This document shows positions 1-44,696 of a stretch of 44,696 nt of DNA, in pieces. Where the stretch lies: the IMG/VR virus record IMGVR_UViG_3300037165_000022, positions 1 to 44,696 of that record. One strand, written 5' to 3'. Within the stretch, counting starts at the first letter, position 1; the number at the start of each line of letters is the position of its first letter. The notes under the pieces were generated by a model. The model did no database searches. It worked only from the letters and a program-made list of their open reading frames with translations, and was not told the origin of the DNA. Both the position numbers and the translations under genes were made by a program. The DNA is from a virus.

Positions 1-328
1 ATTTGCAACACAACTTCAGACTATACTTACTATTTGTTTTAGTCGAGGCTGGAGTCCAATAAATATCATTGTTAATACTGGTTATTATGTTAATAATCCG
101 TGGAGTTTATATGTTCCCCCATCTCCTATTCCGGGTGATCTAACTCGATACAATTCATTTATAAGTGCTGCTCAATCTGTTGCAATAGCAAATGGAACTC
201 AATTTATTGATCCTTATGCATATATGGCAGCGAATGGTGGAAACTCTTTACTGAATTTAGATGGTCTTCATCCAAATAATAGTGGATGTGCTGCTATAGC
301 AACATATATAGAATCTGTAATTGTTTAA
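1..328 (+). CDS. SGNH/GDSL-type hydrolase, C-terminal part (5' end outside window)
   Basis: An open frame enters at base 2 and gives 108 residues before TAA. Near the end it has the DGLHPN block (fragment residues 87-92), which is the Asp-x-x-His of SGNH/GDSL esterases, followed by the usual small helical end (SGCAAIATYI). Enzymes of this fold deacetylate or de-esterify carbohydrates. In phages they usually sit at the end of tail-fibre or tail-spike proteins and act on capsule or cell-wall polysaccharide outside the cell. Its place just before the endolysin on the late-gene strand fits that role. The catalytic Ser block is upstream of the window, so activity and total length cannot be judged. 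Confidence 0.7.
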   Translation, partial: FATQLQTILTICFSRGWSPINIIVNTGYYVNNPWSLYVPPSPIPGDLTRYNSFISAAQSVAIANGTQFIDPYAYMAANGGNSLLNLDGLHPNNSGCAAIATYIESVIV

Positions 329-350
329 AAATAATATAAAAACTAACAAA

Positions 351-524
351 ATGGCATTAGTATTACAAAACGAGCATCTCGAAAAAATTAATGCTCTATT
401 AGTAGAAATTCCTTTTAAGCATGCTTATCCTCTATTTCAGCTTTTAACAAATCTGATAAATGATCAGAATGCAAAAGAAAAGGAACAGCAAAAACAACAC
501 ATTATAAACGAGAATCATGAGTAA
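351..524 (+). CDS. small hypothetical protein next to the endolysin
   Basis: It encodes 57 residues from ATG 351; an in-frame TTG at 321 is a less likely start because it overlaps the upstream hydrolase. The product is helical and hydrophilic at its C-terminus, with an EKEQQKQ run. It has no hydrophobic segment long enough for a holin or spanin. Its last 8 bases overlap the endolysin start, so the two are probably co-translated. The position suggests a lysis or tail accessory role, but the sequence itself gives no function. Confidence 0.6.
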   Translation: MALVLQNEHLEKINALLVEIPFKHAYPLFQLLTNLINDQNAKEKEQQKQHIINENHE

Positions 525-978
525 TTTAAGTAATACTGCCTTACAGATAGCAATATCACAGGTAGGAAAGGAAGAAGTTCCCAGAGGTTCTAATTGGGGG
601 CCAACGGTACAAGGATACCTCAATTCTGTAGGCATTAATTTCGCAGCTTCATGGTGCATGGCTTTTATGTATTGGTGCTTTAATCAAGCATCCACACAAT
701 TAGGAGTAACAAATCCTATGATTAAGACAGGAGGTGTTCTTAATCAATATACACATGAAACTTTATCTCAGGTACATACTCCTCAAGCAGGAGATATATT
801 TATAATGGATTTGGGTAATGGTCTTGGGCATACAGGTATAGTTGAATCTATTGCCACTGATGGCACACTTCATACAATTGAAGGAAATACAAATGATAAT
901 GGTTCTCGTGAAGGTTATGAAGTAGCTAGGAGAACAAGAAAGGCAGCACATCCAATAATTGGATATTTACGTTTCTAA
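517..978 (+). CDS. CHAP-domain endolysin (peptidoglycan hydrolase)
   Basis: The 153 residues are essentially one CHAP/NlpC-P60-like amidohydrolase domain. The nucleophile Cys lies in SWCMAF (C47). The catalytic His is in the GHTGIVE block (H105), and the polar partner is in IEGNTN (E122/N124). Such enzymes cleave amide bonds in peptidoglycan, either N-acetylmuramoyl-L-alanine or peptide cross-links, at the end of infection. There is no signal peptide and no separate wall-binding domain, as expected for a globular lysin of a Gram-negative host that needs a holin or pinholin. No holin is visible nearby. It ends just before a strong bidirectional terminator and faces recA. Confidence 0.85.
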   Translation: MSNLSNTALQIAISQVGKEEVPRGSNWGPTVQGYLNSVGINFAASWCMAFMYWCFNQASTQLGVTNPMIKTGGVLNQYTHETLSQVHTPQAGDIFIMDLGNGLGHTGIVESIATDGTLHTIEGNTNDNGSREGYEVARRTRKAAHPIIGYLRF

Positions 979-991
979 CAAATAAATTAAT

Positions 992-1022
992 ATAAAATCC
1001 CGCTTTTTAGGCGGGATTTTAT
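992..1022. terminator. bidirectional rho-independent terminator between endolysin and recA
   Basis: This is a perfect 12-bp inverted repeat (992-1003 with 1011-1022) with a 7-base loop TTTTTAG and a GC core CCCGC/GCGGG. It is flanked by A and T tracts, so it can terminate on both strands. It lies between two convergent genes and marks the junction of the late/lysis and early transcription units. Confidence 0.9.
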
Positions 1023-1024
1023 TT

Positions 1025-2014
1025 TTACTTTTGATTTATTAGAGCAGTTATAGTAAGCTGCTTTATTTCTGCTGCTACTTCTGGGTTATCCCATAAGAAT
1101 TGTTTACAGGTATCTCTGCCTTGTGCAATCTTTGAATCCTGATAAGAAAACCAAGAACCAGATTTCTGTATAATCTTTTGATCCACTGCATAGTCAACTA
1201 ATTCACCTAGTTTATCAATACCTGTACCATAGAGAATATCAAACTTAGCTGATTTGAAAGGCTTTGCTACTTTATTCTTTATTACCTTTGCTGTTGTTTC
1301 ATTTCCCACCTTCACTTCTCCTTTCATCACTGAATTTGCTGTTGTAATACTCCTTCTTACATCCATACGTACAGATGCATAGAATTTCAGAGCATTTCCT
1401 CCAGTAGTAGTCTCAGGATTACCAAACATTACTCCTATCTTCTCTCTTAGTTGATTAATGAATATTAGGAGTGTATTTGTAGTTGATACCTTTCCAGTCA
1501 TTTTCCTTAAAGCCTGACTCATAAGACGAGCCTGAAGTCCCATTTTGCTTTCTCCCATTTCTCCGTCTAACTCAGCCTTAGGAACTAATGCTGCAACACT
1601 ATCAATAAGTACTACTCCAAAGTTTCCACTCTCAATCAGCCTATCAGCAACTTCCAGTCCTTGATCTCCACTTTCTGGCTGGCATATATATAGATTATCT
1701 ATATCTACTCCTAAAGCAGCAGCATAATCTGTATCAAAAGCATGTTCTGCATCAATAATAGCACAAGTAAGTCCTTTAGCTTGTGCTTCAGCTATTACAT
1801 GAATAGCTATTGTAGTCTTTCCAGAAGATTCTGGGCCATATATTTCTACAATCCTACCTCTGGGAAGTCCTCCTATTCCAAGAGCAATATCAAGTCCTAT
1901 AGAGCCTGTGGATATTGCCTCTACATTTTGAGGTTTATCGGAAAGCTTAATTACTGTCCCTTCGCCAAAATCCTTATCAAGTTTGGCTAGTGTATCTTCT
2001 ATTTTTTCACTCAT
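1025..2014 (-). CDS. recA: RecA recombinase
   Basis: At 329 residues this is a near full-length RecA. Walker A is GPESSGKT (60-67), the catalytic Glu is in DAEHAF (E90), Walker B is [10 protein letters not shown] (about 134-143), and the L2 region has [17 protein letters not shown]. It forms ATP-dependent filaments on ssDNA and catalyses strand exchange, here for phage recombination and repair or replication restart. Compared with the 352-residue E. coli protein it lacks the long acidic C-terminal tail, which normally restrains DNA binding. The start overlaps the stop of the upstream gene by 4 bases (ATGA). It is the last gene of the minus-strand block. Confidence 0.97.
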
Positions 2015-2307
2015 TTTAAAGTTGATATTGGTTGTGAATATATATTATCAGTCTTTGCAATTGTTGGAAACGGAACTCCATGAACTTCAAAACAAGCAAC
2101 TCCTAAAGCTACTACTTTACGTAGTTCATTAAGGGCCTCTTCGTCTTTTCCATGAGTTACCCATCCTACTGTTTTAGTAAGATAGTGTTGCATAAAAGTT
2201 AGCCATGAAGCTATATCATGATATACATCATGTTTCTTACCTCCCCACATGCTATCTTGCTTCTCACGTTCTTCATCTATCCTTAAATAGACATCTTCTC
2301 TATCCAT
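2011..2307 (-). CDS. conserved phage small protein with EREKQDxxWGG..H motif
   Basis: The 98 residues begin with a helix carrying [16 protein letters not shown] (about 12-27). This ER.KQD..WG..H signature recurs in small proteins of many phages, some of which have been likened to all-alpha NTP pyrophosphohydrolases. The rest is helical ([17 protein letters not shown]). The motif is established by recurrence, not by biochemistry, so no reaction is assigned. It overlaps the Dam methylase end by 8 bases and recA by 4, which places it in the same translationally coupled unit. Confidence 0.7.
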
Positions 2308-2755
2308 TTGTATTTGGTTTAAGTATTACAATCATACTATCATGCATTCCTGCCTTATTTGTTACAAATTCCCCTTTTGTGTTGAATCCTGTAAATTTAA
2401 GGCGTCCTCGTAAGAATCTTATCTCAGATGCATTGGGTTGTATAAAATCATGAAAAAGCTTTGTGCTAGTAGATACAGGAAGGAGTAATACGCAAAGTTT
2501 TCCTTTGTTAGATTCCTCTATAGCTTTTTTAACGAAGGCATCCTTTAGCTTCCTACTATATGGAGGATTTACGAAATTACTAGTTCCCCATTCTACTTCT
2601 AAACCATCCCATTCATCGGTATTATGATTCATAGGACATGGATCAAAGTTGAAATTGAACTCTTTATGTAGAGTATCTAGGAAGTCTTGAGGTGTTGCCC
2701 AATCATCAGAGTTCTTTAGATTTCGATTCTTCATCTGTTTGTTTAAATAATTCAT
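2300..2755 (-). CDS. phage N6-adenine DNA methyltransferase (Dam-like)
   Basis: The 151 residues have the layout of the small phage adenine methylases (Dam, PF05869): DDWATP (17-22), FDPCPM (37-42, AdoMet/metal region), the catalytic NPPY (63-66), LCVLLLPVST and a C-terminal HDSMIVIL. It transfers a methyl group from S-adenosylmethionine to N6 of adenine in a short DNA site. The usual purpose in phages is to protect progeny DNA from host restriction. There is no linked restriction enzyme, so it is an orphan methylase. A second ATG at 2734 (residue 8) is an alternative start; both overlap the upstream gene. Confidence 0.88.
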   Translation of the reverse strand: MNYLNKQMKNRNLKNSDDWATPQDFLDTLHKEFNFNFDPCPMNHNTDEWDGLEVEWGTSNFVNPPYSRKLKDAFVKKAIEESNKGKLCVLLLPVSTSTKLFHDFIQPNASEIRFLRGRLKFTGFNTKGEFVTNKAGMHDSMIVILKPNTNG

Positions 2756-2978
2756 AGAATTCTTTTGCTGGCCTCACCCAAACGAGTCCATCGGGATTAT
2801 CATAAAGGCACATATATACTACACAATCTATCCAAATAAGATCTAAATCTATAGATTTAAACTTAGAATGTGCTAATATACAATACTGCTTTCCTTTATG
2901 TTCATACTTAGGCGTAGTAGTCTTTAATGAGCCCAGTAATATTTTGAATTCGTTTGAACTCGATTCGCTTGTTTGCAT
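2706..2978 (-). CDS. DUF1653-like small protein
   Basis: The 90 residues contain the pattern YEHKGKQYCILAHSKFK (25-41), later VVYMCLYDN and WVRPAKEFYELF (about 67-78). This is the order of conserved blocks in DUF1653 proteins, small beta-rich domains of unknown function common in bacteria and phages. The only ATG (2978) overlaps the upstream gene by 71 bases in another frame, and the end overlaps the methylase start by 50 bases. This tight overlap suggests coupled expression. The role is unknown. Confidence 0.75.
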   Translation of the reverse strand: MQTSESSSNEFKILLGSLKTTTPKYEHKGKQYCILAHSKFKSIDLDLIWIDCVVYMCLYDNPDGLVWVRPAKEFYELFKQTDEESKSKEL

Positions 2979-3243
2979 TCCTTTTCTTGGTTGTAACCTT
3001 TATTTTAGCAGATTCTTCATCCGCAGCTAAAATAAGATCATAAGTTAGTACTGAACCATTCTTAAAGGTAATGAAGAAATAAGGACTTTTAGATGGATCT
3101 AAACTTCCTATAACTGTCTGATTTAGAGAGCCATTTGCTTCTTCTGCATCCTTTATCCAACTATTAACTTCAAAACGTGTCTGTAATGATAAACTATTAT
3201 CATCACCTAGACATAAATAGAGTTTTTCCTTATTTTGTTCCAT
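2908..3243 (-). CDS. hypothetical protein
   Basis: The 111-residue product looks like a small soluble beta-rich protein (YFFITFKNGSVLTYDLILA in the middle) with a basic patch TTKKRNANKR near residues 84-93. I do not recognise the family. Its ATG lies only 14 bases after a strong terminator hairpin (3252-3282) on the same strand, and no promoter signature is visible between them. Its expression must depend on readthrough, RNA processing or an unrecognised promoter. Confidence 0.65.
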   Translation of the reverse strand: MEQNKEKLYLCLGDDNSLSLQTRFEVNSWIKDAEEANGSLNQTVIGSLDPSKSPYFFITFKNGSVLTYDLILAADEESAKIKVTTKKRNANKRIEFKRIQNITGLIKDYYA

Positions 3244-3251
3244 TAGATAGA

Positions 3252-3282
3252 TTAAAAAAGACCCGGCTCGGCTCCGGGTCTT
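3252..3282 (-). terminator. rho-independent terminator, minus strand
   Basis: On the minus strand a 9-bp stem (3274-3282 with 3258-3266, core GACCCGG/CCGGGTC) and a 7-base loop are followed by an uninterrupted U run. It lies downstream of the 3298-3492 gene and just 14 bases before the next ATG. With the promoter at 3763-3794 it delimits a two-gene transcript (3298-3743). Confidence 0.88.
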
Positions 3283-3297
3283 GTAAACATGGAAAAA

Positions 3298-3492
3298 TTA
3301 CAGATTCGAAATCCAGCGTTTAGCCTTAGCTTTACTGGAGAAATTCTGAGAGTAGGCAACTCCATTTATCATTTTCCTTGCACGGTAAATACCTGAAGGA
3401 AGAATGCCAATGTTATCACTTACTTTAGTAGTGCTATCGGGACGTTTGTTCCTCTTAGCTTTCTTAGAGCCATACATAGTGTTCTTTGTCAT
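3298..3492 (-). CDS. small basic protein, possible AP2/arm-type DNA-binding domain
   Basis: The 64 residues start with a very basic head (KKAKRNKRPD) followed by SGIYRARKMINGVAYSQNF and SKAKAKRWISNL. The G-x-Y-R-A-R ... F-x-S-x-x-A-x-x-W pattern resembles the three-strand-plus-helix DNA-binding domains of AP2-like proteins and integrase arm-binding domains. It is probably a DNA-binding protein expressed early, but the family call is tentative. It shares a promoter and terminator with the 3507-3743 gene. Confidence 0.6.
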   Translation of the reverse strand: MTKNTMYGSKKAKRNKRPDSTTKVSDNIGILPSGIYRARKMINGVAYSQNFSSKAKAKRWISNL

Positions 3493-3506
3493 TGTATTGT
3501 TGGTTT

Positions 3507-3743
3507 TTATTCTAAAATTTTGCTAATTTTCTCGATAACTTTTGTGTTACCACCTTTGATTTCATACAGACGTGCATGTTCTTTTTGAATCTGAGCAATT
3601 TCTTGATTACGAAGTTCAATATGCTCATCAATTTCACCATTTACAGTATGAAGATCTGTAATTGTAGAGGTAAAGATGTCTAGAATCCTTCCAGACTTCT
3701 TATGTAAGTTATCAATTGCTTTTGTAGTATCTTTACTAAACAT
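3507..3743 (-). CDS. small coiled-coil hypothetical protein
   Basis: The 78 residues are predicted almost wholly alpha-helical with heptad-like spacing (AIDNLHKKSGRILDIFTSTI ... IELRNQEIAQIQKEHARLYEI). This suggests a coiled-coil dimer or a protein-interaction helix. No family is recognised. It is the first gene after a consensus Bacteroidota-type promoter (3763-3794), with its ATG 20 bases from the -7 box. It is therefore likely expressed strongly and independently of the long operon upstream. Confidence 0.65.
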   Translation of the reverse strand: MFSKDTTKAIDNLHKKSGRILDIFTSTITDLHTVNGEIDEHIELRNQEIAQIQKEHARLYEIKGGNTKVIEKISKILE

Positions 3744-3762
3744 TTTATTGGTTTTTGTTACA

Positions 3763-3794
3763 CAAAGTTAAAACGAATATTTGATTTGTCCAAA
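3763..3794 (-). promoter_or_regulatory. Bacteroidota-type promoter (TTTG-N20-TAnnTTTG)
   Basis: On the minus strand the -33 box TTTG (3791-3794) is separated by exactly 20 bases from the -7 box TAACTTTG (3763-3770). The match to the Bacteroidota primary sigma consensus is perfect at the defining positions. The ATG of the 3507-3743 gene is 20 bases downstream, giving a short leader. The region is AT-rich and non-coding. Confidence 0.82.
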
Positions 3795-3831
3795 TATTTG
3801 TCGAATTATTTTTGAAGTATTTATAACCTAC

Positions 3832-4089
3832 TTATAATAAATCAGTTATAAACTTAATACGAGCAGTATTGGCTTCTTCAGGAGTAAGGAAACTACCTAC
3901 ATGAATAGTTATGTGCTTTCCATCCTTGGGGCGATATAAGCTAACATGAGACTGCCATAATCTTTTACCTATTCCACTAGTTCGCTTATGAACTCCTTTA
4001 TATCCAGAGGCAGCATAGACTTTATATTTTTTGTCTCTTGCTCCTCTTTTATACTTAACGATTGTCTCCACTTCCTTGGATTTTTCCAC
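3832..4089 (-). CDS. AP2-domain DNA-binding protein
   Basis: The 85 residues consist of a basic linker and one AP2-like domain: SGYKGVHKR (28-36), LWQSHVSLYRP, ITIHVGSF (59-66) and a helix TPEEANTARIKFI. The GxxGV...W.a.i...iHlGsF.tpEeAa.A pattern is the AP2/ERF signature, which in phages usually accompanies HNH homing endonucleases and gives DNA-target recognition. No nuclease motif is present here, so it is a stand-alone domain, perhaps a regulator or a remnant of a homing nuclease. The start overlaps the MazG-like gene by 35 bases. Confidence 0.78.
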   Translation of the reverse strand: MEKSKEVETIVKYKRGARDKKYKVYAASGYKGVHKRTSGIGKRLWQSHVSLYRPKDGKHITIHVGSFLTPEEANTARIKFITDLL

Positions 4090-4429
4090 GTTCTCTACGA
4101 GATTTAAGTTTTTGATAGTTTCGGCTAGCTACATCGCCTAGATTTATTTCTAAATCATCAGCTAGGGCAGCTACATACCACAGAACATCACCAAGCTCAT
4201 CTATAAGATCTTGTCTCTTTTCAGGAGACAATACTCCATTATCATCACGGAGTACTTTCTTATATTTATTGGCTATTTCTCCAGCTTCTCCTAAAAGACC
4301 AAGAATAGGATAATTTATTGCATTACCATATCCATAAATCTTGTTTTTCATAACTTCTGTCTGGTAGCCATCCATAGTTACCATACCAGATAGATCTTTT
4401 TCGAGTATTTGAGTTTGAGTATATGACAT
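4055..4429 (-). CDS. MazG-type nucleotide pyrophosphohydrolase (1)
   Basis: The 124 residues from ATG 4429, the first start after the upstream stop at 4431, carry the MazG core: LLGEAGEIANKYKK with the Glu pair and LIDELGDVLWYVAALADDL with the ELGDxxW motif. These all-alpha enzymes use Mg2+ held by four acidic residues to hydrolyse NTPs or dNTPs to the monophosphate and PPi. In phages they are thought to tune nucleotide pools or lower (p)ppGpp signalling. It lies directly downstream of a second MazG-like gene and the ribonucleotide reductase, so it is placed to act on the dNTP pool. A longer ATG start (4504) would overlap the neighbour and adds only non-conserved residues. Confidence 0.88.
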   Translation of the reverse strand: MSYTQTQILEKDLSGMVTMDGYQTEVMKNKIYGYGNAINYPILGLLGEAGEIANKYKKVLRDDNGVLSPEKRQDLIDELGDVLWYVAALADDLEINLGDVASRNYQKLKSRRERGKIQGSGDNR

Positions 4430-4430
4430 A

Positions 4431-4838
4431 TTATATACCTCCTTTATATTTACCTTCCTGATAGAATTTGTACAATTTCTTGCATTTAGCTTCAAGGCGT
4501 GCATCTATCTGTTCTTCAATACCCATTTGCAGTGTGAGAACAAGAACTCTAATAATAACATCACCAACTTCATCGATCACTGCACTATCCTCAGGACGTT
4601 TATCAGGTGTTTTATTATTAACCTTTAGCAATACTTCTGTAAGTTCTGTTAGTTCCTCACATAATTTCAAGCGATTATATTGAGGAGTATTAGTTATAGC
4701 TAGTAATTCTGCAACTGCTGACCACTCATCAGGATTAGTATTAATATCTTCTACAATTTCTGCGATTTTAGCCGCATTTACTACTTCCGCAGTCGAGACA
4801 TCGACTACAGCCTTCTTCGAACCTAATGTTGCTTCCAT
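4431..4838 (-). CDS. MazG-like nucleotide pyrophosphohydrolase (2)
   Basis: The 135 residues from ATG 4838 contain LCEELTELTEVLLK and VIDEVGDVIIRVLVLTLQM, the E-E-x-x-E and E-x-x-D elements of the MazG superfamily in a divergent form. An Ala/Val-rich N-terminal extension precedes them. The start lies inside the ribonucleotide reductase gene (71-base overlap, different frame), and it ends one base before the next MazG gene. Two different MazG-like enzymes in tandem suggest separate substrates or a heteromer. The catalytic acids are present, but the substrate cannot be inferred. Confidence 0.75.
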   Translation of the reverse strand: MEATLGSKKAVVDVSTAEVVNAAKIAEIVEDINTNPDEWSAVAELLAITNTPQYNRLKLCEELTELTEVLLKVNNKTPDKRPEDSAVIDEVGDVIIRVLVLTLQMGIEEQIDARLEAKCKKLYKFYQEGKYKGGI

Positions 4839-7329
4839 TACAATCCTTGCATTTAAAACGTTCAATTAATTCCTTTTCAGGAATATGTTTTTTGATAATT
4901 CGTGAAATTGCTTTGCCAAAGCTCACAATTTCTAAAGGACATTTATCAATCTGTTCGATGATAAATTTAGGGTTCACACCATGTCGCATCATACCACTTA
5001 TCAGACGGGTAAGCATCTGTTCATCAGCATGTGCTCCTCGATTTTGTATATTTATGATAGATTGTTGATTTTCATCATCATACACAAAATCATAGCATCC
5101 TGATCCTTTTTTAGTCCTTATTAGACTTCCAGTTCCATTTATAGGAGTAGTATCCTCTTCATCAGTACTAAAGGCAAATACTTCATACATCTTATTATTG
5201 AGAAATCCAATAATTACTGCATAACTTGTTCCTTTCACTTTTACTGAGAATAATTCTCCTTTTAGTTGTTTTGGTCGTCTTGGAGCATCATGATAAATGA
5301 CTCCAGAGGTTTCTTCAGATGTAGAAGTACTACTAGAAGGAGTAGAAACAAGGACACCACTACGACAACCATCTCGGTAAATAGTGATTCCTTTAAGGCC
5401 CTGCTTCCAACTTTCAAAATAGATTTCAGATACTTCATTAGTTGTTGCAGTTGAAGGTAAATTAATTGTAGAGCTAATAGAATGTGTAATATACTTCTGA
5501 GCTATTGCTTGAAGCTGTACACGTTTCTTCCAGCTTATTTCTTCCGCTGTAGACTGATAATAAGGTGATATTTTTATTAATTTATCAATTTCTTCTTTTG
5601 AAAGATCTTCGAGTTTTTCTTCAGGAAAATTAATATTATGCCACATTTTGAAGCCTTCATGGAATACAGGAAATTCCTGCCACTTATCTCCTTGATTATC
5701 AATGAAATCTACACGGGTGTTCTTGTCATTAGGATTTATCTTCTTACGCCTGATATAATATACTTTAAATAAAGGTTCTATACCAGAGGTAGTTCCATGG
5801 AAGTCTCCTCCTAAATGTGCAAGAAGTGATAAAGACCCAGTAGGTGCTATTGTACTCCAAGAAATATTTCTCCTTCCATATTTCTGCATTTGTTCCCATT
5901 GTGTAGGAAACTCAGTTTTCAGGAAATAGAAGAATGTAGACTTATCCTCAGCCCAGTTTGCTTCAAGTGTAGCATCAAATGCAGGAAAGGCTCCTCGATC
6001 CTTAGCCATATCAATCGTTGCATTTAATTCAGCCTCAAGCTTTACACGCATTATATTATCAAATATATTCAAAGCTTCCTGTGAATCATATTTAAACCCT
6101 AATGCAGCAAGTGTATCTCCAAGAGCTGTAAAACCTGCACCAGTACGACGTCCTCTTTCACCTATCTGATACAAATCTAACCATGTCTTATATTCAACTC
6201 TTTTGATTTCGTCAGGTTCTTCATCTGACTCAATTTTGGATAGAATACGACTAATATGTTCAAGTTCAAGATCTACAAGATCATCCATGAACTTCATAGT
6301 AAAATAGCATGTCCAATACCAGTCCTCAAAATCAAAATAAGCATTATGAGTAAAAGGAAATATTACATGCGCAAACATATTCTTGGCTATTAGACGACAA
6401 CTATCATTTCCCATAGCTATCTCAGAGCAAGGATTTGTACTAATATTCTCAAATTCCTTATATAGAGAACTTGGGGAGTAATAATGCTGTCTATCCCAGA
6501 ATATTAAGCCGGGTTCAGCAGTAGTATGAGCACATTTAATAATAGTATTCCATACATCTTCAGCTTTAGTACGTTTCACAAGGGCATTAGTCCACATTAC
6601 CAGTTTATCATAGGGTATATCAGAGAAATCATCTCCTTCCTCACTATACTTCTCTATAGGAAAAGTATGAAGAAAGTCATTATTAGTCTCTACAGCTCTC
6701 ATAAATGCATCTGTAAGCTTTAGAGAGATATTTGCTCCTGTTACTTTAGATAAATCTTGCTTAATTTGAGCAAACTCTGTTGCTTCTGGATGCCGAATAT
6801 CCATAGAGATCATTAGAGCACCCCTCCTGCCATCCTGAGCTACCTCCCGGGTAGTATTACTGAATCTATGCATGAAGCTCACAGCACCTGTAGAGGTCTG
6901 TGCAGCATTAGATACATTACATCCACTTGGTCTCAAAGTACTTATATCAATTCCTGCTCCACATCTCCGCTTCATAACCTGAGCAAGCTGCTGATCAGTA
7001 TACATTATTCCTCCATAACTATCATGTATTTTGGGAAGTACAATGCAGTTTGAGAGCGATCCAATTTGGTTAGGATTACCAAGTTGAGACATTACAGAAC
7101 CCTGTGGTATTACCTTACTAAAGTGTTGAAACATACTAAATATGTGTTCAATACTTGTAGGAGAAGGATAATTTTGTTCAATTCGAGCAAATTCTGAGGC
7201 TAGACGAGTATGCATCTGGTCTGGACTAGTTTCAATCTGTTCGCCATTCTTTTTTAGAGCATATTTAGATGCCCATACGCTTTCCGCAAGGGAATTACCC
7301 TTGAAATAGTTACTCTTTTCTGATGTCAT
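4768..7329 (-). CDS. nrdJ: class II (adenosylcobalamin-dependent) ribonucleotide reductase
   Basis: At 853 residues from ATG 7329 this is a full-length class II reductase. It reduces ribonucleotides to deoxyribonucleotides using a cobalamin-derived thiyl radical, with no need for oxygen or a second subunit. Visible are LSNC (active-site Cys, about residue 94), RRCGAGID, the NPCSEIA block (about 299-305, active-site Cys and Glu), the SWSTIAPTGSLS phosphate-binding loop, and a C-terminal Cys-rich tail CKDCNGSN...CSRCLDCGSSKCG for redox relay or zinc. Phages of anaerobic gut hosts often use this class. The true start is ATG 7329; a TTG at 7350 lies inside the -7 box. It heads a nucleotide-metabolism run with two MazG genes. 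Confidence 0.96.
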   Translation of the reverse strand: MTSEKSNYFKGNSLAESVWASKYALKKNGEQIETSPDQMHTRLASEFARIEQNYPSPTSIEHIFSMFQHFSKVIPQGSVMSQLGNPNQIGSLSNCIVLPKIHDSYGGIMYTDQQLAQVMKRRCGAGIDISTLRPSGCNVSNAAQTSTGAVSFMHRFSNTTREVAQDGRRGALMISMDIRHPEATEFAQIKQDLSKVTGANISLKLTDAFMRAVETNNDFLHTFPIEKYSEEGDDFSDIPYDKLVMWTNALVKRTKAEDVWNTIIKCAHTTAEPGLIFWDRQHYYSPSSLYKEFENISTNPCSEIAMGNDSCRLIAKNMFAHVIFPFTHNAYFDFEDWYWTCYFTMKFMDDLVDLELEHISRILSKIESDEEPDEIKRVEYKTWLDLYQIGERGRRTGAGFTALGDTLAALGFKYDSQEALNIFDNIMRVKLEAELNATIDMAKDRGAFPAFDATLEANWAEDKSTFFYFLKTEFPTQWEQMQKYGRRNISWSTIAPTGSLSLLAHLGGDFHGTTSGIEPLFKVYYIRRKKINPNDKNTRVDFIDNQGDKWQEFPVFHEGFKMWHNINFPEEKLEDLSKEEIDKLIKISPYYQSTAEEISWKKRVQLQAIAQKYITHSISSTINLPSTATTNEVSEIYFESWKQGLKGITIYRDGCRSGVLVSTPSSSTSTSEETSGVIYHDAPRRPKQLKGELFSVKVKGTSYAVIIGFLNNKMYEVFAFSTDEEDTTPINGTGSLIRTKKGSGCYDFVYDDENQQSIINIQNRGAHADEQMLTRLISGMMRHGVNPKFIIEQIDKCPLEIVSFGKAISRIIKKHIPEKELIERFKCKDCNGSNIRFEEGCSRCLDCGSSKCG

Positions 7330-7347
7330 TGATAAATTTTTAGCCTG

Positions 7348-7355
7348 CAAAAATA
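7348..7355 (-). promoter_or_regulatory. -7 box of probable nrdJ promoter
   Basis: The minus-strand sequence TATTTTTG fits TAnnTTTG and lies 19 bases before the nrdJ ATG, the same spacing as at other promoters in this window. The expected -33 position (about 7376-7379) reads TTTT rather than TTTG, so the match is partial. Together with the plus-strand promoter at 7393-7424 it makes a compact divergent promoter region. Confidence 0.55.
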
Positions 7356-7392
7356 GCTAAATTAAAATTATTAAAAAAATGTTTGAGAAAAA

Positions 7393-7424
7393 TTTGGAAA
7401 ATTTGATTATTCGTATTATCTTTG
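7393..7424 (+). promoter_or_regulatory. Bacteroidota-type promoter for the 7443-7928 gene
   Basis: On the plus strand TTTG (7393-7396), 20 bases, then TATCTTTG (7417-7424) match the Bacteroidota consensus exactly. The ATG follows 19 bases later. It drives the only plus-strand gene in the early region. Confidence 0.85.
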
Positions 7425-7442
7425 TGCCTCAATCGAAAAAAT

Positions 7443-7928
7443 ATGCCACAAAGTCACAAGGATAAGTCGCGTAAACAGAAACTTTTAAAATACAAAAAAT
7501 CAAAAAAGATGAGTAAAGTTCCAGAATCTAAGCCTTTTCGTCAAGTTCCCACATGGGATAGTACTGAGAAATTTGAACTCCAAGGAGTTGAATTAGAAGC
7601 ACTTTATAACTTCTTCAATATCTTTGCTCCTGCATTCACAGCAATCCAGCAAGTATTTGCCCGTGGTGTACAAGCAAATAAGATTAAGATAGGTTATGAA
7701 TATGAAGATGGCTCTCCAATGCCAGCAGAAGAAGTAGCAGCTTATACTAAAAGTCTGAATGAATATTTCAAACAGAAGGTTGAGGATGAAACAGCCGCAA
7801 GACTTCAAGAGCAGGAAGCACAAGGTAGTCAACCTTTATATACAGAACCAGAAGAAGTAGCCAAATCTACAAAACCCACAGGAAAAATAGTAAGTTTTAC
7901 GGGAGAACCTGTAGAGACTGATGCATAA
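7443..7928 (+). CDS. hypothetical protein with its own promoter and terminator
   Basis: The 161 residues start with a highly basic head (HKDKSRKQKLLKYKKSKKM), followed by a helical core FELQGVELEALYNFFNIFAPAFTAIQQVFARGVQ. The tail is acidic and Glu-rich (MPAEEVAAYTKSLNEYFKQK ... EPEEVAKS). The charge split resembles nucleic-acid-associated or virion-associated proteins, but I recognise no family. It is monocistronic: a consensus promoter precedes it by 19 bases and a perfect hairpin follows. Being the only gene on this strand within about 43 kb, it may be expressed on a different schedule from its neighbours. A second ATG at 7509 would remove the basic head. Confidence 0.8.
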   Translation: MPQSHKDKSRKQKLLKYKKSKKMSKVPESKPFRQVPTWDSTEKFELQGVELEALYNFFNIFAPAFTAIQQVFARGVQANKIKIGYEYEDGSPMPAEEVAAYTKSLNEYFKQKVEDETAARLQEQEAQGSQPLYTEPEEVAKSTKPTGKIVSFTGEPVETDA

Positions 7929-7944
7929 GGTAGATTTCGAGAGG

Positions 7945-7978
7945 AAAAAAAGACTAGGATTTCTTCTAGTCTTTTTTA
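7945..7978. terminator. bidirectional terminator between convergent genes
   Basis: A perfect 12-bp inverted repeat (7946-7957 with 7966-7977; AAAAAAGACTAG and its complement) has an 8-base loop. The A6 and T6 arms allow termination from both sides. It separates the plus-strand gene ending at 7928 from the minus-strand gene ending at 7979. Confidence 0.9.
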
Positions 7979-9007
7979 TTACTCTTTTTCCTTACAATAG
8001 GATCTATTTATTTGTACGAATTTCTTCAAGATTTTCTGATGCTCCTGTGGTTCTCCACATTGAGGAGTGATATAAAGTATATATGGTTCAAATCTTCCAG
8101 ACATACAAAAAATATTTTTACGAATTGTTACCAATTCACATAATAGTTTACCATAAGTCTTATAATTTGCTACATATTTTGCTAATAGAGTTTTAGGTGA
8201 AGAACGTTGAGGAATTTCTACATTTGCTAGCTTATACAAAGCTATCATCTCCTCAAGATCATCTATCATAGCAGAATGCCTATCAACTCCTACTATCCAT
8301 AATAGTTCCTCCTTTGCCTCTTTTTCTGGCATATATTCCCACATTTGCCATTGAGCCATTTTTCCTATCCATTGTAACTCTTCAGGAATATCTGCATACT
8401 TTATAAGAGAACTATATTCATCATTCCAGTCATAGATAGCTTCTTTTCCGCAATATAGCCAAGTTCCGTCAGAAAAGAACTTTCTGTTCTTATAGTTCCA
8501 TTGATATTTATATCTCTTAGGGTCATAGGTAGGATTTTCGAGATTTTCTCCTATATACTTAAATCCTAGAAGTTCAAGAAGCCACTTTTTACCAAAGGGA
8601 AGATTTCCGCTACCATTAAATCCACTATGAGCATATCCTGAAAGGAAATTGTACACCTTCCTATCTATCCACATATATGTCCATTCTTTTACTTCCTCAT
8701 AATTCTGCATTTTCTGAGTAATTTCTTCAGCTTCTTCTCGATTATTACTATTAGGACCATCAATAAGCATTTGGGCAAACTCATCTATAGAGATACCAAA
8801 ATGCTCTTCAATGAGTTTAGTATTAGCATCTTCCTTAATGTTTTCAATGCGTCCATAATCGTCATACTCTCCAAAAATAGGTAGAGTAGCAGGAAGATAA
8901 GGAAGATATGTACTATATGTTCCTTTTTTCAAAGGAAGCAGAACACAATCGTGTCCTGCTGTTATTGAAATGTTACTTATTCCACAATATACTGACCAAC
9001 TTCCCAT
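7979..9007 (-). CDS. large hypothetical phage protein
   Basis: The 342-residue product is aromatic-rich and probably globular. It begins MGSWSVYCGISNISITAGHD with the hydrophobic block CVLLPLKK at residues 21-28. The middle is rich in Trp and Tyr (KEWTYMWIDRKVYNF, QWIGKMAQWQMWEYM). There is no signal peptide or clear membrane segment. I do not recognise a family or catalytic motif. It is the 3'-terminal gene of the RNA-repair-like operon and ends inside the terminator region, so it may be functionally linked to those enzymes. Confidence 0.8.
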   Translation of the reverse strand: MGSWSVYCGISNISITAGHDCVLLPLKKGTYSTYLPYLPATLPIFGEYDDYGRIENIKEDANTKLIEEHFGISIDEFAQMLIDGPNSNNREEAEEITQKMQNYEEVKEWTYMWIDRKVYNFLSGYAHSGFNGSGNLPFGKKWLLELLGFKYIGENLENPTYDPKRYKYQWNYKNRKFFSDGTWLYCGKEAIYDWNDEYSSLIKYADIPEELQWIGKMAQWQMWEYMPEKEAKEELLWIVGVDRHSAMIDDLEEMIALYKLANVEIPQRSSPKTLLAKYVANYKTYGKLLCELVTIRKNIFCMSGRFEPYILYITPQCGEPQEHQKILKKFVQINRSYCKEKE

Positions 9008-9016
9008 AAAATAGGT

Positions 9017-9133
9017 TTAGTATTCGAAATATTCTTCTGTATCTTCTTCGCGAGCAGTATCATAAAGAACTACTTCATTTATCACTTTAAGTAGTTCTTT
9101 ATCGTCTGCAAATGCAATTTCTAACTTTTCCAT
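9017..9133 (-). CDS. very small acidic protein (38 aa)
   Basis: It encodes 38 residues, MEKLEIAFADDKELLKVI followed by an acidic, aromatic tail (REEDTEEYFEY). The ATG shares one base with the stop of the nucleotidyltransferase gene (TAATG), a junction used repeatedly in this operon. This supports translation by coupling. The stop is 9 bases before the next ATG. Function is unknown; the fully acidic tail could be an interaction or mimic segment. Confidence 0.55.
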   Translation of the reverse strand: MEKLEIAFADDKELLKVINEVVLYDTAREEDTEEYFEY

Positions 9134-10263
9134 TAGTAAGTTGATTTAATTGATTTTTCTGCTTCTTGAGCAGCAATTTGTTTACGTATCTCATAATTAA
9201 GATATTTTATAGCACTTGTTGCCATAAATTTCTCAGGAAGAGCAGAATGAGTAAATGCTTCATCCATACGCTCAATTTTAAGTTGAGAATGTTCTATAAT
9301 CTTAGCAAGATCATGTTTTCCGTGTCGTATATCTCTTAGGAATTCAGCATTATCTCTTTTAACTATGAGAGTTTGATGTTCTGCGATATCCAAGGCAGTT
9401 TCAATTAAGCGAACACAATGAAGAAGGTTCTTTCCATCAATCATCTGTCCATGTCCCTTAATATCTACATATCTTTGGGTATTGCGAGCTTTAAGCCATT
9501 CTTCATATTCCTTATATTCCTTGCAATGTATAGACCATGCATCCTTATTGAAGAAAAGTATTCCTATATTATTTGCATCTCTTGGAACATTTGATACACT
9601 AATATCATTTGCAGTGCCTTCATCACTAACTACTCCTTTGAAACTATATCTACCATCAGCAAAGAGATTATAGAGATCTCTTGTATGTGGAATAGAGGAT
9701 AGGCCCATCATTTGCAGTTGTTTAAGAGAAAATACTGTCTTAATAGGAGCAGACTGATAATGATCGTTTTGCCTTGGATTAATGGATTTTTCAATCCAAT
9801 AACAGAAGTCCAGAACAGTTTTGCGAACTGTCTTCTCCTTCTCCCAGTTCATTTTCTTATCAAGTCCACGAGCCTTTTCAATCTGAGATATAGCATATCC
9901 TCCAAAGGAATATCGACATTGTTTAGTGAGAAAGTATTTACGTATAGCTAATACTCTCTCAAAACAATGATGTTTGTAAATAATACAATCTGAAGGACTA
10001 AATAATAGTTCCAGAATTGTAGGATTAGCCTTTTGAGCTAATTCAAGGAATCGGGAAAGTTCATATGCCACTTCATCCTTTGATAGTTCAATTTGTGGCC
10101 TATAGCCATTAAGGAACAAATCATTAGCACTCTGCACATATATCCACTTCCGATCCATATCACTACCCTCTACGTTTGTACCATAGGCATGAGAGCCTAC
10201 AATACAACCATAGATGATAATATTTCCATTGCCCAAATTAGGCAATAAACTCTTTTCCTGCAT
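9133..10263 (-). CDS. RlaP-type predicted nucleotidyltransferase
   Basis: The 376 residues from ATG 10263 open with the Pol-beta-fold nucleotidyltransferase signature IVGSHAYGTNVEGSDMD (21-37), where GS and the D-x-D pair hold metal and nucleotide. This matches the YcgL/RlaP family (PF10127). The rest is helical. RlaP members are repeatedly found next to RNA ligases and have been proposed to act in RNA repair, adding nucleotides to RNA ends. That fits the CCA-like enzyme, kinase, phosphatases and RNA ligase upstream here. Substrate is not proven. A TTG at 10344 would extend into the neighbour and is unlikely; the chosen ATG overlaps the upstream gene by 26 bases. Confidence 0.85.
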   Translation of the reverse strand: MQEKSLLPNLGNGNIIIYGCIVGSHAYGTNVEGSDMDRKWIYVQSANDLFLNGYRPQIELSKDEVAYELSRFLELAQKANPTILELLFSPSDCIIYKHHCFERVLAIRKYFLTKQCRYSFGGYAISQIEKARGLDKKMNWEKEKTVRKTVLDFCYWIEKSINPRQNDHYQSAPIKTVFSLKQLQMMGLSSIPHTRDLYNLFADGRYSFKGVVSDEGTANDISVSNVPRDANNIGILFFNKDAWSIHCKEYKEYEEWLKARNTQRYVDIKGHGQMIDGKNLLHCVRLIETALDIAEHQTLIVKRDNAEFLRDIRHGKHDLAKIIEHSQLKIERMDEAFTHSALPEKFMATSAIKYLNYEIRKQIAAQEAEKSIKSTY

Positions 10264-11377
10264 AATATTTTTCGTCTTTAATTTCCGGAATTGGATGTTT
10301 ACGATAGAGTTTTTTCTTGGGTTTAGAAGGTTTTTTGCCACCAAATTGAAGTTCAGGAATAGCCTCTACTAGTTCCCATCGTCCCCAGTTGACTCCTAAC
10401 ACATCTACAATTTGTAAATGGCTACGCATCGCATTTACACGACTATCCTGATATTGGTTAACATATCTCACTCCTTCTTCATTTCTGAATACATATCGTC
10501 CATCCTCAAAATGAGGAGACAACATCATATTTGCACCTCCTGTATCTTGTGTAACCCTGAATTTGTATAGATTACCTCCCTCTATTTCTACAGGTTTAGG
10601 ATTATAACTATGTATAGTAATGCGTCCTCTATATAAAGGATCGCTAGCATTACGTGTAATTCTTCCTTCATTAGCAGGAGGTACACTATCAGTAGTAGGA
10701 GTATCGGGAATAGATTCTGTTAATCTACCACGAAAATTTGAAAGAATATTATTTGCAAGATCTACTGTTAAAGGATTAATAAATCTTTCACCCCTAACCT
10801 GCCCCCATAGTAATTGTGCTTCTTTTCTTATTTCTCTTTCTCTTATAGAACTTCTTAGTAACTCTTCATGTTCATTATTACTTCTATTAACAAAATCCTG
10901 AAAATTGTCTTCCTGATGTTCAGTTAATAGTTGACCAGCAAACTGTTCAGCAGCCTCTCTTATTTCTCTTACATCAGGTTGTTCCTCTGGAGGATTTTGC
11001 GCTACATGAGTAGGAGGAGTCCTATATACTTCTAGATCTTGTCTACGAGCCCACCTTACAGCACCTGTAATTTCAATATCATCACTTACTCTATTTATAG
11101 GAGGTGGAATTGCTTGAATGTCAGTAGGTTCATCAAAAGTATCATCTTCCCCGTCAGCATCCCATATAACACGAGTTGGGCCATCAAGAAGTTCAATTAT
11201 TTGTGCATCATTTACCTCATATAATGTATCGTTTTCATCATCCAATACATCATATATACTTATTCGTCCACTTCCTTGTGGAGCATCAAATGCTACACCT
11301 AGAATTCTGCCCGCGAATTCAAGTTGTCTATCATTTGTATGAAACATTATTATATCATCTGCTTGATAAATTGCCAT
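10238..11377 (-). CDS. hypothetical protein, acidic, possible two-domain
   Basis: In these 379 residues, an N-terminal beta-rich part (about 1-75, with YQADDIIMFH and AGRILGVAFDAP) resembles a small barrel. A long charged, Pro- and Glu-rich helical middle follows (EEQPDVREIREAAEQF ... REREIRKEAQLLWGQ). A C-terminal beta-rich part (from about 255, YRGRITIHSYNPKPVEIEG) is followed by a basic KKPSKPKKKLYRKH tail. I do not recognise it. It starts by TAATG coupling to the CCA-type enzyme gene and overlaps the RlaP gene, so it is co-expressed with nucleotidyltransferases and may be a scaffold or RNA-binding partner. Confidence 0.75.
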   Translation of the reverse strand: MAIYQADDIIMFHTNDRQLEFAGRILGVAFDAPQGSGRISIYDVLDDENDTLYEVNDAQIIELLDGPTRVIWDADGEDDTFDEPTDIQAIPPPINRVSDDIEITGAVRWARRQDLEVYRTPPTHVAQNPPEEQPDVREIREAAEQFAGQLLTEHQEDNFQDFVNRSNNEHEELLRSSIREREIRKEAQLLWGQVRGERFINPLTVDLANNILSNFRGRLTESIPDTPTTDSVPPANEGRITRNASDPLYRGRITIHSYNPKPVEIEGGNLYKFRVTQDTGGANMMLSPHFEDGRYVFRNEEGVRYVNQYQDSRVNAMRSHLQIVDVLGVNWGRWELVEAIPELQFGGKKPSKPKKKLYRKHPIPEIKDEKYYAGKEFIA

Positions 11378-12111
11378 TATTCTTCATTTGTAGGTTTCAG
11401 CCACAACTTCGTGCGTGTGAATATATAATTTTTCAACCCATCATAATATTCAAGCATTTTAAGTGTGTCTAATGTGTTGTGTTTAAAGCATTTATAAAGC
11501 TCCTCACGGATGCGTTCTTCAGATACAACTTTGAACATTTCATCATAGTTGAAATGAACAATCATATCTGAAATTTCTTGGCTTATTACAAAGTCTTTTG
11601 TAATAGCAAATCGTATAGCTCTTAATAAGCGTAAAGGATCATCTGTGAATGTAATTTCACCAGAAATAGGAGTTCGTAGAATTCCTAGTTCAATATCATT
11701 TCGGCCATCAAAAGGATCATAAATATTTCCTTCTTCATCCTTAGCAATTGCATTTATAGTGAAATCTCGCCTTGTAAGATCATCAAGAAGTGTGCCGGGA
11801 ACTAAAATTGGCTCACGAGTACCTTCCTTATAACCTATTTCCTTACGAGCTATTACAAAATCTGCTGTAAGATTTTCCTTTTTATAACCTCTTGGAAATT
11901 GAGCCCTAATTGTATACATTCGAGGAGTTGTAAGAAATATAGTAAATCCTTTGCGATTCAAATATTCAACTAACAGTGCAAATATTTGCTCCATATCTGT
12001 ATGCTCAGGAATTCTATCCATATTAGGTACAGCCACATAATCAATATCCTTAGACTTCTTGCCTAAGAACTCATCTCGGATTTTGCCTCCAACTTCATAG
12101 AACTTAAACAT
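11377..12111 (-). CDS. CCA-adding enzyme / poly(A) polymerase family nucleotidyltransferase
   Basis: The 244 residues show the class II tRNA nucleotidyltransferase head. VGGKIRDEFLGKKSKDIDYV (7-26) has the GG and the metal-binding D22/D24. LTADFVIARK is the third acidic strand, and RRDFTINAIA (114-123) and DDPLRLLRAIRFA (157-169) form the neck that reads ATP and CTP. Cellular enzymes are about 400 residues, so this version lacks most of the body and tail that measure the tRNA. Such enzymes rebuild the CCA end of tRNAs. Beside an RNA ligase and kinase it suggests repair of tRNAs cut by host defence nucleases. The shortened tail could change specificity. Confidence 0.9.
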   Translation of the reverse strand: MFKFYEVGGKIRDEFLGKKSKDIDYVAVPNMDRIPEHTDMEQIFALLVEYLNRKGFTIFLTTPRMYTIRAQFPRGYKKENLTADFVIARKEIGYKEGTREPILVPGTLLDDLTRRDFTINAIAKDEEGNIYDPFDGRNDIELGILRTPISGEITFTDDPLRLLRAIRFAITKDFVISQEISDMIVHFNYDEMFKVVSEERIREELYKCFKHNTLDTLKMLEYYDGLKNYIFTRTKLWLKPTNEE

Positions 12112-12362
12112 AATCGTAAGTTTTTAAGTGATTCAGAAGATTCCATATAGAAATCATCTATAATACTACCTCCATGTTCTGCATCAGGATCAGCTCGGGT
12201 TCTGATTATGTTCAGACTGTCCAGAGCCTGCCAGAATCTCAGATCTGGATTCTCCATCAGGAATTTCTCCAGTAGGAGTAGTATCTGTTTGTTGTAGCTC
12301 CTCCTGTCTATCGCTGCTTTCCTGTTCACTAGATCTGCTATCTGCTGCACGATGGATTCCAT
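12063..12362 (-). CDS. conserved phage small protein, overprinted on its neighbour
   Basis: The 99 residues include KQILLLLEKFLMENPDLRFWQALDSLNII (26-54) and later DDFYMESSESL. This LxxFLxENPDLRFxQAL...DxFYxES pattern recurs in small proteins of many phages, so the frame looks genuine. Its first 173 bases overlap the 12190-12594 gene in another frame, and its last 49 bases overlap the CCA-type gene. Start ATG 12362 is chosen because the helix before the conserved block is well formed; ATG 12257 would cut into the motif. Function is unknown. Confidence 0.7.
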   Translation of the reverse strand: MESIVQQIADLVNRKAAIDRRSYNKQILLLLEKFLMENPDLRFWQALDSLNIIRTRADPDAEHGGSIIDDFYMESSESLKNLRLCLSSMKLEAKSEMSS

Positions 12363-12594
12363 GTTTCATTATTATTAATGATTTATAACCTGCTTGTAAT
12401 ACTTGCTGCAAAAGTTTCATAAAATTGAATACATCTACATCTCCATGAGGATTTCCTAATGGAGTTTCTGTCTTAATTATCCAATATTTTTCATGCTGTT
12501 TTCCTCTCGCAATTTGTGGAGAACATATCCAATCTAGCAAATCTGTTCGATGTGCTAGATTGGTATCCTCTATGTGTAATGTAAAGATGTTCAT
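12190..12594 (-). CDS. hypothetical protein with overprinted, disordered C-terminus
   Basis: In these 134 residues, 1-84 look like a folded domain (FTLHIEDTNLAHRTDLLDWI ... DVDVFNFMKLLQQVLQAGYKSLIIMKHGIHR). From about 85 the chain becomes Ser-, Glu-, Gln- and Asp-rich and apparently disordered. That change coincides with the 173 bases shared with the 12063-12362 gene, suggesting its tail has been shaped by the other reading frame. The ATG shares one base with the upstream stop (TAATG). No family is recognised. Confidence 0.65.
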   Translation of the reverse strand: MNIFTLHIEDTNLAHRTDLLDWICSPQIARGKQHEKYWIIKTETPLGNPHGDVDVFNFMKLLQQVLQAGYKSLIIMKHGIHRAADSRSSEQESSDRQEELQQTDTTPTGEIPDGESRSEILAGSGQSEHNQNPS

Positions 12595-12797
12595 TACATT
12601 AATTCTTTCATTTGTGATTTGAAATATCCTCTCACTCTCTTAGACCATTTCTTCTTTTCAAATCTGCCAGAAGCTTTTCCTTTAGGAGACATACTTGTTA
12701 TAGATCTAGTAATATGAGTTAAAGAACCTTTACAATTTGCTATCCCATTCATGTTCTCATTATAGGCAGCTTTGTGTCTTCTACCTTTATTTTTCAT
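12594..12797 (-). CDS. small very basic protein
   Basis: The 67 residues contain about twenty Lys/Arg, with KNKGRRHK at the start and FEKKKWSKRVRGYFK near the end, and no acidic cluster except at the last residues. It is likely a nucleic-acid-binding or ribosome-associated peptide. The ATG overlaps the stop of the metallophosphoesterase gene by 4 bases and its stop is coupled to the next ATG, so it is a true member of the operon. I do not recognise the family. Confidence 0.6.
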   Translation of the reverse strand: MKNKGRRHKAAYNENMNGIANCKGSLTHITRSITSMSPKGKASGRFEKKKWSKRVRGYFKSQMKELM

Positions 12798-13402
12798 CGC
12801 ACATTTGTATTTTTCCCGTGGCTATCAGGAAATGTAATATCTCTTTTATCAAGAATATTATACACTTCTTCAAATGTGAAGGGTCGGTACTCTCCAAGCA
12901 GTTTATAGGCATTATCAATGCCTACATCCATACTTTTTCCATAAGGAGTACGTTCCAGACTTCCATGAGAATGTCCATAAGTATGCATGAATCCTTTATG
13001 AGATCCAAGCCATACACGAAAAGCATAGTGCATTGCTACCCAAGGAATTCCATTAATAGTACCTTCCCAGTAGTCCTGTACAGAAGTGAAGAACTCGGTA
13101 TATTTATGTATATGCTGATCATGATTTCCACGAATGAAATGAATATTTTTACATCGAATTTGCATCCGATAATTGGGAATGTTTGTATGCCCTCCAAAGG
13201 CAAAGTCTCCATGAAAAAGAATAGTATCATCTTCTTTAACAATATCATTGATATTAGTAGTGATAGTTTTATTCATTTCATGGAGACTGGAAAAGTCTCT
13301 GTAGCCATTCGTCCATTTAGAACTACTAGGGCCTGCTATATTAGCATGTCCTAAATGCCAATCTGAACTAAGGAAGACATTTCCTGTGAGTTTATTTTCC
13401 AT
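12794..13402 (-). CDS. calcineurin-like metallophosphoesterase
   Basis: The 202 residues carry all five blocks of the fold: SDWHLGH (13-19), GDFAFGG (65-71), RGNHD (91-95), AMHYAF (123-128) and YGHSHG (142-147). Together they hold two metal ions. Small phage members of this type hydrolyse phosphodiesters or phosphomonoesters such as 2',3'-cyclic phosphates, and several operate in RNA end-healing. Sitting directly after a polynucleotide-kinase-like gene and near an RNA ligase, it could prepare RNA 3' ends, but a different substrate cannot be excluded. It starts 11 bases inside the kinase gene end. Confidence 0.92.
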   Translation of the reverse strand: MENKLTGNVFLSSDWHLGHANIAGPSSSKWTNGYRDFSSLHEMNKTITTNINDIVKEDDTILFHGDFAFGGHTNIPNYRMQIRCKNIHFIRGNHDQHIHKYTEFFTSVQDYWEGTINGIPWVAMHYAFRVWLGSHKGFMHTYGHSHGSLERTPYGKSMDVGIDNAYKLLGEYRPFTFEEVYNILDKRDITFPDSHGKNTNVR

Positions 13403-13895
13403 AAGTTTTTGAATAGATTTTGTATGGTGAAATATCTATACGAGGATATGCCTTGTAAAATGCTTTTAGGTGATCCAGCGGAATATATTTACCAGTTTTA
13501 ATTTTCCGAATTATATTTCTTATCCACGCTTTCCAGTAGGGTATTTTGAAGAACTCTACGTAGAATTCCATTTTACCTGAATTTATCAAGCTTTGAAAGG
13601 TGGTAAGATAGGCTGCCATATGCTTATTCTGCATGTGACAATTATCGAGAATAATTACTCCTTCTTCTAATGTAGAAGCTGTACTTAGTTGTTTGTAGAA
13701 TTTCTCAGTAACAACTTTTTCATTAACAACACACATTATATAAGGCTGCGGAAATGATTTCCGAATTACGTCCTTACTAATAATTACTACATTAGTTTTA
13801 TGACGTGCTGCAAGGATGGGAAGATTTTCCTCTATCCAAGTGGACTTTCCACTACAGGGTGCTCCTACTAAACAAATAACAATTAATTTGCTCAT
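13392..13895 (-). CDS. polynucleotide-kinase-like P-loop protein
   Basis: The 167 residues begin with a beta strand and Walker A GAPCSGKST (11-19), followed by a hydrophobic strand VVIISKD (36-42) and the central VIILDNCHMQNK. This DN(C/T)H block and the G.P.SGKST loop are typical of the T4 Pnkp-type 5'-kinase domain, which transfers gamma-phosphate from ATP to a 5'-OH of RNA or DNA. The phosphatase half of T4 Pnkp is absent. The separate phosphoesterases at 12794 and 15874 could supply it. An intergenic hairpin lies 12 bases before its ATG. Confidence 0.82.
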   Translation of the reverse strand: MSKLIVICLVGAPCSGKSTWIEENLPILAARHKTNVVIISKDVIRKSFPQPYIMCVVNEKVVTEKFYKQLSTASTLEEGVIILDNCHMQNKHMAAYLTTFQSLINSGKMEFYVEFFKIPYWKAWIRNIIRKIKTGKYIPLDHLKAFYKAYPRIDISPYKIYSKTYGK

Positions 13896-13906
13896 AATAA
13901 AAATTA

Positions 13907-13927
13907 AGGGGAGTATCTCACTCCCCC
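13907..13927 (-). terminator. stem-loop, probable (weak) minus-strand terminator
   Basis: The 7-bp GC-rich stem GGGGAGT/ACTCCCC (13908-13914 with 13920-13926) and 5-base loop are followed on the minus strand by TTAATTTTTATT. It sits in the only non-coding gap (13896-13930) between the 13931-14203 gene and the kinase gene. No promoter is visible for the kinase, so termination is probably partial. Confidence 0.65.
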
Positions 13928-13930
13928 TGT

Positions 13931-14203
13931 TTATAATTCATCCCATTTATATACCACAAATGTCTCTTTCTTAGAGGCAGATATTTTTCGATTCAGAAAC
14001 AAATAGGGAGTTCCTATTTTATAATAAAGCTTCAAGAATTCTTTAGATTCCTTGTTGCCATCCACTATTTTCAGAAGTTTCTGTCGTAGTATTACCTGAT
14101 CTTCATAAGACAAACTTCCGGGTATCTTAATTACTGCAAATCCTGGCTTGTAAATAATTTTAGCCTGAGTTGCATCGTCCACAGTTACGATTAGAATTTT
14201 CAT
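13931..14203 (-). CDS. hypothetical protein
   Basis: The 90-residue small alpha/beta protein has no cysteines: MKILIVTVDDATQAKII, then IPGSLSYEDQVILRQKLLKI and a C-terminal TFVVYKWDEL. No family is recognised. The ATG is 3 bases after the RNA ligase stop and the stop is followed by a hairpin, so it ends the upstream transcript. Its association with the ligase suggests a supporting role in the same process, without direct evidence. Confidence 0.7.
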   Translation of the reverse strand: MKILIVTVDDATQAKIIYKPGFAVIKIPGSLSYEDQVILRQKLLKIVDGNKESKEFLKLYYKIGTPYLFLNRKISASKKETFVVYKWDEL

Positions 14204-14206
14204 GTA

Positions 14207-15544
14207 TTATCCTCCTTGTGATTCTTGAGTTTCAATATCCACTGTACCGCTGTCCAGTTCTCGTGTTTCCCTTTCTTTAAATCGGAAGGATTTTAGCTTA
14301 TAAGCCTCATATTCCAATCCTTCTATTCGTAATACAAATCCTTCAGCAGGTACTTTAGCTTTACACATATCACAATCCTTTTCCATATTGAAGCTGGTAA
14401 GTAATTTAGTTAATAACTCTCCATACCATTCTTCTTCACTTGCAGTTCCAACTGGAAGCCAATCACCTGCTTTAACATAATAAAATTCAGGAACTGCTTT
14501 AAGCATATTAGCTTTGCACCAATCCTGTACCTGCTTTGCACTGAATTCGAATACTTTACCCCCAAAGGTAGTGAATGTAATACGATAGATGTAGATGCCA
14601 TAGCAGGTATTAAACTGCCCTTTAGGATCATATCCATAGTCATATCCTCCCTGAATAGGACGTCCGCTTCTTGTAAATCCTACTACTTCTCCATAAATAG
14701 TCATACCATCCAGAAGATAAGGAGCAAGTTCCTTAGAAACATCAGCCCAGATGTCTTCGCCATAGAAATGATTGTAATTACGACCAAGATCATCATTCTT
14801 AATCACTTTACGGCTACTCCAGATATTATCGTAATGAGTATCATTGATTGGCACACCAAGAGTTTTGAGAAGTCTTGGAAACCATCCTATCTTCTTCTTA
14901 CATAATATCTTAGAGGTAATGAAAGATGAACCGTGTAGCTTATTTGTGATAGAAATAAAGCTGTCTGGCTTAACTTTGAAGATATTCTTGCCAAGAGCTT
15001 TTGTATCCTCATGAAAGCGGAACTGTCCGTCTATAATTCGTGATACTTTCTTAGCAATCTTTTGATTACCATTTTTACTGCCGGGTGTTCCCGGAGTATA
15101 TGTAATTTTCGGGATATATTTCTCGCAGATTTTAACACCATTAATCTCGTCAAATGTGGAACCTTCAGGGAGAGCAGCAACATCAACTGCTTCAGCTGCA
15201 AAGAGTATGCTTGTAGCTGGTAGAAACATTCCCTCGGATTTGTGTCCCCGAAACTTAACACAACGAATTCTTCCATTATCTTCGAAATATCCCTTTTCGT
15301 TAATATTGCAGTTTTTGGTGTTGTCACGGTAAAGGTTATTAGTATACAAGAACTCATCAGAGAGTCTTGTTTCAATCGGGAAGAAGATTCCTCTATCTCC
15401 CACTTTCGTATCTTTGCCTACTACTACTAGGTTTCCAAAGATAAGTGTATGCACTACATTATCACATTTCTCAAGAGGTATTAAGTTCTTGATAGTCACA
15501 ATAGTAGCTGCATAATTCTCGTTAATTGGAGTTTTCAGTTTCAT
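14207..15544 (-). CDS. RNA ligase, DRB0094/Rnl5-like
   Basis: The 445 residues have two parts. The N-terminal region (about 1-145) resembles the OB-like module found before the catalytic domain in DRB0094-type ligases (VGKDTKVGDRGIFFPIETRLS, FRGHKSEGMFLP). The nucleotidyltransferase domain has motif I TNKLHGSSF with lysine K202 as the adenylated residue, motif III-like MTIYGEVVGF, motif IV AEGFVLRIEG and motif V YKLKSFRF. These enzymes seal 3'-OH/5'-phosphate RNA breaks using ATP. Two Cys pairs around residue 390-395 (KDCDMCKAKV) are an oddity, perhaps a metal site. It lies in an operon with kinase, phosphatases, RlaP and CCA-type enzymes. Confidence 0.92.
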   Translation of the reverse strand: MKLKTPINENYAATIVTIKNLIPLEKCDNVVHTLIFGNLVVVGKDTKVGDRGIFFPIETRLSDEFLYTNNLYRDNTKNCNINEKGYFEDNGRIRCVKFRGHKSEGMFLPATSILFAAEAVDVAALPEGSTFDEINGVKICEKYIPKITYTPGTPGSKNGNQKIAKKVSRIIDGQFRFHEDTKALGKNIFKVKPDSFISITNKLHGSSFITSKILCKKKIGWFPRLLKTLGVPINDTHYDNIWSSRKVIKNDDLGRNYNHFYGEDIWADVSKELAPYLLDGMTIYGEVVGFTRSGRPIQGGYDYGYDPKGQFNTCYGIYIYRITFTTFGGKVFEFSAKQVQDWCKANMLKAVPEFYYVKAGDWLPVGTASEEEWYGELLTKLLTSFNMEKDCDMCKAKVPAEGFVLRIEGLEYEAYKLKSFRFKERETRELDSGTVDIETQESQGG

Positions 15545-15701
15545 TATTAATTGGTTTTTGTCTCATTTTAGCCTTTCGAGGCTTATCTTTAGACTTATTG
15601 CGAGGACGTTTTATACCTTTAGCAGTCAGTCCACGTTGTCCATACTTTGCATGTCCGGAACAGCAATTATCGTCTTGTTTTCTAACTCCATAAGGTTTCA
15701 T
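15522..15701 (-). CDS. small basic protein (59 aa)
   Basis: It encodes 59 residues starting MKPYGVRKQDDNCCSGHAKY and continuing with a run of Lys/Arg (GIKRPRNKSKDKPRKAKMRQK). A CC-x-GH group near residues 13-17 could bind metal. Its ATG shares a base with the stop of the 15701-15871 gene (TAATG) and its end overlaps the ligase start by 23 bases, which supports translation. It is probably a nucleic-acid-binding peptide; the family is not recognised. Confidence 0.6.
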   Translation of the reverse strand: MKPYGVRKQDDNCCSGHAKYGQRGLTAKGIKRPRNKSKDKPRKAKMRQKPINNETENSN

Positions 15702-15871
15702 TATTTAATTTTTGTAGGTGCATGAAAAAATTCTACTAACCACATTTGAAGTTCAGCAATATTTCGATCTATTGCACATCTATTATATTCTTCAAATATA
15801 GTACGCCATAATTTTTCATTGTTTATGGCCTGTTGATATATTTCTTCTGCAATACGAAATTTATTTTCCAT
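15701..15871 (-). CDS. small helical protein (56 aa)
   Basis: It encodes 56 residues, MENKFRIAEEIYQQAINNEK then LWRTIFEEYNRCAIDRNIAELQMWLVEFF, almost certainly all helix with an amphipathic pattern. It is joined by TAATG to the gene below and starts 3 bases after the phosphatase stop. Function is unknown. Confidence 0.6.
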   Translation of the reverse strand: MENKFRIAEEIYQQAINNEKLWRTIFEEYNRCAIDRNIAELQMWLVEFFHAPTKIK

Positions 15872-15873
15872 TT

Positions 15874-16647
15874 TTACCTCCCTTTTTCATCAGGATAGAG
15901 TTCTTTCACATTATCCGATTGCCAGAATTCATGTGTATCTACATCCATAATTGTAAGTTTTCCACCCCAACCGGATCCAGTATCAATATTCCATACAATG
16001 TCTGCATGCATTGGTTTATCTGTATTCCAGTTTTCGGTGGAGGTATGGCCTATAAATACTTCAGAAATAGGTTCCATTCTGAAACTTAAAGGTGTTTTAC
16101 CTTTTCCAATCATAGAACTTAAGGCATCAGTCCAAAAGTCTCTGTCCCAATAAAATACAGTAATATTATCTCTCCTATTTTGTATAAGAGTTTTCCAACG
16201 AAAGAATCCTGCATGTGTAAACACACGATCTTTCTCATCCTTATAATAAGGAATTTGGTGAGCAAAAAATTTCCAATGACTTAAGGAAATATCACCGGGA
16301 ATTAGAGATGAAATATAGCCACCTATATTCTTATGTATCATATTCTCCTTACCGAGCATATGAAGATAACTTCTTAGAGTGCCTGTTCCACCTTGTTTCC
16401 ATTGATCAGGATGAATACCTGTATTTAGATAGTGAGAAAACCATTCATCATGATTTCCTATAATATCTATCCTGTTTTTGATTGTGAGAAGAATTTCTAC
16501 ACATTCAGCTACATAAGGCCATCCATCACATATATCTCCCAGAGTAATAAGAGTATCTTCTTCTTTATTGAATCCAGATCTCTCTAGTACTTGCATTAGT
16601 GCTAAATGAGCACCATGTACATCACCTAATACGAATGTTTTACCCAT
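15874..16647 (-). CDS. PP1/lambda-type serine-threonine phosphatase family protein
   Basis: The 257 residues have GDVHG (8-12), GDICDGW (37-43), GNHDEW (64-69), FTHAGFF (about 147) and IGHTS (about 207), the full metal- and phosphate-binding set of phosphoprotein phosphatases, similar in size to lambda phosphatase (221). Besides phospho-Ser/Thr/Tyr, members such as the phosphatase module of bacterial Pnkp remove RNA 2',3'-cyclic or 3' phosphates. In this RNA-repair-like operon the second possibility is attractive, but both fit. It is followed 2 bases later by the small helical gene. Confidence 0.9.
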   Translation of the reverse strand: MGKTFVLGDVHGAHLALMQVLERSGFNKEEDTLITLGDICDGWPYVAECVEILLTIKNRIDIIGNHDEWFSHYLNTGIHPDQWKQGGTGTLRSYLHMLGKENMIHKNIGGYISSLIPGDISLSHWKFFAHQIPYYKDEKDRVFTHAGFFRWKTLIQNRRDNITVFYWDRDFWTDALSSMIGKGKTPLSFRMEPISEVFIGHTSTENWNTDKPMHADIVWNIDTGSGWGGKLTIMDVDTHEFWQSDNVKELYPDEKGR

Positions 16648-16649
16648 AA

Positions 16650-16868
16650 TTAATCAATTATTTCTTTAGCTCTAAGTTGAACCGGATACTTTGGATTCCA
16701 ATTATGATTGGGATGTCCTTGTGATTCACCATTAAACTTTGATTTAGATGCAATAAATCGAATAGCTTCCTCTTCTGAAAATGCAACAACAGTGTCAGAG
16801 TATCTCAGTATATCGGGAGAATCATTCTCGTAAGCACATACACTAAATTTACGTAATATCATAACCAT
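16650..16868 (-). CDS. hypothetical protein
   Basis: The 72 residues form a short alpha/beta protein: FSVCAYENDSPDILRYSDTVVAFSEEEAIRFIASK, with later NHNWNPKYPVQLRAKEI. The strand-SEEEA-helix element is common in small phage accessory proteins. ATG 16868 or ATG 16862 may be the start. It is separated from the phosphatase by 2 bases and is the 5'-most gene of this operon, yet no TAnnTTTG promoter lies upstream. Confidence 0.6.
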   Translation of the reverse strand: MVMILRKFSVCAYENDSPDILRYSDTVVAFSEEEAIRFIASKSKFNGESQGHPNHNWNPKYPVQLRAKEIID

Positions 16869-16872
16869 AATC

Positions 16873-16992
16873 TTAATTTGTGGAATTTTTACTTACTATT
16901 AACCCTTTTTCAGTAAAGATTATGTGCTTCACTACACCACCACCCTTCTCGGGCAGATCAGGCTTGACTGATGCCTTAATCTCTATAAAAAT
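16873..16992 (-). other. ATG-less open frame, possible small gene or remnant
   Basis: A frame ending at TAA 16873-16875 reads IFIEIKASVKPDLPEKGGGV then VKHIIFTEKGLIVSKNSTN. It has a protein-like composition, but no ATG, GTG or TTG start is visible in the part of the frame I read; an ATT at 16992 is the only convenient start. It begins within the hairpin at 16994-17015 and lies in the only gap of this region (16869-17005). It may be the tail of a decayed gene, or a real gene using a rare start. Confidence 0.3.
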
Positions 16993-16993
16993 G

Positions 16994-17015
16994 AAAGCCC
17001 TATTACTAGGGCTTT
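16994..17015 (-). terminator. stem-loop at the end of the 17006-17209 gene
   Basis: The 9-bp stem AAAGCCCTA/TAGGGCTTT (16994-17002 with 17007-17015) has a 4-base loop and includes the TAG stop of the gene at 17006. On the minus strand it is followed by TCATTTTTATAG, a broken U tract. It is probably a terminator or an RNA 3'-end stabiliser. Confidence 0.55.
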
Positions 17016-17209
17016 GTTGGTTTTTTTGATTTCCACAATTTGATATACCGCCTCTTTATTGAACCATCACTCTGATATTCTGTATACCAAAGGATGAGCA
17101 TTTTTTCTTTCTTTATATATTCAAATTTCATCTCAAATACTGCATAGAAGAAAGTCGCGTAAAATACTACTAGAGTTAAGACTATCAAAATTGTGTCTAA
17201 ATACTTCAT
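17006..17209 (-). CDS. small single-pass membrane protein
   Basis: In these 67 residues, 6-27 (TILIVLTLVVFYATFFYAVFEM) form a clear transmembrane segment. A basic cytoplasmic-type tail ending KLWKSKKPTKP follows. The ATG overlaps the stop of the nucleotide-hydrolase fusion gene by 4 bases. Small inner-membrane phage proteins in early operons may act in superinfection exclusion or host takeover; nothing here distinguishes these. It ends with TAG inside a hairpin. Confidence 0.65.
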   Translation of the reverse strand: MKYLDTILIVLTLVVFYATFFYAVFEMKFEYIKKEKMLILWYTEYQSDGSIKRRYIKLWKSKKPTKP

Positions 17210-18015
17210 AAAACGTTTTTTATCGTTTCTTTTGTAATTCGTTTATATCCCACCTCAATTCGTTGATTATGGGATGAATCAAAAAGATAACATAAGATGC
17301 CATTATTATTTAGATGTATAAAAGTTGCTATTTTATCATCAATAAACCGTTCTATTTGCATTTCCTTAATTACAGGTAGTTTATTACTTGCAAAAATAAG
17401 AGGAGCAATAGGATAGTGGTTTATTTCAAATAACCATCTATTTGTTACATCACCTAGATTTGATGGGCGTGATGTAATATAAGCCGTAGGCTCAAATGGT
17501 AGATCTTCAGGGGAGAGGATGGTTTTGAGATTGAGAAAGAAGTCAGGATCATTTTGCAGGGCTTTATACCTGTCTACAAATACCGAATCAAATTCCCAAG
17601 CATTTGGTCTTTGAAGATTGTACCTTTCACAATATGCTCCCATGAAGTCTGCTAATACATCATCAATATCTATGCCAATTCGTTTTGGTTGTAGATATAA
17701 TGTTGGTCTGTCATCTCCTTGAGGAAATATTTTGTAATATTCTGTCAGAAAGGCAGCATTACACATTATATGAGCAGAATGAAGTAGTCCCGTCTCTGGA
17801 TCATAGTCCTCTCCTGATTTGTGAGCATTGAGATGCCTTTCTAAAGATCCTATGACTCTACTCCAATTCATTCCTTTTCTCCAATTATTTTCTGCATATT
17901 TTCTAGCTCCAAAAGTAAAAACTTTGGCTAATTCTTGATGTGCATATGCGGGGACTAAATCAAATCTTACCTTTTCTGTATCAAATCTTACTGCTTCTCC
18001 TTTATTTTCATTCAC
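17206..18015 (-). CDS. fused dATP/dGTP pyrophosphohydrolase and 5'(3')-deoxyribonucleotidase
   Basis: The 269 residues form two enzymes in one chain. Residues about 8-95 have the dATP/dGTP-type pyrophosphohydrolase pattern: RFDTEKVRFDLVP, VFTFGARKYAENNWRKGM, LERHLNAHKSGEDYDPETGL and LHSAHIMCNAAFL. Residues 111-269 start a HAD-type nucleotidase (KRIGIDIDDVLADFMGAY with the D116-x-D118 nucleophile pair, TAYITSRP as motif II, ERFIDDKI as motif IV). Together they could take a purine dNTP to dNMP and then to the nucleoside. The start is GTG 18015; no in-frame ATG precedes it, and an endonuclease VII remnant lies directly upstream and may have replaced the original leader. Confidence 0.85.
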   Translation of the reverse strand: MNENKGEAVRFDTEKVRFDLVPAYAHQELAKVFTFGARKYAENNWRKGMNWSRVIGSLERHLNAHKSGEDYDPETGLLHSAHIMCNAAFLTEYYKIFPQGDDRPTLYLQPKRIGIDIDDVLADFMGAYCERYNLQRPNAWEFDSVFVDRYKALQNDPDFFLNLKTILSPEDLPFEPTAYITSRPSNLGDVTNRWLFEINHYPIAPLIFASNKLPVIKEMQIERFIDDKIATFIHLNNNGILCYLFDSSHNQRIEVGYKRITKETIKNVL

Positions 18016-18148
18016 TTAAATATAGTTTAATTTTTTCCAAAATATTATCTCCTGTTTCTATAATATGAAGATACCAATTACATCTAGCACATAAAAGTCC
18101 CCTTACCTTCCCTGTAGAATGATTATGATCAAGATGTAATTTTCTTCC
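18008..18148 (-). pseudogene. endonuclease VII remnant (3' fragment)
   Basis: A 46-codon frame reads GRKLHLDHNHSTGKVRGLLC then ARCNWYLHIIETGDNILEKI, ending KLYLSE and TGA. It is the second half of the recombination endonuclease VII domain (DHxHxTGxVRGLLCxxCN). The first zinc CxxC pair is missing, there is no start codon, and an in-frame TAA stands immediately before it. It lies in the same frame as the preceding 18167-18784 gene, beyond that gene's own TAA. It is therefore a truncated homing-type nuclease gene. Confidence 0.75.
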
Positions 18149-18166
18149 TTATATTAGAAACTGGGA

Positions 18167-18784
18167 TTAATTTTCAGGTTTATAGCGGTAAATCTCATAT
18201 TTTGGTTCTGGACGCCCCCAAAGTTCATCTTCTTTAGTGAACTTTACAGGTTCTCCAAAATATAATTCAAGCTCCTTTTTAAGTTCTGTACTCTTATGGA
18301 TAACGCGCCAAACAGTGCTCTCTATTGGCTGAGCTTTCTCGTTTGCAGTATATCTATTAAAGAGTTTCTTATATTCAGGAGAAAATTGTGAGTATTTACC
18401 ATGTTTAAAGAAAAGATAATCCTTGGCGAACTTATCTGGAACTTGGAAAATCATCATAATTAGATGCTTTCCTTCATTTATACCGCAGAAATATTCCATC
18501 AAATATTCACTCTTAGCTCTCAAACGAGGAGCAATATCAGCCCATTTCCTATCCTTTGCTGCTACTTTAAAGAGTAGAAACAAAGGACGGAATATTTTGT
18601 GGGCTAAATCTCCATCATCAAGATAGGCATTAACAAAGTACTCAGTGCTAGTTAATGAACTATTGTAGAAGACTGTATTTAGCATAAAATGCGAAGTTTT
18701 AGTTCGCTTTCTATCAAATACAGACTCAGGAACTATATAGTTCTCTACTAATAGATCATCAATATTTAGATCATTTTTGGTCAT
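18167..18784 (-). CDS. hypothetical protein
   Basis: The 205 residues are mostly helical and aromatic-rich in the middle (FRPLFLLFKVAAKDRKWADIAPRLRAKSEYLMEYFCGI), with a C-terminal segment ELELYFGEPVKFTKEDELWGRPEPKYEIYRY. No catalytic motif or family is recognised. It overlaps the stop of the PD-(D/E)XK nuclease gene by 4 bases and is followed by the endonuclease VII remnant. Its gene order suggests a role beside the nuclease in recombination or DNA processing. Confidence 0.75.
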   Translation of the reverse strand: MTKNDLNIDDLLVENYIVPESVFDRKRTKTSHFMLNTVFYNSSLTSTEYFVNAYLDDGDLAHKIFRPLFLLFKVAAKDRKWADIAPRLRAKSEYLMEYFCGINEGKHLIMMIFQVPDKFAKDYLFFKHGKYSQFSPEYKKLFNRYTANEKAQPIESTVWRVIHKSTELKKELELYFGEPVKFTKEDELWGRPEPKYEIYRYKPEN

Positions 18785-19875
18785 TTGTTAAAAATCTTTA
18801 GCTTTATCTTACCTGTCTCATAAAGCTCTTTGGGTCTATCCCATACAGAATTAGCAACATGCCATGCTATACGCTCAAGAATGGATCTCCAACCTTCTAC
18901 ATTCTTTTCCTCAGATCCATTTTCAGCAATATCCAGATCATCCCAATCATATTCATAAATGAAAGGAATTTTGTATTTCCGATCAATTACAATATTAGTA
19001 GGAAGTAAGAATTTATAATGAGCATATTTTCCTTCTTCATAGGTTTTCAGCCATTCTTTCAGAATGAACATATAGAAACTCACCTGAATAATATATCCAA
19101 AATCACGAGCTATTTTTGCAAAGAACTCAGATGTATGTGTATATTTTAAATCAGGTACTTCTACAGTTTCATTTGTATGATCGAATCTGATAATATCCAA
19201 AGCTGCTTTAAGAGGAATCATAAGATTATCCTGATAAATATAGTCTACGAATATCTCCTGCTGAAATAATAGTGTTTCTCCTTCTTGTGGAACAAAATAC
19301 TTGCGGGTGTCCTTTCCATTTCTTAAGGCTTCTACCATTTCAATTGCATCTGCATTATCAGCTGCTGTAATAACAGAACGGCCATTACACTCGGAAAGCA
19401 TTCTGAAATAGAGGTGTCCGTCTTCAACTACTGTGTCGATTATCCTACTTCTGCTCCAAGTCTTTCCACCATATTCTATCTCCTTAGCATACTTCATAAT
19501 AGTATCTTGCCATTCATATAAATCCATAATATTAGGAATATATAGAGGCTCTGGCAGATTACCTTTCTCATTCAGAAGCGTTTTAGTTTCCACAATCTCT
19601 TTAGCCTCCTTGTATACATTATCAACAATCTTCTTCACCTTATCTCCGGGTATAGTTACCTCATATTCAGGCAAATAGAATCGTTCATTAAGTAGTTCAG
19701 GAGCAAAAGCAATTGTATCTACTAAGCTTCCAAATGTAAATTTACTATCATCAGAATCATCATCTTCTTTCTGATTGATATAGAGTTCACGGAACTCTTG
19801 TAACGTTTTGGTTTTAAACGTTTTAATGGCCGATTGCGAAATTGCAAAAACTTTTTGGTATTCAGGTCTTTGCAT
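18781..19875 (-). CDS. PD-(D/E)XK nuclease, exonuclease VIII/Cas4-like
   Basis: The 364 residues from ATG 19875, which overlaps the HNH stop as TGATG, include SQSAIKTF and LYINQ. FTFGSLVDTIAF (about 46-57) is typical of phage RecE/Cas4-type PD-(D/E)XK nucleases. The catalytic core is LKAALDIIRF...VEVPDLKYT, where D227 and D242-x-K244 would bind metal. A helix with YIIQVSFYMFILKEW follows, corresponding to the conserved Q-x-x-x-Y motif. It probably resects or trims DNA ends for annealing-based recombination, together with the Sak4-like ATPase and RecA. A TTG at 19914 is an unlikely longer start. Confidence 0.85.
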   Translation of the reverse strand: MQRPEYQKVFAISQSAIKTFKTKTLQEFRELYINQKEDDDSDDSKFTFGSLVDTIAFAPELLNERFYLPEYEVTIPGDKVKKIVDNVYKEAKEIVETKTLLNEKGNLPEPLYIPNIMDLYEWQDTIMKYAKEIEYGGKTWSRSRIIDTVVEDGHLYFRMLSECNGRSVITAADNADAIEMVEALRNGKDTRKYFVPQEGETLLFQQEIFVDYIYQDNLMIPLKAALDIIRFDHTNETVEVPDLKYTHTSEFFAKIARDFGYIIQVSFYMFILKEWLKTYEEGKYAHYKFLLPTNIVIDRKYKIPFIYEYDWDDLDIAENGSEEKNVEGWRSILERIAWHVANSVWDRPKELYETGKIKLKIFNK

Positions 19876-20246
19876 CAGCTTGTTTTTTGTTCTTTTGTAA
19901 TTATTAAATGGCACGGCTTACATAAAACACGTAATCCATTCTTTTCGCAGAATAACCGCTCTACGAATCCTTTTAAATCATCTCCAGAGCGTAGTGAGCC
20001 TGCTGGAATTAAATGGTCTACTTCTATGTTCTTATCAGGAAACCATCCTCTACAAATAGCACATTGATATTCATATTTCAGGCGTTTATTATTGCTCTGA
20101 TTATCTCTACGAACTGCTAGTTTTGTTTCAGATATTGGCTTCCACCACCTAGACTTCTGCCTAAGTGCGGAACGTATCATAGACCAGAATGCACTTTCTG
20201 TAAGTGTACCACTTCCTCTTGTCTTAGGAACCTTTATTTTAGCCAT
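19875..20246 (-). CDS. HNH endonuclease
   Basis: The 123 residues hold a standard zinc-bound HNH unit: CAIC (62-65), IEVDHLIPAG (75-84) with D77/H78, and CKPCH (109-113). A basic N-terminal region SMIRSALRQKSRWWKP precedes it. Free-standing enzymes of this build are common in phages as homing-type or DNA-processing nickases and nucleases. It begins 4 bases after a large inverted repeat (20251-20289) and is coupled to the PD-(D/E)XK gene, so it may be either a mobile intruder or a working member of the recombination set. Confidence 0.9.
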   Translation of the reverse strand: MAKIKVPKTRGSGTLTESAFWSMIRSALRQKSRWWKPISETKLAVRRDNQSNNKRLKYEYQCAICRGWFPDKNIEVDHLIPAGSLRSGDDLKGFVERLFCEKNGLRVLCKPCHLIITKEQKTS

Positions 20247-20250
20247 AAAA

Positions 20251-20289
20251 ACAAAAATAGGTAAAATTACGGATTCTACCTATTTTTGT
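20251..20289. terminator. perfect 13-bp inverted repeat, probable terminator or operator
   Basis: ACAAAAATAGGTA (20251-20263) and its exact complement (20277-20289) flank a 13-base loop. On the minus strand, after the amidoligase stop, it ends in GTTTTTA, so it can act as a terminator. Both arms also contain TATTTTTG, a TAnnTTTG -7 box, one on each strand, though without a -33 box at the expected place. It may also be an operator for the HNH gene, whose ATG is 4 bases away. Confidence 0.65.
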
Positions 20290-20300
20290 ATTAAATATTT

Positions 20301-21815
20301 CTAAAATAAATGTGTTACATTCTCGAAAGTGAATGTAAAGTCCTTATCTCCAGTGAGTTCCTTCTTACTCTCTAAATCTCCTTTTTTCTTATCGTTCAGG
20401 AAATACTCTTTCCTGTTGGCGATATAGGCTTTTAGATAGTTAGAGAGAAATATGGCCTCTTTGGTTTTGAAATGTGTGGCATAATAGTCCATAATAGTAT
20501 CCAGACTGATAGGATCACTAGTGGATAATATCTGTATTGGATATTTCTCTGCATACTTTAGAATAGCATTACAGATGAATAGCCAATTTATCATTTTCTG
20601 TCCATTAGTTGTGGCAGAATGGAGCCGAAACTCCATTGTCTTCCTTTTACTGAAGAACATATTCATGAAATTAAGCCAATAGTAACGTCCAGCTCTCTCC
20701 CATTTAGCTGTTCTGCTATGATTATGATTACGCCGGTTAAACTGATCATCTGGCTCATTTCCATCATTGAGGAATTTATACATACGATAATAAGCATCAT
20801 TTACATAATTTTCATATTCCTCTTTGTTAGAATCAGTTTTTAGTAAACCAACACCTAGTTTTCTTACCTTCTGGCAATAATCCTTCTTTTTGAAGTTTTT
20901 CCATTCCGTCTTATATCCGGGGAACATGGTAAAAATCTCCTCCTGAATTCGTATAGCCAGAGCCCATAGAGCGATTAAGAATAGTCGATTATCTGGGAGT
21001 GTACCAAAGTGAATATGAAATGAACATTTAATATCTATTAGAGTCCGCTTACTCAGCTCCTCTGCTAGATATTTTAGGTTTACTAAACCCCTTGGGCCAT
21101 GCATTGGTACAGTAACAAACTCTGCATTATCTATTGAACCATCCCGACATATAACAACACCTGTTCGGTTTTGAATATGTTCTGGAAGATAGCCCATAGA
21201 AGTCTCGGTTTCACAGCCGAAACTTGTATTTCCCAGAAGCTTTCCATATCGCATAGCACTAGAGCTTATCTTAACAGGATATTTATCGAAGGCATCAATC
21301 TTCTGCTTGAACTCTTCTGCGTTATCTTCGATATTATATCCCTTGTCTTGATAAACCTTCTTGCTTGTAATTCTGTTAAGCTGAGAAATTTGAGATGCCG
21401 ATAGCTCTCTTTTAAGGAGCCATAAACCATCAGACAGATTTTCAATATATCCTCCCTTCACGAGAACATCTTCACTAAGACTCTTTACGGAGCCATAATT
21501 ATTAATATTTACAAGAACGTTAAAATATTTATTTTCTGTAAAATAGCCGAAGTCAGGCACTCCATCCTTCTTAAATCCTACAACACCATATATAAGAGGA
21601 GTATTTTTTACGATAACATGTATACCCTTCTCGTGATCAAAAGTGATAAGTTTTGATGTGTAAGCATACCATTTTCCTTCAATAAGGAAACATTGCTCAT
21701 TTTCCACATAATACTTATCCTTCATCTTACGACAATTCTTACGATATTCAGTCTCTCCTGTAATGGTTTTTATAGTTTTAAGCTTCAACTTAGGATTGTC
21801 ATTGTAACGTATCAT
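20301..21815 (-). CDS. amidoligase (GCS-fold COOH-NH2 ligase, Amidoligase_2-like)
   Basis: In these 504 residues, the N-terminal 180 form a beta-rich unknown part (GKWYAYTSKLITFDHEKGIH and so on). The C-terminal part carries the amidoligase signature of the glutamate-cysteine-ligase/glutamine-synthetase fold: TSFGCETETS (197-206, metal-binding Glu pair), CRDGSIDNAEFVTVP (223-237), CSFHIHFG (264-271) and later KRKTMEFRLHSATTN. These enzymes use ATP to join a carboxylate and an amine, making peptide-like amide bonds. The gene overlaps the amidotransferase by 4 bases and is the 3'-terminal gene of an island with ATP-grasp, a second ligase and a GGCT. The substrate is unknown. Confidence 0.88.
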   Translation of the reverse strand: MIRYNDNPKLKLKTIKTITGETEYRKNCRKMKDKYYVENEQCFLIEGKWYAYTSKLITFDHEKGIHVIVKNTPLIYGVVGFKKDGVPDFGYFTENKYFNVLVNINNYGSVKSLSEDVLVKGGYIENLSDGLWLLKRELSASQISQLNRITSKKVYQDKGYNIEDNAEEFKQKIDAFDKYPVKISSSAMRYGKLLGNTSFGCETETSMGYLPEHIQNRTGVVICRDGSIDNAEFVTVPMHGPRGLVNLKYLAEELSKRTLIDIKCSFHIHFGTLPDNRLFLIALWALAIRIQEEIFTMFPGYKTEWKNFKKKDYCQKVRKLGVGLLKTDSNKEEYENYVNDAYYRMYKFLNDGNEPDDQFNRRNHNHSRTAKWERAGRYYWLNFMNMFFSKRKTMEFRLHSATTNGQKMINWLFICNAILKYAEKYPIQILSTSDPISLDTIMDYYATHFKTKEAIFLSNYLKAYIANRKEYFLNDKKKGDLESKKELTGDKDFTFTFENVTHLF

Positions 21816-24316
21816 ACATTTACGCGTTTACCTACTACTTCTTTTACATAGTATTGGAGTTCCTCCTCCTTATGTTTAATAGTTAATTCGTGTAAGTCTC
21901 TTAATGCAGGATCTACGATCCGATATATAAGATTAGCTGCTCCTTGAGCAAAGTCGTTGTCTTCATAAGCTTGCAGTTCGTCTGCACAATCACGACAATC
22001 GCTAAGTCTATCTACGATGTCCTGAAAAGCATAATCTCTTTCAGTATTAGGATCATCAAGGATGTCTCTTTCTGCATCATCATCAACATAAAAAGGGCCT
22101 TCAGGATCTTCATCCGTGGGAACAGCAGCCTGTTCTCTTGCTACCATCATATCAATAACGGGAGTTTCACCTTCATCCATTCCATCCTGAGAATTAGTTC
22201 CAAATTTCTCCTTCAGATAAATATCACCTTCAGCAGGTGGTACAAGTCCTAGGTTCTTGGATACTACTCTCAAGTGAGCTGCGTTGATTTCTTGGGTGGT
22301 TTTACTTGCTGCCTCATTCATTTGAACGATGCGTGCCTCGACATCAACTACATCTTCCTTTGGTTTGGGAATGAATTCACATACTTCTATATTACCGGAG
22401 ACTTCTTCATCATAGATACTACCATTAGGATTATCGTTAGCTATTACAAGATAGTCAACAACTTCCTTGTAGTTTTTCTCATCCCAATTATCCATAATAG
22501 TTGCCCCATTCTCTATACATATCTGTAGCATCATATTGAGTTGAACATCTACCTGATCGTCATAAATATTCTCAGGATATATACCCATTTCATTCATCAT
22601 AACGTCTACAATATAATAGCGAATTGCATCCATCTCAAGTTTAGTGAGTTCATCACGAACTTGTGTAATACTATCCCAATGCTGATAAAAATGGGTGACA
22701 TCCCATTCTTTTTCCTGTTTAGGAGTTTCAGATTTTTCTATTGGAAAAGGAAGTTCATCCTGTTTCGTAGTAGTTGCCAAACCTTTGAGCAAATTTGTTA
22801 AGCCTATTGCTGGACTTTGAACATCCTTAGATACTTCCTCAGCACGAGAATTACGCAGAGATTCTATATCTATACACGTCTCAGGAGCACCATGTCCTTT
22901 CTGAGAAGCAATAGCATGTAGTAAACCATCCTTAATAAGATAGTTTCTATCACTGAATTTAGGCGTAAAACTTGTATTTCCACACATATTTCCGTTCTGA
23001 AACCAGCGATATTTGTAATAATCTGCACAATTCTTACACATAGATTCAATATCTGCCTTAGAATTACAGATTGGATAATCCGCATACTTAGAAAGATATG
23101 TTACACGATTCCAGAAGATATTCTTCAGATCTCCATCAGCTAATGCTACTTTATAAGCAGCCTGACTCTTCATTAAAACACCTTCAAAGAAGAACCAGTT
23201 ATGATGTTGTGCATCTTTGTGTATTCCCACTACACCTTTTTTATTGATATAATAGGAACCATGTGCAAGCACTATCTCACCAGCATTACTATCTACTATC
23301 CAATACCGTCCAAGATGGAAGAAAACACCTTTCTTCTTATCATATCTATCAACTCGTTTTGGCATTGTTTCATGCCATATGATAGAAGAAGTAGTTTTCT
23401 CAAACTTAGAATTATAAGTAGACCCTATATGAGAATTAGTCCCACCTATCGTAGGGGGAATAACCGCTGGTGTATGCAAATTGCTCTGCGTCGAAGAAGA
23501 AGCCAGCGTCCCTATTGGCTTTGGGTAGTTTGCTGTCGGACTCCATCCATAAGTATTTAAACTTACTCCAATATTAACAACATCTCTACTAATGCGTACT
23601 TTAGATTTGGTCATTACACCATTTGTAATCTTATGTACGATATTACCTTCAAGTTGTTTAACTTTATCGCCACTGCTATCAGAAATAGCTAGTAGAGATT
23701 TCTGAAGACTAGAAAAGTATATTCCTTCTTCAGATTGAAGATAGAATAACGGTCTTTCCTCTTCTTCAGGGCTATTCGTAACGCGTTGAGATACACCACG
23801 ATATGCATAAATGGCATTTGGTTCATCTTGTTTAGTCATTAACAAAGCAGCAAAACCTTCATATTCATTAAGAATACCAAAACCTTCCTGATTAATAAGC
23901 TCTGCAAGTCCTAAACTATCCACATGGATTCCTGTATGGTTGATTTTGTACTTATTGCATAATGTCCAAATGTTACGAATAACACCATTATGAGCAAGAA
24001 CAAAATTATCATTCACACGAAATGGATGTGCATTTTCTATTGTATGAGAGCCATGAGTAGCTGCTCGGGTATGTCCGATCATTATAAAATTTCCAGTATC
24101 CATTGGATCAGGAAATTCTCTTGCTGCAATAAAATCGTCAAATAGTTTCTCTTTATCGACGCCTTTGATCAGATGATTATCTATAAATACTCCGCAGGAG
24201 TGCTTTCCCCGCTCGATATTATATAATCCAAGAATCTTAAACTTGGCAATAGCAGCCTTTGTCATCGCTCGATCCATCACTTTAGGGTTTAACGAAGCAC
24301 CGAAGATTCCGCACAT
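21812..24316 (-). CDS. class II glutamine amidotransferase-like protein with long C-terminal extension
   Basis: This 834-residue protein starts MCGIFG, so Cys2 becomes the N-terminal nucleophile after Met removal. GHTRAATHGS (81-90), NAHPF (95-99), LAHNGVI (107-113) and D133 complete a class II (Ntn) glutaminase site like GlmS, PurF and AsnB. The domain ends near residue 240. The next 590 residues match no sugar isomerase, PRTase or synthetase domain that I recognise; they contain CKNCADYYKYRW (about 430), a long acidic stretch and a helical end. The glutaminase would release ammonia or transfer the amide N to an acceptor, here probably for the neighbouring ATP-dependent ligases. Confidence 0.88.
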   Translation of the reverse strand: MCGIFGASLNPKVMDRAMTKAAIAKFKILGLYNIERGKHSCGVFIDNHLIKGVDKEKLFDDFIAAREFPDPMDTGNFIMIGHTRAATHGSHTIENAHPFRVNDNFVLAHNGVIRNIWTLCNKYKINHTGIHVDSLGLAELINQEGFGILNEYEGFAALLMTKQDEPNAIYAYRGVSQRVTNSPEEEERPLFYLQSEEGIYFSSLQKSLLAISDSSGDKVKQLEGNIVHKITNGVMTKSKVRISRDVVNIGVSLNTYGWSPTANYPKPIGTLASSSTQSNLHTPAVIPPTIGGTNSHIGSTYNSKFEKTTSSIIWHETMPKRVDRYDKKKGVFFHLGRYWIVDSNAGEIVLAHGSYYINKKGVVGIHKDAQHHNWFFFEGVLMKSQAAYKVALADGDLKNIFWNRVTYLSKYADYPICNSKADIESMCKNCADYYKYRWFQNGNMCGNTSFTPKFSDRNYLIKDGLLHAIASQKGHGAPETCIDIESLRNSRAEEVSKDVQSPAIGLTNLLKGLATTTKQDELPFPIEKSETPKQEKEWDVTHFYQHWDSITQVRDELTKLEMDAIRYYIVDVMMNEMGIYPENIYDDQVDVQLNMMLQICIENGATIMDNWDEKNYKEVVDYLVIANDNPNGSIYDEEVSGNIEVCEFIPKPKEDVVDVEARIVQMNEAASKTTQEINAAHLRVVSKNLGLVPPAEGDIYLKEKFGTNSQDGMDEGETPVIDMMVAREQAAVPTDEDPEGPFYVDDDAERDILDDPNTERDYAFQDIVDRLSDCRDCADELQAYEDNDFAQGAANLIYRIVDPALRDLHELTIKHKEEELQYYVKEVVGKRVNV

Positions 24317-24337
24317 AATTGTATGGTATTTAATGAG

Positions 24338-25279
24338 TTATACTGTTTCTGTCTTTCCTGGATTAGGTAAGTCCAATAACTGAAATTGCTTCCAAGCAAA
24401 GCTTTGAGCATTTTCAAATTTGGTAAAATCCCAATGATCCCTACGTTTATCGGAGGCATTCAGCCAATCAAAATACTTTGCATATTGATCACTGATAAAG
24501 TCAGAGCTGTTTAAAGTTGGACTTGTATTCACTTCGAGAACAAATCCTTCCTTACCTAAGAGTAGTACATCTACTCCTGCAAAATCGAGTCCCAGAGTTT
24601 TTACAGCTTTGAGGGCCTGAAAACATATGGAGAAGATATAATCCTTCTGAGCTATGCGCGTGAAGGCTTCTCCCGTAACCGCACGATTCCAAGCGATGTT
24701 GTCAGATCCTCTTGCTTTCTCCATAACCCCAAGAACCTTCCCGTGAGCGCAATGAACACGAAATTCTCTTTCTTTGTTAATGAACTCGGAATAATACCAT
24801 CCGTTTTTCTCGTTGGCATTATAGTGCTTGGTAAAATCATCCACATTCTTGAGTGTGACGAAGTTTTTACCTTTTGCATGAGTGGATGGTCTTGCTATGA
24901 TAGGAAATTGTGTAGATTTAACATCTGTAGGTGTCACTAACTGAGGAGTCCTTACCTTGTTCTTGATGAAGAGCTGCCGGGATAGTTTCTTATTGGTAGC
25001 ATTTGCAATGCCTTCAGACTTGTTATAGATAATAGAACTCTTATCTGTGTCTGCCTCAATTCGATTACCCCACCGGATATATTTGCCACCTGCCAAGTTA
25101 AGTTCATTGATTGGTTTTTTAACAAATTTATCAACTGTTGCACCTTCATAAACACGCAAATATGCATGTTTAGTCTTAGGAGGAATTCTCCTAACTGTGA
25201 GAACGCTCTTAGTTTTCATGAGCGCAAACACCTTTTTCATTGATGGTCTACCATCTCTTCCAACGAGTATACTGATCAT
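24338..25279 (-). CDS. ATP-grasp ligase, RimK-like
   Basis: The 313 residues from ATG 25279 overlap the upstream stop as ATGA. The ATP-grasp order is visible: ATNKKLSRQLF, PIIARPSTHAKGKNF (the first nucleotide-binding loop, with Arg where many have Lys), YSEFINKEREFRVHCAHGKV (about 163-182), GVMEKAR, GLDFAGVDVLL (D237) and FVLEVNTSPTLNSS (EVN 249-251), which bind Mg-ATP. Such enzymes activate a carboxylate as acyl phosphate and attach an amine, for example RimK adding Glu to protein tails. It sits between the amidotransferase and a GCS-type ligase, implying a multi-step conjugation. Confidence 0.9.
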   Translation of the reverse strand: MISILVGRDGRPSMKKVFALMKTKSVLTVRRIPPKTKHAYLRVYEGATVDKFVKKPINELNLAGGKYIRWGNRIEADTDKSSIIYNKSEGIANATNKKLSRQLFIKNKVRTPQLVTPTDVKSTQFPIIARPSTHAKGKNFVTLKNVDDFTKHYNANEKNGWYYSEFINKEREFRVHCAHGKVLGVMEKARGSDNIAWNRAVTGEAFTRIAQKDYIFSICFQALKAVKTLGLDFAGVDVLLLGKEGFVLEVNTSPTLNSSDFISDQYAKYFDWLNASDKRRDHWDFTKFENAQSFAWKQFQLLDLPNPGKTETV

Positions 25280-26133
25280 GCCGCGAGTTTTACACCAAAG
25301 TAAGAACACATAGTATTAGCCAAAGCCATATTATTTGTATTGATAGCGGCTTGTACAGCTGTACCTTCTTCTTCACTTATTTGGTGATTATTATTAACAA
25401 ATTCAATTGCTGCGAGTGTATTATTATATACCCAGTCTACAAGTGTAGTACTGTTTACATAATAATTCGATATAGTGCGATATTCTGCACCATATTCCTT
25501 GAATCGGAATGCTCCTGCTTTTCCATAGAGTGTTTTCCGCTCATTATCAGGTTCCTGAATAATAGATGGAAGCCCTATGAAAATATCCATTGCTCTAATA
25601 AGAGCCATAGATATATTTGCATTAGGTTTATCATAACCTACATGAATATGGCCACCACAACTCCTTAGATCAGAAATTGCTTCAGGCTTAGGATTCATAT
25701 CTCCCAGAAGCCATGCATTGAAATCAGGATCACATCCAAAAAGCTTTGCACTCTCTGTTTGAAGAAACCGATTATCAAGCCGGGCTGATGGTTGAGCTAA
25801 TACCTTTAAACTATTAGGAATGAAACCTTCAATCCATCCAAGAGCAAATGCAATGTTTTCTCTGAACTGCTTCACTTCTTTTGCAGGAGGAATACAGAAC
25901 TCAGCCATTACATTATCCAAAGAAGTAGCAAAGAATGGTTCGCTATCCAGAATTTTATAAGGATTATCTTTAGTTCCCATTATAATTCCTTCAGCACTCA
26001 CCACTGCTTCAGATGCTCTATCCTGAAGAAACACTTCAATATCAGCTCCTATTGTAGGATTATTTATGAGTGGGAGCTTTGGCTTTCCTTGCGATACTCC
26101 TAATCGCTTTTGTTGCTGTTTTTTTGGTGCCAC
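25276..26133 (-). CDS. phage COOH-NH2 ligase (second amidoligase, PF14395-like)
   Basis: In these 285 residues, after a basic N-terminal 25 the motifs of the phage-type COOH-NH2 ligases appear: TIGADIEVFLQ (27-37), GTKDNPYKI (53-61), LDNVMAEFCIPPA (72-84), RSCGGHIHVGYD (157-168) and FKEYGAEYRTISNYYV (about 213-228). The paired acids and GGHIHVG correspond to the metal site of the GCS fold. It would form an amide bond at ATP cost, on a substrate different from the 20301 enzyme, whose motifs differ. Its start overlaps the unknown 26060-27172 gene by 74 bases; no other in-frame ATG precedes the conserved region. Confidence 0.87.
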   Translation of the reverse strand: MAPKKQQQKRLGVSQGKPKLPLINNPTIGADIEVFLQDRASEAVVSAEGIIMGTKDNPYKILDSEPFFATSLDNVMAEFCIPPAKEVKQFRENIAFALGWIEGFIPNSLKVLAQPSARLDNRFLQTESAKLFGCDPDFNAWLLGDMNPKPEAISDLRSCGGHIHVGYDKPNANISMALIRAMDIFIGLPSIIQEPDNERKTLYGKAGAFRFKEYGAEYRTISNYYVNSTTLVDWVYNNTLAAIEFVNNNHQISEEEGTAVQAAINTNNMALANTMCSYFGVKLAA

Positions 26134-27172
26134 TTTCTTTATTTTTGGTTTTTGAAGGGTAATACAGGCGGTCCAGATAGGCTATAAGTCCTTTAATATC
26201 TCTTGCTTTGAAAAGTTCGAAACATTTATACGACTCATGCTTTGTAGTAAAAACAAGACTCTTTCCATTTTTGTCAAGAAGCTGAGGATGATTATTGTTT
26301 CTTGCAGACAGCATATTATTCATAGAACCATCTAGAGGAAGACATGTAAACCATGTTTTCTTGAACTTAGCTGCACTTACTCCAATATCAGGATGCAGAT
26401 TCTCGGTGCGATCGTCAGGATAGTCAGGATAGTCAGAATAGGCTAGACCATATCCACTATACCATGGAGACATTGCAATGCAATACATGAATGCTCTGAA
26501 CGGTTCAAGTCCATAGTCATCTATCAAAGAGAATATTAGTCTTGGGATATTATAATATTCAAGCTTTTCTGTTGAAGCTGCAAGATCATGGTTTTGAGTT
26601 CTAGTGGAATTAATGAGATAGCGCAGATATATCCAGTGCAGATATGGAACATTTCTATTTGTTCCTATTGGCCACCTAGGAACACACACCCAGAAATAGT
26701 TATTTTCCTTCCTACTATATCTGTCCTCATTTACTCCAAAACTAGATATGCTAGGCTTCTTTCCAGTCCATGTTTTAAATGTATCATCTGAAGCAGGTTG
26801 CTCTCCAAAGTAAAGATATCCAAATCCTATTTTCAGATCATTGAGATATTTTATCCATCTTACTAAATCATCCTCCACAAGTCCTACTGCTGCTAATTCA
26901 AGGCGAGATATAGGAAATAAATACCATCTCTCGGGATTCTTTGTAAATGAGCAACATCCTGCTCCTGTAGTAATTGTAATATTACCTGTAATACGACTAT
27001 CCTTCCATGGATCACCATAGGTTGTTACTATATCAGGAGTAGTGAATGCAGCAATTCCTTCCTTTTTCAGTCTCTTAATAACTGTTTCTTTGGTAAGTGT
27101 ACTGAGAAAGTTAACAGATTGGTGACTAAGAATCTGCACTTTCGTGTCATTCTTAAAAATCTTTGGAAACAT
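26060..27172 (-). CDS. unknown protein of the amidoligase island
   Basis: The 370 residues form an apparently globular alpha/beta protein: DIVTTYGDPWKDSRITGNIT, GAGCCSFTKNPERWYLFPIS (near 71-90), WIYLRYLINSTRTQNHDLAAS and a Tyr/Asp-rich loop LAYSDYPDYPDDR. The tail is Lys/Arg-rich (SIARKAKAPTHK). The Gly-Ala-Gly-Cys-Cys-Ser segment could hold a nucleophile, but no family is recognised. It is flanked by a GGCT gene (12 bases upstream) and a COOH-NH2 ligase (74-base overlap), so it is very likely part of the same pathway. Confidence 0.78.
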   Translation of the reverse strand: MFPKIFKNDTKVQILSHQSVNFLSTLTKETVIKRLKKEGIAAFTTPDIVTTYGDPWKDSRITGNITITTGAGCCSFTKNPERWYLFPISRLELAAVGLVEDDLVRWIKYLNDLKIGFGYLYFGEQPASDDTFKTWTGKKPSISSFGVNEDRYSRKENNYFWVCVPRWPIGTNRNVPYLHWIYLRYLINSTRTQNHDLAASTEKLEYYNIPRLIFSLIDDYGLEPFRAFMYCIAMSPWYSGYGLAYSDYPDYPDDRTENLHPDIGVSAAKFKKTWFTCLPLDGSMNNMLSARNNNHPQLLDKNGKSLVFTTKHESYKCFELFKARDIKGLIAYLDRLYYPSKTKNKESGTKKTATKAIRSIARKAKAPTHK

Positions 27173-27183
27173 TTCCTTTAGTT

Positions 27184-27588
27184 TTAATCAATAATTTTAT
27201 TAATATATTTGGCCCAGTCTCCAGACTCTACCTGCTTGTTTTTCAGGTAGCTATCATTGAGGATATACATGTTTGTCTTTCCCCATTGAGTGTCGATAAC
27301 AGTTTTTTGATAGAAGCTTGGATAGCCTTCCAACCAATCAAGGCGTTGCTCTACATCTTTAGAGTTAACGCGAAACACTTCGATTGTTATAGATTGCTTT
27401 CCATTTAATATAACTCCCGGAAAACCTCCAAGGCTCACCATATGAAATTTAGGAGCTGTAATTTCTGTACCGAGATAAGTACAATGTTCGTTATTCAGTA
27501 AGCGGTTATTACCGAAGCCGACCCTCAAGGTCCCGTAAACCGCATACAAAACACCATTTTTAGGGTCTTGCGATTGATTCTTTTCCAT
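27184..27588 (-). CDS. gamma-glutamylcyclotransferase-fold protein (AIG2-like) 1
   Basis: The 134 residues have AVYGTLRVGFGNNRLL (16-31), FHMVSLGGFPGVI (48-60), ITIEVFRV (67-74, E70 the likely acid/base) and QRLDWLEGYP (81-90). These are the standard blocks of the GGCT/AIG2 barrel. Such enzymes cleave gamma-glutamyl amides with formation of pyroglutamate, or related gamma-glutamylamines. In the amidoligase island it could trim or mature a glutamyl-containing product. It starts 29 bases inside the end of the HNH gene and is probably the first gene of the island. Confidence 0.87.
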   Translation of the reverse strand: MEKNQSQDPKNGVLYAVYGTLRVGFGNNRLLNNEHCTYLGTEITAPKFHMVSLGGFPGVILNGKQSITIEVFRVNSKDVEQRLDWLEGYPSFYQKTVIDTQWGKTNMYILNDSYLKNKQVESGDWAKYINKIID

Positions 27589-28129
27589 TTAAAATTAAAT
27601 TTTTAGACATTAAATAAACTTCTTTATCTGTAAAATCAGATTTTGCAATATTATAAATCCAACATACAAGTCTACAGTTTTCCATTATATATCCTTTTGT
27701 TGAATCTATCCTATCTATTGATGGATTGAAAGGATTAGAATGATATTTATCTTTATTATATTTTAATAAAGTTAGACTACATCCTGTAACTTCACAAACC
27801 ATTTTATTAAGTTTTTCAGAAATCCATTCTTTTGTTAAATCAAACTCCCAATCTTTTACTTTAGCTCTATTCTTAGAAGTAGACCATAATTTAGAAACAA
27901 ATCCATTAAATGATTGAAGATAACTAGTTCTAAAATTCCTTTCGTAGTCTTTGTTCTGTTCTTTTAGTCTATAGTTTCTTGCCCATTTATTATAGTTTTC
28001 TTTACTTCTAGCTTTATAATAAAGATTCATACAGTCCTTACAAGTGTAGCTATATCCTCTCTTAAGACTAGAATTCTTCCAAAAATAATCCTTATCCTTC
28101 TCTAAATCACATTTTTTGCAGTATAACAT
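27560..28129 (-). CDS. HNH homing-type endonuclease
   Basis: The 189 residues start with a zinc ribbon (CKKC 4-7, CKDC 30-33) and a basic linker. The HNH-type core is PFNPSIDRIDSTKGYIMENCRLVCWIYNIAKSDF, the S-DRID...GY...N...C...N pattern of phage homing nucleases. The coding sequence is noticeably more AT-rich than its neighbours and has its own consensus promoter. Both suggest recent insertion just upstream of the GGCT gene, with which it overlaps by 29 bases. It would nick or cut a specific DNA site and spread the gene. Confidence 0.87.
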   Translation of the reverse strand: MLYCKKCDLEKDKDYFWKNSSLKRGYSYTCKDCMNLYYKARSKENYNKWARNYRLKEQNKDYERNFRTSYLQSFNGFVSKLWSTSKNRAKVKDWEFDLTKEWISEKLNKMVCEVTGCSLTLLKYNKDKYHSNPFNPSIDRIDSTKGYIMENCRLVCWIYNIAKSDFTDKEVYLMSKNLILNGKESIARP

Positions 28130-28146
28130 ATTTTTTTAATTTACTA

Positions 28147-28178
28147 CAAATATATGATTTGTTTATGGAATTACCAAA
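28147..28178 (-). promoter_or_regulatory. Bacteroidota-type promoter for the HNH gene
   Basis: On the minus strand TTTG (28175-28178), 20 bases, then TATATTTG (28147-28154) are followed by the ATG 18 bases later. This is a full consensus match in a 70-base gap. It can also drive the downstream GGCT and amidoligase genes. Confidence 0.85.
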
Positions 28179-28199
28179 TTAGATTAGGAGATAGATGTT

Positions 28200-28634
28200 T
28201 TACTTAGTTAAATAAGCTTTAATTAATTCCAGCGAAGTTTTAGAAAACTTGAACTCTTTGGCTTTTTCCTCCAGTTCAAATAATGTAATAGATTGACTAT
28301 TAAGAGTATCTGCAAACTTTCTTGCATTAGCTAAATCGAAGAATCTCTTAACAGGTTTCATTTTATTAGAGTCTCCTTTATAGAGAATGCTAGTAGTTTG
28401 ATGCATATTCGTATTAGCACGAATAGGAACATACCACCAGCGCATCCCTTCATAGATCTTCACTCCATCTTCTGTTATAAATAGATGCTCAGCAGGCGCA
28501 TACTCTGTGGAATTTTCTACTATTGAAGCAGGGATATTAGCTCCCTGCCAAGGAGACTCCTTACCATTATAGTAGTTAAGTACAGGATGCCTTTCCAGCA
28601 ATATTTGTGTTGCTTTATGACGATATTGTTTCAT
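28200..28634 (-). CDS. hypothetical protein
   Basis: The 144 residues begin MKQYRHKATQILLERHPVLN, followed by a region with IPASIVENSTEYAPAEHLFI and DGVKIYEGMRWWYVP. They end with a helical tail FELEEKAKEFKFSKTSLELIKAYLTK. The tail and DG..IYEGD-like part recur in phage accessory proteins of unknown role. No motif is assigned. It is the last gene before the promoter of the HNH gene. Confidence 0.7.
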   Translation of the reverse strand: MKQYRHKATQILLERHPVLNYYNGKESPWQGANIPASIVENSTEYAPAEHLFITEDGVKIYEGMRWWYVPIRANTNMHQTTSILYKGDSNKMKPVKRFFDLANARKFADTLNSQSITLFELEEKAKEFKFSKTSLELIKAYLTK

Positions 28635-28645
28635 AACTTTGAGTA

Positions 28646-29110
28646 TTAAAGTGAAGTGAGATCTTCCTTGCGAAGGCGGAACATATGAGATTTAGGACTC
28701 ATACCCATTCTACCTTCTTTAAGAGCTGTAATCATACCGGGCTGTGCTACTATACTCTTCAGGAAAGAAGAACTTTTAACACGCTTCAATTTCTTCTTAC
28801 TCTTTCCCTTGTTTTTACGCCGTTCCGAGTTCTTTACATAGCCATATTTGATGGCAAAAATGTCTATGAACCAGCGATCTGTAGATTGCTGTACTCCAGC
28901 TACTACTTTCTTCTTACTCTTAGGATTTAAGATATTATTAAGCTCCTGCTTAATACGTATCTTATCCTTATCAGTAAGATCGATGAGTTTATCCTCATCA
29001 TTTACATGTGGATTCATAAGGTTATAATCCACCTTTTTGCCTGTTTTCAGTTGATTCTGAAGATAAGTAATTACACGCTTTTGGCGTACTTGTTTCTTTA
29101 AATTTGGCAT
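28646..29110 (-). CDS. basic hypothetical protein
   Basis: The 154 residues are very rich in Lys/Arg, with KKQVRQKRVITYLQNQLKTGKKVDYN at the start and RRKNKGKSKKKLKRVKSSSF in the middle (about 94-113). The N-terminal helix pair could be a helix-turn-helix, and the Lys-rich run suggests DNA or RNA contact. There are no catalytic residues. It ends 11 bases before the next gene. No family is recognised. Confidence 0.65.
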   Translation of the reverse strand: MPNLKKQVRQKRVITYLQNQLKTGKKVDYNLMNPHVNDEDKLIDLTDKDKIRIKQELNNILNPKSKKKVVAGVQQSTDRWFIDIFAIKYGYVKNSERRKNKGKSKKKLKRVKSSSFLKSIVAQPGMITALKEGRMGMSPKSHMFRLRKEDLTSL

Positions 29111-29116
29111 ATTTTG

Positions 29117-29395
29117 TTATTTAATATTTGTAAGTGGATAAAGATTTTTCAAATCCAGTCTTGTGAGTTCATCTACCTCACTAGATGTGGCTCTATCATA
29201 TTGCGCGCTTACAAATGCACGAGCAACTGCTTGTACATGGAGTTGAGTAAATTCTATTACTGTATTAGTAATATTTACATGATTTATATCTAATGCATTA
29301 GGTTCATAAGGTAGTCCTCTTTCTACACTGTATAGCCTATCAATATCTATACCTTTGGAATCGAAAAACTCCTCTGCTGTAGGTATCTTTTTCAT
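29117..29395 (-). CDS. paralogous small protein A (HVQA / NIK family)
   Basis: The 92 residues begin MKKIPTAEEFF, have FTQLHVQAVARAFVSAQ (about 49-65) and end LKNLYPLTNIK. It shares these three blocks with the genes at 29395 and 31098, so the three are paralogues from duplication. It starts by TAATG coupling at 29395. No function is known; the conserved H-V-x-A-A helix and the NIK end suggest a small helical adaptor. Confidence 0.65.
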   Translation of the reverse strand: MKKIPTAEEFFDSKGIDIDRLYSVERGLPYEPNALDINHVNITNTVIEFTQLHVQAVARAFVSAQYDRATSSEVDELTRLDLKNLYPLTNIK

Positions 29396-29398
29396 TAC
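29373..29398. repeat. 26-bp direct repeat, copy 1
   Basis: This 26-base stretch is identical to 29687-29712. It covers the start codons and first codons (MKKIPTAE) of two tandem paralogues, so it is a trace of gene duplication that also preserves the translation-initiation region. Confidence 0.85.
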
Positions 29399-29715
29399 TT
29401 AATATTTGAGAGTGGATAAGCGTTCAATATGGAATCTTCGTTTTTTCTTATGTAATCACCAGCCCAATCGCTGGAGATACATAGTTGTCCAAAGTTATTT
29501 TGGTTATATACTACACCAAAATGTGAATCACTAACTCTTTCCAGTTTACAGTTTTTAGCAGCAGCTTTTAAAGCAGCTTCTACATGAAATTTAGTGTGAT
29601 TATTCATCACAGCTACCACTAAATGAGTATGAGCTTCAACTGTTTTGCCCTCTTCGATGACAAGATAAGCTTCTTTTAACATCTGTTCTGCTGTAGGTAT
29701 CTTTTTCATTACCAT
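29395..29715 (-). CDS. paralogous small protein B (HVEA / NIK family)
   Basis: The 106 residues start MVMKKIPTAEQML, with FHVEAALKAAAKNCKLERVS (58-77) and an end DSILNAYPLSNIK. The core HVEAALKAAAKN and the tail SIL-AYP-NIK are shared with the 31098-31370 protein, and the head KKIPTAE with the 29117 protein. The true start may be the second ATG (29709), which aligns with the paralogue and lies in the 26-bp repeat. Function is unknown. Confidence 0.65.
   Translation of the reverse strand: MVMKKIPTAEQMLKEAYLVIEEGKTVEAHTHLVVAVMNNHTKFHVEAALKAAAKNCKLERVSDSHFGVVYNQNNFGQLCISSDWAGDYIRKNEDSILNAYPLSNIK
29687..29712. repeat. 26-bp direct repeat, copy 2
   Basis: An exact copy of 29373-29398, 314 bases away, at the start of paralogue B. 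Recombination between the copies would delete one paralogue. Confidence 0.85.
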
Positions 29716-30410
29716 AGAATTTTACCTTGATTATTCTTCTCCAGAATATGATTAATTTTGGAGAATATTCCTTCACAATCCCATTCCTTAGCATTCTGAT
29801 AGGCCATTGCTGCTGGATGCACTACTGTAAAGACATGATTCTGTCCTTTAGGAATAGCTACCTTCCATTGCCTAGCCTGAGAGCCAAAGAGTACATAAAT
29901 AAGTCCTGTATTATAGAAGCTTAGAGTTTGGAATAGGTATTGAATAAATGGTGCCCATAGCTGCAAATGTACTCCTGTCTTACCCACTTGGGTAGAGAGA
30001 GCAGTATTTATTAGTAAAACACCTTGTTTGGCCCATCTTCCTAGATCGGGATTTCGATACTCCTCATTATAGCCAATACCAAACCCTCCATAGACGTCTT
30101 TTTCCATAGCATCTAGGATATACATTAAACTTTTGGGCTCCTTAAAGGGTGTGTATTTGGCTGAGAATGCAAGGCCATCACATACTCCTTTGTGAGGGTA
30201 GGGATCTAGACCCATAAATACCACCTTAAGATCCTGGTAAGGACATTCCTTAAAGGCCCGGAATGTATCATCAAATGATGGAGTGATAGGAATTCCGAGC
30301 TGAACCTGCCTCATTAGTTCAGCTCCTATTGCCTTGAATTTATCAGACAATAAAAAAGGGCTTAGCTTTTCAAGCCAGCCCTTTTCAAAATGTTTCTCTA
30401 AGTTGCTCAT
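29709..30410 (-). CDS. ung: uracil-DNA glycosylase, family 1-like
   Basis: In these 233 residues, VVFMGLDPYPHKGVCDGLAF (63-82) aligns with the Ung water-activating motif GQDPYH..... GLxFS. The catalytic Asp (D69) is kept, but the usual Gln and His are Leu68 and Pro72. LLINTALS (about 133) supplies the Asn that reads uracil, and HPAAMAYQ (about 199) the catalytic His and Leu-loop. The enzyme removes uracil from DNA, or here may limit uracil during replication. UDG genes are regular in crAss-like and related phage replication modules. A terminator-like hairpin lies inside its 5' coding end (30352-30385). The start is 4 bases inside the upstream gene. Confidence 0.85.
   Translation of the reverse strand: MSNLEKHFEKGWLEKLSPFLLSDKFKAIGAELMRQVQLGIPITPSFDDTFRAFKECPYQDLKVVFMGLDPYPHKGVCDGLAFSAKYTPFKEPKSLMYILDAMEKDVYGGFGIGYNEEYRNPDLGRWAKQGVLLINTALSTQVGKTGVHLQLWAPFIQYLFQTLSFYNTGLIYVLFGSQARQWKVAIPKGQNHVFTVVHPAAMAYQNAKEWDCEGIFSKINHILEKNNQGKILW
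30352..30385 (-). terminator. terminator-like hairpin inside the start of ung
   Basis: On the minus strand AAAAGGGCT (30385-30377) pairs with AGCCCTTTT (30362-30354) across a 14-base loop and is followed by further U residues, giving T6. It begins 25 bases after the ung ATG, within conserved coding sequence. It could be an intragenic attenuator controlled by translation. Confidence 0.5.
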
Positions 30411-30613
30411 TTCCTGCTATTTAACTCGCGTTGAATAGCTTGAGCCTCTTTCTCGATTTCTACTTCTGCATTTGAAAGCCTATCCTTATCTACAATTCCT
30501 TGTTTGGGAACTATAGCTCTGGAGTCTTTTAAATACTTATTACATTCAGCCAGTCGCTGTTTTAATAATGAAGTAGACAGAGATTTAAGATCTGTTGTAT
30601 TTTGATTTGCCAT
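30407..30613 (-). CDS. small helical protein
   Basis: The 68 residues are all helical: LKSLSTSLLKQRLAECNKYLKDSR ... DRLSNAEVEIEKEAQAIQREL, with heptad-like leucines in the first half. It is probably a coiled-coil or helix-pair accessory protein. It is coupled to ung by a 4-base overlap. No family is recognised. Confidence 0.6.
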   Translation of the reverse strand: MANQNTTDLKSLSTSLLKQRLAECNKYLKDSRAIVPKQGIVDKDRLSNAEVEIEKEAQAIQRELNSRK

Positions 30614-30836
30614 ATTTATTTTTTAATAGTTCATAGTAAACGTCAATTGCACTTTGGATGCGTTGAACATCTTCCAATATACCAGCAAATTGCTCTTCAG
30701 TTTGTACGGATATATTATCCATTTTTCTACGTAGAAGTTGAATTCTAAGTCTAATATTACATATTCCGCTATTAGTATCATGTACTAATGTGAATACTCC
30801 CAGTGAGGACCTTAGAAAATCGGTTGTGTTGTTCAT
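30585..30836 (-). CDS. small helical hypothetical protein
   Basis: The 83 residues from ATG 30836 (MNNTTDFLRSSLGVF...) contain a long amphipathic helical region IRLRIQLLRRKMDNISVQTEEQFAGILEDVQRIQSAI. It overlaps the zinc-ribbon gene upstream by 59 bases and the next gene by 29. A longer frame from 30899 lies wholly in the neighbour and is not favoured. No function can be given. Confidence 0.55.
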   Translation of the reverse strand: MNNTTDFLRSSLGVFTLVHDTNSGICNIRLRIQLLRRKMDNISVQTEEQFAGILEDVQRIQSAIDVYYELLKNKYGKSKYNRS

Positions 30837-31098
30837 TATACGATTTTTTAAATGCTTCGTAATCCATAAATTCTGGGAGTGTACCTGCTTCCCATCCATT
30901 TCTGTTATTAGCGAAAAATCCGGGAGAATTTATAAATGCTTCACATACATTGCAGGTATATCCACTACAGAAATTATCCTCATATATACATGCATACTTG
31001 TTACAGGAAGTTCCCTTTGGAATGCGATCGAAGCATCCATCGCAGATATGTTCTTTACGAGTTGTTTTAACTTTTGTTGAACTCAATGTAAATGTCAT
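30778..31098 (-). CDS. small multi-cysteine (zinc-ribbon type) protein
   Basis: The 106 residues contain HICDGCFDRIPKGTSCNKYAC (17-37) and FCSGYTCNVC (43-52). With CxxC (19/22), C32, C37, C44, C49 and C52 this makes a likely two-zinc ribbon or treble clef. A helical tail with AFKKSYNEQHNRF follows. Such small Zn proteins in phages often bind nucleic acid or host proteins. The ATG shares one base with the stop of the upstream paralogue gene. Confidence 0.68.
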   Translation of the reverse strand: MTFTLSSTKVKTTRKEHICDGCFDRIPKGTSCNKYACIYEDNFCSGYTCNVCEAFINSPGFFANNRNGWEAGTLPEFMDYEAFKKSYNEQHNRFSKVLTGSIHIST

Positions 31099-31370
31099 TA
31101 CTTGATATTTTCAGGTGGATAAGCTGTTAGGATAGAGGATTGATCTATATCCCAACATTCAGAATAGGTGCAAGAACTTCTTTGGCACTTACAACCCTTA
31201 TGAGAAGCATTTTTAGCAGCAGCTTCTAATGCAGCTTGTACATGTTGCTTTATTAGATCATTAGCTATATTAGCAGCTCTATCAGCTGAAATTACTGGAT
31301 CTGATGAAGTCATTTCATCATTCCACGATTCTGCTAGCATTAATTCTAATGCTGATGGAATATTGTTCAT
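31098..31370 (-). CDS. paralogous small protein C (HVQA / NIK family)
   Basis: The 90 residues have KQHVQAALEAAAKNASHKGC (41-60) and an end SILTAYPPENIK, plainly homologous to proteins A and B. It carries an inserted CKCQRSSC (58-67) not present in the others, a possible metal site. The start overlaps the primase stop as ATGA. It is separated from its paralogues by ung and three small genes, so the duplication is older than the tandem pair. Confidence 0.65.
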   Translation of the reverse strand: MNNIPSALELMLAESWNDEMTSSDPVISADRAANIANDLIKQHVQAALEAAAKNASHKGCKCQRSSCTYSECWDIDQSSILTAYPPENIK

Positions 31371-32389
31371 ATTATTCCTTTTTGTTTGAGAAGTTGTTCT
31401 AATGCTTTTAAACCAAATGCTTTAACATAGTCTGAGACATCTTTAATATCTCTATCGAGTAGTGATTTGGGAGTATTAAAATAGCCGAATCCTTTGGAAT
31501 TAAACTTCTTACAGTTCGTTACACCAGTTTCATCAGCATCCCAGAAGATTGTTCGACGAGGAAAATTAAAGCATAGATGCTTAACTAGCCAATCTGGAAT
31601 AGCTGCTTCAGACTCATTCTGGCTTCCTATAACGGATTCCATGAGTTTCTTTAGCACCATCATATCCTTCTTAGCCTTAGCGATTGAAACTTGTTCTGTA
31701 CCATATTTCAAATCATTCAAACCAAAGGGAGTAGTAAGTGGAATATTACTAAGCCACTTCATTGTCTTTGAATAAGGACAATATATCTTCACCATAGTTT
31801 TTATGACTTTTCCTTTTACAATTTCTTCCTCTACATAAGCGAAACAAAGTTCATCTAAGTTCCTTATTTCTTTCTTATTGAGGAATAGTTGTTTTACAGG
31901 AAATACTCTCTCTTTTTTGAGATCGTCTATGGAAAGTCCATAATCTGCCCAATAGTCAGTTTGGAGTGATGTAAAGTGTTTGTAGGGACTGAATTGAATA
32001 AGTGTATCCTTCTTCATTTCTCTATCAAACTCAATTCCTTGATCCAGAATAGTTTGTGCAATAGGAGTAATAGTCTTGCTACTTACAAGTCCAAAATCTA
32101 CTGCTATTTTATTAAGAGCATCTCTATGTGTTATCTGAAAGAGCTTGGCTACAAAGGTAAAACAATTGTTCTTCTCTCCAGTAGCAATATCATTATATAT
32201 AATATTGCCAGTTTTGTTAATATAAAAGCCTGTACTAGGATTCTTGTCTCTTCGAAGTTTAGATGGATATACTTTCCCAAGTTCGAATCTCCCGAAGTAA
32301 TAGAAAAATATCTGTTCCTCCGAGACTCTCGAAAGAATAAATTCTCTTGTTACATTTACTGGAGCATCTACTTGATTAAAGTCTATCAT
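31367..32389 (-). CDS. DNA primase with Toprim domain
   Basis: In these 340 residues, the N-terminal part (about 20-100, FGKVYP-like FELGKVYPSKLRRDKNPSTGF ... GNIIYNDIATGEKNNCFTFV) resembles the CHC2/T7-type primase N-domain without its cysteines. The Toprim centre is MVLKKLMESVIGSQNES and IFWDADETGVTNCKKF, where the D-x-D (WDADETG) and the Glu bind Mg2+. A DVSDYVKAFG tail follows. It would make RNA primers for the lagging strand, with the DnaB-like helicase at 34718. It is coupled to the 32386 gene by ATGA. Confidence 0.85.
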   Translation of the reverse strand: MIDFNQVDAPVNVTREFILSRVSEEQIFFYYFGRFELGKVYPSKLRRDKNPSTGFYINKTGNIIYNDIATGEKNNCFTFVAKLFQITHRDALNKIAVDFGLVSSKTITPIAQTILDQGIEFDREMKKDTLIQFSPYKHFTSLQTDYWADYGLSIDDLKKERVFPVKQLFLNKKEIRNLDELCFAYVEEEIVKGKVIKTMVKIYCPYSKTMKWLSNIPLTTPFGLNDLKYGTEQVSIAKAKKDMMVLKKLMESVIGSQNESEAAIPDWLVKHLCFNFPRRTIFWDADETGVTNCKKFNSKGFGYFNTPKSLLDRDIKDVSDYVKAFGLKALEQLLKQKGII

Positions 32390-32784
32390 GTTTCCATAGT
32401 TCGTTTAAGAGTATCTAATATAGCTGCATAATCTGCAAGAAATCTTTCCTCAGTTCTCTTATCATACTCATCCGCACGCATTAGAAATAATAAGAGTTCA
32501 TAATAACTTCCTGATTTAGAGCTGTATATATCTCCTATACGACTTACTTGAATACTAACCTTCTCTATTTTACAATCAAAGGACTGATATAGACATATGA
32601 TTTCATATTCAAATACTGTCTCTGGAAGACCTCTTTCAGTATTCCAAGAAGTCCATCTAGGAATTACTGCAATACTTCGCCTTATTCTAGTTTGGAAGTA
32701 GTAAGTTTTCTCGTCTGGAAGAGTAATTCGCATTGGTACTCCTTCTGTCTTTACATACTCGGTTAACTTCACGTTTATTTCCAT
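32386..32784 (-). CDS. hypothetical protein of the replication module
   Basis: The 132 residues from ATG 32784 comprise a beta-rich N-half (MEINVKLTEYVKTEGVPMRI, EKTYYFQTRIRRSIAVIPRWTSWN) and a helical end LLLFLMRADEYDKRTEERFL. It lies between a terminator hairpin (32803-32827) and the primase, with which it is coupled. A longer TTG-start frame runs through the hairpin and is rejected. I do not recognise the family. Confidence 0.7.
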   Translation of the reverse strand: MEINVKLTEYVKTEGVPMRITLPDEKTYYFQTRIRRSIAVIPRWTSWNTERGLPETVFEYEIICLYQSFDCKIEKVSIQVSRIGDIYSSKSGSYYELLLFLMRADEYDKRTEERFLADYAAILDTLKRTMET

Positions 32785-32802
32785 AGTAATAATTTTAAAA
32801 GA

Positions 32803-32827
32803 AAGCCCTCCATAGAAATGGAAGGCT
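32803..32827 (-). terminator. rho-independent terminator after the SSB-like gene
   Basis: On the minus strand AGCCTTCCAT pairs with ATGGAGGGCT (one G-U pair) around a 4-base loop, followed by TTCTTTT. It ends the Sak4/SSB-like transcript begun at 34179-34210 and lies 18 bases before the next ATG. Confidence 0.8.
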
Positions 32828-32858
32828 GTTATCAAACTAAAACTTGCGCCTAAAAAGT

Positions 32859-33437
32859 TTACCACGGACTATCCGTAACTGTAGTAGGAGCTGTATATGC
32901 TTCTCCCGCAGGGAGCATAGCAGCATCTGTACCAGCTACAGCAGGATTGGGCTTTTCGAGCTTAACAACCCTTTTATACTGCTCGGAATCTTTATCAAAT
33001 GCACCTTCTTCGAATAAGGCTTCTTCAAGAATAACGAATCCTGTGTAGGGTAAGCCGCTATAGAATTTACCATCAGCAGTTATCTTTCCGCCTACGACCA
33101 TAGGACGTGTTACAATCTTGCTTGTAAGTGCAGCCTTGAAGTATTCACCAACAGCTACCCAGTTAGGGAAAGCCTTATCCAACTTCTTATTGAACCATGT
33201 CTCGTGCAGATATTGCAGCCGAGGCATAGCTTTAGCAGTCAGAAAGAACTTTTCATTAACAGAGCCGTTTTTCTCATCATAGAACCTTACAGATAGATAA
33301 GGAGTTTTATCAGGAACAGCAACTACTACTGTTTTATCCTTATCTACTTTTAAACGATACATACCCGGTTCAAGGTAGGTATTCTCGGAGGCAGGTTCCA
33401 CACCCGCAAAACTGATAACTTCTTCTTGCTTACTCAT
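32859..33437 (-). CDS. probable single-stranded DNA-binding protein
   Basis: The 192 residues are a beta-rich domain (GMYRLKVDKDKTVVVAVPDK, YLSVRFYDEKN, NEKFFLTAKAMPRLQYLHETWF) with a long flexible Ala/Pro/Thr tail from about 155 ending TDSPW. A beta-barrel followed by a disordered tail with a terminal aromatic is the layout of phage SSBs that recruit partners through the tail. It directly follows a Sak4-like ATPase gene (4 bases), and Sak4-SSB pairs are an established phage annealing unit. The OB fold itself cannot be proven by eye. Confidence 0.65.
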   Translation of the reverse strand: MSKQEEVISFAGVEPASENTYLEPGMYRLKVDKDKTVVVAVPDKTPYLSVRFYDEKNGSVNEKFFLTAKAMPRLQYLHETWFNKKLDKAFPNWVAVGEYFKAALTSKIVTRPMVVGGKITADGKFYSGLPYTGFVILEEALFEEGAFDKDSEQYKRVVKLEKPNPAVAGTDAAMLPAGEAYTAPTTVTDSPW

Positions 33438-33441
33438 TTGT

Positions 33442-34158
33442 TTACTTGTTTTCTTGTGTTTCTACTTCATCATTATAATACTCTAATATAGCCTTTCTTA
33501 CAAGTGCTAAGTCATTAGGTATTTTTTCGTCTTCAAACATCCCAATGGGAGTTTTAGCAGTGCTATTCGCATCCCTCGTCAAGAAATAATGTTCTATATT
33601 CCCTTCCTCATCCTTACTCTTTTGAGCAAGAAATAAGATAGTGAAAAATGATTCGTAAGAAGAAAGCTTCTGATCTACGAGTTTACCGAGTGTTTGTGCT
33701 TTGATCTTCTTGTCTGTTAAGATACCATCACCTTCAGTAGTGACATGATGCATAATAAAGACAAAGAGATCATCGCGTAATTGTGTGCATAAGTCAGCGA
33801 TAGTCACCATATTATAAGCAATATCATTGAATTTATCCCATGTAGTCTCTCTAATTCTACGGATATATTCCATAGAGGATTGGTGGGTATTATCATCAAT
33901 GATAACGTTTTTAATATGAGGCATCTTCTGACTTATATAGTTAAGCCATTGTACGACAGCAGCACCTGCTGTTGTTCTAACCATATTTCCATTAGGATTG
34001 TTATCCTTGTGGTAGTATGTATAGAGTTTACCTGAGCCTTTAAAAGGTAGGTCTTTACCTAGGGAGTTGATAATGAATGTCTCCTTGGGATTTAATGTTC
34101 TAATAGAAGTGCTTTTTCCAGCACCACTTTCACCTAAAATCAATACAACTCTCGACAT
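33442..34158 (-). CDS. Sak4-like RecA-fold ATPase
   Basis: In these 238 residues, Walker A is GESGAGKST (9-17) and the Walker B strand is HIKNVIIDDNTHQ (about 91-103). LFVFIMHHVTTEGDG (near 131) is a sensor strand with HH, and LVDQKLSSYESFFTILF follows. This compact single-domain RecA-like ATPase class includes phage Sak4 annealing/recombination proteins. It would work with the SSB-like protein next to it in strand annealing or replication restart. The transcript starts at the 34179-34210 promoter. Confidence 0.82.
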   Translation of the reverse strand: MSRVVLILGESGAGKSTSIRTLNPKETFIINSLGKDLPFKGSGKLYTYYHKDNNPNGNMVRTTAGAAVVQWLNYISQKMPHIKNVIIDDNTHQSSMEYIRRIRETTWDKFNDIAYNMVTIADLCTQLRDDLFVFIMHHVTTEGDGILTDKKIKAQTLGKLVDQKLSSYESFFTILFLAQKSKDEEGNIEHYFLTRDANSTAKTPIGMFEDEKIPNDLALVRKAILEYYNDEVETQENK

Positions 34159-34178
34159 ATTATTGGTTTAGTTTTTTA

Positions 34179-34213
34179 CAAATATACGTAAAAACTGAAA
34201 AACAACCAACAAA
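34179..34213 (-). promoter_or_regulatory. Bacteroidota-type promoter for Sak4/SSB-like genes
   Basis: The -7 box TATATTTG (34179-34186) lies 21 bases before the ATG. At the -33 position there is GTTG at 20 bases (34207-34210), or TTTG at 23 bases (34210-34213), so the upstream box is imperfect or shifted. A small palindrome CAACAAAATTGTTG (34207-34220) overlaps the -33 region and could be an operator or weak terminator of the GGCT gene. Confidence 0.6.
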
Positions 34214-34226
34214 ATTGTTGAATTTT

Positions 34227-34706
34227 TTATGCAAAAGCTCTTCTTATATTACTGGCATTAGAATAGAGAGTCCTACATTTATTAAGGACATTATCGAGCT
34301 TGAAAGCTACTGCTCCCTTAATCATGAAGTTCAAATACTCCTTGCAGGGAAAAACTTTCTTGTTCTCCTGTTGTGTATACTCGGGATTGAAAGATACATA
34401 AACATACATATCTTTTCCTCTATATTGCTCAACTATTCGTGTATAGAAACGAGGAGCGCCTTCATACTGATCAAGTTGTTTGAGTTGTTTAGAGCTTACA
34501 CTATAAATTACTCCATCAACATAATCATTGGCGGTAAACTGAGGAGTCATCTGTAAGTTAGCAAAGCACAAATGTCCTTGCCCGGCGTTAAATACTAGAC
34601 GCCAACCATATAGTTTATGTTTACTCACTACTTCTACTTTACCTATCCTATCCTGTAATCTGTTAATATCCAGATTACTGCCGTAAGCGAAATATAATTT
34701 TTTCAC
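34227..34706 (-). CDS. gamma-glutamylcyclotransferase-fold protein (AIG2-like) 2
   Basis: The 159 residues have LYFAYGSNLDINRLQDRIG (4-22), GWRLVFNAGQGHLCFANLQ, DYVDGVIYSV (61-70) and LKQLDQYEGAPRFYTR (75-90). These are the GGCT blocks, with YGSN instead of YGTL, so it belongs to the longer GGCT branch rather than that of the 27184 protein. The start is GTG 34706; no ATG fits before the conserved YFAYGS. It sits in the replication module, about 6.6 kb from the amidoligase island. It may act on the same metabolite or on host gamma-glutamyl compounds such as glutathione. Confidence 0.85.
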   Translation of the reverse strand: MKKLYFAYGSNLDINRLQDRIGKVEVVSKHKLYGWRLVFNAGQGHLCFANLQMTPQFTANDYVDGVIYSVSSKQLKQLDQYEGAPRFYTRIVEQYRGKDMYVYVSFNPEYTQQENKKVFPCKEYLNFMIKGAVAFKLDNVLNKCRTLYSNASNIRRAFA

Positions 34707-34717
34707 ATGAAGAGTTT

Positions 34718-35836
34718 TTAAAATAATAATGATTTATTTTGCTGCTTGAGACGTTCATCTGCAAGCCAATTGTAGAACTTTTGTAGTTCTTCCTTTTGTT
34801 TTTCAGAATGTGGCAATTCTCTAAAGAATTCAGAAGCTCCGTCAAAATATAATGGAACTGATACATTATCAAATCCATCATTATTCTTTAGGATTTCAAT
34901 TTCTCTAAAGTTATTACCTATGAGCTTTATATCATAGCCCTTGTAATTCTCTATTTTAAATTTATGAGGAGCAAATAGTGATAATACTAAATGATAGCTT
35001 CTCACTACTTCCTTGGTTCCTCCTAAATTAGCCAGAGAAGGTTTTATCTTCTCCAGAATAGATCCTCCCGCATTTGTAAACTGTTGACGTTCGGCTTCTA
35101 ATGCTTGCTGGTGAATAATCACCCAACTCATCTTGAACACTTTGGAATAAAGAAGTCTGCAATCACGTTGAACAAAGCTATCCATAGCTTCTTTCTTATC
35201 GTGATGATGTTTCTCTTTATCCATATTATTCAAATTATCACAGACTGCAAGCCAGTGGGTATTATCCTTTGGTTTGAAGCCTACGATTTGAGTCTTGGCA
35301 GCATCATAGTCAGCAGGCTTGGTGATGATTTCACCCAATTCACCTGCTGTCTTTAACACATCCTTATATATTGCATAGGGATATGTTAAATGATCCTTAA
35401 TTCTCACCTTATTACTAAAGTCTTGCAAGTATTTCTCACCCTCCTTAATCCTTTTCAGAACTTCAGAAGATAGTGTTCTAAACTTAGAATCCAGATCAAA
35501 AGTAGAAACTTTCAACTTATGCTTCATTCCTAGATAGTGGCATAAGATGTTTTTATACACCTTCATTGCACTATCCTCAAGAGCATAATAGTCTATAAGT
35601 ATGGGATAATCATTAATAATAGAGAATTCATAAGGATGCATAATATAAGTATACCGCATGAACTTGGACTTTGCTGCACCAGTATATGATGTAATGCCTG
35701 TAACAGTTTCTCTATCAATACTCGGCACGAACTCTGCGAGTCGTGGATATGGATAGGGAATACCATTAAAGCTACCATTTTGCTTGATTTCAGCTTTCTG
35801 TTCTATATTTTTGATTGTCTCAGAAAATAAGTTCAT
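34718..35836 (-). CDS. DnaB-like replicative helicase (RecA-fold ATPase)
   Basis: In these 372 residues, the nucleotide loop reads GITSYTGAAKSKF (47-59), a Walker A where the Gly before Lys is Ala. HWLAVCDNLNNM (about 197-208) is the Walker B strand with Asp, and MSWVIIHQQALEAERQ is the motif 3 strand with Gln. KPSLANLGGTKEVVRSYHLVLSLF resembles the DnaB L2/motif 4 segment (the GGS..i...D.vl.l pattern). There is no DnaB N-domain. It should form the hexameric fork helicase with the primase. It is coupled by TAATG to the 35836 gene, which may load it. Confidence 0.75.
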   Translation of the reverse strand: MNLFSETIKNIEQKAEIKQNGSFNGIPYPYPRLAEFVPSIDRETVTGITSYTGAAKSKFMRYTYIMHPYEFSIINDYPILIDYYALEDSAMKVYKNILCHYLGMKHKLKVSTFDLDSKFRTLSSEVLKRIKEGEKYLQDFSNKVRIKDHLTYPYAIYKDVLKTAGELGEIITKPADYDAAKTQIVGFKPKDNTHWLAVCDNLNNMDKEKHHHDKKEAMDSFVQRDCRLLYSKVFKMSWVIIHQQALEAERQQFTNAGGSILEKIKPSLANLGGTKEVVRSYHLVLSLFAPHKFKIENYKGYDIKLIGNNFREIEILKNNDGFDNVSVPLYFDGASEFFRELPHSEKQKEELQKFYNWLADERLKQQNKSLLF

Positions 35837-36573
35837 TATGCCATAATTTCAAGATTATTTTCACCACTGGGTTTTGTTCCTTCAGATTTCTCATGTAGCA
35901 CCTGATCACACCACGTAGCCAGATCAGAAGCTTTATCAGATCTGGACTGATCCACGCGATATATAAAATATACAGCACAGCGAGTGTAAGCATAGCCTTC
36001 CTGTTCTTTGGATTTGATATATTGTCTTGTGGCTTCTAAGATAGTATCTTTTGTATAAGGATATTCTTTCATAAATACCCTCATTTTACGCAGACAGGAG
36101 ATTTTATCTCCTCTTAAAAGTCTACCACCAGATTTAACTCCACGCGGAAATATATCAACCCATTCATCTATCCATACCTCTAAATCATTTTCATCTACAG
36201 GCTTGGAAAGTTGCTCAGGATCTATACCAGCTATTGCAATTGTATCGCTAGATACTTCTTGGTGAGTAATAGCAAATTCACCCTTGATATACTCTACAAA
36301 CTCAATACCTTCTTTTGTTAGGTTAAATAGTGGAACAGTGAAATCGTCTTGAGTCGTATTCTGATCTAGCAGTCCACGATTCACTAATTCCATATACAAA
36401 AGGAATGCTCGTCTTTGCCTGTTATAGTCATCGAATTCATCTAATAGATCGAGCCTATTCTCGTATAAACAGAACAAAATAAACAGTACAGACCCAACTT
36501 GGTCTACCTGAAAGTTTAACGATTTAACTTTTTTGATTATTGCCGCATTAAATTGAATCTCAAGATTACTCAT
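35836..36573 (-). CDS. replication-module protein, winged-helix-like N-terminus
   Basis: In these 245 residues, the N-terminal 90 (VLFILFCLYENRLDLLDEFD, LYMELVNRGLLDQ, PLFNLTKEGIEFVEYI) look like a winged-helix. The C-terminal part WIDEWVDIFPRGVKSGGRLL ... KYRG-like LRKMRVFMKEYPYTKDTILEATRQYI and YAYTRCAVYFIYRVD is a helical domain seen in replication regions of Bacteroidota phages. Sandwiched between SF2 helicase (ATGA) and DnaB-like helicase (TAATG) genes, it is a candidate initiator or helicase loader; this is inferred from position. Confidence 0.7.
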   Translation of the reverse strand: MSNLEIQFNAAIIKKVKSLNFQVDQVGSVLFILFCLYENRLDLLDEFDDYNRQRRAFLLYMELVNRGLLDQNTTQDDFTVPLFNLTKEGIEFVEYIKGEFAITHQEVSSDTIAIAGIDPEQLSKPVDENDLEVWIDEWVDIFPRGVKSGGRLLRGDKISCLRKMRVFMKEYPYTKDTILEATRQYIKSKEQEGYAYTRCAVYFIYRVDQSRSDKASDLATWCDQVLHEKSEGTKPSGENNLEIMA

Positions 36574-37700
36574 TGGCCTAGTTTTAAGATGTACGTTTTA
36601 GCATTTTCAATACCCATATTTCTACAAGCCTTCTGGATTTTATTCAGAATTATTGTAGGATATGTTTGTATTCGATTTATTTTGAACTGCTTGTAGTAAG
36701 GAACAAGAAAATAAGCATCTAATATATCATCTACTCCTAATCGCTTTCCCCTCCCGAATTTCTGTATCATCTTGGTTTCACTTGTTGTGACATTCTCCAT
36801 GACGGTAACATTAACTCCGTTCAAGTTAATACCTCTATCCACCTTTCCACAAACGGCTACTTCATTAATTTCGCCATTATTGAATCTATCAAGATAGTTA
36901 TCCTCTTGATTCTTAGTATGATAGGTGTATGGACATATCCTGTCAGCTTGTTCTGTCATACCACAAAATATTAATATTCGGCTTTCAGGCTTCTTAGCCT
37001 TAATATCCTTTATTAACTCTTTGCAAATATAAGCAGAACTATCCAAACTAGCAAGAAAATGTAACCTTTCGAAAGTTAAAAATTTTAACTGGTTTGCAGT
37101 GTATGCTGTCTCAGGGCCATTTAGAAGATGATGAAAACGCTTATTATATTCTAAATATGTGTTATTCTCCTTCTCATTGAGTAGGTAGGGAACATAGTAG
37201 AATTGCGTCTTATTTATTACTTTATTCTCTTCAATTTCCTTGAGCTTTCGCTCATATACAATAGGAGCTATTGTAGAGGCTATAACTCTCTTTTTCGCTT
37301 CTAATGTAGCACTTACGAAGATAATATAATCAAAAGTATTCTCCGAAAACAGTTTGGAATAGCTAGGAGTGAGGCCATAATCTCCTTCATCTGCAAGAAG
37401 AATATTATAATGGCGTCCCTCAAATTTATATGCCGAAGCATAGCATTCCTTCTCCATTAGCGAAGAATACTCTTGAGCATCCCATTTTTCAAGTTCTTTA
37501 TCGAAATCGCTATCGCGTAATCTTATTGAGTCACAAGTGTATAGAACACTCATTCCCGGCTTATAAAGCTCTCTTAAGGCTTCAATTAACACAAAACTCT
37601 TGCCCGTGCCAGTGGGAAGAATAACAATACCTCTAAAGGAACTATCCCTTAGGGCTTGAAGAGCTTCCAACTGGAGCTTGCGCCTTTCCTCGTTAATCAT
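36570..37700 (-). CDS. superfamily 2 DNA/RNA helicase (UvsW/DEAD-like)
   Basis: The 376 residues contain motif I LPTGTGKS (28-35), Ia VLYTCDS, II LLADEGD (about 121-127), III VSATL (about 149-153), IV ILIFCGMTEQA, V VAVCGKVDRGINLNGVN and VI MIQKFGRGKRL (about 313-323). These are complete SF2 core motifs with no long accessory domains. UvsW-like enzymes remodel forks and R-loops in phage replication and recombination. It is coupled to the 35836 gene by ATGA and starts a transcript with no recognised promoter; a small palindrome TTTATAC...GTATAAA lies about 15 bases upstream. Confidence 0.93.
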   Translation of the reverse strand: MINEERRKLQLEALQALRDSSFRGIVILPTGTGKSFVLIEALRELYKPGMSVLYTCDSIRLRDSDFDKELEKWDAQEYSSLMEKECYASAYKFEGRHYNILLADEGDYGLTPSYSKLFSENTFDYIIFVSATLEAKKRVIASTIAPIVYERKLKEIEENKVINKTQFYYVPYLLNEKENNTYLEYNKRFHHLLNGPETAYTANQLKFLTFERLHFLASLDSSAYICKELIKDIKAKKPESRILIFCGMTEQADRICPYTYHTKNQEDNYLDRFNNGEINEVAVCGKVDRGINLNGVNVTVMENVTTSETKMIQKFGRGKRLGVDDILDAYFLVPYYKQFKINRIQTYPTIILNKIQKACRNMGIENAKTYILKLGQ

Positions 37701-37819
37701 TCAATAGCTTTATACTTTTATGTATAAACTATTTGAAATAAAATGTTTAGCTCACTTGAGGTACAATATTGTTATGGAGCTTGTTTACACTCATTGTTAT
37801 TTGTTTCATTATCAGGCTT

Positions 37820-39805
37820 TTAGAACAATACTAATTGATTACTCTGCTTTGCCACTACATTATGAATTTCTTTAAACGCTTCATTAATGTAAAACTGTCT
37901 GTCTAAATTAGACGGAACTCTATGATCATCAATACGATTTGCCGGTGTTACGGGAGTGGAAGCACTCACAGAAACGATACGTCCATCGTTATACTCCTTA
38001 ACGAGCTTGCCGCCATCGCGGGACATGAAGAAACGAGCAACTTTTTGCTGTTTTTCTCTTACATGTTCTCGATTTACTACTTTATGGAGGACGAGTTCGA
38101 AATCATATTTCTTTTTAACACCATAACAAAAGTCGAAGAGATTGTCACCTGCATTAATTGTATCCTCTACGGGTATTCCGCGAACGAGATTATTAAATAC
38201 AGCCTGTGTGATAATTATACCACTAGGATTCTTATGCCAATCCAGTTTAAGCTCAAATCTACCTTTTAACTTACTAGGCGAATAATAGAAATTATCACCT
38301 TCCCGTTCATACACATAATAAGGTTCAGTTACTTTGAGATTATTCCATTCCTCTTCCGATTTTGCTTTTCTCTTGGCAAATATTCCAATATAGTTGTTTA
38401 CATCACTTAATATTATCTTATCATACTCATCGAACTCTAACTCTAGGTTTACAGATTCTTCCCATTCCCTGCAACGTTTCGTGAACTCTTGTTCTGACTT
38501 ACGAGGCATTCGGATCTCTAAACCATCAGTGTTCATCATAATAAGCTTGCTGTCTGGGATTCCCGATAAGCTTTCTGCCAGCATACTAAGGAGTAGCTGT
38601 CCATTGATAGTAGTTTTCATTGTTACAAGTGTATCATACAAGAAACTATTCATGTCGTTGGACAGTCCATAAGTACTATTTAAGATAATTTTATAGATGT
38701 AATTGATAGGATCTTTCTTGCCGTATTTTGTACGCTCATTATAGAACCATTTATATCTATTGGAAAAAGTATTGCCAAGATGTGCTGGCGTGAAATCGTA
38801 ATTAATCATCATATTAGGATAGAAGGACTTAACATCAACCGTCTTGATAACATATTCCTCATCTGAGGTATATATGCCTGCACCTGAAGTGCCATGAACT
38901 CCACCTACGCCATATTCAATATCAATGCCCTTGTACCGGGTTGAGTACTTAAAACACTCTTTGGTGTTGTTAGCATTAATAGTTGTTTGTTTTAGTTTTG
39001 CGACGAGTCCTTTAAACTCCTCATCTTGGAACTTAACACGGGGTATTATACACTTACCTAAGTGGATTTCTTTCCTGAAAGTCCTTTTCTCCTTTAGTTC
39101 CGCTACTCTGATACCACTATCTTCAGCCAATAACTTGGCAAGGATTTCTCTAGCCATACGAGGCTCAGAGGCATTTAGAAGATTGATATCAAATTGTTCT
39201 GACAGCTTCAGACGAAGATCAGTTTCAAATTTGTTGCGTTTAAAGAATTCATAAGTTGCTTCAACATCATTCCAGTTATATGATAGAATATCCTTTATCT
39301 GAGATTCGTCTACTTCCACATTGTGCGGAATAGGCATTTCCTCAATATTAGCCATTCTCATTGTGAATTCCAGCCATTTAAGACTTGTACGCTTGGCTTT
39401 TCCATCATAATGCTTCTGCCTATACAAATCAATCTGCATGTGAGATTGCTTATAATCAGGTACATTAGTAAGATAACGCTCCTTTTCAGGAGTAGTTAAC
39501 ACTTGCTGTGCCTTAGTATATAGCACTCTGGAGAGTCTGTCTCCATCCATTGTCTTAAATATATCATAATTCTGCATTATGAAGTGAATAATCTGTCCAT
39601 CAAATTCCACATTATTAAATCCTACGAGATAATACTCATGCTGCCGTAGGGCATATAAGAATTCGTACAGCTTCCCAAAGTCGTTTTGGGATTTGTGTAT
39701 AATGAACTGCTTTTTCTTCTGGGATTCATAATCTTGGAAGCATCCTGTAAATAAGTTACATATGGTTTCCAAATCATATATCGTGTAAAGTTCTTTACTA
39801 GCCAT
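37820..39805 (-). CDS. family B DNA polymerase
   Basis: The 661 residues from ATG 39805 start with the 3'-5' exonuclease domain: TIYDLETI (D11/E13), VGFNNVEFDG and SYNWNDVEATYEFF. The polymerase has motif A VDVKSFYPNMMI (about 320-331), motif B KIILNSTYGLSND (about 372) and motif C MMNTDGLEIR (about 423), where NTDGLE replaces the usual YxDTD. It is short for the family (T4 polymerase has 898), with a reduced insertion region. It is the replicative enzyme of this phage. A TATATTTG box only 4 bases before the ATG suggests a nearly leaderless transcript; a TTG at 39811 inside the box is not favoured. Confidence 0.93.
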   Translation of the reverse strand: MASKELYTIYDLETICNLFTGCFQDYESQKKKQFIIHKSQNDFGKLYEFLYALRQHEYYLVGFNNVEFDGQIIHFIMQNYDIFKTMDGDRLSRVLYTKAQQVLTTPEKERYLTNVPDYKQSHMQIDLYRQKHYDGKAKRTSLKWLEFTMRMANIEEMPIPHNVEVDESQIKDILSYNWNDVEATYEFFKRNKFETDLRLKLSEQFDINLLNASEPRMAREILAKLLAEDSGIRVAELKEKRTFRKEIHLGKCIIPRVKFQDEEFKGLVAKLKQTTINANNTKECFKYSTRYKGIDIEYGVGGVHGTSGAGIYTSDEEYVIKTVDVKSFYPNMMINYDFTPAHLGNTFSNRYKWFYNERTKYGKKDPINYIYKIILNSTYGLSNDMNSFLYDTLVTMKTTINGQLLLSMLAESLSGIPDSKLIMMNTDGLEIRMPRKSEQEFTKRCREWEESVNLELEFDEYDKIILSDVNNYIGIFAKRKAKSEEEWNNLKVTEPYYVYEREGDNFYYSPSKLKGRFELKLDWHKNPSGIIITQAVFNNLVRGIPVEDTINAGDNLFDFCYGVKKKYDFELVLHKVVNREHVREKQQKVARFFMSRDGGKLVKEYNDGRIVSVSASTPVTPANRIDDHRVPSNLDRQFYINEAFKEIHNVVAKQSNQLVLF

Positions 39806-39808
39806 CTG

Positions 39809-39840
39809 CAAATATACAAAATAGCATAATTTCCTCCAAT
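39809..39840 (-). promoter_or_regulatory. possible promoter at the polymerase start
   Basis: The -7 box TATATTTG (39809-39816) and, 20 bases upstream, ATTG (39837-39840, close to TTTG) lie directly against the ATG at 39805. Transcription would start at about the initiation codon. The box may alternatively be chance in this AT-rich gap. Confidence 0.5.
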
Positions 39841-39853
39841 TTTATTTTAAAAG

Positions 39854-40243
39854 TTATTGTAAAATAGTTCCATATTCCATAAATGCCCATAGATCAAGGC
39901 GTTCTAGTAATACTAGCCATCCCTCCAATGTGAGAGAGTTAGTGCTTAGACTACTTGCAGATCCATCAATAAATACCTCAGGAGTTTCCTTAAGCATTTT
40001 ATCTAGGATTTCATCTCTAACTATTTCATGCATAGAATGCTTAGTCTCACCATTTTCATCTCCTAGAGCTTGAATTTTGGCAAAATAGCAACGTCTATAA
40101 TCCTTAATGTCACTTTGCGGACTAAGAAGTTGATAGGACACCAAATATTTTCCCTCATACAAATTTTCAATTAATTTGATAAGTGTATGACTGTGAATAA
40201 GTTGATGTCCTTTCTTTTCAGCTATCTGATAAAACTTACTCAT
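39854..40243 (-). CDS. hypothetical protein, NinB-like features
   Basis: The 129 residues have RRCYFAKIQALGDENGETKHSMHEIVRDEILDKML (50-84), then SASSLSTNSLTLEGWLVLLERLDLWAFMEYGTIL. The ETK-x-H-x-x-V-R helix and the S-T-x-x-L-x-x-x-x-W-x-x-x-L end resemble the NinB-like recombination/ssDNA-binding group of phages, but the match is weak by eye. It is placed upstream of the polymerase and coupled to the 40240 gene by 4 bases, which fits a DNA-transaction role. Confidence 0.6.
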   Translation of the reverse strand: MSKFYQIAEKKGHQLIHSHTLIKLIENLYEGKYLVSYQLLSPQSDIKDYRRCYFAKIQALGDENGETKHSMHEIVRDEILDKMLKETPEVFIDGSASSLSTNSLTLEGWLVLLERLDLWAFMEYGTILQ

Positions 40244-40533
40244 TTTGGAAGTTTAGATTTTGCAAGAAGTCTAGCTTCTGTTATACCAATACAATTTCTT
40301 AGATCGTTAAGAGATAAAACTGGTGTTATTTCATCTACAGCTTGCTTTGCTAAGGTATAGCTTATATAAACAAGCTGCCCTGGATCTTTTTTGCGTATCT
40401 CTATCACTGCATCTAACCACTTAGTTGCAACTCCACTAGCTATTGGTAGAAAGAACTCAAATTTGCTCCATGATCCATTATCGTTGGTAACTTCCACTCC
40501 ATCATCTGTAGTGAATAATACTATTCTTTCCAT
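40240..40533 (-). CDS. hypothetical protein
   Basis: The 97 residues begin MERIVLFTTDDGVEVTNDNG, followed by the helical part WLDAVIEIRKKDPGQLVYIS and LNDLRNCIGITEARLLAKSK. It is probably a small alpha/beta domain. No recognised family or motif. It is joined to neighbours by TAATG (upstream) and ATGA (downstream) junctions, so it is expressed as part of the unit feeding into the polymerase. Confidence 0.62.
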   Translation of the reverse strand: MERIVLFTTDDGVEVTNDNGSWSKFEFFLPIASGVATKWLDAVIEIRKKDPGQLVYISYTLAKQAVDEITPVLSLNDLRNCIGITEARLLAKSKLPK

Positions 40534-40721
40534 TAGAAAGTATTTAAGTAGTTAACTGTGAGGAAATTAGGGTTTCCAGCGCTGGCAAAACTTGTGACTA
40601 TTGTACATCGAATGCTTTTTAGAGTAAGTACTCCTAAAAGGAAGACTTTCTTGTTTTCTGCACTCATATTATTAAAGTCATCTACTTGCCATGTTTCGAG
40701 TATTAGTCTAGTTGTTCTCAT
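40533..40721 (-). CDS. small hypothetical protein
   Basis: The 62 residues comprise a Thr/Arg-rich start (MRTTRLILETWQVDDFNN) and a moderately hydrophobic middle VFLLGVLTLKSIRC that is too short and mixed for a sure membrane helix. It is coupled by TAATG to the next gene. Function is unknown. Confidence 0.5.
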   Translation of the reverse strand: MRTTRLILETWQVDDFNNMSAENKKVFLLGVLTLKSIRCTIVTSFASAGNPNFLTVNYLNTF

Positions 40722-40730
40722 GATATAGGT

Positions 40731-41282
40731 TTAATGAAAATAACCACATGGACCTTTTATTGAGTAATTTAAAAATATAGGAGTGTATTTTTGATAAAAG
40801 CATGTACATTCTCCAGTTGTATCCTGATCTAAGCAATCAGGACAAACCATGTTGCGATAAATTTCATCTTCATCAAATTCATCTCTTTCCTTCACCCATG
40901 TAGCATTAGGAGATATTTCTCCTATTACTTTGAAGCAATCTGAACATAGATTCCTCTCTTTAGTATAAATCATCCAGACTGCTACCTGCTTCGGTTGTCC
41001 AAATCCTACATCTATTCCTTTTCCTTTGTGGGGGCAGGTATACTCGTCTCCTACTTGTATATCTCTTGAGCAGAGGAAGAGTTGCATTTTCTGTTTAAGA
41101 TTAACAACATGATTAGTACCAGACTTTTTACCTTGGAAATATCCTGTTAAACCAATGTATGAGAACATATTTTTGTCAATAGATATTACTTTACCCACTG
41201 ACCCTTTTTCCATCTCAAAGAAATCTCCTTCCTCTATCTTTCCTTCTACAGTAAGCCATTTAGCAAAATATGGTTTATTCAT
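40731..41282 (-). CDS. hypothetical protein with Cys/His pairs
   Basis: The 183 residues from ATG 41282 have an N-terminal half beta-rich (LTVEGKIEEGDFFEMEKGSV and similar), like a small SH3/PUA-type barrel. The C-terminal half has several possible zinc ligands: TCPHKG, LCSDCF, MVCPDCLDQ and ECTCFYQ. A metal-stabilised fold is likely. No family is recognised. It overlaps the 41275 gene by 8 bases and is followed by a 9-base gap. Confidence 0.65.
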   Translation of the reverse strand: MNKPYFAKWLTVEGKIEEGDFFEMEKGSVGKVISIDKNMFSYIGLTGYFQGKKSGTNHVVNLKQKMQLFLCSRDIQVGDEYTCPHKGKGIDVGFGQPKQVAVWMIYTKERNLCSDCFKVIGEISPNATWVKERDEFDEDEIYRNMVCPDCLDQDTTGECTCFYQKYTPIFLNYSIKGPCGYFH

Positions 41283-41475
41283 CTCTTTTCCATTTTTCGG
41301 GATAGTTATTAATAAATTCAAGATCTATCATACCATGAGAAGAATTACTTCCTGATTGGAGCAAATACATCTCTTTTTCTGTAGTGTGTATTATAATAGC
41401 TTGATCCCATTCATCTATTTCTCCTAGCTCAATATTAGAAATAGTTTTTCCGATTAATGTATCAAATGTATTCAT
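41275..41475 (-). CDS. small hypothetical protein
   Basis: The 66 residues start MNTFDTLIGKTISNIELGEI and continue DEWDQAIIIHTTEKEMYLLQ, a beta-meander with acidic residues. The I-G-x-T-I-x-x-I...D/E...I-x-x-x-T pattern resembles small phage ligand- or DNA-mimic folds, but no name can be given. It begins 1 base after the RNase H stop, so it is probably co-translated. Confidence 0.6.
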   Translation of the reverse strand: MNTFDTLIGKTISNIELGEIDEWDQAIIIHTTEKEMYLLQSGSNSSHGMIDLEFINNYPEKWKRDE

Positions 41476-41913
41476 TTAATAGTGTTTGCGCAGTTCCTTA
41501 TCGCACCAATTGTTAACCCACTGCCGGGGAATATTCCCTTTAGTGTGTCCCTTTACATGTTTGTAATATATGGGACAATTGATTTTGGTTAATATAGACT
41601 TATAGAACTCTATATATTTGGCATAGCCATTTATTCTTTTGTCGCGAAGAACTGCAAGTGCTTGTTTATTATCGCAATTTACTACCACTATATCTGCTGT
41701 CCTTAGATAATCATCTTTGGACACGATATATAAAGCATTCAAAATAGCAGAGAGTTCTGCCTCATTTGAATTTTTAGGACTTGATTTTAATGGGCCTGCT
41801 CCTCTGAGAATATAATTATTATCAGATTTTATATAATAAGCGTAAGCAGCAGCCCCATCATTTTTCAGTCCTGCATCTGTATTCACTGTAGTGAATCTTT
41901 TGCCATATTTCAT
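41476..41913 (-). CDS. rnhA: ribonuclease HI
   Basis: The 145 residues carry the RNase HI catalytic set in order: VNTDAGLK (D13), SNEAELSAILNAL (E53), VVNCDNKQAL (D81) and WVNNWCDKEL (D138), plus VKGHT with the flexible-loop His (H123). Length and order match cellular RNase HI (155). It degrades RNA in RNA:DNA hybrids and would remove Okazaki primers laid by the primase. It is coupled by TAATG to an HNH gene upstream. Confidence 0.92.
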   Translation of the reverse strand: MKYGKRFTTVNTDAGLKNDGAAAYAYYIKSDNNYILRGAGPLKSSPKNSNEAELSAILNALYIVSKDDYLRTADIVVVNCDNKQALAVLRDKRINGYAKYIEFYKSILTKINCPIYYKHVKGHTKGNIPRQWVNNWCDKELRKHY

Positions 41914-42290
41914 TAAGATAGACGAGATTGTGAAAGATTTAATTCCTTTGCCTCCTTTGGGAATAGTTCAATTCTGTGATGGCAATTACGACATACTGGC
42001 AGCCATGTGGAAGTATCTAATAAATATTTACCTCTTCCTTTCTTATGATGCACATCTGTAGCTATTTTAGTACAGTTTAGTAGATTTGCACGGCATAAAG
42101 GATTACTTTGAATGAATGGCATTCTAAGCTTTGAATACTCAGCTGACTGCGTTCTTAGCTTTGGAGATATTTTATTTATTAGCTGGGGCGTGATTATAAT
42201 CACATTATGATCTAGCCTTAAATATTGATGATTTTTACAATATCCATGACTGAATACTCGATTCGCGCATGCATTACAAATCTTTGGCAT
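41913..42290 (-). CDS. HNH endonuclease
   Basis: In these 125 residues, the N-terminal CNACANRVFSHGYCKNH (5-21) is a first zinc knuckle. The HNH part is CTKIATDVHHKKGRGKYLLD then TSTWLPVCRNCHHRIELFP, with DVHH as the catalytic strand and CRNCHHRIE as the zinc/His end. It is a compact homing-type or DNA-processing nuclease. TAATG junctions on both sides indicate it is embedded in the operon and depends on its neighbours for translation. Confidence 0.88.
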   Translation of the reverse strand: MPKICNACANRVFSHGYCKNHQYLRLDHNVIIITPQLINKISPKLRTQSAEYSKLRMPFIQSNPLCRANLLNCTKIATDVHHKKGRGKYLLDTSTWLPVCRNCHHRIELFPKEAKELNLSQSRLS

Positions 42291-42490
42291 TACTTAGTGA
42301 TTAAGGCCCATACAACCCAGAATATTAGTCCAACTATCCAAAAGCCTGCATGAACAATTAATGTTAGTATTACATCTATTCCTGCTAAATACCAGTTTCC
42401 TGAACCTTGACGACTTCGTATAATCATACGAATATAAAGAAAAAGCCATATAGCATTAAATACTAATGCTACTATCCATTTTGTAGTCAT
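42290..42490 (-). CDS. small membrane protein with two transmembrane segments
   Basis: The 66 residues from ATG 42490, one base after the upstream stop, contain two hydrophobic segments, TKWIVALVFNAIWLFLYI (3-20) and VILTLIVHAGFWIVGLIFWVVWALI (about 40-64). They are separated by a basic loop RMIIRSRQGSGNW. This predicts a hairpin in the inner membrane. It is holin-like in size, but its place in the early operon argues for another membrane role, such as exclusion or host takeover. Confidence 0.68.
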   Translation of the reverse strand: MTTKWIVALVFNAIWLFLYIRMIIRSRQGSGNWYLAGIDVILTLIVHAGFWIVGLIFWVVWALITK

Positions 42491-42491
42491 A

Positions 42492-42842
42492 TTAAAGAGT
42501 TTGTGTATAATCCTTAGGATTTCTCCACATATCATAGAGAGTATCTATGGGATTATACTTGTGAATCTCGTGTGCTATTTTCTGTAGTACCATATGCTCT
42601 GCCCATTGTGGCATTACATTCATATGCTGTTTAGCATATATAGCAGCAATCTTGGGTGCTAAAAATGTAAAACAAAATTCGAGCCAATGAATATAGTTAT
42701 CAACAAACATACTTTCTATATGTATATCAAGATATTCATTCTCGAAACTACAGGTTATTACAGAAGGAACAAGAGATTTAGCCATTTCTACTAGCTTATA
42801 CTCTTGTTCCTCTGATAACCGTATTGGTGTTATCCAATCCAT
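42492..42842 (-). CDS. hypothetical protein
   Basis: The 116 residues are mainly helical (SEEQEYKLVEMAKSLVPSVI, WLEFCFTFLAPKIAAIYAKQ) with a C-terminal IHKYNPIDTLYDMWRNPKDY. The middle, CSFENEYLDIHIESMFVDNYIHW, is a strand pair. No family is recognised. Its ATG overlaps the stop of the 42842-42967 small gene by one base. Confidence 0.65.
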   Translation of the reverse strand: MDWITPIRLSEEQEYKLVEMAKSLVPSVITCSFENEYLDIHIESMFVDNYIHWLEFCFTFLAPKIAAIYAKQHMNVMPQWAEHMVLQKIAHEIHKYNPIDTLYDMWRNPKDYTQTL

Positions 42843-42967
42843 TAATTTAATTTTTTAAAGTACTTATACTTCTCCGATCTCTCACTGTCACGCTGTTGCT
42901 TTCTCATGGTTCTTAGAGTATCTAAGAAGTATATATCCTCATGACTATGATAAAATTTTAATACCAA
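42842..42967 (-). CDS. very small protein (41 aa) from a TTG start
   Basis: A frame reads MVLKFYHSHEDIYFLDTLRT then MRKQQRDSERSEKYKYFKKLN. Its TAA forms a TAATG junction with the next gene, the local coupling signature. A TTG at 42967 is 22 bases from a TAATTTTG -7 box, close to the 18-21 bases seen for other genes here; an in-frame TAG precedes it. An internal ATG (42907) would give a 21-residue peptide. It is strongly basic at the C-terminus. Function is unknown. Confidence 0.5.
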   Translation of the reverse strand: MVLKFYHSHEDIYFLDTLRTMRKQQRDSERSEKYKYFKKLN

Positions 42968-42988
42968 CTAAAAGTTGCATTTGTAGAG

Positions 42989-43022
42989 CAAAATTAATGA
43001 ATAAAGAAAATAATCTCTCAAG
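42989..43022 (-). promoter_or_regulatory. probable promoter after the nadV terminator
   Basis: The -7 box TAATTTTG (42989-42996) has a CTTG about 22 bases upstream (43019-43022), inside the loop of the nadV terminator. Spacing and sequence are near consensus. It would start the transcript 42967 to about 39854. Confidence 0.5.
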
Positions 43023-43043
43023 GTTCACTAGAGAGATTATTTT
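43007..43043. terminator. terminator after nadV
   Basis: A perfect 13-bp inverted repeat AAAATAATCTCTC (43007-43019) and its complement (43031-43043) have an 11-base loop. On the minus strand the stem is followed by TTTCTTTATTC. It begins 3 bases after the nadV stop and separates the NAD-salvage transcript from the next operon. Confidence 0.85.
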
Positions 43044-43045
43044 TG

Positions 43046-44647
43046 TTACAAATAAGCATTCAGTCGATTCCTGATTTCCTGAAGGCTAGTATATGACAGC
43101 AATTTTCCATCTAGGAAAATAGGCTGCAATAAACCTTGTTCTTCTTCCTCAGCTGAACACCGGTCTTTCAAATATAAATTATTACGCTTATCTTCTAGTA
43201 CGCAGAGCAGACCCCGAGCAGACTTCTTTGTGCCATCATCAGTCTTTGGATCTTTGAAGATCTCACGCCCTACGACTAGATTTGTTTCGCTTTCTTCATC
43301 CTCTTGAATCAACTCACCATAAGTTGCCTTCATTGCAAATCCAAATGTGTCCCGAGTTTGATACTCATATGTGAAGGAACCGATTCCTAACACTACATTT
43401 GTAGATGCGAAGTTCTTACGCTTGAGTCCTTTCAAGATTTGAATCTGGCGTTCCAAGGTAATAGAATCACCATATATAAGACCAATTTTTGGTGACAATT
43501 GCTTATATCCAGCAGGACTAAGAGAGCCTCCGAATATATCCCATAGGCATTGAATAGCTCCTCTTACTTCCCAGATTTCAAGAGGTTTTGAAGGCCCTTG
43601 TCCTTCATTATCTGCAAAGAATTCATCCTTGAGATACAATTTACCGTTGTGTTCGGTAATTTCCTCCGGCATATAGCCACAGATAATCCTATAAGGATCA
43701 CCGCTGTCTGGACGAATAACCACCTTATCAATACCAATAGGACTACCAGTACGGAGGGTTATTTCATTCTTGAGCTGAGGCAGGAAATCATTAATTACCT
43801 GCCAGAAATCCCATGTATCACTTACTACGGATACTATTCCGCTTGGATAGATATCGCATATAAGGCGGCGGAATGTTTCAAATTCGCCATCCTTAGAGCC
43901 CATACACATTACACTATGCTCCGTGGCAGGTACAGAACCCCCTACGATTTCCTTATCACTATCTGCAAAATAGTAATCTTCAAGGAAATCAATAGCAGCA
44001 CATGTATCAGTACCCCAGAAGGATAGTAGATGAGCAGCACCTGATAGGCAGGCATCTTCATCTCCAGACATGCCGCGATAAGAGAAATCATGTCCTTGCC
44101 ACATTACAAAACCATTCTGATCAACTGCTCCCACAGTCTCATTATAATACTGGTTAAATACCTTCTTATACTGATGAGCAAGTGTAGCAGAAGTACAAGC
44201 TTTCCATATCTTATTAGATAGGACAGACTCTAGATAGTTAACTAGCCAGAATTCTTCCTGTCTTGTATTTGTGATGGTGAAAACAGGTACGCCCATAGGA
44301 ACTATACTTCCTTCAGGTAGAGCTTTGATCTTTAGCGGTAAATATCCGAGCTTATGCAATGCGCGGATGTGATCTGTATTAATAGCACCTTTACCTAGTG
44401 CGTTATCCATACGGCGTTGGTATTTGCCGATTACTTCTTCTATAGGCTTATTAAAGAAGCGGCGATTCCATTCCTCAATCAGGAAGGCCAGAATGACATA
44501 TTGCATACCAAAGAATACAATACTATCTATTCCTTTGATGCGGCTCTTTCGAGGCGTAAAATTAGAATATACTTTTGTTGTTCCTTCAGGATACTGTTTG
44601 ATATGTCCAGTCTTGTACATATCGATTTTGTGCAATGGATTATTCAT
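43046..44647 (-). CDS. nadV: nicotinamide phosphoribosyltransferase (NAMPT)
   Basis: The 533 residues are a full-length NAMPT (human 491). It joins nicotinamide with PRPP to give NMN, the first step of NAD+ salvage. Visible are the N-terminal DMYKTGHIKQYPEGTTKVYSN, FWLVNYLESVLSN, FSYRGMSGDEDACLSGAAHL, GGSVPATEHSVMCMGS (catalytic His), VSVVSDTWDFWQV, VVIRPDSGDP (Arg and Asp of the phosphate/PRPP site) and LKRKNFASTNVVLGIGS. Phage NAMPT-NMNAT pairs rebuild NAD+ from the products of NAD-cleaving defence systems. Its ATG overlaps a stop from upstream (ATGA), so its partner may be just outside the window. Confidence 0.95.
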   Translation of the reverse strand: MNNPLHKIDMYKTGHIKQYPEGTTKVYSNFTPRKSRIKGIDSIVFFGMQYVILAFLIEEWNRRFFNKPIEEVIGKYQRRMDNALGKGAINTDHIRALHKLGYLPLKIKALPEGSIVPMGVPVFTITNTRQEEFWLVNYLESVLSNKIWKACTSATLAHQYKKVFNQYYNETVGAVDQNGFVMWQGHDFSYRGMSGDEDACLSGAAHLLSFWGTDTCAAIDFLEDYYFADSDKEIVGGSVPATEHSVMCMGSKDGEFETFRRLICDIYPSGIVSVVSDTWDFWQVINDFLPQLKNEITLRTGSPIGIDKVVIRPDSGDPYRIICGYMPEEITEHNGKLYLKDEFFADNEGQGPSKPLEIWEVRGAIQCLWDIFGGSLSPAGYKQLSPKIGLIYGDSITLERQIQILKGLKRKNFASTNVVLGIGSFTYEYQTRDTFGFAMKATYGELIQEDEESETNLVVGREIFKDPKTDDGTKKSARGLLCVLEDKRNNLYLKDRCSAEEEEQGLLQPIFLDGKLLSYTSLQEIRNRLNAYL

Positions 44648-44696
44648 TGTTTTAGTATAACGCAGTTATTAGCGAATTGAGATGTATAGTATTGGG
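44644..44696 (-). CDS. end of a gene upstream of nadV (partial)
   Basis: Only 17 codons are inside the window: QYYTSQFANNCVILKQ and TGA. The TGA overlaps the nadV ATG as ATGA, the coupling pattern used throughout this region. This frame is therefore preferred over the other one that stops nearby. Too little is visible to name it; by analogy with other phages an NMN adenylyltransferase is a reasonable guess only. Confidence 0.45.
   Translation of the reverse strand, partial: QYYTSQFANNCVILKQ

Follow-up and report, generated by a model that had tools for sequence, protein, structure and literature searches.

The gene set studied here has been published from RIO-1-like podoviruses as a seven-gene "peptidoglycan modification cassette", for which a role in superinfection exclusion was proposed (PMC5498523). 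In the accessible text of that paper, the cassette is assigned to ORFs 40-47 of PSA-HP1 and also reported from phiEco32, Salmonella 7-11, PA11, tf, MR299-2, LUZ24, PaP3 and CW02. Another paper, as far as its available text goes, repeats the wall-modification idea and suggests in addition that the wall is prepared for lysis (PMC11945000), and the available text of two others cites the same idea from Iyer 2009 (PMC10580990, PMC11318856). No enzyme tests or wall-change experiments are reported for the cassette in the accessible text of these accounts. RefSeq annotations already label cassette genes in Cellulophaga phage phi14:2 and the crAss-like phage cr108_1, and our search found no literature naming amidoligases together with crAss-like phages.

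We analyzed a 44,696-base virus contig from IMG/VR, referred to here in its whole length as the window. Its neighbor genes and their order resemble those of phi14:2 and cr108_1, and its DNA polymerase is only ~32% identical to that of any named phage. The window genome is that of a bacterial virus related to crAss-like phages. The original prediction had called an island of six amide-bond-forming or associated genes, and all six ORFs were recovered on the minus strand at the positions first noted, overlapping or narrowly spaced and transcribed in the order G-U-C-R-N-A (Table 1). The overlaps are 4 bp for A/N, 4 bp for R/C and 74 bp for C/U, with remaining gaps of 21 and 11 bp. As in the published set, the cassette sits among early/replication genes, its surroundings including DNA polymerase, primase, Sak4, UDG, an exonuclease-like protein and HNH. 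No DNA-level relative of the island was found among phages, and the defense-system models of PADLOC gave no match. HNH-type nucleases, which lie outside the pathway, were observed on both flanks of the cassette; relatives of the downstream one occur near the cassette in loci L006, L007, L014 and L018-L022, and the flanking nucleases may aid transfer of the cassette between phages.

Table 1 Features of the amidoligase cassette, its borders and examples of membrane leaders in related loci.
Feature	Position	Strand	Length or start	Matches
Virus contig IMGVR_UViG_3300037165_000022 (window)		 	44,696 bases	
HNH endonuclease, downstream border	19875-20246	-		phrog_1985 1.3e-24
A, amidoligase	20301-21815	-	504 aa	PF12224 5e-8; phrog_2443 1e-22
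N, class II glutamine amidotransferase	21812-24316	-	834 aa	GATase_6 2.1e-9; PHROGs 2e-15
R, RimK-type ATP-grasp ligase	24338-25279	-	313 aa from ATG at 25279	RimK 1.6e-7; TIGR00768 5e-15; phrog_2599 2e-21
C, COOH-NH2 ligase	25276-26133	-	285 aa, GTG start	PF14395 3.5e-13; phrog_3815 1.4e-62
U, no known family	26060-27172	-	370 aa	
G, gamma-glutamyl cyclotransferase-like (GGCT/GGACT)	27184-27588	-	134 aa	PF06094 (GGACT) 2.1e-16; PHROGs 1e-26; PDB ytfP 1xhs 2.8e-8
HNH/endonuclease VII-like protein, upstream border	27560-28129	-		phrog_3322 1.7e-30
N leader, locus L004	10050-10145			
N leader, locus L007	7453-7545			
N leader, locus L017	12110-12202			

Elsewhere in the window, an RNA-repair-like set at 9133-15544 comprises an RlaP-type nucleotidyltransferase, a tRNA nucleotidyltransferase, an RNA ligase, an AAA_33 kinase-like protein and a calcineurin-like phosphoesterase. 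The gene at 17206-18015 fuses a dATP/dGTP diphosphohydrolase N-terminal domain to a C-terminal part weakly similar to the 5'-3' deoxyribonucleotidase family. The contig ends in a region (43046-44647) coding for nicotinamide phosphoribosyltransferase (NAMPT), possibly part of an NAD+ rebuilding pathway directed against NAD-depleting defenses.

The window holds the components of the published set, namely two amidoligases, an ATP-grasp ligase, a glutamine amidotransferase and GGCT on one strand, and shares with the RIO-1-like cassette their arrangement as a single block in the early replication region. In contrast to those podoviruses, the window genome is crAss-like/phi14:2-like, its gene order is different, U is additional, peptidase C26 is missing, and N is an 834-aa protein with a long acidic tail. 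The PaP3/LUZ24 cassette (NC_004466 orf42-48; UFV-P2 ORF21-29, PMC3890496) likewise holds C, A, N, R and G in one block; however, its order is C-x-A-N-R-G, its small unknown genes are others, U is lacking and N has 517 aa. The Crassvirales relatives phi14:2 (NC_021806 g037-g041) and cr108_1 (NC_055878) carry the same enzymes, with primase, Sak4 and UDG as neighbors, but in both R precedes C and there is no U. The N protein of phi14:2 has a membrane-helix leader, unlike that of the window, and cr108_1 has C26 and two further unknown proteins, and no GGCT annotated nearby. The closest named relatives of C (44%) and A (38%) were found in Leptolyngbya phage Lbo-JY46 (PP438436), which has GGCT, C, R, N and A in a single block; there, however, C adjoins a gene of the peptidase C26 type, R has 536 aa and U is absent. 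The window cassette is a variant of an already described set, in which the order G-U-C-R-N-A in a crAss-like genome, gene U and the lack of C26 are new. The original prediction had been unaware that the set was already described (PMC5498523, PMC11945000); its families, joint pathway and ammonia supply were supported.

Curated profiles above gathering cut-offs, together with conserved catalytic residues, upheld the five family assignments, and PHROGs agreed with Pfam, both recovering the amidoligase and ATP-grasp domains. All residues more than 90% conserved within each family (55-83 relatives per family) were kept by the window copies. A scored 33.6 bits against a PF12224 cut-off of 22, and its motif residues E202xE204, D225GS, E232, H267xH269 and E395xR397 were 93-100% conserved (n = 78). 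The PF12224 match and a succession of ExE, E, HxH and ExR motifs like that of C suggest that A has a GCS fold. Global homology between A and C was not obtained, as hhalign joined only the HxHxG motif over 17 columns. In N, residues C2, R84, H109-N110-G111 and D133 were invariant in 83 sequences, giving the class II amidotransferase signature of a Cys nucleophile after Met removal, an Arg, an Asn-Gly oxyanion hole and an Asp for glutamine. The N-terminal Cys2 glutaminase of N (residues ~1-215), whose relatives in the PDB are the GlmS glutaminase domain, is followed by a variable linker, a poorly conserved C-terminal module and a long acidic tail; in the window clade the protein has ~830-870 aa and a variable, acidic C-terminus. 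No sugar-isomerase or synthetase domain was recognized in N, and a synthase domain considered for its variable C-terminal part found no profile match.

R scored 31.5 bits against a RimK cut-off of 21, and did not reach the equivalog cut-off for any named enzyme. The ORF as listed opens with a GTG at 25309; the product from the in-frame ATG given in Table 1 matches relatives of 312-316 aa. Its Mg/ATP residues D247, E259 and N261 (numbering of the 323-aa ORF) are conserved. The true start of C may lie some 9-16 codons inside the GTG-start ORF; C keeps the conserved residues E33, E78, H162, H164, E217 and R219. In G, the Y18-G19-x-L21 loop and the catalytic E87 are present, and both YGxL and E87 were found in 100% of 55 members.

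An AlphaFold2 model of C (61 sequences) had a pLDDT of 94. A Foldseek search with the model matched plant GCL at 1.4e-5 and also YbdK; VIA superposed it on YbdK with a Z of 14.5 over 223 residues at 3.4 Å. YbdK, plant GCL and GshF (PDB 1r8g, 2gwc and 3ln7) share the fold of the C model with Z values of 13.8-14.5 over 223-237 residues, although sequence identity is only about 10%. Further structural matches include glutamine synthetases, the Pup ligase PafA and Dop. The glutamine-synthetase/GCS fold was thus confirmed for C at the level of the model.

With A and C as queries, 91 loci were retrieved from IMG/VR, and co-occurrence was counted in the 41 distinct ones in which C is flanked by 7 kb or more on each side. 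Both A and N were present in all 41, R in 34, peptidase C26 in 33 and GGCT in 21; homologues were grouped rather than single. Because just 315 of 50,697 phage records (0.6%) contain a relative of C (PF14395), this constant company of A and N represents linkage far beyond chance. The main gene orders were CANR(G), (G)(R)PCNA and GUCRNA. Lineages keep the same members in different orders, which is good evidence of a shared pathway, and the single joint pathway originally proposed is backed by linkage across phage loci. Of 71 distinct cassettes, 64 have A and N immediately side by side, with ends that overlap by a few bases. This adjacency is the best evidence that N feeds ammonia to A and, with the intact N-terminal Cys, bears out the predicted supply of ammonia from glutamine. 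Some cassettes lack part of the full series of steps, since R is missing from seven and G from 20 of the 41 loci. Peptidase C26, a class I amidotransferase-like component, is also optional given its frequency; it is a majority component that the available text of the published accounts does not state to be obligatory. An HMM built from 57 loci found no C26 in the window, and C26 was lost or never present in the window clade.

Outside phages, C gave no match in plasmids, and a pattern-based, non-exhaustive scan of 84,980 prokaryote genomes found it in four contigs, all from MAGs (L097, L098, L099 and L100, binned as bacterial and archaeal). Three of the four carry further cassette genes, and with their MAG origin this suggests that the four contigs are probably phage. 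Hosts among the matches listed were proteobacteria, Bacteroidota, a planctomycete and a cyanobacterium, all diderm. One phage with C is Bas86, which infects E. coli K-12 and is of the phiEco32 type.

Gene U had no profile match in Pfam, PHROGs, NCBIfam, PADLOC or PDB. Weak matches to NCBIfam DarH (0.044) and Pfam DUF4872 (0.083) both fell on its Lys-rich C-terminal tail and were discarded. Its model was of low confidence (mean pLDDT 63; best VIA Z 4.2), and Foldseek with this model found nothing below 0.001 in PDB or viral models. Homologues were found in four IMG/VR phages, always between G and C, with remote homologues in the same slot of loci L008 and L016; U was present in 3 of the 41 distinct loci. 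Within the clade, orthologues of U are 32-40% identical, compared with 60-67% for A, 61-65% for C, 55-73% for G, 44-60% for N and 73-75% for R. By sequence comparison, U is a fast-evolving, clade-specific gene in a fixed slot between GGCT and C and not a core component; perhaps it is an accessory of the window clade that serves in substrate recognition or as an acceptor. We also considered U as a substitute for C26, which was ruled out because L008 and L016 hold both remote U homologues and C26. In the close relative L020, R is 28.8% identical to the window R, whereas its neighbor genes are 44-62% identical, suggesting replacement by another version of the ATP-grasp gene in the same slot between C and N.

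Our preferred reading, held tentatively with a probability of about 0.45, is that the island is a phage-borne, non-ribosomal amide- or peptide-forming cassette whose likeliest target is a host-envelope peptide (a wall precursor), made at an early stage of infection so as to keep competing phages out or ready the wall for lysis. We infer the substrates, the order of steps and the target. N would hydrolyze glutamine and pass ammonia to its neighbor A, which would convert a carboxylate to an amide, so that the two would form a glutamine-dependent amide synthetase. C, as a GCS-fold ligase, would join a carboxylate and an amine in a gamma-type amide, and the RimK-like R would add an amino acid to extend or cap the product. 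Cleavage of gamma-glutamyl units by G, joined by C26 in most relatives, would edit or deprotect the product. The GCS fold of C, GGCT and C26 were together counted in favor of gamma-linked chemistry. The near-restriction of the cassette to phages and the diderm hosts among the matches listed were also counted in favor of the envelope reading. The cell wall as target is the published guess, and no cassette member matched a known wall enzyme; nothing in the analysis points to DNA or to a virion protein tail. Location among DNA replication genes fits any early function and was counted against the wall reading specifically. For a biofilm-trained LUZ24-like phage, the available text of a published study (PMC11450229) describes two evolved lines, each with missense mutations in both A and N; this suggests selection on both genes and could also mean that they are dispensable.

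GGCT and C26 are families known for activity on free gamma-glutamyl compounds. This, together with the parallel between C plus R and GshF, which combines GCS and ATP-grasp and is with YbdK among the nearest folds of C, would suit a cassette that makes a free small molecule. Such a glutathione-like gamma-glutamyl peptide or amide, built by a GCS-type step of C, an ATP-grasp step of R and amidation by A and N, and turned over by GGCT and C26, could be an anti-defense compound or an amine neutralizer. However, the fold reveals no substrate, and a soluble product is less easily reconciled with the membrane leaders found on many of the N proteins; we consider this explanation rather unlikely.

Those leaders were found in 15 distinct N proteins elsewhere in the family, including that of phi14:2, as an N-terminal membrane helix before the catalytic Cys, usually followed by basic residues, with no Met preceding the Cys. 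Besides the examples in Table 1, they occur in L008, L009, L012, L014, L028, L032, L040, L044, L049, L059 and L072. Class II amidotransferases require a free N-terminal Cys, and leader-bearing N proteins should therefore need cleavage for activation. The window N begins with MCG and has no membrane leader, but two of its closest relatives have one. A leader of this kind would place N at the inner membrane, at least initially, and would suit a membrane-linked precursor. In an extended and unlikely version of the envelope reading, the inner membrane would be the site of action: in some members of the family, N would be a tethered precursor that is cut to free its Cys and feeds a glutamine-dependent amidoligase marking lipid-linked wall precursors, and in the crAss-like clade U would be a recognition or acceptor subunit tuning the mark to the host.

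It is a little less probable still that R and the ligases tag host or phage proteins with a peptide or amide. RimK profiles are the best matches of R, PafA and Dop appear in the fold list of C, and the Lys-rich tail of U could serve as an acceptor. However, R is dispensed with in the seven cassettes noted above, the GS/GCS fold is common to many small-molecule ligases, and U, apart from a few remote relatives, is found in a single clade. An auxiliary role in nitrogen or amino-acid metabolism, by which the cassette would help the host assimilate ammonia, was proposed for Phage-ZRK32. According to the accessible text of that study, growth was better with phage plus ammonium or nitrate and these genes were proposed as the cause, but the claim is based on addition of phage and not on gene removal (PMC10945688). 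Moreover, the C family is essentially missing from the bacterial chromosomes and plasmids searched, unlike a borrowed metabolic gene, and we regard this explanation as improbable. We regard DNA base hypermodification, in which an amino acid or an amide would be attached to a nucleotide or base, as highly improbable. The position of the cassette amid replication genes, adjoining uracil-DNA glycosylase in many relatives, speaks for it, but a scan of the larger window proteins recognized no gene for a base hydroxymethylase, a thymidylate-synthase-like protein or a base kinase.

The cassette spans many unrelated phages, including LUZ24, phiEco32, crAss-like phages and a cyanophage, and is near-absent from the bacterial chromosomes searched. 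Phages with the cassette infect the easily handled laboratory hosts E. coli and P. aeruginosa PAO1, so the question of its product is open to direct testing, and the linkage data suggest a first assay of N together with A for glutamine-dependent amide synthetase activity. If the wall hypothesis is true, the cassette would give phages a chemical means of rewriting host peptidoglycan.

What the first reader, a model, noticed from the sequence alone, without database searches (positions are those of the whole stretch)
43046..44696. Phage NAD+ salvage gene (NAMPT) with a coupled upstream partner cut by the window edge
Seen: full-length NAMPT with catalytic residues, followed by a strong terminator, and an ATGA-coupled frame entering from the window end. 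Known: phage NAD+-reconstitution pathways pair NAMPT with NMN adenylyltransferase and defeat NADase defences such as Thoeris- or DSR-type systems. Inference: this is such a pathway, so the next gene should be an NMNAT.
Basis: partly seen in the sequence, partly recalled or inferred. Interest (0 to 1): 0.7.

Follow-up and report, generated by a model that had tools for sequence, protein, structure and literature searches.

The report
Phage NAD+ rebuilding enzyme, Namat type
This phage carries an enzyme that very probably rebuilds the vital cofactor NAD+ directly from its two breakdown products, undoing a bacterial suicide defence; it is a new member of a known counter-defence pathway (NARP1), and its missing partner is predicted to be Adps rather than the NMN adenylyltransferase that was proposed.

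Summary
The enzyme is real: a complete 533-aa NAMPT-fold protein at 43046-44647 (-), with a strong terminator behind it. The claimed "ATGA-coupled frame" is not supported: all three frames in the 49 nt before the start codon score like non-coding frames. The specific inference (classical NAMPT, so NMNAT next) is probably wrong. The protein carries the clamp that distinguishes Namat from Nampt (motif GSFTYEYQTRD plus the clamp Arg), is 51% identical to SPbetaL1 Namat, and groups with Adps-linked enzymes (100% split from the NMNAT-linked NadV group). All 41 dereplicated viral relatives with enough flank have an Adps-like gene nearby on the same strand; NMNAT-fold genes occur in 5 of 50 records, none near the enzyme. 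Two relatives collinear with the window (L002, and L093 of 123 kb, which has no NMNAT) have Adps, a HAD-like phosphatase and a nucleoside-deoxyribosyltransferase-like gene (NDT2) upstream of Namat. So this is most likely the end of a NARP1 operon: ADPR becomes ADPR-PP, then NAD+. Adps lies beyond the window and is unseen. The recurrent NDT2, HAD and NADAR neighbours (NDT2 within 1.5 kb of Namat 8 times; 0.8 expected) suggest ADP-ribose-supplying accessories; that is the only possibly new element.

The parts
43046..44647 (-). NAMPT-family enzyme, assigned to the Namat (nicotinamide ADP-ribose transferase) type, 533 aa
43349..43381 (-). Selectivity-clamp helix motif GSFTYEYQTRD (residues 423-433), equivalent to SPbetaL1 Namat 390-400; aromatic clamp positions Phe and Tyr kept
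   Evidence: motif defined in PMC12774641
43916..43918 (-). Catalytic histidine, His244 in ATEHS
44540..44542 (-). Clamp arginine Arg36, aligned with SPbetaL1 Namat Arg40
43003..43043 (-). Intrinsic terminator closing the transcript after the enzyme gene
   Evidence: -16.2 kcal/mol, z -5.1, followed by U-rich tail
44648..44696 (-). All that is visible upstream: 49 nt with no supported coding frame; predicted to be the 3' end of, or spacer after, the preceding operon gene (NDT2 in both collinear relatives), with Adps further upstream beyond the window
   Evidence: prediction from relatives, not seen

Best explanation
The gene encodes a Namat-type enzyme, the last gene of a NARP1 operon whose other genes lie beyond the window edge. 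When a host defence NADase (TIR, SIR2 or SEFIR effector) splits NAD+ into nicotinamide and ADP-ribose, the partner Adps converts ADP-ribose plus ATP into ADP-ribose pyrophosphate, and this enzyme joins that to nicotinamide, giving NAD+ in one step without NMN or an NMN adenylyltransferase. Shown here: the fold family, the Namat clamp and catalytic residues, the placement among Adps-linked enzymes, the terminator, and the presence of Adps upstream in two collinear relatives. Inferred: that Adps is present in this phage, the substrate, and the counter-defence role.
For: Every ligand-contact residue tabulated for SPbetaL1 Namat is kept except Ala362, which is Ser here as in most relatives; the clamp residues Arg40, Phe392, Tyr396, Thr398, Arg399 and Asp400 are all kept, whereas four NadV-type phage enzymes read GGGLLQ-type there. 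51% identity to SPbetaL1 Namat against 27-31% to the NadV type. The best PDB match by sequence, 9w5x, carries the motif GSFTYQYNTRD. 100% bootstrap split, branch 0.90, between the group with the window enzyme and the NadV group. An Adps/PRPP-synthetase homologue is on the same strand in 41 of 41 dereplicated loci with enough flank, 22 of them directly upstream. Collinear relatives L002 (70% identical enzyme) and L093 (66%; DNA polymerase 76%, helicase 72%, more than ten genes in the same order) both have Adps upstream of Namat. No NMNAT-fold gene in the window or in the 123-kb record. PHROG 12872 is matched by Adps at its N-terminal part and by this enzyme at its C-terminal part, suggesting a natural fusion.
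Against: Adps is not in the window, so the pathway is not seen in this genome. The published consensus has mainly Gln/Asn at the sixth motif position; this enzyme and its two closest relatives have Glu. Namat also makes NMN from PRPP in vitro, so a Nampt-like role alongside host NMNAT cannot be excluded. The relatives were gathered with this enzyme as query, so they are biased towards its own branch. Nothing biochemical was or could be tested.
Confidence: 0.85

Rival explanations
1. One reading: a PRPP-using NAMPT that makes NMN, coupled to a phage NMNAT encoded just upstream.
For: Same fold family; NMNAT-NAMPT pairs exist in phages (L075, L076). Namat retains PRPP activity in vitro (PMC12774641).
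Against: Namat clamp present and grouping away from the NMNAT-linked branch; no NMNAT near the enzyme in any of 50 records; collinear relatives have NDT2, HAD and Adps upstream; no coding signal in the supposed coupled frame.
Confidence: 0.06
2. A stand-alone nicotinamide salvage enzyme that makes NMN from host PRPP and leaves the last step to host NMNAT, boosting NAD+ for phage replication rather than countering a defence.
For: Adps is not visible in the window; some phage NAMPT-like genes (L074, L077) have no annotated partner next to them.
Against: All 41 dereplicated relatives with enough flank carry Adps, and so do the two collinear ones; the adenine clamp would be unnecessary for PRPP.
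Confidence: 0.07
3. Extended NARP1: besides Adps and Namat, the operon in this lineage contains an NDT2-like N-glycosidase and a HAD phosphatase that turn ADP-ribose-based immune signals, ADP-ribosylated molecules or ADP-ribose phosphates into plain ADP-ribose, feeding Adps, as RyDEP does in phage DyoEdafos. This extends the best explanation rather than opposing it.
For: Adps-HAD-NDT2-Namat in L093 and the same genes in L002; Adps-NDT2-NADAR-Namat in L015 and L067, Namat-NADAR-NDT2 in L030; NDT2 within 1.5 kb of Namat 8 of 17 times, expected 0.76, P 5e-8; NADAR 4 of 13, P 4e-4; the 8 strong hits of this HAD subfamily in 50 records all lie by Adps/Namat; NDT2 keeps the family Glu and folds like 4mcj; the RyDEP precedent (PMC13232231).
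Against: The window shows neither gene; NDT2 also occurs in phages away from Namat; no substrate is known; both could serve nucleotide salvage; the P values treat records as independent; the HAD model was built from loci near Namat.
Confidence: 0.3

Closest known systems
NARP1 Namat of Bacillus phage SPbetaL1 (PMC12774641; locus L072)
   Same: 51% identity, same catalytic core, same clamp Arg/Phe/Tyr and 11-residue GS-aromatic...TRD motif; belongs to Adps-linked enzymes
   Different: 42 residues longer; Glu at the sixth motif position; Adps partner lies outside the window; in the lineage two further genes (HAD, NDT2) sit between Adps and Namat
NadV-type phage NAMPT with NadM/NMNAT (NARP2-like; L075 Ps15, L076 RBC63)
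   Same: NAMPT fold and nicotinamide-binding core
   Different: 27-31% identity, GGGLLQ-type clamp region, NMNAT-Nudix partner directly upstream instead of Adps
RyDEP-containing NARP1 operon of mycobacteriophage DyoEdafos (PMC13232231)
   Same: NARP1 operon with an extra ADPR-releasing enzyme inserted
   Different: The accessory gene there is RyR-domain; here, in relatives, NDT2, NADAR and HAD
Human and Xanthomonas NAMPT (PDB 2h3d, 2g95 and others)
   Same: Fold and catalytic chemistry
   Different: Uses PRPP, lacks the adenine clamp (PMC12774641); phmmer scores about 205 bits against 491 for 9w5x

Membership tests
Namat (NARP1 ligase) | NAMPT fold and conserved NAM/ribose-phosphate site (Asp13, Tyr15, Phe189, Arg192, Asp215, Arg306, Asp308, catalytic His) | tested here: met
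   all identical
[quoted passage not shown]
   GSFTYEYQTRD; sixth position Glu instead of the usual Gln/Asn
Namat (NARP1 ligase) | Clamp loop arginine (SPbetaL1 Arg40) | tested here: met
   Arg36
Namat (NARP1 ligase) | Groups with known Namat apart from NMNAT-linked phage NAMPT | tested here: met
   split support 100, branch 0.90
NARP1 system | Adps gene in the same operon | tested here: inconclusive
   Absent from the visible window, which ends 49 nt upstream of the gene; present in both collinear relatives
NARP1 system | ADPR-PP plus nicotinamide gives NAD+; protection from NADase defences | not testable with these tools
   Needs enzyme assay and phage challenge
NARP2 (Nampt plus NMNAT) | NMNAT (HxGH cytidylyltransferase fold) encoded with the enzyme | tested here: not met
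   None in the window, in L093's 123-kb record, or near Namat in 50 relatives; the part of this genome beyond the window is unseen
NARP2 (Nampt plus NMNAT) | PRPP-type entrance without the adenine clamp | tested here: not met
   Clamp residues present

The most novel reading that the evidence does not exclude
In this phage lineage NARP1 is a four-gene pathway (Adps, HAD phosphatase, NDT2-type N-glycosidase, Namat): the two extra enzymes release plain ADP-ribose from host immune signals, ADP-ribosylated molecules or ADP-ribose phosphates and feed it to NAD+ synthesis, as RyDEP does elsewhere.
Probability: 0.3. Interest if true: 0.65.

Novelty: new member of a known kind. Interest (0 to 1): 0.37.

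Why it matters
It corrects a plausible misreading: phage 'NAMPT' genes of this branch should be read as Namat, with Adps rather than NMNAT as partner, and the clamp motif points to this from sequence alone. It also raises a testable question: whether the NDT2, HAD and NADAR genes that recur beside Adps-Namat supply ADP-ribose to NAD+ rebuilding, which would join signal destruction and cofactor repair in one operon.

Tried and rejected
Reading past the edge: the record ends at 44696, and an exact 26-base pattern from the edge found no other contig. Identifying the upstream gene from its 16 visible residues: no better than chance against Adps, NDT2, HAD and other tails, by pairwise scores or an Adps profile. 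An apparent NMNAT in L071 (as annotated) was used as an NMNAT seed, but its sequence looks like a Nudix protein and it found only itself; the NMNAT test was redone with PF01467. L024 looked like a 100%-supported sister in a rerooted tree; checked on the unrooted tree the support is 50, and its record has no relative of the window's polymerase, so it is not used. Searches with the window's whole DNA polymerase found nothing new; a conserved fragment found L091 and L093. A genome-contig scan found no relative. Three genome-search runs failed on a handle limit. No PADLOC hit. The founding NARP paper (Osterman et al., Nature 2024, from memory) was not found in the library, so what it says of accessory genes was not checked.

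Full report
What was checked. The window is a complete IMG/VR record of 44,696 bases, so the edge at 44696 is the end of the available sequence. On the minus strand, 43046-44647 encodes 533 residues from an ATG with Pfam NAPRTase and NAMPT_N domains and PHROG 448, nicotinamide phosphoribosyl transferase. Directly behind it lies a 13-bp hairpin with a U-rich tail, -16.2 kcal/mol, z -5.1, so the transcript very probably ends here and any operon partners are upstream, off the window. The 'ATGA-coupled frame' fails: all three frames that enter from the edge are short, and all score like wrong frames under the window's own codon usage. The test is weak, because only 8 to 16 codons are visible, but it gives no support for coupling. 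The window's genes mostly lack a Shine-Dalgarno motif (3 of 29), so absence of one here is uninformative.

What the enzyme is. Phage NAMPT-fold enzymes come in two functional types: Nampt, which makes NMN from PRPP and needs an NMNAT, and Namat, which joins nicotinamide to ADP-ribose pyrophosphate made by Adps, a PRPP-synthetase relative (PMC12774641). [quoted passage not shown] The window enzyme reads GSFTYEYQTRD and has the arginine; of the ligand-contact residues tabulated for SPbetaL1 Namat only Ala362 differs (Ser, as in most relatives). NadV-type enzymes of phages R11Z, Ps15, RBC63 and AYL read GGGLLQ or similar there. Identity is 51% to SPbetaL1 Namat and 27-31% to the NadV type; the best PDB match by sequence, 9w5x, carries the motif GSFTYQYNTRD. 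A maximum-likelihood tree of 75 proteins separates the NadV group from the rest, window enzyme included, with 100% bootstrap support and a branch of 0.90 substitutions per site.

What its partner should be. Of 64 viral loci retrieved with the enzyme and holding enough of it, 52 remain after removing near-duplicates and 41 of these have at least 4 kb on both sides: all 41 have an Adps/PRPP-synthetase homologue on the same strand within the flank, 22 of them directly upstream. A cytidylyltransferase-fold (NMNAT) gene occurs somewhere in 5 of 50 whole records, never near Namat, and not in the window. By contrast the NadV-type L075 and L076 have an NMNAT-Nudix gene directly upstream. A search with a conserved part of the window's DNA polymerase found a 123,280-base record, L093, collinear with the window over more than ten genes (polymerase 76%, helicase 72%, homologue of 34718-35836 78%); its order is Adps (2150-3061), HAD-like phosphatase (3073-3528), NDT2 (3503-4024), Namat (4033-5646; 66% identical to the window enzyme). 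L002 (24 kb; Namat 70%, polymerase 74%) has Adps, two genes of unknown function, HAD, NDT2, Namat. Neither L093's record nor L091's has an NMNAT. The prediction for the missing sequence is therefore NDT2, then HAD, then Adps. Adps of L093 is 34% identical to SPbetaL1 Adps over 199 residues.

How it most likely works. Defence NADases split NAD+ into nicotinamide and ADP-ribose. Adps turns ADP-ribose into ADPR-PP with ATP; Namat joins ADPR-PP and nicotinamide to NAD+. These chemical steps are published for SPbetaL1 (PMC12774641) and are inferred here from residues and gene context; the pathway in this phage is not shown because Adps is off the window.

The accessory genes. In the same 50 records NDT2 (PF15891) lies within 1.5 kb of Namat 8 of 17 times against 0.76 expected for random placement, all eight on the same strand and on either side of Namat. 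NADAR (PF08719) does so 4 of 13 times against 0.38; Iyer et al. already noted NADAR next to phage NAD+ salvage genes (PMC9503650). A HAD-like subfamily with a DxDxT motif and, in most members, DDRAGL gives 8 strong hits, all beside Adps and Namat, though its model was built from such loci. NDT2 keeps the family's glutamate and folds like putative nucleoside deoxyribosyltransferase 4mcj. RyDEP, inserted in a NARP1 operon, converts cyclic ADP-ribose signals into ADP-ribose that Adps-Namat rebuilds into NAD+ (PMC13232231). By analogy NDT2, NADAR and HAD may release ADP-ribose for the same pathway. This is inference: NDT2 also occurs in phages away from Namat, the records are not fully independent, and no substrate is known.

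Verdict. The possibly new part, accessory ADP-ribose-releasing genes in the operon, is seen only in relatives.

Noticed in passing
window 20301-27588 and 34227-34706 (-): A run of Amidoligase_2 (20301-21815), class-II glutamine amidotransferase (21812-24316), RimK-like ATP-grasp (24338-25309), phiEco32-type COOH-NH2 ligase (25276-26133) and gamma-glutamyl cyclotransferase (27184-27588), plus a second GGACT gene: looks like a peptide or amide tagging cluster.
   Followed up: partly
window 9133-15544 (-): RNA-repair-like set: RlaP nucleotidyltransferase (9133-10344), PolyA_pol/CCA-type head domain (11377-12111), metallophosphatase (12794-13402), a kinase-like P-loop protein (13392-13895, by eye) and an RNA-ligase-like protein with a weak, below-cut-off OB-fold match (14207-15544).
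   Followed up: partly
window, all genes: Only 3 of 29 genes have a Shine-Dalgarno-like motif in the 20 nt before the start, leaders are A/T rich and GC is 35.6%; fits a phage of Bacteroidota (host is inference).
   Followed up: partly
L004, L006, L008, L010, L012, L016, L019, L059: Their Namat-like enzymes carry a 7-residue insertion inside the clamp helix (GSFTYQGA...DAI(I/V)TRD), a possible variant of the adenine clamp.
   Followed up: no
PHROG 12872: A 547-position phage family matched by Adps in its N-terminal part and by Namat in its C-terminal part: probably an Adps-Namat fusion protein.
   Followed up: no
L015:4182-7509, L067:4206-7650, L030:5211-8411: NARP1 operons that also contain NADAR and NDT2 genes, in different orders.
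   Followed up: partly
L075:1-1591: The NAMPT-NMNAT locus of Stenotrophomonas phage Ps15 has a gene annotated as a poly(ADP-ribose) polymerase catalytic domain protein about 4.4 kb upstream, and a LOG-family gene downstream.
   Followed up: no
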